From Bacteroidales bacterium (GTDB taxonomy: Bacteria > Bacteroidota > Bacteroidia > Bacteroidales > F082), in assembly GCA_030683155.1 (NCBI GenBank), contig JAUXMV010000051.1, forward strand, positions 1 through 35,984: a stretch of 35,984 nt of DNA, given 5' to 3'. Of the stretch, positions 1 through 35,984 are shown in pieces. The translations under genes and the position numbers were made by a program. Under the pieces are notes generated by a model. That model ran no database searches, had not been told where the DNA came from, and saw only the letters and a program-made list of their open reading frames with translations. Positions within the stretch are counted from its first letter, which is position 1, and every line of letters starts with the position of its first letter.

Positions 1-15
1 ATACCTTTAAAAACT

Positions 16-294
16 CAATCCAAAATCCAGCTTCACCATAGCACCGGGATGGGTGCGAGAGCCCGCGCGAACGGCGGGGCGGCGCCAGGGTGAATGAAAA
101 AACAACTGCAAATCCTCGAACCTGGCCTCTGATAGGAGGCCATCTCGCCCCTCAGGGCGACGGTTCGTTGGAGTTGCGTTGTTTTTTCAGAGCGGGGAGG
201 CGCATTGTTCGCGCTTGACTTTTGGTACTTTTGATCAAGCAAAAGTACAAGAGAAATGAATATTTTTGAAAAATGAGTCAATGCCAGACTACAA
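16..294 (+). repeat. Structured GC-rich intergenic repeat, copy A
   Basis: About 280 bp, nearly identical to copy C at 1571-1857; a 5' fragment recurs at 428-487 and an inverted degenerate piece at 1478-1530. It can fold. CGAACC at 117-122 pairs with GGTTCG at 162-167 and encloses two hairpins (GGCCTC/GAGGCC and TCGCCC/GGGCGA), giving a three-way junction. GTACTTTT at 225-232 pairs with AAAAGTAC at 241-248. The right boundary is shared with copy C through 'gccagactaca'. An 82-codon open frame on the minus strand is also open in copy C, but it looks like a by-product of the conserved GC-rich sequence. I infer a genome-wide intergenic repeat, possibly a non-autonomous mobile element. Confidence 0.85.
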
Positions 295-427
295 AAAAAT
301 TCTTTTTCTTAATTCACGACCACGATAAGAGACTAACCTAAACCACGGTGACAGTGGACTGCATCACGCTTTAGATCAATGCTATGGTAGTATTATTCAT
401 TTCCTGATAGCAAAACTTTCTTATATT

Positions 428-487
428 TTTTAACACCCCAATCCAAAATCCGGCTTCACCATAGCACCGGGATGGGTGCGAGAGCGC
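428..487 (+). repeat. Structured repeat, truncated copy B
   Basis: This carries only the first ~58 bp of the repeat. It shares the left boundary 'ttttaacacccc' with copy C and the variant 'cttcaccatagcaccggg' with copy A. It stops after 'gtgcgagag' and abuts a gene remnant on the minus strand, which suggests that deletion or recombination at the repeat shaped this locus. Confidence 0.75.
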
Positions 488-489
488 GA

Positions 490-573
490 TTACAGGCTTT
501 CCAAAGCATCAACAAACTTTCCGTCATCTATCAGTTTTGCTTGAATTTTGTATACAGCCGATAAAAACACAGG
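490..573 (-). pseudogene. Remnant: C-terminal tail of an unrecognised protein
   Basis: Read on the minus strand, an in-frame tail of about 27 codons ends in TAA and looks like real protein (it contains VYKIQAKLIDDGKF and ends ALESL). It has no start: an in-frame TAG lies immediately upstream (574-576). Its stop sits directly against truncated repeat copy B. I infer a gene end left behind after a rearrangement. I do not recognise the family, and chance coding likeness cannot be excluded in so short a stretch. Confidence 0.35.
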
Positions 574-601
574 CTAGTTTAACAAGACCTGTATATTTTT
601 G

Positions 602-609
602 TACTTTTG
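602..609 (+). promoter_or_regulatory. Bacteroidetes -7 box (TACTTTTG) for the HEPN/MNT pair
   Basis: A perfect TAnnTTTG match ends only four bases before the ATG of the HEPN gene, so the transcript would begin at or next to the start codon (a leaderless message). No good TTTG -33 element is visible 19-21 bp upstream, so strength is uncertain. Confidence 0.5.
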
Positions 610-613
610 GATA

Positions 614-1015
614 ATGGAAAATGAAAAAATTGACGTCGAAAGAATCATCCAACATTGGATTTCGAGATCAGACAGTGATTTTGAAACCATGAACAACTTA
701 ATGGAATCAAAGGATTATCATTGGGCGCTTTTTATCGGACATCTTGTGATTGAAAGATTGCTGAAGGCAGTCGTTGTCAAAATCACAGGAACTCATGCCC
801 CATTGACGCATGATTTAAGAAGACTTGCCAGAGCGGCATCGCTTGAATTAGATGTGGAGCAAAAGTATTTATTCGACACCATTTCCACATTTAATCTGAA
901 TACCAGATATGATGATTACAAGCAAGAATTCTACAAAAAATGTTCTGCTGATTTTGCTTCTATATGGATTACAAACATTCAACAACTTAGAAAATGGATA
1001 AAAACGAAGCTATAA
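614..1015 (+). CDS. HEPN-domain protein of a HEPN/MNT pair
   Basis: 133 residues and all-helical in character. It has the typical HEPN block IERLLKAVVVK followed by THDLRRLA (about residues 46-73) and a later NTRYDDY segment (about 96-102), matching the small HEPN family (PF05168 type) usually paired with minimal nucleotidyltransferases. In characterised HEPN/MNT systems the HEPN partner is an RNase toxin with an Rx4-6H motif, neutralised by AMPylation or binding by the MNT partner. No clear Rx4-6H motif is visible here, so RNase activity is not assured. The MNT gene begins inside its last codons (22-base overlap), indicating translational coupling. I chose the ATG; an in-frame TTG five codons upstream lies within the promoter box. 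Confidence 0.8.
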   Translation: MENEKIDVERIIQHWISRSDSDFETMNNLMESKDYHWALFIGHLVIERLLKAVVVKITGTHAPLTHDLRRLARAASLELDVEQKYLFDTISTFNLNTRYDDYKQEFYKKCSADFASIWITNIQQLRKWIKTKL

Positions 1016-1311
1016 AAATAGCCCAGAGATATCTTGCGTCTGTAAACAGCAAATTTCCTGTTCAAAACGCCTTTCTTTTTGGTTCATTTGTGAAAGGCAC
1101 TAACCATCCGGATAGTGATATCGACATCGCTTTGGTTTTTGATAAGGTGGATGATATCATTGATTTGCAAATTCAATTGATGCAGATTCGCACCGACGAC
1201 GATCTGTTGATTGAGCCTCATCCATTCAGGAGGTCAGAATTTCATCCTAACATTCCAATTGTTGCAGAGATCACAAAAAATGGTATTGAAATATTCAATC
1301 CGGCGGCATAG
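994..1311 (+). CDS. Minimal nucleotidyltransferase (MNT), antitoxin-type
   Basis: 105 residues with a single nucleotidyltransferase fold. The signature GSx10DxD is exact: G30-S31 then D42 and D44 in PDSDIDIAL, expected to bind two metal ions and NTP. A third acidic residue would come from the EITKNG region near residue 91. In the known family such proteins AMPylate a tyrosine of the partner HEPN protein and act as antitoxin; that role is inferred here from the gene pair. The ATG overlaps the end of the HEPN gene by 22 bases in another frame. No terminator is visible downstream, where the next ~260 bp lead into a repeat copy. Confidence 0.85.
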   Translation: MDKNEAIKIAQRYLASVNSKFPVQNAFLFGSFVKGTNHPDSDIDIALVFDKVDDIIDLQIQLMQIRTDDDLLIEPHPFRRSEFHPNIPIVAEITKNGIEIFNPAA

Positions 1312-1477
1312 AAGTATTTCAACTCAATCTACATCAAGCTGACGCGCCATGCATTAGCCCGAAATAAAATTTTGCTTTTGCAAGGTGAACACCTTTCTAT
1401 CAAAAATTTCTTAGCATGACACTTTACAAACATCCACTTTGAGGAGGGGCTGCCTTGCAAGATTTCCTGTTGATTGT

Positions 1478-1530
1478 TGATTCACCCTGGCGCTGCTCCC
1501 CATTCATACCGGCCCACGCACCCAGCCCGG
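1478..1530 (-). repeat. Degenerate inverted fragment D of the structured repeat
   Basis: Read on the minus strand, this resembles the repeat's 'gggatgggtgcgagagcc' to 'gcgccagggtgaat' part, with several substitutions. It lies ~40 bp before copy C in the opposite orientation. The stretch from the MNT stop to this point (about 165 bp) shows nothing else I can name. Confidence 0.55.
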
Positions 1531-1570
1531 CGAAAAGTGAAGAGTTTCATTCCTTCTACCATCATTCTTT

Positions 1571-1857
1571 TAACACCCCAATCCAAAATCCGGCTTCAAC
1601 CTTCGCACCGGGATGGGTGCGAGAGCCCGCGCGAACGGCGGGGCGGCGCCAGGGTGAATGAAAAAGCAACTGCAAATCCTCGAACCTGGCTTCTGATAGG
1701 AGGCCATCTCGCCCCTCAGGGCGATGGTTCGCTGGATTTGCGTTGTTTTTTCAGAGCGGGGAGATGCTTCGTTCGCGCTTGACTTTTGGTACTTTTGATC
1801 AAGCAAAAGTACAAGAGAAATGAATATTTTTGAAAAATGAGTCAATGCCAGACTACA
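1571..1857 (+). repeat. Structured GC-rich intergenic repeat, copy C
   Basis: Full-length copy in the same orientation as copy A. The fold is kept: CGAACC at 1681-1686 pairs with GGTTCG at 1726-1731 and the TCGCCC/GGGCGA hairpin is unchanged. In the other hairpin GGCCTC has become GGCTTC, turning a C-G pair into a T(U)-G wobble rather than breaking it. Together with A it brackets the HEPN/MNT pair as direct repeats about 1.27 kb apart. Confidence 0.85.
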
Positions 1858-1898
1858 AGCATCAAGTCCTCATCTGTTTGTTTCAAACGCACACCGCA

Positions 1899-2065
1899 TG
1901 TCCAATATTTCCAAATAATTGGACAAGCATGCAAATCGTGTTCATTTTCCGGGATTCTATCAAGGACTTGTCCAATAATTTGAAATAAATGAACATGTTT
2001 TTGTAGGATGTTCAATAAATGGACATATATTTGCGACTTGTCCAGAATTCACGAAATATTGAACA
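1899..2065. promoter_or_regulatory. Operator array: 27-bp inverted repeats at exact 70-bp spacing upstream of fic
   Basis: Three inverted repeats of the form TGTCCAnn-N11-nnTGRACA, each 27 bp long, start at 1899, 1969 and 2039, exactly 70 bp apart. Extra half-sites TGTTCA start at 1939 and 2009, each +40 in its unit, and the second pairs with TGGACA ending at 2025. Units 1 and 2 both end in 'gact', so this is a diverged 70-bp tandem repeat. The -7 box of the fic promoter lies inside unit 2, and the last inverted repeat ends four bases before the fic ATG. A DNA-binding protein, possibly the winged-helix tail of Fic itself, probably represses from here. Confidence 0.75.
2000..2033 (+). promoter_or_regulatory. 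Bacteroidetes promoter for fic (TTTG ... TATATTTG)
   Basis: TTTG at 2000-2003 and a perfect -7 box TATATTTG at 2026-2033, with 22 bp between. It lies between operator half-sites, so occupancy of the array should block RNA polymerase. The predicted leader is about 30 nt. Confidence 0.65.
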
Positions 2066-2068
2066 TGT

Positions 2069-3190
2069 ATGAGTAGCCCGGTATTTGACAGAAATCTTCC
2101 TTACAACGATTTACCATTCTTGCCACCTAAGAAGAATATCGAAAACAATCCTGCAATTTTGAAGCGATTGGTAACGGCATCGCGAGCCCTGGCAACTGTA
2201 AACGGCAGTTTAAACCGTCTGCCCAATCCGTTGATGCTAATCAATACTCTGGCCTTACAGGAAGCCAAAGCTTCAACCGAGATCGAGAATATTTTCACAA
2301 CTGAAGATGAATTGTATAAGGCCATCTCGGAATCCTACAAGGATGAAAAAATCGATCCTGCCACCAAAGAAGTAATCAAATATCGCGAGGCGCTTTGGGC
2401 TGGGTATAACGAATTGCAGATCAAACAACAAATTGACGCGCCATTGATTCAGCGCATCTTCAGCAAGATCAAGGAAACATCAGCAGTATACAGGCCGCCC
2501 CAGGCACAGGTTGTGATTAAAAGAGGCGGAAGCGAATTTCGTTCCGGCGAAGTCATCTACACTCCGCCAAGAGCTCCAGGTTTGATCGAAACGCTTATGG
2601 ACAACCTATTTGACTATTTAAATGACGATGAAAAACACCCTGCCGACCCCTTATTGAAAATGTGCGTGGCCCACTATCAGTTTGAAGCCATCCACCCTTT
2701 TCAGGACGGCAATGGAAGATCAGGCAGAATTTTGAATCTGTTGTACCTGTTCAACAAAGGGCTCCTGAACCAGCCAGTTCTCTATATGTCAAAATATATC
2801 ATTCAAAACAAGGAGGATTATTACTTCAGGCTGAGTGCAGTAACCCAACGAAACGCCTGGGAAGCGTGGATCGGTTTTATGCTCGAAGTCACCGAAAAAA
2901 CCGCATGGCATACCCACGCCCGGATCAATGAAATTCTGGCACAAATGGACGCTACACTCGAATATGCCAAAGGCAAAATAAAATGGTACAACAAAGAAGT
3001 GAATGCAGTAATTTTCAGCCAGCCATATATCAAACCTGACCTGATTGGTGAAAGCATTGGAAAAACTTCCAGAACTACCTTGACCAAATACATGAATGAG
3101 CTTGTTGATCAGAAACTGCTCAGACCAAGGAAAGACGGATCGCGCGTTTATTATATCAACGATGAATTAATCCGTATTTTAGAGAGCTGA
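2069..3190 (+). CDS. Fic-family AMP-transferase with C-terminal winged helix (class II)
   Basis: 373 residues, the length and layout of the SoFic/BT_2513 type: an N-terminal helical domain with inhibitory motif (S/T)xxxE(G/N) as S69-TEI-E73-N74, a Fic core with active loop HPFQDGNGRSGR starting at H209, and a C-terminal winged helix around residues 310-370 (IGKTSRTTLTKYMNEL then LLRPRKDGSRVYY). Fic proteins transfer AMP from ATP to hydroxyl side chains; the inhibitory glutamate blocks ATP binding until relieved. All key catalytic residues (H209, D213, N215, R217) are present, so it should be active. The target is unknown. The ATG lies right after a multi-site operator, which suggests autoregulation. 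It is separate from the HEPN/MNT pair upstream. Confidence 0.9.
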   Translation: MSSPVFDRNLPYNDLPFLPPKKNIENNPAILKRLVTASRALATVNGSLNRLPNPLMLINTLALQEAKASTEIENIFTTEDELYKAISESYKDEKIDPATKEVIKYREALWAGYNELQIKQQIDAPLIQRIFSKIKETSAVYRPPQAQVVIKRGGSEFRSGEVIYTPPRAPGLIETLMDNLFDYLNDDEKHPADPLLKMCVAHYQFEAIHPFQDGNGRSGRILNLLYLFNKGLLNQPVLYMSKYIIQNKEDYYFRLSAVTQRNAWEAWIGFMLEVTEKTAWHTHARINEILAQMDATLEYAKGKIKWYNKEVNAVIFSQPYIKPDLIGESIGKTSRTTLTKYMNELVDQKLLRPRKDGSRVYYINDELIRILES

Positions 3191-3468
3191 CAGGAGTCGG
3201 TTTCTGTTGTTGTTTCTGCATTATAAAAGTGAATTAGAGATGTTTACGATTATAATTGTATAGAGAAATCAAAAAGTAATTTGAGCTAACCAAGACAATT
3301 AAAACATGCTGAACAACCCCATTTACCCCCCAGAGCCTGCTCAAGAATCGTTAATGCTGTAACTTTGGTCTTTGTCATATAGCTAGTCAATTCGTCAACT
3401 TGAAGACGCATTACAAATTGAAACCACTTAGAACGATTGGATCAATAACATTAAAAACCTCTACAACA

Positions 3469-3936
3469 ATGCAACAGAAAATAATTTGGATGCTCTTTTT
3501 GATTTTTGGGAATAGTGTCTTGTTTAATTCGTGTAGTACAAGAGATATTGATACCATCAAAAATGTAACCTATGTTTACAAAAACGGAACAGCTTATGAC
3601 CTTGTTTTGGAGGTATATGATAATGGGGTAAAATTCAAGAGTTTTTCCATTTCACCTAATAAAGAGGTTGAAACAGGCACTACCAGGGATGAAGGACCTG
3701 TTCCATTTTTGTTTTATGAACCTACAATGAAGTATGGAGATTCTGTCGTTATCCGATTCAGCAACAACCATTGCTTAAGTTATTCAAGAAAAAGTGGCAG
3801 TGGTTCTCTTGGGGACAAAATCTTTGATTATAGGGAATACGACAATTATACCCCTGATTTAGAAAATAAAAGCAAATACACTTTGTATTATACAATCACA
3901 GTGAATGACTACAATGAATCGGTTGAATGCGAATAA
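3469..3936 (+). CDS. Hypothetical lipoprotein
   Basis: 155 residues starting MQQKIIWM, with a hydrophobic signal segment and lipobox LFNSC (lipidated Cys about residue 22), so it should be anchored in the cell envelope. The remainder is rich in Tyr, Asp and Lys and looks beta-stranded; I do not recognise the family. I prefer this ATG because it places the signal peptide at the N terminus; a longer frame opens at a TTG 23 codons upstream. A TAACTTTG (-7-like) sequence lies at 3360-3367 without a good partner. A strong hairpin follows nine bases after the stop, so it is probably a single-gene unit. Confidence 0.65.
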   Translation: MQQKIIWMLFLIFGNSVLFNSCSTRDIDTIKNVTYVYKNGTAYDLVLEVYDNGVKFKSFSISPNKEVETGTTRDEGPVPFLFYEPTMKYGDSVVIRFSNNHCLSYSRKSGSGSLGDKIFDYREYDNYTPDLENKSKYTLYYTITVNDYNESVECE

Positions 3937-3944
3937 ACATTTTG

Positions 3945-3980
3945 CCCTGTTGCCGCACGTTTTGTCGTGTGGCAACAGGG
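3945..3980 (+). terminator. Rho-independent-like hairpin after the lipoprotein gene
   Basis: A 15-bp stem (CCCTGTTGCCGCACG against CGTGTGGCAACAGGG, one G-T wobble) with a six-base loop, followed by 'tttatta'. The next gene clearly starts only ~470 bp later. Confidence 0.75.
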
Positions 3981-4399
3981 TTTATTATCAGGCAAATCAA
4001 TGTTACTATTTCTGGTCAACTCAATGGATATGAATGGATTGGACAGTTCAACCCTAAGATGCAAGGGCGATCCGTGTGCTGTCCGTTCTGTTGGTTTCAC
4101 CGAAACTGCTCCATTTGTTAAATGTGACTTCACCCTACCAAATTGCAATAATTGCAACTGTAATATGACCATTATGATGACATTGGATATGGAGATTTTT
4201 GAGTAGGCAGCTTTAATCACAACAATTTATGAGCAAATCATTTGTTATGTTTTTGCGAGAAACAGGGGTCAACGCTGATTTATCAGACAACTAGCCCGGC
4301 TATCTGTTTTCAGTGAACTTAAAAAAGGATGGGGTAAACGTTAAGTATTTTCAAAACAATCACTGTATTGGATTATTAATCGCACGATAAGAAGAATAT
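3981..4399. other. Gene-poor stretch with one doubtful Cys-rich frame
   Basis: No confident gene. A 60-codon frame (ATG at 4024, stop at 4206, plus strand) encodes six cysteines, including CKGDPC near the middle and CNNCNCN near the end. It has no recognisable promoter, family or signal peptide. The opposite strand is also open, which weakens the case. The rest is AT-rich and unremarkable. Confidence 0.3.
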
Positions 4400-4400
4400 G

Positions 4401-4431
4401 TTGTTTATTTAAAACGTTTGCTTTACTTTTG
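4401..4431 (+). promoter_or_regulatory. Bacteroidetes promoter for the hipBA pair
   Basis: TTG at 4401-4403 (in ATGTTG), 20 bp, then a perfect -7 box TACTTTTG at 4424-4431. It leaves a leader of roughly 20 nt before the ATG of the HTH gene. An in-frame GTG overlaps the final G of the box and is therefore unlikely to be the start. Confidence 0.7.
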
Positions 4432-4454
4432 TGGATAATATTCAACATTGTGAT

Positions 4455-4751
4455 ATGAATTCAAAAAAGCAAATCTTGTTTCCAAAGCATCAAAAGATCA
4501 TGGAACAAGTGGGCGAAAACATCAAACTGGCCCGGAAACGACGGAAACTTACCACCATTCAGGTGAGTGAACGGGCAGGTATTGACAGGTCTACCTTGTA
4601 CCAAATCGAAAAGGGCAATGGAAGCGTTTCGATGGCTGCTTATTTTAATACATTGAGAGTGCTTGGTTTACAAGATGATTTTTTGTTACTTGCTGCAGAT
4701 GACGTGCTTGGCAGAAAACTTCAAGACATAAGTTTAATCACAAAAAAATAA
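4455..4751 (+). CDS. HipB-like Xre/HTH antitoxin
   Basis: 98 residues with one Cro/C1-type helix-turn-helix (about residues 20-72: ENIKLARKRRKLT, then VSERAGIDRSTLYQIEKG). This is the usual size of the DNA-binding antitoxin that precedes hipA. It should bind its own promoter and hold HipA inactive; this role is inferred from the pair. The ATG was chosen over an upstream GTG that overlaps the promoter. The hipA-like gene follows after two bases, so the two are co-transcribed and probably coupled. Confidence 0.85.
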   Translation: MNSKKQILFPKHQKIMEQVGENIKLARKRRKLTTIQVSERAGIDRSTLYQIEKGNGSVSMAAYFNTLRVLGLQDDFLLLAADDVLGRKLQDISLITKK

Positions 4752-4753
4752 TC

Positions 4754-6004
4754 ATGCCACTTACAAAAACAGACATATTGGTATATGCACATTGGGTTGG
4801 TATGAAAGCACCTAAATGGATTGGTGTGTTAGGTGCTCAACAAGCAAAAGGCAAAAAAGCATTTAGTTTTGAATACTCAAATGAATGGCTTCAAACAACG
4901 GAACAAATTTTAATTGACCCGGATATTGGTTGGTATAAAGGACAACAGTTTCCATCCCAAAAAGAAAATTTTGGTGTTTTTTTCGATTCAATGCCCGACA
5001 CCTGGGGAAGAGCCTTAATGAAGCGGCGTTCGGCACTAAAGGCTAAGGAAGACGGCAGACCAGCTCAAAATCTTTACGATATTGATTTTTTGTTCGGAGT
5101 ACATGATGATTGCAGGATGGGAGCTTTAAGATTTAAGCTCGATCCCGACGGACCATTTTTAGACAACAATCAAAATATACCAATTCCGCCATTGAGTAGT
5201 ATCAGAGAATTACAATATGCTGCTCAAATTTTGGAGTCGGATGAAACGATTGAAGATATTAAAAAATGGCTTGAAATTTTGATAGCGCCAGGTTCTTCAT
5301 TAGGAGGAGCAAGGCCAAAGGCTAACCTCATTGACGAGCGAGGCGATTTATGGATAGCAAAGTTCCCATCCAAAGGCGACAGCATTGATAAAGCAGCCTG
5401 GGAATTTTTAGCATATAAATTAGCGATACAAGCCGGGATTGATATGTCAGAATCAAGAATTGAAAAAATTTCAGGTAAGTATCATACCTTCTTCACGAAA
5501 CGATTTGACAGGTTAAAAAAAGAAAGAATTCATTTTGCCAGTGCCATGACAATGACCGGTAACAACGAAGAAACCATAAAAGAAAAACCTGCCAGCTATC
5601 TGGATATTGCTGAATTTATACAATATGCAGGCTTCCAAAATAAAAAAGATTTGCATCAGTTATGGAAACGGATTGTTTTTAATATTGCCATATCCAATAC
5701 GGATGATCATCTCAGAAATCACGGTTTTATTTTGTCAGAAAATGGTTGGATTATTTCTCCTGCGTTTGATATTAACCCCTCAGTTGATAAAAATGGTTTG
5801 GCGCTGAATATTGATACAGAAGATAATTCACTTGATTTTAACCTTGCAAAAAGCGTTGGGGTATATTTTCAATTGACAGAATCAATGATGGAATCAATAA
5901 TTATTGACGTAAAGAATTCTATAAGTAATTGGAAGTTAATAGCGCAGGAAATCGGCATTACAAAATCAGAACAAGAGATAATGTCGTCAGCATTTAGATA
6001 TTAG
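4754..6004 (+). CDS. HipA-family serine/threonine kinase toxin
   Basis: 416 residues, near the usual HipA length. The N-terminal sub-domain has the family motif VFFDSMPDTWGRALM (about residues 75-89). The kinase core shows the Gly-rich loop GSSLGGARPKA (from G180; its serines match the loop that is autophosphorylated in E. coli HipA), an ATP-contacting Lys in LWIAKFPSK, catalytic NTDDHLRNHG (N315-G324; D317 is the likely catalytic Asp) and metal-binding SPAFDINPS (D339). All kinase residues look intact. E. coli HipA phosphorylates glutamyl-tRNA synthetase and triggers dormancy; the target here is unknown. It sits directly after the HTH partner. Confidence 0.88.
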   Translation: MPLTKTDILVYAHWVGMKAPKWIGVLGAQQAKGKKAFSFEYSNEWLQTTEQILIDPDIGWYKGQQFPSQKENFGVFFDSMPDTWGRALMKRRSALKAKEDGRPAQNLYDIDFLFGVHDDCRMGALRFKLDPDGPFLDNNQNIPIPPLSSIRELQYAAQILESDETIEDIKKWLEILIAPGSSLGGARPKANLIDERGDLWIAKFPSKGDSIDKAAWEFLAYKLAIQAGIDMSESRIEKISGKYHTFFTKRFDRLKKERIHFASAMTMTGNNEETIKEKPASYLDIAEFIQYAGFQNKKDLHQLWKRIVFNIAISNTDDHLRNHGFILSENGWIISPAFDINPSVDKNGLALNIDTEDNSLDFNLAKSVGVYFQLTESMMESIIIDVKNSISNWKLIAQEIGITKSEQEIMSSAFRY

Positions 6005-6095
6005 CTTCAAAATGAATTGATCGTATCCTAAATGAAATTTCTGAGAAAAAAACACGAATCATAACCATACTTTCTTTTCATGCCAAAGAAATTAT

Positions 6096-6686
6096 ATGAA
6101 AAAACTACTAATCATTTTATCGGCCTTTCTGGCATCATGCTCGATAACAGATCCTTATTATCTGGATTTGAGAACTTCACGCCAGAATGAATTAAATATT
6201 CTAAAAATAGATACCTCTGATAATTTCAATAAGAAAAACCCTTTAGAAGTTTACGCTATCAACAGCAAAGAATTTCTTAGTATTCTCAATAAATCGGCTG
6301 TCAAATACAAAATCGCAATGTTTTTCACGAATTGGTGTCCAAATAGTGCGGAAAGCATCCCTGTTTTACTGGATTCTCTAAAAAACAAGGAGGAACTGGA
6401 GATATTTCTGATTTCTCCGGATGATTGGGTCAGAAAGCCGAATTATTCAGGATACCAAAAAAAGCATCATTTAAACCTAAATATTTATCTTTTGGATGTT
6501 TTTTCGTATGGTGAAAAAAGAAATCCTCATTACCGTATGGAAAAGTTTATTTCAGAGATATGTTCAGATTGTAAAGAAATAAAGGGCTTCCCAAGTTTTC
6601 TTGTTTTTGATAGTGAAAATTCATTAATTTTCAAACATTCAGGAAAACTAGAAGCAAACAGGGTGAATGCAATTTTAAAGTTTTAA
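6096..6686 (+). CDS. Thioredoxin-fold lipoprotein with a CxxS site
   Basis: 196 residues. The signal peptide ends in lipobox LASC (Cys15). A thioredoxin-like domain spans roughly residues 50-196: strand KIAMFFTNW, active-site WCPNS (C81-S84, a one-cysteine variant of CxxC), and the cis-proline loop GFPSFLVF (Pro166). A second pair C156-SD-C159 lies just before the cis-proline loop. Such lipoproteins face the periplasm or surface and act in thiol-disulfide chemistry or as chaperones; loss of the second active-site Cys argues against a standard oxidoreductase. It follows hipA in the same direction after ~90 bp, with no clear functional link. Confidence 0.7.
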   Translation: MKKLLIILSAFLASCSITDPYYLDLRTSRQNELNILKIDTSDNFNKKNPLEVYAINSKEFLSILNKSAVKYKIAMFFTNWCPNSAESIPVLLDSLKNKEELEIFLISPDDWVRKPNYSGYQKKHHLNLNIYLLDVFSYGEKRNPHYRMEKFISEICSDCKEIKGFPSFLVFDSENSLIFKHSGKLEANRVNAILKF

Positions 6687-6804
6687 AATTCTCAATATAA
6701 TATAGTTATTTACAATCAATAAATCAGAAGATGCCCTGCCAGGCCAAACAACAGGGTTGAAGTAACCATGTTAGTTTTTCAGCTCATTTATCAATCTGTT
6801 TATC

Positions 6805-7647
6805 CTATTCATTCAGGGAATCGTTTTGCTTTTTTTGTTCCAATTGTTTGGTATTAAAATTTGAGACGACATTTTTACCTGTTTTTTGCTCAATTTCTTT
6901 GCGGGTATTTCCTGCAATTGTGCCGCCTTGTCTGGCAATTTTTCGGTTTTCGGTAAATGTTTTCGGTTTCTTTTCTTTCGATATTTCTGTTGTGGAAGCT
7001 TCTGCCAACATATTAAGTACCAATTCCAAATTGGTCATATTGTCGCGAAGGTTTTCTTTTTTCAGGTCTTTGTGTTTCTTATATTCTTTGGTAGTAAAAC
7101 CACTCCATGCCTGTGTAATATCATTCGTAAGAATAGCAAATTCCTGTCCCTTTTCTACACCGCGCTTTTCCCATTCATCAGTAAGCTCTTTTCGAATTTC
7201 AATGCTTTTTAGTCGTTGGTTTATCCATTCTTTTGAATATCCTTTTCGCAAATATGTTTCCAATAGCCTGTCTATACCAATTTCAGGATCTTCTATTTCA
7301 TCTATTCGCTCGCGGGCAACTTTAGCAATCCACATTTTAAATGGTTCGGCTTTGGGGGATGGAATGGACTGAATTAATCGGAACAGTTGTTCGGTATCAG
7401 CAACATCGGTTTTGTAATTTTTACCATCAGCAGATTGCATTTTCAGTTGTCCGATTTTTTCGGACAACTCACTGCCTTCATTGTTTAATTTTGTTTTTAA
7501 ATCGTTCCAATACTTACGCGGTCGGTCAGTACCTGTGAGCACTTCAATTACATCAATAATTGAAAAATACCATTTTTCTTCATCTTCATTCCATGAAGTA
7601 CGGATTTGTTTTTGCTCAAATATTTTTATGGTTGTTTCTTTTGTCAT
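6805..7647 (-). CDS. BRO-N domain / DinD-like protein
   Basis: 280 residues, close to E. coli DinD (~274). The N-terminal BRO domain covers about residues 8-115, with KWYFSIIDVIEVLTGTD, PRKYWNDLKTKL, DVADTEQLFRLIQSIPS and FKMWIAKVARERIDEI, typical of phage antirepressor-like BRO proteins. The C-terminal part has the DinD-like AFTTKEYK-type region (here SGFTTKEYKKHK) and a basic tail ENRKIARQGGTIAGNTR. DinD is DNA-damage inducible and inhibits RecA filaments; many relatives have unknown roles in mobile or stress loci. It is convergent with the upstream gene and has its own promoter with a ~160-nt leader. Confidence 0.8.
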   Translation of the reverse strand: MTKETTIKIFEQKQIRTSWNEDEEKWYFSIIDVIEVLTGTDRPRKYWNDLKTKLNNEGSELSEKIGQLKMQSADGKNYKTDVADTEQLFRLIQSIPSPKAEPFKMWIAKVARERIDEIEDPEIGIDRLLETYLRKGYSKEWINQRLKSIEIRKELTDEWEKRGVEKGQEFAILTNDITQAWSGFTTKEYKKHKDLKKENLRDNMTNLELVLNMLAEASTTEISKEKKPKTFTENRKIARQGGTIAGNTRKEIEQKTGKNVVSNFNTKQLEQKKQNDSLNE

Positions 7648-7811
7648 ATTGCTAAATAATACATTTAAGTATAAAACTTACCTATTTTTCATCTCTCTGA
7701 TTCGGTGGTTCTTGAATTTAATTGCGGCGAATTCGCCATAATTAATTTTTTCTTTTCCATCCGCTTTTCGCTTCTTTTTCCCTGCCAACCTTTGCCCACA
7801 GAATTTCACCT
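7648..7811 (-). other. Leader region of the BRO-N gene with a possible 23-codon upstream ORF
   Basis: The transcript from the promoter at 7812-7842 would carry a ~160-nt leader. On the minus strand a short frame runs from ATG at 7760 to TGA at 7689 (begins MEKKKLIM) and contains the palindrome GGCGAATTCGCC. It could be an upstream control peptide or chance. Nothing else is recognisable here or in the AT-rich 7843-7982 stretch, apart from the palindrome CTGATGCATCAG. Confidence 0.25.
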
Positions 7812-7842
7812 CAAAGTTATAGGTTTTAAGATTCTGGGCAAA
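7812..7842 (-). promoter_or_regulatory. Bacteroidetes promoter for the BRO-N gene
   Basis: On the minus strand TTTG (7842-7839), exactly 19 bp, then a perfect -7 box TAACTTTG (7819-7812). It is the only good promoter upstream of this gene. Confidence 0.7.
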
Positions 7843-7982
7843 CCCTAATTATTTTAGAGAAAATATTGATGTTAAAAACTGCCTGATGCATCAGATACGA
7901 TTTTTCGGAAACTGTTTTCAGAATGAAAATCAGAAAATGAAATTAAGGATGTCTGCTTAACAAGAAGCCGCTTTTTCAGGAT

Positions 7983-8603
7983 CTACCTGATCATACTCAA
8001 ACCTTCGAGCGCACTGCTGTCGCCGGGTTTGATCATCAGCGCCTTCTGAAACATTACTTTTGCTTCGCGTAGTTTCCCGGATTTAAGTTGTGACCATGCC
8101 ACCATGATGGCCGTATCATAGTCAAAAGGATAAAGGTTCAGCACCTTGCTGAAATACTTGAGGGCGGTCGGAAAATCTTCGCGTCCGTAGGAAATGAGGC
8201 CCATGCGGTAGTTGGCGGTGGTATTCATAGGATCGATCTTCAAAATGTCCTGGTATTGTTTTTCTACCTGCGCCCAGTTGCCCAAAGCTGCTGCCGGATT
8301 CACATAGCCAAGCCGGGCTTCTATCGACATTGGCATGAGTTCAATGCTTTTCTGATAGTAGGGGAGTGCATCCGAAAACCGGCCTGAAACATAATAAAGC
8401 CAACCAAGGCGGATATTAATTTCGTAGCTGTCGGCTCTGTAAATACCCGAAACGGCCTGAATGGCAATCGCATATTCACCTTTGGCTTCAGCAGCATAGG
8501 ATGTTTCAAAAGCTTTCATTTGTTTTTCAAAATCCTGTGCATTGAGGCTGAAGAAAGCCAGTGAAATAAAAAGCAAAAGACTTGTTTTTTTTAGAATATC
8601 CAT
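7983..8603 (-). CDS. Exported TPR protein, last gene of the PqqD/ATP-grasp operon
   Basis: 206 residues with an N-terminal signal peptide (KKTSLLLFISLAFFSLNAQ type, cleavage probably after NAQ). The remainder is at least four tetratricopeptide repeats, seen as the spaced G/A...Y...A/P pattern (RLGWLYYVSGRFSDALPYY, YRMGLISYGREDFPTALKYF, VAWSQLKSGKLREAKVMF). TPRs are protein-binding scaffolds; with a signal peptide it acts in the periplasm. Its start overlaps the end of the outer-membrane barrel gene by 13 bases, so the two are translated together and the proteins probably interact. No enzymatic domain is visible. Confidence 0.8.
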   Translation of the reverse strand: MDILKKTSLLLFISLAFFSLNAQDFEKQMKAFETSYAAEAKGEYAIAIQAVSGIYRADSYEINIRLGWLYYVSGRFSDALPYYQKSIELMPMSIEARLGYVNPAAALGNWAQVEKQYQDILKIDPMNTTANYRMGLISYGREDFPTALKYFSKVLNLYPFDYDTAIMVAWSQLKSGKLREAKVMFQKALMIKPGDSSALEGLSMIR

Positions 8604-10075
8604 TTTATACCTCCAATTACTGTTTGTGATTGAATTTGATAAGTTTTTGTACTGAAGTTTTGTCCCTCACTGTCGAGAAAATCATATTCGCGTTCTGAAT
8701 CCATAAATCGATAACGGACTTGCAGCAACAAATGTTTTGTCAGGCTTTGACTCAAGGTTGCTTCAAAGCGTAAATTTAATTTTTCAGGACTGTTATAAAC
8801 AATATATCCATATTGATCACTGAGATTGTTTATGTGACCGGCCATTATTTCCGCTTCAAGCCATGTGGTTTTGAAAGGCTTTACACCAAACCGGCTTTTG
8901 ACTATCCATTGGCTTTTGCCTTCGGTATTCACAAGAAAAACCTCCGTTTGGTTGTAGGTATTTATGTTTCCGAAGGGTTGATACAACCATCCGGCATTCA
9001 ATTGAAAAACACTTGAATCGTTGATGCTGCCAATTCCCAGACCTGCCAGAGCAGTGATTTTTCCCAGATGAAGACTGCTGTTCAGTGTGAAGCTGTAATC
9101 GTTGGTCCGCCAGGGGATTGTTACAAATTTCAAACTGTTGACGGAGGTGTTGTATTGTGTCGCCTCACCTGTGATTTTGTTAAAATAGGAGGTGTCCTGA
9201 AGCTTCACTGTGGCACTGTCAGAAACACTAAAATCACGCTCAACGCGCATCAAATGAAGCCCTCCAACAAATTTCAGCTGGGTTGAAGCACCAAAAGAAG
9301 CTTGCAGATATCCCGATCGTTGTGTGAGCTGATGATCGAAGTTTATGGTTTTTGGATTTAGTCCCAACGTATAATAATAAGATTTTCCGAAATCATCTTC
9401 TGCAACCGACTCCAGTGCAAGTTCGGGTTCAAGGTAGGCAAAGCGGTCTGTGGCTGTAATATCTATCCACTGAAATCCTCCATATAAAAGCCACCGGGGA
9501 TTTGCTTTAAAATAAAATCCGGCATCATAAAAGAGATTATCCTGATAAATGCGTTCCTGACCATAGATTCCCTGCGCTCCGGAAAGCTTTTCAAAACTTA
9601 GTCCTTCTGTATTGTTTCTGAAAACATTACCCACATCGGCATGAACAGAAACAGGCACAAAACCTTCTTTCAATCCGGAATTTTCTTTGCTGAGAATATT
9701 CATTTCATGCCAGAGAGAACCTGATTCCACTCCCTTGTTATTTGCCAGCAATGCTTTTTGAAGGTAAAGGATTGCATTTTGGTCGCGCGGACTAAACACC
9801 AATGCTTGTCTGAAATGCTCCTCAGCCTTGCTAAAATTGCAGGTTGACATCGCGGCAATTCCCAGACGCATCCTTAGGTAATAGTAATCCATGCCGTTTT
9901 TTTGCATCAATTTACCTGTTTCCAGCAAAGCCTTCCAGTCTTTTCTCAGATACTGTTCATAGCTCAGGCTGTCGTAGTTCATTTTGGGTGAAACAACCTG
10001 TGCATTTACTTTTCCTGCGAGAAAAAATACCGACAGCAGCAAAAAAACTGAAAATTGTATTTTGATTTTATTCAC
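8591..10075 (-). CDS. TPR plus outer-membrane beta-barrel protein (YaiO-like layout)
   Basis: 494 residues. A signal peptide ends around KVNAQ. About 100 residues follow with TPR character (YLRMRLGIAAMSTCNFSKAEEHFRQAL). From about residue 140 to the end the sequence alternates polar and hydrophobic residues with many aromatics, as in an outer-membrane beta-barrel, and finishes with the aromatic terminus GGIKWIF that BAM recognises. The TPR-then-barrel order resembles YaiO-type proteins, but the family assignment is tentative. The start codon is GTG and overlaps the transporter/peptidase gene by eight bases. In context it is the likely outer-membrane component of the operon. Confidence 0.75.
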   Translation of the reverse strand: MNKIKIQFSVFLLLSVFFLAGKVNAQVVSPKMNYDSLSYEQYLRKDWKALLETGKLMQKNGMDYYYLRMRLGIAAMSTCNFSKAEEHFRQALVFSPRDQNAILYLQKALLANNKGVESGSLWHEMNILSKENSGLKEGFVPVSVHADVGNVFRNNTEGLSFEKLSGAQGIYGQERIYQDNLFYDAGFYFKANPRWLLYGGFQWIDITATDRFAYLEPELALESVAEDDFGKSYYYTLGLNPKTINFDHQLTQRSGYLQASFGASTQLKFVGGLHLMRVERDFSVSDSATVKLQDTSYFNKITGEATQYNTSVNSLKFVTIPWRTNDYSFTLNSSLHLGKITALAGLGIGSINDSSVFQLNAGWLYQPFGNINTYNQTEVFLVNTEGKSQWIVKSRFGVKPFKTTWLEAEIMAGHINNLSDQYGYIVYNSPEKLNLRFEATLSQSLTKHLLLQVRYRFMDSEREYDFLDSEGQNFSTKTYQIQSQTVIGGIKWIF

Positions 10076-12263
10076 GGCTGAGTTTAATTTTTTTATTGCT
10101 TTTGTTCACAGTATAGGACATGAGTTGATTTTCGCTGAAGGACATCTCATAGCTACGTTCTTCAATTTTCCTGCCAAAAATACAAAACCGGATTCGTGAC
10201 TGCATTGCGATGCGCGGAGAACTTAAATCATTCACTAAACGTTTCTGTTCCAGCGTATAAGTAGCGCTGAGGAAACGATAAAAAGGCGCGATGAAATCCT
10301 GCAAAGCCAGAACAAATCTGTTTGGATACAGACTTAGCGTCAGTTGTTCTTTTATTTGTAAACCAGGTACAAAACCTGTTATCAGCTGATAGGTGCCCAA
10401 AAAGAAGTCGAAAAGCAGACTGTTCTTATCACCTTCGTAATGCGTGAAAAAGAAAATATCTGGTTGGCGGACGAACCATGCTTTAGCGCCTGTTTGCTCA
10501 CAGCGGATGAAAGTATTGTTGTAAATATCGGTTTCAATCTTCCAGGAAATATCTCTGATTTTTTCACCGTCGTCTGCTTTAAAAAAGAGGATCTGTCCGG
10601 GAATAAAATGAAGCGCATTGTCAAGAAGTTCCAGGATCTGATTGTTCGAAACAGTCTCAGCTTTCACAGGCTGTGAAGATGATCTGAAGGCAGTTTCTTT
10701 GCCATGATGCAGATAGGCGGCAAAGGGATAATTCAATGTTGCGGCGCCAACTTCGCCTGCCGCCTGAAACTGAAAATGCAGGTGAGGATAGGGCGAGCGC
10801 CCGGAGTTGCCACAGCTTGCAAGCTGTTCGCCTTTGCGCACATATTGACCTGCTTTTACGATGATGCTGTTTTTTCTCAGATGACTCAGCTGCGAAAAGA
10901 GTCCGGTGGCATGACTAACAACGATGCTGTTTCCCCAATTGTCTTTCAGGTTAAAATCGCCAATAAGATTGTCGTCCACACCATCAACAATGGCAGTGAT
11001 ATATCCGTCGGCGGGCGCAACAACAGGTTTGTTGTAACAATAGTAGTCTGTAAGCTGGTGTCCGTTTCCTGAATAGGTTTTTCCCTCTTCATCGGCCATT
11101 TCAAAATCCCAGGCATATTTCCAGACGTCTTTATGGGTGTGCTCTCCTTCGATGCCCTGAGTGACAATCCATTTTCCCCAGAAGGGCAGTTTCATTGGAA
11201 TCTTTCCGAGATGCGAAAGTCTGTTTTTATTGACCAGATAACTGTAAAGGTTTTTCTCGGGACTGTACTGCTGGATATAAACCAATGTGGGCTTCTCATG
11301 AAAGCGTTCCCGGAGGTAGAAAAGGTAAACGAGCAGGATTACAACGATATTGAAGGGCAATGAAAATATTCCAAGCTGATAGTTTCCTAAAACGACATTT
11401 CCGGAAACAATAAGAAAGGCTATCAAAGGTACCGAAAGCAGTACATATAAAAACGAACTGGCCGAAGGAATTACAAAAAACCCTCCGATAGCAATGGCAG
11501 TCAGAATGTAGTTGAAACCAATATAGGTGTAGCTGAGTTCACTGATGCTGGCTCCGATAAAATCATAAAACAACCATGCTGCTGCAAAACCAATGACAGA
11601 AAACAAAAATGCAAGTCTTGACCAGTAAACCAATCCGGCGGCGATTACCAATCCGGCAAAAAGATGGTACTGAAAAAATATCGCACCAAGCGACCTGAAG
11701 TAAACTTTGATCATCTCCGGCCAGCCCAGCGTATTGAACCAGTCATAAACCTTTACGAGCGAAAGACCTCCAAGCAGATACATTTCGTTCAGCGTATAAA
11801 TGCCTCTTTGGCTGATTTCAAGATGGCTGAACTGCCGTGTGCTCAGCATGGCTATCCAGGTGGCAAACAAAAATGGCAGACTCAGAAAAGGTAGTCCGTA
11901 TTTTGTAAGGATTCCTTCCAGCATTCCTGTAATGAGCAACGAAAGCAGCGAAATAAATATTAATACGACAACAAAAACCATATTGAACTGAAAATGTATT
12001 CCCAAACCAAGTCCGGCCAGCAAAGCGTTGAAGCCATAAAGGCCGTCAACAACTTTATTGCGGTTTAATCCACTCAGGTAGGCGGCCATATTGGCTGTGA
12101 GTACAGCCAAAAGACCGGCGAAACCTGCATTCAGATCAAACATTGAAACCAATATTAAAAGCAAGCCCAACACCTTGTTTTTCGAAAAGAAAATCTGGGT
12201 ATAACTATTGCTCAGGCTTTGCCAGAAATAGGGGAAAATATATTTCAGCTTTTCTGCTATCAT
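10068..12263 (-). CDS. Urea-transporter-like membrane domain fused to an M23 peptidase
   Basis: 731 residues. Residues ~25-318 are about ten membrane segments with both urea-transporter signatures: VVDGLYGFNALLAGLGLG (72-89) and the second-repeat form YIGFNYILTAIAIGG (247-261). After a linker comes an M23/LytM metallopeptidase domain (~360-520): HTHKDVWKYAWDF (H377, D386 as candidate zinc ligands), HATGLFSQLSHL (H461) and PHLHFQF (H494, H496), so it looks catalytically complete. About 200 C-terminal residues are unassigned. UT proteins are channels for urea and small amides; M23 enzymes cut peptidoglycan cross-bridges. It overlaps the decarboxylase gene by four bases (ATGA). Since UT channels normally have both ends in the cytoplasm, how the peptidase reaches the wall is unclear. 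Confidence 0.85.
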   Translation of the reverse strand: MIAEKLKYIFPYFWQSLSNSYTQIFFSKNKVLGLLLILVSMFDLNAGFAGLLAVLTANMAAYLSGLNRNKVVDGLYGFNALLAGLGLGIHFQFNMVFVVVLIFISLLSLLITGMLEGILTKYGLPFLSLPFLFATWIAMLSTRQFSHLEISQRGIYTLNEMYLLGGLSLVKVYDWFNTLGWPEMIKVYFRSLGAIFFQYHLFAGLVIAAGLVYWSRLAFLFSVIGFAAAWLFYDFIGASISELSYTYIGFNYILTAIAIGGFFVIPSASSFLYVLLSVPLIAFLIVSGNVVLGNYQLGIFSLPFNIVVILLVYLFYLRERFHEKPTLVYIQQYSPEKNLYSYLVNKNRLSHLGKIPMKLPFWGKWIVTQGIEGEHTHKDVWKYAWDFEMADEEGKTYSGNGHQLTDYYCYNKPVVAPADGYITAIVDGVDDNLIGDFNLKDNWGNSIVVSHATGLFSQLSHLRKNSIIVKAGQYVRKGEQLASCGNSGRSPYPHLHFQFQAAGEVGAATLNYPFAAYLHHGKETAFRSSSQPVKAETVSNNQILELLDNALHFIPGQILFFKADDGEKIRDISWKIETDIYNNTFIRCEQTGAKAWFVRQPDIFFFTHYEGDKNSLLFDFFLGTYQLITGFVPGLQIKEQLTLSLYPNRFVLALQDFIAPFYRFLSATYTLEQKRLVNDLSSPRIAMQSRIRFCIFGRKIEERSYEMSFSENQLMSYTVNKSNKKIKLSRE

Positions 12264-13621
12264 AGTTCGAAGTGCACCAGATGCGGAGGTACAGCCTCCA
12301 GATCGGTTAGTGTGCTCAGGGTTTCATTGTTGCGAATAACATGTAGTTTGCCATACTCATCAATAAGCAGAACTTTTGGCCGCAGGGTAATAAACTGCAT
12401 CCATTGGGTCATATTATAAGCGCCAACATGATGCACCACCACCTGATCTCCTTTGTTGAGCAAAGGCATATTGATGCTTTCGCGCACAACATCGATGTTC
12501 ATGCATAAAGGACCATAAAGCGCTGTATCTTCGGTATAAGAAGTAAATGCCTGAGCCGGTGTAATCTTGTGGTCGTACCAGAAAGCGGTGAAAAGGATAT
12601 TTACGCCAATGTCAAGTATTGTCGAACGGCGTCCGTCGGAAAGCCGTTTGTTGGCCAGCACACTTCCCAGAAGCCATGCAGCATCATCAATCAAAGCGCG
12701 CCCTGATTCGATGATGAGCAATGGGGGCGTCTTGGGTCTGTAGTCGCTGTTCATCAATGCAGAAGTAATGGCTTCGGCAAAATCATCGATGGAAGGACTT
12801 ATGTCGCTACCCGGTAAAAATGAACCTTTGAGCGTGTTTTTTGATGCAAAACCACCACCCATATCGATGTATTTGATTTCATGGTTGTATTTTGCAAGCA
12901 CACTTTGCGCAAGATGAGCCAGTTTTGAGGCTGCCACAGCGTATGCACCTGCCGAAAGCATAAATGTTCCGATATGTGTGTGCAATCCTACAAGATCCAT
13001 CTGACCCGAAAACATGATTTTATTCAATGCATCCCATGCCTGGCCGTTTTCGTAGTTGAAACCAAAGCGATCCCACATCGGAAATATACCTGTGTCCAGA
13101 TTAACCCGGATGGCTACTTTAGGCCGCTGTTTGGAGTTCTTTGCTATATCCTGCAACAAATACAATTCATCAAGGTGATCGATATGGATCAGCGAATTAT
13201 TTGTAACAGCTTTGCGCAGATCAGCTTCACTTTTGTCGGGACCGTTGAAAATTATTTTACTACCTTCAACGCCATTCCGGATGGCTTTATCATACTCAAA
13301 ACCTGAAACCACTTCGGCCCAGGAGCCTTCCTGATGATAAATTTTGCAGACAGCATCGAGATAATTGGTTTTATAACTCCATGCAAACTGAACCTTGGGG
13401 TAGCGTGTTTCGAAGGCTTGTTTGGCTGCACGGTAATTTTTTCTGATTTTCTTTTCGGAAATCACAAAAACCGGAGAACCGTGATCGCGGATGAGGTCTT
13501 TCACAGCGTGGCCTTCAACATGTGTAACAGGCTCATAAATAGTACGCATTCCGAATTTGTTGGGCATATTGCTTTCCAACTTTTTTATTATCGGCCGTTC
13601 GTAGGTTTTTTTTGGTGACAT
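12260..13621 (-). CDS. Fold-III PLP-dependent amino-acid decarboxylase with leader-like N-terminal tail
   Basis: 453 residues. It is of the alanine-racemase-fold family that includes diaminopimelate, ornithine and arginine decarboxylases. Motifs in order: PLP lysine K84 in AWSYKTN, HTHIGT (H214/H216), phosphate-binding GGGFAS (255-260), ESGR (305-308), catalytic Cys in GPLCMNID (C373, D377) and GAYN (400-403). It should decarboxylate a basic or meso amino acid to an amine; the substrate cannot be read from sequence. The first ~25 residues precede the fold and contain TYERPIIKKLESNMP, a YxxP..KL pattern like leader peptides bound by PqqD-type domains. It follows the ATP-grasp gene after 93 bp and overlaps the next gene by four bases. 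Confidence 0.85.
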   Translation of the reverse strand: MSPKKTYERPIIKKLESNMPNKFGMRTIYEPVTHVEGHAVKDLIRDHGSPVFVISEKKIRKNYRAAKQAFETRYPKVQFAWSYKTNYLDAVCKIYHQEGSWAEVVSGFEYDKAIRNGVEGSKIIFNGPDKSEADLRKAVTNNSLIHIDHLDELYLLQDIAKNSKQRPKVAIRVNLDTGIFPMWDRFGFNYENGQAWDALNKIMFSGQMDLVGLHTHIGTFMLSAGAYAVAASKLAHLAQSVLAKYNHEIKYIDMGGGFASKNTLKGSFLPGSDISPSIDDFAEAITSALMNSDYRPKTPPLLIIESGRALIDDAAWLLGSVLANKRLSDGRRSTILDIGVNILFTAFWYDHKITPAQAFTSYTEDTALYGPLCMNIDVVRESINMPLLNKGDQVVVHHVGAYNMTQWMQFITLRPKVLLIDEYGKLHVIRNNETLSTLTDLEAVPPHLVHFEL

Positions 13622-13685
13622 CTTTTCAAGTATTTATTTTTTCGTTTTTTTATTTTTCTGATGCTTCATTTCAAAGGAGCTTCTG

Positions 13686-13703
13686 TTTTAGAACCGTCTA
13701 AAA
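13686..13703. other. Hairpin between the ATP-grasp and decarboxylase genes
   Basis: TTTTAGA, loop ACCG, TCTAAAA, extended outward by AGCTT/AAGCT with an internal bulge. On the transcribed (minus) strand no U-run follows, so it is more likely an RNA-stability or processing element than a terminator. It lies in the only sizeable gap inside the operon. Confidence 0.4.
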
Positions 13704-13714
13704 AAGCTGTTGTT

Positions 13715-14761
13715 TTACAACTCTCCATTGGTTGATATTTGTTCGAATTCGTGCAAGTCAACGATCATGTCCCATGCATAACGGATAAACATTTTTCCAA
13801 CTTCATAAGTGGTAAAGGCATCGGTGGGCCAGCCCATAGCAAGGCGTGTGAGTGCTTCAGGGATATTTTGACCGACGCCAACAGCGAGGTAAATCCATGC
13901 AGGCATGCGGGGATTGATTTCCAGAAGATGATATTTTCCTTCTTTGTCTTTCATGAGTTCAAGCTCAAAACCTCCCCGCCATTTGGTTTCCGAAAGAAAA
14001 CGCTTTGTAAGCGCAAGCGCCTCTTTGTCTGAAATAGAAATACCCCCCCAGGCTTTTCCTTTGTCGGTAATGTACTGTTTGCGCATAGGCACAGCTGCAA
14101 CGGTATTACCTTCGCCGTCGCCGAGTCCTGTCACGTTGTATTCAGTACCATGCACAAATTTCTGAATAATGATCGGCAATCCCCATTTGGCGGAAATCTT
14201 GTTGAATGCCGACTTCACCTGATCGAAGTTATAAGCAAGCGTGGCATCATAATATTTTCCTTTGACAACAAGCGGCCAGTCGTAATCTTTTTCTAGCTGC
14301 TGCACTTCGTTTACGCTATATACCGACTTGCTTTCCGGAACAAGGATGTTGTATTTATTGCCGAATTTGTTAAGGTTCACTTTATGCCGTTCTTCAAATT
14401 GTTCCATTGTTGGCAAAAAAGTATGGATTCCTTTTTTCTTGAGTGTATCGGAAAGCTTGATAAAGGAATACAGCTCAGCATCGAAATTTGGAATGATGAC
14501 ATCCAGTTTTTCCTGCTCATGGATATATTCCAGGCGTGTCATCAGCACTTCCATTCCAGCCGATGGATAAGGAATCTGATAGGTTTTATCGACGATATCA
14601 TGCATATAGATTCCGGGTTCGAGCGATTCATAGGAAAGCCCGATGATGCGAACGTCGAAGGAGGCCGCTTCGCGCAAACCTCTTATAACGGCCACACCCG
14701 GACCGGGACTGTCGATAGCGTTCAGTCCGGTAACACCGATGGTTAGTCTGGGTTTACTCAT
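13715..14761 (-). CDS. ATP-grasp ligase
   Basis: 348 residues with the three-part ATP-grasp layout: N-terminal Rossmann-like part with TGLNAIDSPGPGVAVIRGL (11-29), ATP-binding Lys in PLVVKGKYYDA (K167), hinge QKFVHGTEYNV (200-210) and the metal-binding end LLEINPRMPAW (E281, N283). The layout resembles carbamoyl-phosphate-synthase-like ATP-grasp enzymes. Such enzymes activate a carboxylate as acyl-phosphate and join it to an amine or thiol. With a PqqD-like protein and an amino-acid decarboxylase beside it, it may make an amide bond on a peptide or amino-acid substrate; that is inference. The ATG lies inside the end of the PqqD-like gene (eight-base overlap). Confidence 0.85.
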   Translation of the reverse strand: MSKPRLTIGVTGLNAIDSPGPGVAVIRGLREAASFDVRIIGLSYESLEPGIYMHDIVDKTYQIPYPSAGMEVLMTRLEYIHEQEKLDVIIPNFDAELYSFIKLSDTLKKKGIHTFLPTMEQFEERHKVNLNKFGNKYNILVPESKSVYSVNEVQQLEKDYDWPLVVKGKYYDATLAYNFDQVKSAFNKISAKWGLPIIIQKFVHGTEYNVTGLGDGEGNTVAAVPMRKQYITDKGKAWGGISISDKEALALTKRFLSETKWRGGFELELMKDKEGKYHLLEINPRMPAWIYLAVGVGQNIPEALTRLAMGWPTDAFTTYEVGKMFIRYAWDMIVDLHEFEQISTNGEL

Positions 14762-15005
14762 CGTCGTGCTGCATAAGGCGGTATTGCCGCATCATTTCGA
14801 TGAAATCGAGCAGGTCGCGTTCTGCGTTGTCTGCTTCTACATTATAACTGGCCTGCATGGCAGCAATGATTTCGCTGTGGGACAAGCCTTTTCTGAGATG
14901 GTTGAGCATTTCAAGGCCAACAGGATTTACTGTAAAAGATTCGCCTGATCCGGGGTTGAAAATGAAGCCATTCTCACTTACAGCGATGTTATTTTTTACT
15001 TTCAT
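14754..15005 (-). CDS. PqqD-like small protein (RiPP-recognition-element type)
   Basis: 83 residues. It shows the PqqD pattern: an N-terminal beta-hairpin with FIFNPGSGESFTVNPVGLEML (about 14-34, the conserved N-x-x-G-x-x-x-L stretch) followed by two or three helices (HSEIIAAMQASYNV, AERDLLDFIEMMRQY). PqqD and related domains bind leader peptides and present them to modifying enzymes, but PqqD-like proteins also occur in pathways where no precursor peptide is known. No separate precursor gene is obvious nearby. As the first gene of an overlapping operon, it probably serves the ATP-grasp enzyme. A TAATCTTG sequence at 15035-15028 (minus) is a poor -7 match. Confidence 0.8.
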   Translation of the reverse strand: MKVKNNIAVSENGFIFNPGSGESFTVNPVGLEMLNHLRKGLSHSEIIAAMQASYNVEADNAERDLLDFIEMMRQYRLMQHDDE

Positions 15006-15097
15006 GGATATATTTGATTTCAGATTGCAAGATTAATCACTTTAAATGGTTCGATGTTAATAGAATTCAATGCATATTGTGTAAGATTTTCTCATTT

Positions 15098-15691
15098 TTA
15101 TGAAGGAGTTTGATTGCCTAATCGTATTCCATGACGTTCTTTTTCAGGGAGCGCCTTGTAATCTGTTACTGAATAACCCGTTATCTGTTTAAACTGTGTC
15201 GAAAGGTATTGCACGCTGCTATACCCCATCATATAGGCAATTTCGCTCAGACTGAGTTCATCAGACTGAAGCAACTCCTTCACTTTTTCGATGCGCTGAA
15301 GAATGATATATTTTTCGAGTGTAATGTTTTCGTGCCTCGAAAATAAGGTGGAAAGATGCTGGTAGCTTTTATCAAAACGACTAACGATGAAATCGGAATT
15401 GCGAACCATTGCATTAAAGGTTGTATGATGCACAAGCTCGATCACCACCCTTTTTATTTCTTCGATCAGCACACTTTCTTTGTCATTTAATATGCCAAAA
15501 CCAAGGGATTTAAACAACGTTTCGATTTGTTCCCGGCTAACCAATTCAGGATTCCAGGCTATGGAGATGTCGCCGAGTTTTGATTTCCGCACCTCAACAC
15601 CCAGGTGGTCAAGTTCGATATGCAATAGCTTCAGGCAGCAATCGCTCAGCATATTGCTCAATAAGTATCGATGTTGAATTCTCTCAGACAT
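15098..15691 (-). CDS. AraC-family regulator with a degenerate HMA-like N-terminal domain
   Basis: 197 residues. The C-terminal ~80 residues form an AraC double helix-turn-helix (ITLEKYIILQRIEKVKELL, LSLSEIAYMMGYSS, YLSTQFKQITGYS). The N-terminal ~75 residues read like a heavy-metal-associated fold (LDHLGVEVRKSKLGDISI, EQIETLFKSLGFGILND), as in many small Bacteroidetes AraC proteins, but the metal motif CxxC is reduced to adjacent C18-C19. It lies 92 bp upstream of the PqqD-like gene on the same strand and has its own promoter. It may control that operon, or a metal response elsewhere. Confidence 0.8.
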   Translation of the reverse strand: MSERIQHRYLLSNMLSDCCLKLLHIELDHLGVEVRKSKLGDISIAWNPELVSREQIETLFKSLGFGILNDKESVLIEEIKRVVIELVHHTTFNAMVRNSDFIVSRFDKSYQHLSTLFSRHENITLEKYIILQRIEKVKELLQSDELSLSEIAYMMGYSSVQYLSTQFKQITGYSVTDYKALPEKERHGIRLGNQTPS

Positions 15692-15707
15692 TACATTTTG
15701 TTAATGA

Positions 15708-15740
15708 CAAAAGTAATCTTAAACGTGCATAAACCTCAAA
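15708..15740 (-). promoter_or_regulatory. Bacteroidetes promoter for the AraC-type gene
   Basis: On the minus strand TTTG (15740-15737), 21 bp, then a perfect -7 box TACTTTTG (15715-15708). The leader is about 15 nt. Confidence 0.7.
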
Positions 15741-15920
15741 AATTATTAATGGGCATAGCTTCTATGAAAATCAGAAATCAAGGATGCGTGCATAAAAATC
15801 TCATTGCAAAGCATGTATGAAAGCATTGCAGAAAAAAATCCGGAGCTCGTAAAAATGTATAACCAAACAACCCGGAAGCCGAAGAAATTATTTTAGCAGC
15901 TATAAAAGTGTTTTTTACTG

Positions 15921-16221
15921 AGGGCTTGCTGAAAAACTCAGAATGTTGATATTTCGGTGCGCTGCACCTCTCGTTTCAATTCTATTTGTTTTTCCTACAA
16001 AGATTATCGCCACTCTGTGGCTCAATTTCAGACCTTAAGACCTTCAGACTTTCAGACCTTCAGTAGAATTTTGTTCGGTGGTGTGTTTAAAGGTGCAGCG
16101 CACCGAAATATCTGATGCAAGGTTTTTGAACCAATATCTCCCAAATACGTTCACAAGAAATAAGATGCTATTGGATTAACTTTCAATATTTCAATAGTTT
16201 AGGACTTTTTCAGCAAGCCCT
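15921..16221. repeat. MITE-like element with nested inverted repeats
   Basis: About 300 bp with terminal inverted repeats AGGGCTTGCTGAAAAA (15921-15936) and its exact complement at 16206-16221. Inside lies a second perfect 22-bp inverted pair, beginning GATATTTCGGTGCGCTGC near 15949 and ending at about 16112. The centre has purine/pyrimidine-biased repeats (ACCTTCAGACTTTCAG). No transposase frame is present. The right end overlaps the last bases of fabH. No clear target duplication is visible. The remaining ~180 bp of the gap (15741-15920) holds only a dubious 27-codon frame. Confidence 0.7.
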
Positions 16222-17218
16222 ACTTAGGGTCGTAAGCCCATTTCAGGTAAATGGAACCCCAGGTGAAGCCACCGCCAAAAGCAGCTAGAATAATATTGTC
16301 GCCTTTGTGCAACTTATTTTCCCATTCCCACAAACACAATGGAATAGTGCCGTTTGTGGTATTTCCATAGCGTTCTATGTTGACCATCACCTGTTCTTTA
16401 TTGATGCCCATACGTTTTGCTGTGGCTTCAATAATGCGCATATTGGCCTGATGTGGAACAAGCCATGCAATTTCCTCAGGTTTGAGGTTGTTTTTATTGA
16501 CGATGGCTGCTGCAGCATCTGCCATATTGGTTACGGCAAATTTGAAAACGGCCTGTCCTTCCTGATAAACAAAATGTTCGCGTGCATCGATAGTAGCTAT
16601 GGTAGGCGGTTTTGCCGAGCCACCGGCTTTCATATGCAGATGGGTCATTCCGGCGCCATCGGTCTGCATGAGCGAATCCATGATACCAAATTCTTCGGTG
16701 GTTGGCTCGAGCAGCAAAGCACCTCCGCCATCACCAAAAATGACGCATGTGGCACGATCTGTATAATCAACAATTGAAGACATTTTATCGGCTCCGACGA
16801 CAATAATTTTTTTGTGGCTTCCGCTTTCGATAAATTTTGAGGCGGTCACAAGGGCATAAAGGAGTCCTGAACAAGCTGCATTCAGGTCAAAACTGAAGGC
16901 GTTTTTAATGCCGCAATTATGACTGATGATATTTGCTGTGGCAGGGAAAAGCATGTCAGGCGTCACTGTGGCACAGATCAGCATATCCACCTCTTCAGGT
17001 TTTGTGCCTGTTTTTTCCAGCAAGCCTTTCACAGCTTCTGTGCCGATAACAGAAGTGCCTTTGCCTTCTCCTTTTAGTATGTGGCGTTCTTTGATGCCGG
17101 TTCGGGTCATGATCCACTCGTTGGTGGTATCAACCATTTTTTCAAGTTCGGCATTTGTAAGCAAATCCGCCGGCACCCATCCCTGAATCCCGGTAATTGC
17201 AGCTTTTAATGTCTTCAT
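16220..17218 (-). CDS. fabH: 3-oxoacyl-ACP synthase III
   Basis: 332 residues, normal FabH length, covering the complete fold. The catalytic triad is visible: Cys116 in NAACSGLL, His256 in PHQANMRI, Asn286 in [10 protein letters not shown]. The Gly-rich C-terminal motif [15 protein letters not shown] is intact. It condenses acetyl- (or branched acyl-) CoA with malonyl-ACP to start fatty acid synthesis in the cytoplasm. It follows plsX after 31 bp at the end of the yceD-rpmF-plsX-fabH operon, a widespread arrangement. Its TAG stop lies at the edge of a MITE-like element; the protein itself is not truncated. Confidence 0.97.
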
Positions 17219-17249
17219 GCTTTAATAGAATTTGCCCCAATGGCTTTAA

Positions 17250-18200
17250 TTAAATTGCAATGTCTTTTATTGCAACGTTGATTTTTTCACTTAATGAAGA
17301 GGATACTATGTCGCGTGAAAGGAGCATCATGTTTTTTATAGCCAAAGGACTACTGATACCATGGCCGATAACAACAGGCTGATTTATGCCTATGATCGCA
17401 CTTCCGCCATATATTTCATAATTGAACCTACTGAAATAATCATCCAGTAAACCGCGTTTTTCCATAATGCGATACATGGCTTGAATTTGTTTGATGACAA
17501 TATTGCCCGTGAAGCCATCGCATACAACCACATCAGTTTTGTCGCTGAAAAGGTCGCGGCCTTCAACATTTCCAACAAAATTAAAAGTGCTGGTATCTTT
17601 CATCAACTGAAAGGCTGACTGGACCAGTAGATTTCCTTTTTTCTCTTCTTCACCGATATTTAAAAGACCCACTTTAGGTTTTTCAATACCTAAAATATTT
17701 TGTGCATACAATGATCCTAAAAAGCCATATTGATAAAGCACATCATGCTTGGCATCCGGATTGGTTCCTACATCTAAGATGATATTGCTTCCGCCACTGA
17801 GTTTTGGAATCATTACAATACTAGCAGGTCTGATAACGCCAGGTATAGTATTTACAATATGTACCGCCCCTACCATCATGGCACCACTGTTGCCAGCGCT
17901 TGAAAAAGCATCTATTTTCCCAGATTTTAGCCACTCGAACCCTTTAACGATCGTGGACTCAGGCTTTGATTGAAAAGCCTTTATGGGCTTGTCTGACATG
18001 GTGATTGTGTCAGGTGCATGAACTATTTCAACCCTTCCGGAATTCAAAACCGCACTATCAAGATAGTTGCGTATAATTTCTTCATCACCAAATAACACAA
18101 CACGCTCACCCCTGGTGAGTTCAGGGATAAGGAGCAACAAGCCATCGAGTGTTGCCTTTGGGGCAAAGTCACCTCCGGAAACATCCAGGCCTAAACGCAT
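17250..18200 (-). CDS. plsX: Phosphate acyltransferase PlsX
   Basis: 316 residues, full family length. It starts with the PlsX signature GLDVSGGDFAPKATLDG (family norm D-x-x-GGD-x-aP), then FSSAGNSGAMM, ILDVGTNPDAKH, NIGEEEKKGN and VVCDGFTGNIVIK, all characteristic. It converts acyl-ACP to acyl-phosphate for phosphatidic acid synthesis at the membrane surface. It lies between rpmF and fabH, in the usual order and strand. Confidence 0.97.
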   Translation of the reverse strand: MRLGLDVSGGDFAPKATLDGLLLLIPELTRGERVVLFGDEEIIRNYLDSAVLNSGRVEIVHAPDTITMSDKPIKAFQSKPESTIVKGFEWLKSGKIDAFSSAGNSGAMMVGAVHIVNTIPGVIRPASIVMIPKLSGGSNIILDVGTNPDAKHDVLYQYGFLGSLYAQNILGIEKPKVGLLNIGEEEKKGNLLVQSAFQLMKDTSTFNFVGNVEGRDLFSDKTDVVVCDGFTGNIVIKQIQAMYRIMEKRGLLDDYFSRFNYEIYGGSAIIGINQPVVIGHGISSPLAIKNMMLLSRDIVSSSLSEKINVAIKDIAI

Positions 18201-18244
18201 TTCTGATGATTTAGGTCAACCTGAATTATCTGACAAGTCATTTG

Positions 18245-18430
18245 TTATGCTTTGGCTTCCATCACAAGTTTTCCCTTGTAATAGAGGTCTCCATCAACAT
18301 AATAAGCTCTGTGATATACATGAATAGTTCCGGTGACCGGACATTTGGCTAGCTGAGGCATCACTGCTTTGTCGTGTGTTCTTCTTTTATCTCTTCTTGT
18401 CGTTGAGATTTTTCGTTTAGGATGTGCCAT
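18245..18430 (-). CDS. rpmF: Ribosomal protein bL32
   Basis: 61 residues, starting [20 protein letters not shown], the invariant bL32 N-terminus, then [24 protein letters not shown]. Only one cysteine is present, so a complete four-Cys zinc ribbon is absent and this is a zinc-independent form. It belongs to the large ribosomal subunit. It lies between yceD and plsX, as in many bacteria. Confidence 0.97.
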
Positions 18431-18467
18431 TTCTTGTGATATTATTAGTTATCAAAAAATATATTGA

Positions 18468-18983
18468 TTATGATTTCAAATTCTTCAAAGCTTCCCAGCG
18501 CGGGTCGTTTTGTTCTTCAACGCGCAACTGTTCAAGGCGCTTAATAACTTCCGGGTTGCAACCGCTGTTTCCAGCATCATCTTCAGGATGAACCTTTCTG
18601 ATAGGCAGGAGCAGCACCATATACTCATAAATAAGCTGGCTTACGTCGAATTCATGCAAGTCGGCAGGGATGATAATTATTTCATCCGACTCCTCTTCGT
18701 AATGATCACCATATTTCAAAATGAGCGTTTGCATTCCCTCAATTTCCTGACGGTATTCATCTGCACATCGATCACATGGTACTTCGAGCCAACCATGAAA
18801 ATCGAAATGCATCTCGATCATATTCTCCCTTTTGTCGAACATCAGATCAACATGCACCGCTGCATCTATGATTTCAGATTCGTCAAACATATCTAGGAAT
18901 TGACGTCCTAATTCAAAGGTATAGTGCTTGTTACCAACAGCAAGGCCGGCAATGGGTAAAATAAATTCGCGATGATATTTCAC
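18468..18983 (-). CDS. yceD: YceD/DUF177 family protein
   Basis: 171 residues from the GTG I prefer. The domain is recognised by LEVPCDRCADEY (Cys pair CDRC), the strand-rich middle, DVSQLIYEYMVLLLPIRKVHPED and the C-terminal NDPRWEALKNLK. YceD is linked to 23S rRNA accumulation and is almost always next to rpmF, as here. A longer frame opens at TTG 18998, but that start would leave only ~6 nt after the predicted transcription start. The GTG gives MKYHREFILPIAGL, which fits the usual family N-terminus and a ~20-nt leader. Confidence 0.88.
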   Translation of the reverse strand: MKYHREFILPIAGLAVGNKHYTFELGRQFLDMFDESEIIDAAVHVDLMFDKRENMIEMHFDFHGWLEVPCDRCADEYRQEIEGMQTLILKYGDHYEEESDEIIIIPADLHEFDVSQLIYEYMVLLLPIRKVHPEDDAGNSGCNPEVIKRLEQLRVEEQNDPRWEALKNLKS

Positions 18984-19009
18984 TTCGTTTATCGTCAAAA
19001 ATCGGGCGG

Positions 19010-19041
19010 CAAAGATAGAAATTTATCTATTGGCACACAAA
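19010..19041 (-). promoter_or_regulatory. Bacteroidetes promoter for yceD-rpmF-plsX-fabH
   Basis: On the minus strand TTTG (19041-19038), 20 bp, then a perfect -7 box TATCTTTG (19017-19010), immediately upstream of yceD. It supports a GTG start for yceD. Confidence 0.75.
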
Positions 19042-19263
19042 TTATTGTTCTTAAACTGTGTTTTCCTTTGAAAATCAATTTCTATCGGTCGATTTTCCAC
19101 CCTGACCCCCCTAAAAAGCCTAAAACTTTAAAATTTTAACCGTATACTATTATTGTGTGTTATTTTTTTAACAATACAATCAGTTTTTATAATTTCGCAC
19201 ACTGAAAGAGTAACGGTCTGAAGCATTCAGATCTTCAAAAAGTAAACTTAAAAACATTTTCAC

Positions 19264-20181
19264 ATGATGTGGATCAATAAAATGATTGCGGGTGTTTTGC
19301 CTTATATGCCCAAAAATATGGTGTGGCTTTTTTCCAAGCGCTATATCGCCGGAAAAACAATAGAAGATGCCATTCAAACAAGCCGCAAGCTGAATGAGGA
19401 AGGGATGATGGTTACCATCGACCTTTTGGGTGAGTTTATCACAGAACTGCATCAGGCAGAGGCGAATAAGAATGAGTACCTTCATATCATCGAGACCGTT
19501 CAAAAGGGAAAAATCGATGGTAATTATTCGTTGAAACCGACAATGTTTGGACTGTTAATCGACAAGGAGGTTTGCTACAAATACATCAGGGAGATTGTTG
19601 CAAAAGCAGCTTCCTTTAACAACTTTGTGCGTATAGATATGGAGGATTCTCAATGCGTGGATCTCGAAATAGAGTTGTTCAGAAAACTTAAGGCTGAGTT
19701 TCCAAAGAATGTTGGACTTGTTTTTCAAGCCTATCTGCGCCGTACGCTGAATGATATAGAAAATCTGCTCGATATTCATACTGCTGATACCCCCATCAAC
19801 TACAGGATTTGTAAAGGAATTTATGTGGAACCTGAAAAAATCGCATTCAAAAAGTACGGTGAAATAAACACGCATTTTCTGAAAGACCTGGAGTTCATGT
19901 TCCAAAACGGAATTTATCCGGGCATTGCAACACACGATAAACCACTTGTTGATGGTGCTTTAAAACTCATCGAAAAGTATACGGTGCCGAAAGAAAAGTA
20001 TGAGTTTCAGATGTTGTACGGCGTGACGCCTCAACTGAGAAAATCTATTGTTGATGGTGGTCACAGGCTGCGCGTTTATGTGCCTTTTGGCGAACAATGG
20101 TTTGCCTATTCAACACGTCGCCTGAAAGAAAACCCCGGAATGGCTATGGAAATAATCAAAGCACTTTTCGTAAGAGGCTAA
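19264..20181 (+). CDS. Proline dehydrogenase
   Basis: 305 residues, matching stand-alone PRODH enzymes (not a PutA fusion). Motifs along the (beta/alpha)8 barrel: LKPTMFGL (~90-97), FVRIDMEDS (R123, D125), NYRICKGIYVEP, GIATHDKP, MLYGVTPQLR and the FAD/substrate-binding end VYVPFGEQWFAYSTRRLKENP. It oxidises proline to pyrroline-5-carboxylate using FAD, usually at the inner membrane face. The upstream TAATTTCG (19190-19197) is a one-mismatch -7 box. A short GCTGCTT/AAGCAGC hairpin after the stop (20225-20241) lacks a U-run and is a poor terminator. No P5C dehydrogenase lies nearby. Confidence 0.92.
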   Translation: MMWINKMIAGVLPYMPKNMVWLFSKRYIAGKTIEDAIQTSRKLNEEGMMVTIDLLGEFITELHQAEANKNEYLHIIETVQKGKIDGNYSLKPTMFGLLIDKEVCYKYIREIVAKAASFNNFVRIDMEDSQCVDLEIELFRKLKAEFPKNVGLVFQAYLRRTLNDIENLLDIHTADTPINYRICKGIYVEPEKIAFKKYGEINTHFLKDLEFMFQNGIYPGIATHDKPLVDGALKLIEKYTVPKEKYEFQMLYGVTPQLRKSIVDGGHRLRVYVPFGEQWFAYSTRRLKENPGMAMEIIKALFVRG

Positions 20182-20346
20182 GAATTCCAGTAACACACCT
20201 GCCCTGTAATAAAGCTGTAGAAATGCTGCTTTTGAAGCAGCCCAATGCGCTGATTTTGGGCTGTAAATCCGGAATAAGAAAAATATTTCCTTTGTTGTAG
20301 AAATTGTCTGAACAGTTGATAGTTTTAATGTGAAAGTTTTTTATAC

Positions 20347-20354
20347 TACCTTTG
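20347..20354 (+). promoter_or_regulatory. -7 box (TACCTTTG) for the glycogen synthase/DUF4270 genes
   Basis: A perfect TAnnTTTG match about 35 bp before the start codon. No TTTG at the proper distance upstream, so only half of the promoter is supported. Confidence 0.45.
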
Positions 20355-20389
20355 CACATTATTTACAACGTTCATCAACATTATAACTA

Positions 20390-21202
20390 ATGGAAAAAGC
20401 AAGGATTCTTTTTGTTGAGCAAGCAATAACGCCCTACCTGAAAGAAACCCATATGAGCAAGATATGCAGATATCTGCCACAGGGAATACAAGAAAGGGGG
20501 AAAGAAATCCGCACATTTATGCCCCGTTTCGGCAGCATCAACGAAAGACGAAACCAATTGCATGAAGTTATACGTCTGTCGGGAATGAACCTGATTATTA
20601 ATGACACCGATCACCCTCTTATTATTAAGGTTGCATCGATTCAGCAGGCACGCATGCAGATTTATTTCATTGACAACGAAGATTTTTTTCACAGAAAGTT
20701 TACGATCAAAGACAAGGCGGGAAAATTCTATGAAGATAACGACGAAAGAACGATCTTTTTCTCTCGCGGAGTTATCGAAACAGTTAAAAAACTTGGCTGG
20801 GGTCCTGATATCATTCATTGCCATGGCTGGATGTCGTCGTTGGTACCTTTATATGTTAAAAGAGCTTATAAGGACAATCCCTTGTTCGCTGAGTCAAAAG
20901 TGGTGTATTCCCTTTATGATGACGACTTTAAAGAACAATTCAGGGATACTTTTGAGAAAAAACTTAAGTTGCCGGGCATCACAGCCAAAGATCTTAAATA
21001 CTTTAAAGATCCAAACTACGTTAATGTCACAAAAGCTGCAATCGATTACTCAGATGCCATTGTTATTACAAGCGATAAAATAAACCCTGAACTGCTGGAT
21101 TATGTTCATGAAAAGAAAAAACCTATCCTCGTTCACAACAATGATGCACCCTATGTGGATGCATACAATGAGTTTTACAACAGCCTGCTTCCAAAAAAAT
21201 AG
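20390..21202 (+). CDS. Stand-alone N-terminal (GT5) half of glycogen/starch synthase
   Basis: 270 residues corresponding to the first Rossmann half of a GT-B glycogen synthase: ILFVEQAITPYLKETHMSK (start, in place of the usual E-x-x-P/K-x-G-G-L), PRFGSINERRNQ, PDIIHCHGWMSSLVPLY (typical GT5 H-C-H-x-W) and VVYSLYDDDF. The second half, with its E-x7-E sugar-nucleotide site, is missing, and no continuation follows, so this is not a frameshift. Half-length versions are common in Bacteroidota next to DUF4270 lipoproteins. Catalytic activity alone is doubtful because ADP-glucose is normally held by the missing half. Confidence 0.82.
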   Translation: MEKARILFVEQAITPYLKETHMSKICRYLPQGIQERGKEIRTFMPRFGSINERRNQLHEVIRLSGMNLIINDTDHPLIIKVASIQQARMQIYFIDNEDFFHRKFTIKDKAGKFYEDNDERTIFFSRGVIETVKKLGWGPDIIHCHGWMSSLVPLYVKRAYKDNPLFAESKVVYSLYDDDFKEQFRDTFEKKLKLPGITAKDLKYFKDPNYVNVTKAAIDYSDAIVITSDKINPELLDYVHEKKKPILVHNNDAPYVDAYNEFYNSLLPKK

Positions 21203-21226
21203 TGCGTACCATTTAAATTTTTTATC

Positions 21227-22582
21227 TTGAAAAATTTGATTTTAATCTTTACCAGAAAGATTCTTCTCGTTTCTGTTGTCCTTTCAGGCATTATATCTCA
21301 GTCCTGCAACAAAAAACCCGAACAAATCGGCGAAGGCATTCAGCCTGACAAAGAGCTCATTACACTTAAGTTTTCTGACACCAGCACCATCATTGCCTAC
21401 ACCATTCGTGAAGACTCGGTGAGGACAGATAAACCTGAGCATATTTTGCTTGGAAGCATGAAAGATCCTGTTTTTGGAACAACTGTTGCCGGGTTTTATA
21501 CTCAGTTAAGGCTTTCGAGCAGCAATCATGATTTTGGTGACAATCCTCAACTTGATTCTCTTGTGCTTCAACTGGCTTATTCAGGCTATTATGGCGATAC
21601 TACCACAGCGCAAACAATCAGGGTTTATGAGCTGGCAGAGCCAATTTATTATGATTCGGCCTACTACTCCCATACAACAAAAAATTATGGAAGCCTTGAT
21701 TATGCTGCTTTTACATTTGTGCCAAAGCCTTTCACCACCTATAAGTGGCAGGGCGATACGCTCTCACCATTAATCAGAATGCGCCTCGATCATTTGTCAC
21801 CTGCACTTGGCAACAAGCTGCTTACGGCTTCTGAAACACACCTTTCGGCAAATGATAAATTTGTGGAATATCTTAGAGGCCTTTATATTACAGCTGATCC
21901 TGTCAACGAAAATGGCGCAATTTTATATTATAACCTTCCGTCAACACTCTCACGCATGACTGTTTATTACAGTAATGATGAGCAGGATTCACTGCGGTAT
22001 GAATATATGATTACCAGCAGTGATGCCCGCTTCAATAAGTTTGACCATATGGATTATCAGGATGCTGAGCCAGTGCTTAAAAACCAGGTACTTGATGGAA
22101 ATATTCTGGCAGGCAGAAATAAGCTCTATTTACAGGCAATGGGTGGTTTAAAAACAAGATTGTTTTTTCCTAACCTCGCTAAATTTGCCGAACAGCAAGG
22201 AGGTAGAGTAGTGGTGAATGAGGCCAGGCTTGTTTTCTCCGGCCGATCTGTTGATACTACATTGTATCTTCCACCGGCTCAATTGGCACTCGTAAAAGTG
22301 AAGGAAGACGGCACCTACAGTTTGCTCAGCGATCAGTATGAAGGGGATAATTATTTCGGAGGAAAATATTTGCCGCTTTCCAACCAGTTCCAGTTTCGTC
22401 TGACCCGCTATGTTCAGAATAGAATTTCAGTTGGCGACACAACCGAAGACTACGGTCTTTATGTATTTATTTTAGGTGCATCAGCCCGTGCAAACAGATG
22501 GGTGATGAACGGCGTTCAACCTGATATTGACACACTTAGTCCTTTGCGATTAGAGCTTAATTATTCTTTGGTAAAAGACTAG
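21227..22582 (+). CDS. DUF4270-family lipoprotein
   Basis: 451 residues from a TTG start giving MKNLILIFTRKILL. The signal peptide ends at lipobox SQSC (Cys27), followed by KKPEQIGEGIQPD, DSVRTD, LLGSMKDPVFGTTVAGFYTQLRLS (characteristic of DUF4270), and a long beta-rich body ending LRLELNYS. It is expected to be attached to the outer membrane; function unknown. No ATG lies near; 24 bp separate it from the GT5 gene, so the two are one unit. Linkage of DUF4270 to a half glycogen synthase is a recurrent Bacteroidota arrangement. Confidence 0.85.
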   Translation: MKNLILIFTRKILLVSVVLSGIISQSCNKKPEQIGEGIQPDKELITLKFSDTSTIIAYTIREDSVRTDKPEHILLGSMKDPVFGTTVAGFYTQLRLSSSNHDFGDNPQLDSLVLQLAYSGYYGDTTTAQTIRVYELAEPIYYDSAYYSHTTKNYGSLDYAAFTFVPKPFTTYKWQGDTLSPLIRMRLDHLSPALGNKLLTASETHLSANDKFVEYLRGLYITADPVNENGAILYYNLPSTLSRMTVYYSNDEQDSLRYEYMITSSDARFNKFDHMDYQDAEPVLKNQVLDGNILAGRNKLYLQAMGGLKTRLFFPNLAKFAEQQGGRVVVNEARLVFSGRSVDTTLYLPPAQLALVKVKEDGTYSLLSDQYEGDNYFGGKYLPLSNQFQFRLTRYVQNRISVGDTTEDYGLYVFILGASARANRWVMNGVQPDIDTLSPLRLELNYSLVKD

Positions 22583-22662
22583 TTAAAGAAGTAATTTTCA
22601 AGTAAGCTTTTTTTATCTTCGAACGTTAAAAGAGTAATAAAAACAAACCCAACTTCATTAAA

Positions 22663-24501
22663 ATGTGTGGAATCGTAGCTTATATCGGCAAAAGGGAAGC
22701 ATACCCAATCCTTATTGAAGGCCTCAGAAGGCTGGAGTACAGAGGATATGACAGTGCAGGTGTTGCCCTGTGGAACACGAGTCTGAATGTTTATAAGACA
22801 AAAGGCAAAGTTTCTGATCTTGAAGATTATGTAAAGAATTCTGACTTAGGAGGAAACATCGGAATAGCACATACCCGTTGGGCCACGCATGGCGAACCCA
22901 ATCAGGTGAATGCCCATCCTCACTACTCTCAATCCAAAGAAATTGCGCTGATTCACAATGGAATCATCGAAAACTATGCCCCTCTGCGCAAAGAGCTTGA
23001 ATTGCGCGGGTATGTATTTCAATCAAGTACCGACACAGAAGTGCTTACCAATCTTATTGAAGACATTAAGATCAATGAAGATGTTGATTTGTTTGAAGCT
23101 GTCCGCATAGCACTCAATCAGGTTGTAGGAGCCTATGCCATCGTTGTGATGTCACAAAGTGATCCTGATTCTCTTATTGCCGCCAGAAAAGGAAGTCCGC
23201 TGCTTATTGGCATCGGCAAAGACGATTATTTTGTTGCCTCCGATGCAACGCCCATCATTAGCTACACCAAAAACGTCGTCTATCTCGATGACGAAGAAAT
23301 TGCACTTATTCGTCGCAATAAGGACCTGAAGATAAAAACCATTCGCAACAAAGAGAAAACACCTTATGTACATCAGCTCGAAACAAATTTGAGTGTACTT
23401 GAAAAAGGTGGTTTTGAACATTTCATGCTCAAGGAAATTTATGAGCAACCTTCGTCTATTCGTGACAGTATGAGGGGAAGAATCCATCTGGAACTTGGCA
23501 CTGTTACACTTGGCGGAATCATTGATTATGAACAGAAATTGCTCAATGCCAGCCGAATTATCATCATTGCCTGCGGCACTTCATGGCATGCCGGACTTGT
23601 AGGAGAATACCTTTTTGAAGATATTGCACGCATTCCTGTTGAGGTGGAATATGCGTCAGAGTTTCGTTATCGCAACCCGGTGATATATGAAAAAGATGTT
23701 GTAATTGCGATTTCCCAGTCAGGAGAAACTGCCGACACGCTTGCAGCAATTGAGCTGGCAAAATCCAAAGGAGCAACGATTCTGGGAATCTGCAATGTTG
23801 TCGGTTCATCCATAGCGCGCGCCACACATGCCGGCAGCTATACCCACGCAGGTCCGGAAATAGGCGTTGCTTCCACCAAAGCATTCACTTCACAGGTAAC
23901 GCTTCTCACCTTGATGGCATTGCGTTTGGCTCAGCTCAGAGGCACTTTGGGTCGCTCGCGCTTTATGCAGATTCTTACGGAGCTTGATATGATTCCGGAA
24001 AAAGTGGAGCGTACACTCAAGGTGAGTCGGCGTGTGATCGAAATAGCTGAGCACTTTAAAGACGTAAGAAACTTCCTTTATCTCGGACGTGGATACAATT
24101 TCCCTGTTGCCCTTGAAGGAGCATTGAAATTAAAGGAAATCTCTTACATTCACGCCGAAGGCTATCCTGCTGCTGAAATGAAGCATGGACCGATAGCGCT
24201 CATTGATGAAGAAATGCCTGTTGTTGTAATTGCAACCAATAAAGGCACATACGACAAAGTTGTAAGCAATATTCAAGAGGTGAAGGCCAGAAAAGGAAAG
24301 GTAATCGCTATCGTTACTGAAGGTGATGTGGATGTGAAAAACCTGGCCGATTACGTCATTGAAATTCCGGAAACAGAGGAAATGCTGGTTCCGCTTTTGG
24401 CTACGATCCCTTTGCAGAAACTCGCATACCATATCGCTGTTATGCGTGGCTGTAATGTGGATCAACCCAGGAATCTTGCAAAATCAGTTACTGTAGAGTA
24501 A
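22663..24501 (+). CDS. glmS: Glutamine-fructose-6-phosphate aminotransferase
   Basis: 612 residues, full length. The glutaminase domain starts MCGIVAYIG (catalytic Cys2 after Met removal), with RLEYRGYDSAGVA, HTRWATHGEP and NAHPH. The tandem SIS isomerase domains show ACGTSWHAG, SQSGETADTLAAI, GRGYNFPVALEGALKLKE, HAEGYPAAEMKHGPIAL and the C-terminus PRNLAKSVTVE. It makes glucosamine-6-phosphate from fructose-6-phosphate and glutamine, the entry to cell-wall amino sugars. It follows the DUF4270 gene after 80 bp; a weak -7 box TATCTTCG at 22614-22621 may start its own transcript. No glmS ribozyme was recognised. Confidence 0.97.
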   Translation: MCGIVAYIGKREAYPILIEGLRRLEYRGYDSAGVALWNTSLNVYKTKGKVSDLEDYVKNSDLGGNIGIAHTRWATHGEPNQVNAHPHYSQSKEIALIHNGIIENYAPLRKELELRGYVFQSSTDTEVLTNLIEDIKINEDVDLFEAVRIALNQVVGAYAIVVMSQSDPDSLIAARKGSPLLIGIGKDDYFVASDATPIISYTKNVVYLDDEEIALIRRNKDLKIKTIRNKEKTPYVHQLETNLSVLEKGGFEHFMLKEIYEQPSSIRDSMRGRIHLELGTVTLGGIIDYEQKLLNASRIIIIACGTSWHAGLVGEYLFEDIARIPVEVEYASEFRYRNPVIYEKDVVIAISQSGETADTLAAIELAKSKGATILGICNVVGSSIARATHAGSYTHAGPEIGVASTKAFTSQVTLLTLMALRLAQLRGTLGRSRFMQILTELDMIPEKVERTLKVSRRVIEIAEHFKDVRNFLYLGRGYNFPVALEGALKLKEISYIHAEGYPAAEMKHGPIALIDEEMPVVVIATNKGTYDKVVSNIQEVKARKGKVIAIVTEGDVDVKNLADYVIEIPETEEMLVPLLATIPLQKLAYHIAVMRGCNVDQPRNLAKSVTVE

Positions 24502-24848
24502 GCTCAAAACAAGCCACTTAGCTGCCTTTTGCTGCTATCAATTAATGCATTCAGCTTCATGCATTAAGGGTCTGATTCTTTCGACGCCTGATTATTTTTC
24601 ATTCTTTCATCCTTATTGACAGGTGTAAAAAGCCCTTCAAATATCATTGGCTTTTCCTGAAATTTTCGCTCATAATAGGCATCTTTTTCTTTGTGTAACT
24701 TAGTGCCTCCTTGGTGGCGCTTTGTGCAACAGCTATAGCACAAAGATCCACAGAGATTCCACAAAGAGATATTGGCTTCTGAAACAATAAAGACAATCCA
24801 CTGCACATCAAAATAAGCTTTGGCCCGAAATGGTAAAAGAAAGAATTA
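24502..24848. other. Intergenic stretch with CTTTGTG-type repeat sequence
   Basis: No confident gene. The middle holds 'ttctttgtgtaacttagtgcc', then CTTTGTGC at 24720-24727 paired with GCACAAAG at 24738-24745, and further 'ccacaaagag'. Such CTTTGTG/CACAAAG clusters are frequent degenerate intergenic repeats in Bacteroidota. The two minus-strand frames here lack any recognisable domain and look spurious. Confidence 0.45.
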
Positions 24849-24856
24849 TATCTTTG
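24849..24856 (+). promoter_or_regulatory. -7 box (TATCTTTG) for etfBA
   Basis: A perfect TAnnTTTG match about 45 bp before etfB. The nearest TTTG (24819-24822) is 26 bp away, longer than the usual 19-21. Confidence 0.5.
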
Positions 24857-24901
24857 TAACCATGAAATCAAATGGCATAGTAAACACTAAATAAGGACAA
24901 T

Positions 24902-25645
24902 ATGAAATTACTCGTTTTGATCGGGAATGTGCCCGACACAACCACCAAAATCAAGTTTAACGCCGATCGCACAGCTTTTGATGCTTCTGGTGTGCAATGG
25001 ATTATCAACCCATGGGATGAGTTGGCGCTTACACGTGCCATGGAGCTGAAAGAAACCACCGGAGGCGCAGTCGAGACCATCACTGTTGCCAATGTTGGCC
25101 GTCAGGAAACGGAAGCAACTTTGCGAAAAGCACTTGCTATCGGCGCTGATAAAGCCATTCGTGTGGATGCCGATGTCAGAGATGCATTTTATGTAGCGAA
25201 CCAGCTTGCACAGGTTTGTAAAGGCTACGACCTTATTTTTGCCGGTATAGAGGCCTCCGATTACAACGGCGCTGCCGTGGGTGGAATGCTTGCAGAATTG
25301 CTTGGCATACAATCTGTTTCTGCAGTTTCAAGTGTGCAGATCGAAGGCGGAAAGCTTCACCTCATCCGTGAAATAGATGGTGGAAGTCAGTCAGTGAGTG
25401 TCGCAACACCTGCGATGGCTATTGTGCAGAAAGGCATTGCCAAAGAACCCCGGATTCCTGCTATGCGCGGCATTATGATGGCACGCAGCAAACCGCTGGA
25501 AGTTGTTCAGCCGGTAGATACTGAAATAAGGGTTAGTTTTGAGTCTTTCGAACTCCCTCCTGCAAAGGCAGCCTGCAAAAAATTCTCAGAAGAGCAGGGC
25601 AAAGAACTGATGCATGCCCTTCGGGAAGAAGCAAAAGTGTTATAA
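24902..25645 (+). CDS. etfB: Electron transfer flavoprotein, beta subunit
   Basis: 247 residues with typical EtfB motifs: KLLVLIGNVPDT at the start, INPWDELALTRAMELKE, ALAIGADKAIRVD, DLIFAGIEASDYNGAAVGGMLAELLG and the AMP-binding-type stretch VATPAMAIVQKG...EPRIPAMRGIM. With EtfA it shuttles electrons from acyl-CoA or related dehydrogenases to the respiratory chain, or takes part in electron bifurcation. No partner dehydrogenase or quinone oxidoreductase lies next to it. etfA follows after ~40 bp. Confidence 0.95.
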   Translation: MKLLVLIGNVPDTTTKIKFNADRTAFDASGVQWIINPWDELALTRAMELKETTGGAVETITVANVGRQETEATLRKALAIGADKAIRVDADVRDAFYVANQLAQVCKGYDLIFAGIEASDYNGAAVGGMLAELLGIQSVSAVSSVQIEGGKLHLIREIDGGSQSVSVATPAMAIVQKGIAKEPRIPAMRGIMMARSKPLEVVQPVDTEIRVSFESFELPPAKAACKKFSEEQGKELMHALREEAKVL

Positions 25646-25684
25646 AAAAAGCAGGAAGTTTTTAATCATTAAAAAAAGAATAAA

Positions 25685-26653
25685 ATGTCAGTATTAATAT
25701 ATACCGAAAATCAGGACGGAAAATTCAAAAAAGTGAGTTTTGAACTTGCATCCTATGGCGCTGCTCTGGCTAAACAAATGGGCACAGAAGCCACTGCTGT
25801 ATCACTGGGTCAGGTGGAAGAAGCAGAATTGCAAAAACTTGGCACCTATGGAATCAGTAAGGTTTTGAATGTTGCTGATCAGCGTTTTGCTCTGCTCGAC
25901 AATCAGGCCATGGCCAAAGCTATTGCAGCGGCAGCCGCAAAAACAGCTTCAAAAGTCGTTGTGCTTGCACATAACAATCTTGGAAAAGCTGTGGCATCAA
26001 GGCTCTCAGTGAAGCTGCAGGCCGGATTGGTTACTGCTGCGCAAGGATTGCCCTCGAGCCTGAGTCCATTTAAAGTTAGCAAGGTTGTTTTCACCGGCAA
26101 ATCAATCGGTCATGTTTTGATTCACACCGACATGAAAGTTTTAACCCTTTCCTATAATTCCTTTGGTGTTGCAGAAAGCCCTGTTTCATTGGTCGTAGAG
26201 AGTTTCGATCCCGGTATGACAGACAGTGATTTTGCCCTCACAGTTGAACAAACACAAAAAGTAACAGGCAAAATCCTTCTTAGCGAAGCAGAAATTGTTG
26301 TTGCAGGCGGCCGTGGAATGAAAGGACCTGAAAACTGGGGTGCTATTGAAGAACTGGCAGAAATTTTAGGGGCAGGTACCGCTTGTTCAAGGCCGGTTTC
26401 CGACGAAGGATGGCGTCCTCACAGCGAGCATGTCGGACAAACAGGCAAGATGATTGCACCCAATCTATATTTTGCATTTGGAATTTCAGGCGCCATACAG
26501 CATCTGGGTGGTGTAAGTTCATCCAAGGTGATCGTAGCCGTAAACAAAGACCCCGAAGCACCTATCTTCGAAGCAGCCGACTACGGCATTGTTGGCGACG
26601 CCATGAAAGTGCTGCCCCAAATGATCGAAGCAGCGAAAGAACTTAAAGCGTAG
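25685..26653 (+). CDS. etfA: Electron transfer flavoprotein, alpha subunit
   Basis: 322 residues. The C-terminal FAD domain is unmistakable: [82 protein letters not shown]. The N-terminal Rossmann domain is similar to that of EtfB. It pairs with EtfB and carries the electron-transferring FAD. The gene ends just before an exceptionally strong terminator, so etfBA is a two-gene operon. Confidence 0.96.
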
Positions 26654-26663
26654 GATCTACAAA

Positions 26664-26721
26664 ATTCAATAAAAACAAGGATTCATCCGCCACGGCGGAT
26701 GAATCCTTGTTTTTATTGAAT
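26664..26721. terminator. 28-bp perfect-stem terminator after etfBA
   Basis: Perfect inverted repeat with two unpaired central bases: the left arm begins ATTCAATAAAAACAAGG and ends CCGCC, and the right arm mirrors it. The A-run on one side and T-run on the other make it work in both directions, although the nearest minus-strand gene ends 500 bp away and transcribes leftward towards it. Confidence 0.88.
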
Positions 26722-27239
26722 ATGCCTGTATTTCGGAAGCGTTGCATCATAAAAATCGGCCTTACTCCGGCTGCAAAATTTTCTCTTGTAGTTACCATAA
26801 AAACATGAAGACGAAATAAAATTTCGTGAAGTGAAAATTTTATTTTCTCAAGTGAAAATGAATGCTTTCACCTGATGTTTTTAAAACTACTTTTGATCAT
26901 GAAATTCCGACTTAAAAACCATGTTTTGGAAGAAAGAGATCAATGGAAAAGGTCTGAAATTGGACTAGATTGTAAGGGCAATTGTCTCATCATTTCTGCA
27001 GAAATATCCAAATCAGGCAAAATGATTTGCAGATAGAGTAGCGTGCAAAATTTTGAGGAAGAAGCAATTTCTTTTAGTTTTTGAATAGCGATTTTGCCTC
27101 CTGATTTCAGGCCTGAGTTGTATCTTTTTTAAAAAAAAAGTCAGGTTTTTTGAAGCATAAATCTGGCAACAAGGAAGTTTTGTCTTAAAATTAAAAACAG
27201 GTTTGAAGACGACAGACTAATGATTTATCAAAGATACCA
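26722..27239. other. Gene-poor stretch with a possible leaderless small ORF
   Basis: A -7 box TACTTTTG (26888-26895) sits three bases before an ATG (26899) that opens a 45-codon frame ending at 27036 (MKFRLKNHVLEERDQW start). No family, no -33 box, so it is doubtful. Upstream, AAATAAAATTT/AAATTTTATTT (26815-26845) can form an AT hairpin. The remaining bases up to the Fic gene are AT-rich without visible features. Confidence 0.3.
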
Positions 27240-28547
27240 CTATGCATTATTTTTCAAAATGTAGTTGTCGATAATATGTCTGCTTTCTATTCCAAAATTA
27301 TATGGTTTAGCGCTTCTGTCTTCTTTAAGTAAACCCAATTTTATCAACTCATTTAAGTCTTTGCTTGCAGTTTGTCTGACAATTTTGTGCTTTTCTGAAT
27401 GAGATTTTAGCGTAATTCTATTATTTTCTTTTAAGTATAAATACCCCAATAAGTCTGCCTGCCGCTTATTTAGCCCCATCTCCATAAGTTGATAAGAAAC
27501 ATAATTTGCTTTTTTCTTTTCTTCTAATTTTTTGTCTCTGTAGGATTTTAATTTTTCAAAAGCTATGCTGATATTTTTGATAGAATAGGATATAAAATAA
27601 TTTAAATCATTCTCGTCATTTTCAGTTCTTAAAAATGCTTTGTCATATTGTGTTCTAGACTCCAGAATTACCTTTGAAACAGATATATTCTTAATTAAAG
27701 AATAGCCTTTTTTTAATAAATACCAATAGAATAAGGCCCTTGCTGTTCTGCCATTTCCGTCTTTGAATGGATGAATGAAGCCAACCATAAAATGAATTAT
27801 AGAAGCCTTTATTATTGGGTGTATAAATTTTTTGTCATTGTTGGCAAACGCACACAAATCTTCCATAAGTTTTTCTACTTCAATCCAATCTGGCGGTATG
27901 TGTGCTATTTCCCCGTCAACATGGTCAGTTACATATACATCGCCTTTCCTGAAATCGCCGGAATATTTTTCTGCATCAGTGTTTGCAGTCATAATTTGAT
28001 GAAGCTCAATAATAAGTTTAAAATCAATTTCTGAATCTTGAAATTCACTTATATATTGGATTGCTCTCAAATTATTAAAAATCATTTGCTCAGATTCATT
28101 TCTGGGATTTCTTCCGCTTTTAAGCATTTCTTTTGCTACTTCTGTTGTAGTAGCAGCTCCTTCAACTTGTGAAGAGGCGACAGCCTCCTCCAGCAATGAA
28201 CTCTTAAAAAAGTCTGTTTTATCAGATTGGGAGGGAGGCCGTTGTTGTAATCCTGCCATCAGTTTTAAATCAAAGTCATGTAAATTCTTTGCTATGTATG
28301 GAGATATAAAATAATTGAAGCGATAATTACCAAATACTATTGATTCATATTTAGCCGCTCTATAAGTTTTTAATAAAGTCCAGTTTTCGATTGGATTTTC
28401 AAACGGCACCTCTTTACGGTACTTTAAATCGTCCCAATAATAATAGCGTTCATCACTTTCATTCATAAAATCGTCAAACTCGCCCTTCCATATTCTTTGC
28501 AAGTATTCTAAATTGAGCTCAATATGTGGGGGCTTCTCGATTTTCAT
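27240..28547 (-). CDS. Fic-family AMP-transferase with C-terminal winged helix (second copy, distinct subgroup)
   Basis: 435 residues. The inhibitory motif S125-SQV-E129-G130 lies in LLEEAVASSQVEGA, and the Fic loop HPFKDGNGRTAR starts at H259 with all catalytic residues kept (class II, self-inhibited). N-terminal residues 1-110 carry the Fic-type helical domain; residues ~350-425 form a winged helix (LNKRQADLLGYLYLKENNRITL, KIVRQTASKDLNELIKLGLL). It is only distantly related to the Fic protein at the left end: different length, different N-terminus. Its promoter is covered by a palindrome, so self-control through the winged helix is plausible. The target protein is unknown. Confidence 0.9.
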   Translation of the reverse strand: MKIEKPPHIELNLEYLQRIWKGEFDDFMNESDERYYYWDDLKYRKEVPFENPIENWTLLKTYRAAKYESIVFGNYRFNYFISPYIAKNLHDFDLKLMAGLQQRPPSQSDKTDFFKSSLLEEAVASSQVEGAATTTEVAKEMLKSGRNPRNESEQMIFNNLRAIQYISEFQDSEIDFKLIIELHQIMTANTDAEKYSGDFRKGDVYVTDHVDGEIAHIPPDWIEVEKLMEDLCAFANNDKKFIHPIIKASIIHFMVGFIHPFKDGNGRTARALFYWYLLKKGYSLIKNISVSKVILESRTQYDKAFLRTENDENDLNYFISYSIKNISIAFEKLKSYRDKKLEEKKKANYVSYQLMEMGLNKRQADLLGYLYLKENNRITLKSHSEKHKIVRQTASKDLNELIKLGLLKEDRSAKPYNFGIESRHIIDNYILKNNA

Positions 28548-28550
28548 AAC

Positions 28551-28586
28551 AACATTGTTAAATTGTCTCGCAAAATTAACAATGTT
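28551..28586. promoter_or_regulatory. Palindromic operator upstream of the second fic gene
   Basis: Perfect 11-bp inverted repeat AACATTGTTAA (28551-28561) and TTAACAATGTT (28576-28586), 14 bp apart. The right arm overlaps the -7 box and the left arm overlies the leader, so a bound dimer would block transcription. Confidence 0.7.
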
Positions 28587-28601
28587 TTCTTTATTTGCAA
28601 A
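28571..28601 (-). promoter_or_regulatory. Bacteroidetes promoter for the second fic gene
   Basis: On the minus strand TTTG (28601-28598), exactly 19 bp, then a perfect -7 box TAATTTTG (28578-28571). The leader is about 18 nt. Confidence 0.78.
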
Positions 28602-28626
28602 CTATCTGTCTTTTTAAAAATTGCAC

Positions 28627-28634
28627 TAGCTTTG
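28627..28634 (+). promoter_or_regulatory. -7 box (TAGCTTTG) for the GT22-like gene
   Basis: A perfect TAnnTTTG match 40 bp before the ATG; no TTTG within 19-21 bp. The promoter is divergent from that of the fic gene, with only ~25 bp between the two. Confidence 0.45.
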
Positions 28635-28673
28635 TAGCTGCATCAAATATTTTTATCTGGTTAATTGTTTCAT

Positions 28674-30209
28674 ATGAAGTTTTTAGAAAAGCAGTTCAGC
28701 TTCAGTAAAGTAGTCTTTGTGGCTGCATTTGTGCTTTTTGTTGTGCATGCTTACACAAACATCGGTTATTTTCATGCCGATGAGCACTATCAGATCATTG
28801 AGTTTGCCGGAATCAAACTTGGATCGCATCAGTCCGCTGACCTTGCCTGGGAATATAAGGAGGCGAGCCGGCAGACGATACAGCCCGCTATTGCCTATGT
28901 GCTTTTCATGGGTGCGGGCTTCTTTCATGTGAATGATCCCTATATCCTTGCCTTTCTGTTGCGGCTGCTTACTGCACTTGTTGCCCTCAGCGCGATTGCA
29001 TTTTTCGTAAAGAATGTGCAGCCAATGGTGGCGCCAGAGTCGGGAAAAACACTCATTTTTTTGTCTTTCTTTTTGTGGTTTATACCTGCTGTCAATGTTC
29101 GTTTTTCGTCGGAAAGCTGGTCAGGGATTTTCATCCTTTTCATGCTTGCAATGATCTTAGGAGAAAGGAAAAGCAACAGATACAAGCACCTTGTGGTTGG
29201 ACTGTTCATGGGACTGGCATTTCTTTTCCGTTTTCAATCGGCATTTCTTTCGCTGGGCGTGATTGCATGGCTTTTGACCATCAAAAGAATTGCTTTCAGA
29301 GATTTTATTGCCTTGACCTTTGGCGGAGCAATCACACTTGTTTTTGGATTTCTTGTCGATTCATGGTTTTATGGAAAGCTGGTATTTACGCCCTGGACCT
29401 ATTTCGATAAGCAGATTTTGCAGGGTATTGCTGCCGGATTTGGTGAGTCAGAATGGTGGTTTTATTTATGGGAAATACTCAGAGCACCCACCATACCGTT
29501 TGGAATTCTCATCGCAAGTTCATTGATTATAATCATTTTCAGGCGGCCAAAGTCCATCCTCCTGTGGGCGATTTTGCCGTTTATCATCGGACATTCTTTT
29601 GTTGCACACAAAGAGGTGAGGTTTTTATTGCCGCTTGTTAATCTTGTGCCATTGCTTTTAGTGACCGCTTTTGACGAAATAAATGCATTGCGGATGAAGC
29701 ATTTTGCAAGCAACACTTTTGAAACAACATTGATGTTTAAAGGATTAGCGATGATACTCCTTGCGATGAATGCAACAGCCTTGCTTGTGATGGCAACAAA
29801 ACCTGCAGGCACTGGCAAAATGGCCATCACAGCCTATATCGCAGAAAATTATCCCGGCCAACAGATTCATCTGCTTCACACACCCTGGAGTTCTCCTTAC
29901 AATCCCTGGGAAAGCGTTCCGACAAAATTTTATCAGATAGAAGGACTGACAGAAACGCGTATCCGCAATTTGTGCCAGGTTTCGGACAGCTTGCTGCAAA
30001 ATGACAAAACAAATCTTCTCGTAACCAGAATGGCTGAACTGAATGTGAAAAACTGTTCAGATCCATTTCTCGCAAACAGCAGAACTATATTGCTAAAACA
30101 AAGTATCCCTGACTGGATTCTTTGGTTAAACAAAGGTTATAAAGGCATCTACGAAGACGATGTTTTGTTTTTGTATGCGGTGAAAGAGGGCGGCCTTCAC
30201 AATCAATAA
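28674..30209 (+). CDS. GT22-like membrane mannosyltransferase
   Basis: 511 residues with about ten membrane segments. The first luminal/periplasmic loop carries HADEHYQ (H34-Q40), the form of the GT22 HPDE motif whose acidic residues are catalytic. Further family-like elements are RFSSESWSG, FRFQSAFLSLG and AHKEVRFLLPL (H312-K-E), the usual late GT22 motif. GT22 enzymes (ALG9/ALG12/PIG-B/PIG-Z relatives) transfer sugars from polyprenyl-phosphate donors on the outer face of the membrane. I infer a similar glycosylation or glycolipid role; the substrate is unknown. An in-frame TTG lies three codons earlier, but the ATG is more likely. Confidence 0.75.
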   Translation: MKFLEKQFSFSKVVFVAAFVLFVVHAYTNIGYFHADEHYQIIEFAGIKLGSHQSADLAWEYKEASRQTIQPAIAYVLFMGAGFFHVNDPYILAFLLRLLTALVALSAIAFFVKNVQPMVAPESGKTLIFLSFFLWFIPAVNVRFSSESWSGIFILFMLAMILGERKSNRYKHLVVGLFMGLAFLFRFQSAFLSLGVIAWLLTIKRIAFRDFIALTFGGAITLVFGFLVDSWFYGKLVFTPWTYFDKQILQGIAAGFGESEWWFYLWEILRAPTIPFGILIASSLIIIIFRRPKSILLWAILPFIIGHSFVAHKEVRFLLPLVNLVPLLLVTAFDEINALRMKHFASNTFETTLMFKGLAMILLAMNATALLVMATKPAGTGKMAITAYIAENYPGQQIHLLHTPWSSPYNPWESVPTKFYQIEGLTETRIRNLCQVSDSLLQNDKTNLLVTRMAELNVKNCSDPFLANSRTILLKQSIPDWILWLNKGYKGIYEDDVLFLYAVKEGGLHNQ

Positions 30210-30341
30210 ACGGCATTTGGTATGCAATCAATGGTATTTGACTTCAGACTTATGTTGATGATCCCGTTTATTGTTGAAAACAAATCTGCTCACAAAATGA
30301 AATCAATAGAGACCGGCAAAATTAAGATGTATCAATAATTT

Positions 30342-30480
30342 GGGATTTCACACTTCGTTCGAAATGACAATCAGCGGTTTATAACTAATTTGAGGGGTTT
30401 GTGGGCGGCGAAGCCGCCCACAAACCCCTCCCCTTAAAAATCATTAAGTCATAGTCATTCTGAGCGTTAGCGAAGAATCT
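30342..30480. repeat. REP-like block: two inverted repeat units around a GC-rich 18-bp palindrome
   Basis: The left unit (30342-30370) is the complement of a GTCATTTCGAACGAAGTG sequence; the right unit (30454-30480) is GTCATTCTGAGCGTTAGCG. Both belong to sequence classes that recur between genes in many Bacteroidota, and they face in opposite directions. Between them, at 30392-30430, is an 18-bp perfect stem (GAGGGGTTTGTGGGCGGC and complement) with a GAA loop. It could also act as a terminator after the GT22-like gene. The rest of the gap between the two glycosyltransferase genes shows nothing. Confidence 0.72.
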
Positions 30481-30585
30481 AATAATTAACCGGACGATAA
30501 TGAAATATAAATGAGAAAATCATTTTGAGACACTTTTCCTGTCAAAGAAATTATCGAAATTTGCTTTTTTACCGGATTCGAGCAT

Positions 30586-31803
30586 ATGACACCTTCTTCA
30601 GTCTTAAAAACCATAACTTACTATGCAGTTTCATTGCTGCTGATTGTAATTCTTGCCGATCGTTTTTTCATTGAAGGGCTGCTCAATTCAGCCAATTTCC
30701 TGAACTGGGATGCGATGCATTATGCCCGCATAAAAGATGTCGGCTACAATGGTTTTGATGTAGCCTTCTTTCCTTTCCTTCCGCTTATCTGGAAACATCT
30801 TTCATTGGGTGTTGGGGGGATGGTCGTTTTTAATGCTTTGCTATATCTGACCTCGCTGTACTTTTTGTTACGTTCGTTGAAAAGCAGCGTTTTTGATACA
30901 TTGTTGTTTTTAAGCATTCCCAGTGCTATCTTCTTTTACCTACCCTATACAGAATCTCTTTTCTTTGCAGCTTCCACGCTCATCATTCTGGGGTATAAAA
31001 AGGAAAACATGCTGCTTTTTCTGCTTGGGTTGTTTCTGAGCACTTTATCCAGACCGGCTTTCACTGTTTTTATCCCTGCCCTGCTTGTTACAGGATATCT
31101 GGCAGGCGATTTCAGTAAAAAGGCTTTATTGAAATTGGTTTATGGTCTTTTGGCAATTCTTCTTGGAATGCTTGTCGTTGGAATCGTACAATATACTGAT
31201 ACAGGCCAATGGTTTCAGTTTTTTGAAGCACAGAAAGTATGGGAAAACAAACTGCAATTTCCGGCTTTTCCGCTCACTTCATGGGCAGGTGGATTGATTG
31301 TAAGGCTTGATGGCGCTGCATTTCTGACGGGTACTGCAGCAGGCGTTTTTCTGCTTTTGTATTTATTCAAGGTGAAATTTTTGAAAAATATAATCCTACC
31401 GAAAGAAGTGATTTTTTCCATCAGTTACCTTGCCGGCATCACTTTTTCGGTCTTGATTTTCCGTGGTGGAAGCATGTTCAGTTTAAACAGATTTGTTTTT
31501 GCTGTACCTTTTATTATTGTGGCAATAGACTACTATCTGAAATCAAGTTTCACGATTGGAACAAAAAGGCTGTTGCTGAGCCTGCTTGTTGCAGTGCTTT
31601 TCTTTCTGATGTTTGGTTCCTATGTGCATCTTCAGAATTTCCTGAAATTCCTCTTTCTGGCCTTTTATGTCATTCTGCCGCTGGCACTAAAGCATGAATC
31701 TAAGCCTTTTTCTGTTATGGCACTCTTGCTGCTTATTGGGTTAAATGTCTTTTTTCAATTGTTTTTCTACATCCGTTTTCTCACCGGAGGATGGATTGGA
31801 TAA
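30586..31803 (+). CDS. PIG-V/GT76-like membrane mannosyltransferase
   Basis: 405 residues, ~10 membrane segments. The first loop has NWDAMHYARIKDVGY (W41-D42, H45-Y46) and then VAFFPFLPLIWK, the hallmark of the PIG-V/Gpi18-related GT76 family (WD-x-x-HY...FFP-x-x-P). Other helices such as PSAIFFYLPYTESLFF and STLSRPAFTVF also fit that family. Eukaryotic members add mannose to GPI anchors; bacterial relatives are mostly uncharacterised. It may work with the GT22-like enzyme upstream. A strong hairpin terminator lies ~110 bp after the stop. Confidence 0.78.
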   Translation: MTPSSVLKTITYYAVSLLLIVILADRFFIEGLLNSANFLNWDAMHYARIKDVGYNGFDVAFFPFLPLIWKHLSLGVGGMVVFNALLYLTSLYFLLRSLKSSVFDTLLFLSIPSAIFFYLPYTESLFFAASTLIILGYKKENMLLFLLGLFLSTLSRPAFTVFIPALLVTGYLAGDFSKKALLKLVYGLLAILLGMLVVGIVQYTDTGQWFQFFEAQKVWENKLQFPAFPLTSWAGGLIVRLDGAAFLTGTAAGVFLLLYLFKVKFLKNIILPKEVIFSISYLAGITFSVLIFRGGSMFSLNRFVFAVPFIIVAIDYYLKSSFTIGTKRLLLSLLVAVLFFLMFGSYVHLQNFLKFLFLAFYVILPLALKHESKPFSVMALLLLIGLNVFFQLFFYIRFLTGGWIG

Positions 31804-31910
31804 GTAATTTCAGAAAAAGTACAAATAAACCAACGTTATTCAGACAAGCTCAAGGTACAGAAACATAAAAATAAGGAAGCTGTAGGCGATTATACTGACA
31901 CCACATTTAC

Positions 31911-31944
31911 AAAACCCTGCCATGCATGCATCAGGCAGGGTTTT
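31911..31944 (+). terminator. Terminator after the GT76-like gene
   Basis: AAAACCCTGCC and GGCAGGGTTTT form a perfect 11-bp stem with a 12-base loop (itself containing ATGCATGCAT), followed by 'cttgtttt'. Confidence 0.75.
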
Positions 31945-32111
31945 CTTGTTTTCGGCCAGCCCGGTAAGCCTGAAAGCTGAGTTAAAACACGAACGGGAGC
32001 GCAACCGTCATTATCAATTCAGAACCACTCTACGTAAAGCGTAATACACTGTTTTGCAACACATAAAATTGATAAATCATTCGCTGCCCCAAAATTTAAC
32101 AGTTGAAACCC

Positions 32112-32142
32112 TTGCTTTTTTTAAAAGTTTTGCTTACCATTG
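32112..32142 (+). promoter_or_regulatory. Possible promoter upstream of the small Cys-rich ORF
   Basis: TTG at 32112-32114, 20 bp, then TACCATTG (one mismatch from TAnnTTTG). The rest of 31945-32111 shows no other feature. Confidence 0.35.
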
Positions 32143-32163
32143 CTACCTAAAACAAACCAAACA

Positions 32164-32373
32164 ATGTGCGCGACACAAAACAGCTACCTACTCCCCCGCA
32201 AAACCAAAAATTTTGGTGGATTAGCAAAGGAAGAAGCCTTATTGGCTGCTTGCTGTCATGGACTTTTCGGATTAATTTTATATTGCAATCAATTTGTGCC
32301 TTGTTGCACAACAAAATATATTTTCAGGCTGGGGAAGAATAACTTTGAGTCTGTAGGCCGTCAGGTTTTTTGA
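32164..32373 (+). CDS. Doubtful small Cys-rich protein
   Basis: 69 codons from ATG, with CC pairs in LLAACCHGLFG and NQFVPCCTTKY, a hydrophobic middle and a basic end. I do not recognise a family, and composition does not clearly look like a coding gene. Support comes only from a weak promoter ~20 nt upstream and the absence of other genes in the 590-bp gap. It could be a small membrane or precursor-type peptide, or chance. Confidence 0.28.
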   Translation: MCATQNSYLLPRKTKNFGGLAKEEALLAACCHGLFGLILYCNQFVPCCTTKYIFRLGKNNFESVGRQVF

Positions 32374-32439
32374 TGTGGTTCGGGCGGACGGTGAATGAAA
32401 CACAATCATAAAAAATTTATTAACCAGTTAATTTTTTCA

Positions 32440-33402
32440 ATGATGACAAAAAAAATCTTAGGTTTGATTTTCCTGTTTTCAGTAATTTCTGCTACGAGAA
32501 CAACAGAGGCGCAGACTTACCGTCCCATGTTACAAGATAGTGTGCGATGGATCATCGTTTTGAACGATAATCTTACTCCCTTTAGTGATGACGATAGATG
32601 GGAATATTTTGCCCAGGGTGACACTCTGGTCGAAAACATTTTATACAAAAAAATATACCATCGTTTTCTTGAATCAAAGTATGGAAAACAGCCACCTTTC
32701 CAAGCCGTTTCTCCCTATGTTTTGTTTGGTTTGATGAGAGAAGATACGCTGACCCGCCAGGTTCTCGGGATTCTACTACCTACCGAAGGTGGTTATTACA
32801 GTGAATGTCCGACCGGTTTGGAAACTTTGATGTACGATTTTTCGCTGAATGTTGGAGATACAATTAATCATTTTTGTACAATTCCTGAAGGGTGTGGAGA
32901 GGTCAATATCAATTCAATGGGTGAACTTATTATGTTTGGCATTAGCACCCAATGGTTTGAGGTTGCAAGCGGTTGCTCGTGGGGCAGATTGTATGAGGGG
33001 ATTGGGTCTAGTTACGGGCTTTGGGAAGCAATGTTTACGCCTGTCAAATCTCAATATCTTTCGTATACTTTTTTAGAATATTATTGCCCCGATGCAGTTT
33101 GCCCATTTATTGTTGGGACAAAAGAGCTGGAAGCGAATGATAGAAATCTAAAGGTTTTCCCCAACCCTACCAATGACAAGATAACCATTGAAATTTCCGA
33201 TACTCAAAGTCCGGTTGAAATGATGATCTATGATGCAAAGGGATTATGCCATAAATCACAACAGTTTGACCAGTCGGGTAATGGTACTTTTCAGGTAGAT
33301 ATATCCTCCTTGCCCTTAGGTATTTACCTGCTGCAAATTCAAACAAAATCAACCACTTACACGCAAAAAATAATAAAAGCAAACCGGGCAACAGCTTATT
33401 AA
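32440..33402 (+). CDS. Secreted protein with T9SS C-terminal sorting domain (paralogue 1)
   Basis: 320 residues from the preferred ATG, which gives a normal signal peptide ending at TTEAQ; a longer frame starts 15 codons upstream at 32395 with an unusually long N-region. The mature part begins QTYRPMLQDSVRW and has the repeated pattern DTLVENILYKKIYHR, LMYDFSLNVGDTI and LYEGIGSSYG. The last ~75 residues are a type A T9SS sorting domain: LKVFPNPTNDKITIEIS, ...SLPLGIYLLQIQTK, YTQKIIKA. It should cross the outer membrane through T9SS and be anchored or released. The function of the body is unknown. It is a tandem paralogue of the next gene. Confidence 0.8.
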   Translation: MMTKKILGLIFLFSVISATRTTEAQTYRPMLQDSVRWIIVLNDNLTPFSDDDRWEYFAQGDTLVENILYKKIYHRFLESKYGKQPPFQAVSPYVLFGLMREDTLTRQVLGILLPTEGGYYSECPTGLETLMYDFSLNVGDTINHFCTIPEGCGEVNINSMGELIMFGISTQWFEVASGCSWGRLYEGIGSSYGLWEAMFTPVKSQYLSYTFLEYYCPDAVCPFIVGTKELEANDRNLKVFPNPTNDKITIEISDTQSPVEMMIYDAKGLCHKSQQFDQSGNGTFQVDISSLPLGIYLLQIQTKSTTYTQKIIKANRATAY

Positions 33403-33455
33403 CAGCATCGGTTTTAATTAAAGAATTCATTAATTTCACCAAAAAATATATCATT

Positions 33456-34403
33456 ATGAAACGATTAATCAGACCAACGCTATTATTGCTGACCATAATG
33501 TTTTTGCTGTTTTCTGTCTCTTATGGTCAAACCTATAAGCCATTTCTTGAAGGTAGTAAACAGTGGAATATCATGATTACTTCATACGCTTATGGTGGTT
33601 CCGTGGCAACGATGAACACATTGCAGTTGCACATCACAGCAAATGATACCCTTATCAACGATACAGTCTATCGAAAAGTTGTCAATACCGGATATAGCGA
33701 TGGTGCTTATCCTTCGGGTGTTAACGGATATATCAGGGAGGTTATTGATGAAAAGAAAGTTTATTTCAGAGAAAACTTTGCGCTGTTTTATCCGCCAAAA
33801 GACAGATTGCTTTATGACTTTTCACTTGAGACAGGCGACACTACCGAAATATTTGGCTTGCATCATTGCACATGGAATTCGAATACCTTTAAGGTCATTT
33901 CAACGGGTACAATTAACTTATTGAACGATGAAGTGCGAAAAACATGGTATCTTGAGCCCATCGGTGATAATGCGCAAGAAGCGGATCTATGGATTGAGGG
34001 AATAGGAAGCATGAACGGAATGCTGTTTCCGGGTTGCAGTCAATTGGCAACCATCTCCTTCTCGCTTGATTTGTTGTGCTATTACGAAGATGATTTAAAT
34101 CTATACATGTCGTATGACAGTTGCTTTATTGACTGGACAACAGGTCTCGAAGCCCAGGTAGAAAACAGTATCAAATTGTATCCCAATCCTGCAAGAGACC
34201 AAGTTACAGTAAGCCTTCACGAAGAGTTTCAAAATGTAGCCATCTATCACATTTATAATATGGATGGGGCTAAGCTTGTTGAGGGCAGATTTTGTGAGAA
34301 ATCGGTTACTATTCCATTAGAGAATATTAAATCTGGGGTATACTTCATTTATATTCAATACAATACAACTGTATTAAGATCAAAACTTATTATTAGCCAT
34401 TAA
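33456..34403 (+). CDS. Secreted protein with T9SS C-terminal sorting domain (paralogue 2)
   Basis: 315 residues with a signal peptide ending VSYGQ, then QTYKPFLEGSKQWNI. It shares with the preceding gene the segments NDTLINDTVYRKV, LLYDFSLETGDTTEI and WIEGIGSMNG, so the two arose by duplication. The sorting domain at the C terminus reads IKLYPNPARDQVTVSLH, IYNMDGAKLVEG, IKSGVYFIYIQ, LRSKLIISH. Unknown function; probably surface-exposed or secreted. Same strand with a ~50-bp gap to its paralogue and 13 bp to the next gene, suggesting one operon. Confidence 0.8.
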   Translation: MKRLIRPTLLLLTIMFLLFSVSYGQTYKPFLEGSKQWNIMITSYAYGGSVATMNTLQLHITANDTLINDTVYRKVVNTGYSDGAYPSGVNGYIREVIDEKKVYFRENFALFYPPKDRLLYDFSLETGDTTEIFGLHHCTWNSNTFKVISTGTINLLNDEVRKTWYLEPIGDNAQEADLWIEGIGSMNGMLFPGCSQLATISFSLDLLCYYEDDLNLYMSYDSCFIDWTTGLEAQVENSIKLYPNPARDQVTVSLHEEFQNVAIYHIYNMDGAKLVEGRFCEKSVTIPLENIKSGVYFIYIQYNTTVLRSKLIISH

Positions 34404-34416
34404 AATACAAGAAGTT

Positions 34417-35703
34417 ATGAAACATAAATTTACGTTTTTCTTAATGCTCATTTTTGCAAGTGCAAATTCATATGCACAAAATGAAATTTGGGAAACTCAA
34501 TTGAATGCGCATAACATCACCTATCTCGACCGTATTTATTTTCTTGACGAAAATTATGGTTGGACTATTTGGGGCTGCTATTTTTTTACCTCAGACGGTG
34601 GCGAAAACTGGTATCTTGATCCTAGTTGTTTGTCTTCCAATCATTCGGGCTCTGATATTGTGTTTATAAACCAGGATACCGGGTTTATTGCGGGGGGAAA
34701 TGGTACTATTCATAAAACTACTAATGGCGGCCTAAGCTGGATGCCAATACAAACACCTGCAACTCAAAATGTAATCAAACTGTTTTTTGTGGATGAATAT
34801 AACGGATGGGCTACATTAGGTCAATATAGCGAAGGCAATATTCTTCATACCAGTGATGGAGGAAATACCTGGGAAATAATAGAAATACAGATTGATGGGA
34901 TACAATCCATATTTTTCATTGATAATAACATAGGCTGGCTTATTGGATGGTTAGGCCCTCCTATTGGGAAAGGTGTAATTTTGAAAACAACAAATGCCGG
35001 TGAAGATTTTGAAATACAATATACTGCAGATTTTTATAATTATTTTGAAGGTTTATTTTTTATTTCTGAACAAATTGGTTGGGCTGTTGGATATAAAAAT
35101 TCAATGGATTACCTGGTCCTACATACCGAGAACGGCGGAGCAACCTGGACAGAGCAAACCCTCCCGGATAATCACTATGGAACTCCAACTCAAGCCAATT
35201 GTGTATATTTCGCAGATGATACAACTGGCTGGATTGGTACATCCGGGCCTGGTGGAGGGGCCATCTACTTCACAAACGATGGTGGCCAGAACTGGCATGT
35301 TCAACAACTCTTTTCACAAGCAGTTTTTGATATTCAGATGCTTAACAGGGATACCGGCTGGGCCGTTGGTTCTGGTTTTGTTTACCATACCACAAATGGC
35401 TCATTAATTACAAATGTAATTGAAAATCAAGCTACAGAAAAACAATTTAAAATTACACCAAACCCTGTAACCAATACTTTTCACATTGAAACCAACAGTG
35501 CAATTTCTTGTGAGAATTGTCAGTTGGAAATTACAAATATTACCGGAAATTCCATTCTTCGGTTAAGCAGTATTTCTTTTGAAGCAATCACCTCTAAATC
35601 CATTGACCTATCAAACTACCCTGCCGGAATTTACTTTGTCACAATCCGGTACGAATCCAATCATCAAATCAAATGTTTCAATCAAAAAATTATTAGGCTA
35701 TGA
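34417..35703 (+). CDS. Secreted YCF48/BNR-type beta-propeller protein with T9SS sorting domain
   Basis: 428 residues. A signal peptide ends NSYAQ. The body has at least five repeats with the pattern GW...F.T.DGG..W (TSDGGENWYLD, TTNGGLSWMPI, TSDGGNTWEII, TENGGATWTEQ, TNDGGQNWHVQ) alternating with FIDNNIGW or VDEYNGWATLG strands, as in YCF48/photosystem-stability and BNR propellers. The final ~80 residues are a T9SS sorting domain (FKITPNPVTNTFHIE, SNYPAGIYFVTIRY, FNQKIIRL). It is probably a secreted adhesin or binding protein; no catalytic motif was seen. Confidence 0.83.
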   Translation: MKHKFTFFLMLIFASANSYAQNEIWETQLNAHNITYLDRIYFLDENYGWTIWGCYFFTSDGGENWYLDPSCLSSNHSGSDIVFINQDTGFIAGGNGTIHKTTNGGLSWMPIQTPATQNVIKLFFVDEYNGWATLGQYSEGNILHTSDGGNTWEIIEIQIDGIQSIFFIDNNIGWLIGWLGPPIGKGVILKTTNAGEDFEIQYTADFYNYFEGLFFISEQIGWAVGYKNSMDYLVLHTENGGATWTEQTLPDNHYGTPTQANCVYFADDTTGWIGTSGPGGGAIYFTNDGGQNWHVQQLFSQAVFDIQMLNRDTGWAVGSGFVYHTTNGSLITNVIENQATEKQFKITPNPVTNTFHIETNSAISCENCQLEITNITGNSILRLSSISFEAITSKSIDLSNYPAGIYFVTIRYESNHQIKCFNQKIIRL

Positions 35704-35843
35704 AAAAGTTAACAGGTGTTTTTATACTTCTGTTTTTGTTGTGCATCACATTGACTGCCCAGCTCCACATCGAAGCCTCTCCACTGTCCTTCACTTTTGG
35801 CGGCAAAAGGCAGTCCGATATCACTTACTATTCCAATGTTTAG
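35700..35843 (+). pseudogene. Start of another exported protein, cut off by a junction
   Basis: The ATG overlaps the stop of the propeller gene (ATGA). About 20 codons encode a convincing signal peptide (MKKLTGVFILLFLLC then ITLTAQ). After the Gln the sequence changes to the complement of an unrelated minus-strand gene and reaches a stop at codon 48. The mature protein is therefore missing, either by rearrangement or by an assembly error. Confidence 0.6.
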
Positions 35844-35984
35844 CTCTCCAACCGGATCAGGGTTTGTGATTTCGGGCATCGAAGCGCCTACATCCTCATG
35901 CCACCTTTTTACCATTGCATCGTAGGTGCCATCTGCTTTTATTTCTGCAAGAAAGCGATTGAATTCTTCCTTCAGCGCAATGGA
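35709..35984 (-). pseudogene. Partial solute-binding protein (SBP_bac_3-type), truncated at a junction and at the window edge
   Basis: Read on the minus strand from the window edge, the frame gives LKEEFNRFLAEIKADGTYDAM then VKRW, typical of the end of a family-3 periplasmic solute-binding domain. It is followed by a second domain start, GELNIGIVSDIGLPF then EGQWRGFDVEL, as in two-domain amino-acid-type binding proteins. The similarity stops at GFDVEL, near 35760; the last ~17 codons are the complement of a signal-peptide gene on the plus strand and run to a chance stop. Its 5' part lies outside the window. Confidence 0.7.

Follow-up and report, generated by a model that had tools for sequence, protein, structure and literature searches.

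A conserved Bacteroidota gene unit in which a PqqD-like protein is predicted to dock on a leader-like tail of a decarboxylase

RRE domains serve as beacons for RiPP clusters. What, then, does such a domain serve when it is encoded beside an ATP-grasp ligase, a decarboxylase and membrane components? We addressed this question for a locus in a 35,984-nucleotide stretch of a Bacteroidales genome (contig JAUXMV010000051.1 of assembly GCA_030683155.1), hereafter called the window. An earlier note, made from the sequence alone, had described six minus-strand genes with overlaps of 8, 4, 8 and 13 bases and a single 93-base gap, and the coordinates and profile matches confirm this layout (Table 1). 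A gene for an AraC-type regulator lies 92 bases upstream of the set, and 31 of 88 loci have a homologue at that place in the same orientation. The open reading frame (ORF) at 8591-10075 has a hydrophobic N-terminus, a nearby TPR match below the cut-off and the C-terminus GGIKWIF; a profile search returned no barrel family for it, and we call its product a probable barrel on these sequence features.

Table 1. Features of the six-gene unit and the adjoining regulator gene, with positions in the window
Feature	Position	Strand	Basis or remark
AraC-type regulator, possible operon regulator	15098..15691	minus	PF12833
PqqD-like discrete RRE, 83 aa	14754..15005	minus	PF05402, 49.3 bits (cut-off 23.4)
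PqqD codon N27	14925..14927	minus	place of PbaB1 G42 / LppB N33; N in 150/150 distinct pairs
PqqD codon D64	14814..14816	minus	place of PbaB1 Q79 / LppB D70
PqqD codon F68	14802..14804	minus	place of PbaB1 F83 / LppB F74; F in 146/150
ATP-grasp ligase, CPS/PRK12767-like	13715..14761	minus	PF15632, 39.9 bits (cut-off 29.1); E281-x-N283-P-R285 motif intact
PLP-dependent alanine-racemase-fold decarboxylase (Orn/DAP/Arg decarboxylase), FigC/FslC-like, 453 aa	12260..13621	minus	PF02784 and PF00278
Decarboxylase N-terminal tail, residues 1-26	13544..13621	minus	conserved, predicted disordered
YERPII, residues 7-12, predicted leader-like RRE-binding motif	13586..13603	minus	
NKFG, residues 21-24, second conserved block	13550..13561	minus	K22 is a candidate acceptor
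UT-M23: urea-transporter-type channel, M23 metallopeptidase and C-terminal beta domain, fused	10068..12263	minus	PF03253, 188.3 bits; PF01551, 56.3 bits
UT channel domain, residues 17-314	11322..12215	minus	PF03253, 188.3 bits (cut-off 25); dvUT fold, TMt 0.83
M23 domain, about residues 365-530, predicted cytosolic	10674..11171	minus	PF01551, 56.3 bits
Probable outer-membrane barrel with TPR, probably exported	8591..10075	minus	weak TPR; C-terminal GG[IL]xW-type ends in homologues
TPR protein, probably exported	7983..8603	minus	TPR matches

The six genes form one conserved unit. All six were present in the same order in 52 of 55 related loci with sufficient flank, PqqD adjoined the ATP-grasp gene in 93 of 93 loci, and the ATP-grasp ligase, tailed decarboxylase and UT-M23 protein co-occurred in an identical set of 34 of the 395 Bacteroidota genomes sampled. 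The neighbourhood is conserved, and the gene arrangement is therefore not a matter of chance. The earlier note had proposed an undescribed system joining PqqD, an ATP-grasp ligase, a decarboxylase and membrane parts, and had made this proposal depend on conservation of the neighbourhood; given the conservation found, the claim stands. It is also supported within the searchable literature, in which searches for the whole set and its parts, with few subscription journals within reach, returned no description of the six genes together. Distant members with flank had the TPR gene in eight of ten loci and a separate barrel ORF in five of ten, so export by this route may not hold for all members. 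The gap between the decarboxylase and UT-M23 genes exceeded 400 bases in 16 of 103 loci. An additional core gene in this position was considered and rejected because the inserts tested with Pfam differ in kind among loci (IF-2B-type in L019 and L064, other genes in L028, L054, L070 and L072).

The PqqD protein is the sole PF05402 match found in its own genome, which is 98.6% complete. Its nearest solved sequences are lasso-type RREs, namely TbiB1 (5V1U/5V1V, E 3.8e-11) and TfuB1 (6JX3, E 3.5e-7), while the lasso PqqD chaperone models NF033530 and NF033536 missed their cut-offs (35.0 of 70 and 26.8 of 80 bits). We mapped its residues by ungapped alignment to PbaB1 (9X90), taking the contact residues from PMC13381572. 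In that work, PbaB1 Q79 / LppB D70 hydrogen-bonds the leader Tyr, PbaB1 G42 / LppB N33 fixes a kink at the leader Pro, PbaB1 F83 / LppB F74 packs against the same Pro, and the RRE-binding leader motif is given as [Y/W]xxPx[L/V/I/F/A]. The Asn, Asp and Phe that read a YxxP leader are all present in the window PqqD. Of the 150 pairs, 115 have Asp and 2 have Asn at residue 64, and in the remaining 33 the tail always carries Phe.

A motif of the kind that such a groove would read lies at the N-terminus of the decarboxylase, with the consensus [YF]ERPxIxK...NKFG. This consensus matches the YxxP motif of the leaders that lasso-type PqqD/RRE proteins recognise. In the monomer model, pLDDT is below 50 at residues 1-4 and 6-26. 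The tail is present in 96 of the 97 decarboxylase ORFs from 103 loci scanned and is absent from the LysA-type paralogue in the same genome; in locus L092 it stands in a separate frame that precedes a broken decarboxylase ORF. This conserved, predicted leader-like docking tail on the decarboxylase is what is new here. PqqD proteins and YxxP motifs are both characteristic of RiPP systems, which would fit an ordinary RiPP-type pathway whose precursor is encoded elsewhere, the tail being an incidental leader copy for scaffolding or regulation. However, a six-frame scan of the 103 loci revealed no second recurrent motif-bearing ORF, and a separate precursor peptide in the operon loci was rejected because only the decarboxylase recurs. 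Outside the decarboxylase and the L092 frame, the full motif occurred in one unrelated 51-codon ORF, in L037. A looser YE[RK]P pattern gave 16 matches that form no recurring gene family, several of them antisense to the ligase gene, and a shorter pattern had one other match in the window's own genome, compared to seven for a reversed-pattern control. No lasso cyclase, leader peptidase or other RiPP-class enzyme is among the Pfam and NCBIfam matches of the six genes. A graspetide-type maturase with its precursor was likewise not found: the ligase is PRK12767/CPS-like, and the motif scan of the loci revealed no precursor. We regard a RiPP pathway with a remote precursor as very improbable.

Covariation between the tail and PqqD points to direct contact. 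From 174 ligase loci, of which 9 yielded no tail and 3 yielded no PqqD (most of these being short loci), we obtained 162 tail-PqqD pairs, or 150 after identical ones were removed; L126, missed by the motif regex, was read by eye as Tyr/Asp and included in the count. All 33 Phe tails are paired with a PqqD lacking Asp or Asn at residue 64, and all 117 Tyr tails with one that has Asp or Asn. These positions correspond to the published Tyr-Asp contact (PMC13381572) and, by two measures, lead all 34,852 column pairs between the two proteins. The pair formed by decarboxylase 16 and PqqD 22 ranks eighth by APC-corrected mutual information and appears to lie near the register expected from the beta-pairing described in PMC13381572. 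Several columns in the decarboxylase body also correlate with PqqD 64. In the divergent loci L191-L194, read by eye outside the 150, all tails carry Tyr and are paired with Asp, the PqqD match of L192 being weak and about 1.9 kb from the ligase.

Shared ancestry could produce such a correlation if the tail were structural, for example at a dimer interface, and PqqD served the ATP-grasp ligase only. The ligase tree requires about three parsimony changes, two of them on supported branches, so a sign test on independent pairs cannot reach 0.05, and the Phe-type tails all fall in one clade of 37 tips. Within that clade, however, the four Tyr-type tips have D, N, N and D at PqqD 64, whereas both residues are absent from this position in all 33 of its Phe-type tips. 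The chance that three changes would hit those three branches is about 1.6e-7 (6 x 0.00165 x 0.00262 x 0.00615), a rough branch-length estimate for one placement of changes that ignores rate variation. Given also that the strongest of all column pairs falls on a published contact and that the tail is modeled with low confidence in the monomer, we consider shared ancestry a highly improbable explanation. The tail motif, the covariation and the lack of a second recurrent motif-bearing ORF in the loci scanned together make the decarboxylase the most likely docking partner of PqqD, and it is very likely, judging from these sequence patterns, that the tail is bound in the RRE groove much as lasso-peptide RREs bind leaders.

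What the docked enzyme might do is suggested by its relatives. N-citrylornithine decarboxylase (FigC/FslC, 7KH2) is both its best solved sequence match (E 5.4e-76) and its best fold match, and BtrK is also among its sequence and fold matches. The PLP lysine K84 and catalytic cysteine C373 fit alanine-racemase-fold PLP decarboxylases, and K84, C373, M374 and D377 are found in 73 of 73 aligned rows. One interpretation of this kinship is a route to a citrate-type siderophore or to a polyamine, with the enzyme acting, like FigC, on N-acylated ornithine and PqqD being only a stabiliser. FslC is still the best profile, but the match to the N-citrylornithine decarboxylase model NF041039 (234.6 bits) is far under the cut-off of 500, the partner ligase is of the ATP-grasp type, and neither NIS synthetase nor siderophore receptor families are among the Pfam and NCBIfam matches of the six genes; such a route is improbable. 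Kinship with FigC and BtrK suggests that the amino acid to be decarboxylated is conjugated or bound to a carrier. The earlier note had predicted an amine- or peptide-derived compound. The relatives of the decarboxylase are compatible with an amine- or amide-derived product, but a peptide presented by PqqD is not supported, because the evident partner of PqqD is the decarboxylase tail and no other motif-bearing ORF recurs in the 103 loci. ATP-grasp amidoligase neighbourhoods, possibly with a ligase, a decarboxylase and a peptidase of this kind, were reportedly covered by Iyer et al. in 2009; we know of no tail-RRE relation in that work.

Docking alone does not explain Lys22 and the NKFG block, which fall beyond the RRE motif. 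K22 is found in 73 of 73 aligned rows and in all 149 pairs that matched the regex, at a constant spacing of 9 residues after position 12; the regex required K or R at the place of K22, and the sole failing row, L126, also has K. The tail could itself be a substrate, with YERPxI as leader and NKFG as core: PqqD would present it to the ligase, which would acylate Lys22 via the side-chain carboxyl of an amino acid; the decarboxylase would act on the tethered amino acid, either in cis or between the subunits of the dimer; and release into the channel would fall to the M23 domain. The fixed lysine at constant spacing in a predicted-disordered tail is consistent with this, as are the intact motif residues of the ligase, decarboxylase and M23 domain. 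The nearest solved sequence to the ligase is carbamoyl phosphate synthetase (CPS), and its E281-x-N283-P-R285 columns are invariant. CPS and BtrJ-like ligases fall in one clade, and we take BtrJ to be the ligase of the butirosin BtrJ-BtrK-BtrI route. The six genes contain no acyl carrier protein domain by Pfam, and relatives of the decarboxylase use amino acids that are conjugated or bound to a carrier; for example, BtrK decarboxylates BtrI-S-glutamate (PMC7857480). On the other hand, the invariant lysine could be a second docking contact, and Gly24 is Ala in L193. We consider a tail acylated by the ligase unlikely, but if true it would represent an assembly line with neither carrier protein nor precursor peptide, in which an enzyme bears a RiPP-style leader and core.

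The UT-M23 protein was modeled with a mean pLDDT of 89.9, and its folds match 3K3G and LytM domains. The channel domain missed the TIGR03441 urea-transporter equivalog cut-off (116.5 of 274.6 bits), so urea as permeant is not implied, and one dvUT Glu, presumably a pore residue, aligns with Ala194, which is Ala in 51 of 54 sequences. In the M23 domain, H377, D386, H461, H494 and H496 are kept in all 54; from the M23 motif we take these to be the zinc site (H..D, HxH) and the catalytic His. M23 domains usually work outside the cytosol. Here, a positive-inside pattern and the lack of later transmembrane segments favor the cytosol, although a loop predicted to be periplasmic (residues 141-160) carries 1.7 Lys/Arg, with 2.5 Asp/Glu; we consider it likely from this topology prediction that the domain sits on the cytosolic side of the inner membrane. 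Two other kinds of topology evidence were rejected. A disulfide as a sign of the periplasm is without support because three conserved cysteines are lost independently; residues 409/484 among the 54 are C/C in 37, C/V in 6, A/C in 6, C/S in 2 and C/T, G/C and S/C in 1 each, and are never lost together. The two UT-M23 frames in L195 are a probable frame error, the second showing no Met within its opening 120 residues and the first ending in a T run. Wall remodelling, which the earlier note had suggested, is not supported, since the M23 domain is predicted to be cytosolic. If true, the fusion of a cytosolic M23 domain to a channel of the urea-transporter type would be unusual.

Taken with the probable docking of PqqD on the decarboxylase, it is somewhat probable that the unit makes and releases a small amide- or amine-type metabolite, with PqqD serving an enzyme and no peptide precursor involved. 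The disordered YERPxI tail would sit in the RRE groove, and docking would place the tail and its NKFG block within reach of the ATP-grasp ligase. The ligase might then form an amide on an amino acid from which the decarboxylase, belonging to a subfamily that acts on side-chain conjugates, would remove the alpha-carboxyl, an order of events to which we give even weight for and against. The M23 domain would process the product on the cytosolic side of the inner membrane, and we suggest tentatively that the product would cross the fused urea-transporter-like channel and exit via the barrel and TPR proteins. If an RRE has an enzyme-tail client across the phylum, leader recognition would be a general docking device too, and such clients could explain some of the RREs found outside RiPP settings in genome mining. 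As a simple protein-peptide pair, PqqD and the tail provide an entry point to an obscure Bacteroidota pathway.

Parts of this unit resemble several known systems. With the RREs of lasso-peptide and LPP systems (TbiB1, TfuB1/FusB1, PbaB1 and LppB), the window PqqD shares its family and the contact places N27, D64 and F68, and the decarboxylase tail shares the aromatic-xxP-x-Ile motif of YxxP leaders at equal spacing. In those systems the motif belongs to a precursor peptide, whereas here it sits at the N-terminus of the decarboxylase, in a unit without a cyclase, a leader peptidase of those families or a precursor. FigC/FslC (7KH2) has in common with the window decarboxylase the fold, the PLP lysine and the Cys-Met active-site loop, but its alignment starts at window residue 30, after the tail, and its partner is a NIS synthetase rather than an ATP-grasp ligase. 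The UT-M23 protein shares the channel fold with dvUT (3K3F/3K3G) and the metal-site residues with LytM/M23 peptidases; compared to these, it fuses both, with the M23 domain predicted to be cytosolic. The butirosin BtrJ-BtrK-BtrI route likewise combines an ATP-grasp ligase of the CPS/BtrJ clade with a BtrK-clade decarboxylase, and BtrK acts on a tethered amino acid (PMC7857480). Compared to butirosin, the window unit has an RRE and a decarboxylase tail in place of the carrier, and channel-peptidase and barrel genes in addition.

The operon recorded in the earlier note proved to be real, as judged by gene order and by conservation across related loci: six minus-strand genes that overlap by 8, 4, 8 and 13 bases and are interrupted by a single 93-base gap. 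Matches to Pfam and NCBIfam assign them to PqqD (PF05402), an ATP-grasp ligase (PF15632, PRK12767-like), a decarboxylase of the Orn/DAP/Arg type, a urea-transporter domain fused to M23 (UT-M23), a protein in which a weak TPR precedes a barrel-like region, and a TPR protein. This gene set is not mentioned in the available portions of PMC10352776, PMC7470986 and PMC8939145.

Features of the window and of related loci
Feature	Locus	Coordinates	Strand
Fic-domain gene	window	2069-3190	plus
HipA_C gene	window	4754-6004	plus
BRO-N protein gene	window	6805-7647	
Six-gene operon	window	7983-15005	minus
TPR protein	window	7983-8603	minus
Barrel-like protein	window	8591-10075	minus
UT-M23	window	10068-12263	minus
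Decarboxylase	window	12260-13621	minus
ATP-grasp ligase	window	13715-14761	minus
PqqD	window	14754-15005	minus
AraC regulator	window	15098-15691	
FabH, PlsX-type (FA_synthesis) and YceD genes	window	16220-18998	
IF-2B-family gene	L019 (Bacteroidales)	7189-8037	
IF-2B-family gene	L064 (Bacteroidales)	12490-13458	
UT-M23, frame apparently broken	L195 (genome G045)	8923-11198	
Decarboxylase, frame apparently broken	L092	2479-3861	

Beyond the operon, the Fic-domain and HipA_C genes are toxin-antitoxin-like, and the BRO-N protein gene directly downstream is retained in a close relative, L030, at 98.6% identity. The upstream genes form an ordinary fatty-acid cluster, of which FabH adjoins the operon in 4 of 23 fetched relatives (L010, L011, L012 and L031). 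The AraC regulator and its homologues (L009-L031) carry an N-terminal domain with the motif NM-x-[CS]-x-CC, with Ser in place of the first Cys in the window's protein and in those of near relatives; we take this domain to resemble metal-binding HMA domains.

The UT-M23 protein was searched for in 41 genomes, the window's own and 40 relatives, and long matches were found in 23. Among 23 loci then fetched from 22 other genomes, 16 keep the full six-gene order on a single strand, six are cut by contig ends, and one (L029) has PqqD, ligase and decarboxylase on the strand opposite to UT-M23. When the ATP-grasp alignment was run against the GTDB species collection, at least 529 relatives were obtained, the best 80 of which comprise, by title, 76 Bacteroidota names, two Chlorobiota and two labeled only 'uncultured bacterium'. 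Together with the fetched loci, these 80 made a set of 103 loci, with the ligase in 100 (94 distinct) and enough flank in 55. The complete order on one strand is present in 52 of the 55; the exceptions are L106 and L108, where the TPR gene is missing from its normal position, and L084, where the ligase is accompanied by PqqD and decarboxylase alone. In the same 103-locus set, PqqD adjoins the ligase in all 93 loci with enough upstream DNA, and an AraC gene precedes the operon in 31 of 88. When 395 evenly sampled Bacteroidota genomes were searched for the ligase, 34 gave strong scores and one more, G409, a weak and partial match (E 1.9e-32). The same 34 genomes hold UT-M23 and the decarboxylase, the latter aligned from profile position 1-3 and hence with its N-terminal tail included; an extra decarboxylase homologue (G311, E 1.3e-49) aligned only from position 34. 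The six-gene unit is patchy in its spread, yet inherited as a block.

All ten more distant flanked loci (L191, L193-L201) have matches to PqqD, ligase, decarboxylase and UT-M23; a TPR gene was detected in eight and a separate barrel ORF in five, so the genes undetected there may have disappeared or moved elsewhere, or have diverged beyond the reach of the profiles used. Between decarboxylase and UT-M23, the Bacteroidales loci L019 and L064 carry an IF-2B-family gene, and L072 carries a sensor kinase and an aminotransferase.

The decarboxylase begins with about 30 residues that precede its fold: alignment to 7KH2, its best solved match, starts at residue 30, and that to the first LysA among the solved matches at residue 34. 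Within this tail (residues 1-26, with YERPII at 7-12 and NKFG at 21-24), E8, P10, K22 and G24 are invariant in 73 aligned homologues, R9 and I12 occur in 68 of the 73, and residue 7 is Tyr in 66 and Phe in seven. E8 and G24 are not absolute, as the divergent locus L193 has YTKP and NKFA. Across a wider set of regex-matched pairs, all 149 have K22, at a constant distance of nine residues beyond position 12; the regex required K or R there, and K is also found in L126, the sole row it missed. An AlphaFold2 model from the 73-row alignment has a mean pLDDT of 88.3, falling below 50 at residues 1-4 and 6-26. The tail is thus conserved yet predicted to be disordered, as would be expected of a docking segment.

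By sequence, the tail motif matches [Y/W]xxPx[L/V/I/F/A], which PMC13381572 gives for the leaders of lasso and LPP precursors; YxxP is likewise given in PMC12710340. Among solved sequences, the nearest to the window's PqqD family come from lasso RREs, the leader-reading PqqD-type domains: TbiB1 (5V1U/5V1V, E 3.8e-11), TfuB1 (6JX3, 3.5e-7) and PbaB1 (9X90, 9.6e-4). Two further entries near 1e-3, 8CWY and 8CWS, were taken for chance. In LppB, according to PMC13381572, the leader Tyr is hydrogen-bonded by D70 and the Pro held between V35 and F74, with N33 setting the kink; the Trp-reading counterparts in PbaB1 are Q79, F83 and G42, and G42N/Q79D raised Tyr-leader binding. In an ungapped alignment to 9X90, residues 27, 64 and 68 of the window's PqqD take the places of G42, Q79 and F83; being Asn27, Asp64 and Phe68, they make up the Tyr-reading set. 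Among 150 distinct PqqD-decarboxylase pairs, N27 is present in 150, F68 in 146, and Tyr or Phe at residue 54 (PbaB1 Y69, LppB Y60) in 150.

The earlier note linked PqqD with peptide presentation. A loose tail regex gave 98 matches in 97 of the 103 loci, compared to five in reversed sequence, and the motif lies within the decarboxylase ORF in 96 of the 97 loci that have such an ORF. The other two matches are the L092 tail, in a reading frame immediately ahead of the broken decarboxylase, and one short ORF in L037. Sixteen further YE[RK]P-type matches in the 103 loci formed no gene family. The window's genome has a LysA-type paralogue without the tail motif, and PqqD is its only PF05402 match. 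Given the near confinement of the motif to decarboxylase ORFs and this sole PF05402 match, we read the decarboxylase as PqqD's probable client. A precursor peptide could instead be encoded far away or carry another motif; with no recurrent precursor nearby in the 103 loci, we replace peptide presentation with an RRE putatively docked on the enzyme's tail.

Covariation bears on this docking. From 181 loci scanned (ligase in 174), 162 pairs were scored, the 150 distinct ones among them. Tyr tails go with Asp64 in 115 (one, L126, read by eye) and Asn64 in two; Phe tails go with Tyr (30), Ser, His or Phe (one each) and never with Asp or Asn (Fisher's p 6e-34, for rows related by descent). Three changes of each trait map onto the ligase tree; of the independent pairs, two of two on supported branches agree, and three on all branches, too few to reach significance. 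The Phe tails all fall in one 37-tip clade, whose four Tyr tips have D, N, N and D. Among 34,852 decarboxylase-PqqD column pairs, with 115 effective sequences, pair 7-64 takes first place both in APC-corrected MI and in MI/joint entropy, where it scores 0.68 and the runner-up 0.37. Pair 16-22, eighth by APC, is near the register that we would expect by analogy with LppA/LppB-type beta-pairing. Tail columns 5-24 occur in five of the top ten pairs against 0.45 expected (p 3.6e-5, treating non-independent pairs as independent). However, top pairs also join PqqD 64 to body columns 385, 269, 352 and 362, a residual phylogenetic signal that counts against docking.

The UT-M23 model (mean pLDDT 89.9) matches urea transporters and LytM domains. 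Loops were assigned to two sides from its helices, and Lys/Arg were averaged over 54 homologues. The side with the N-terminus and pre-M23 stretch has 1.11, 1.72, 1.06, 1.02, 0.59 and 3.54 per loop, and the opposite side 0, 0.07, 0.15, 0, 0.02 and 0, except for loop 141-160 (1.7, with 2.5 acidic). Beyond the UT part, hydrophobicity is too low for another membrane-spanning segment: the best 19-residue mean is 1.24 (0.79 as alignment mean), versus up to 2.87 within that part. UT-A termini are intracellular, as stated in the available part of a review (PMC12649947). From these observations together we predict a cytosolic position for the M23 domain, whose metal-site residues are the same in all 54 homologues. 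Ala194 (Ala in 51 of 54) aligns with a dvUT Glu that presumably has a pore role, so urea need not be permeant. With M23 predicted on the cytosolic side, the proposed wall remodelling gives way to a cytosolic peptidase-channel fusion.

The ATP-grasp protein and its homologues have a conserved C-terminal GE[L/I/F/V/M] (159 matches in at least 169 proteins, 145 at the very last residue), which suggests an additional part in docking or catalysis. The ligase's closest solved sequence is carbamoyl phosphate synthetase (CPS), which the consulted portion of PMC4431377 groups with BtrJ-like ligases. By sequence and fold, the decarboxylase best matches N-citrylornithine decarboxylase. In the part of PMC7857480 available, FigC, SbnH, AcsE, MccE and BtrK share one clade with DAP and D-ornithine decarboxylases; the five named enzymes have conjugated amino acids as substrates, which for BtrK is carrier-bound glutamate. 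From these kinships we infer that an amide would be formed first and that the decarboxylase would then act on an amino acid in conjugated, perhaps tethered, form. In alignments, N-citrylornithine decarboxylase has the same Cys-Met as the window's enzyme, whereas LysA (1TWI) has Cys-Glu there.
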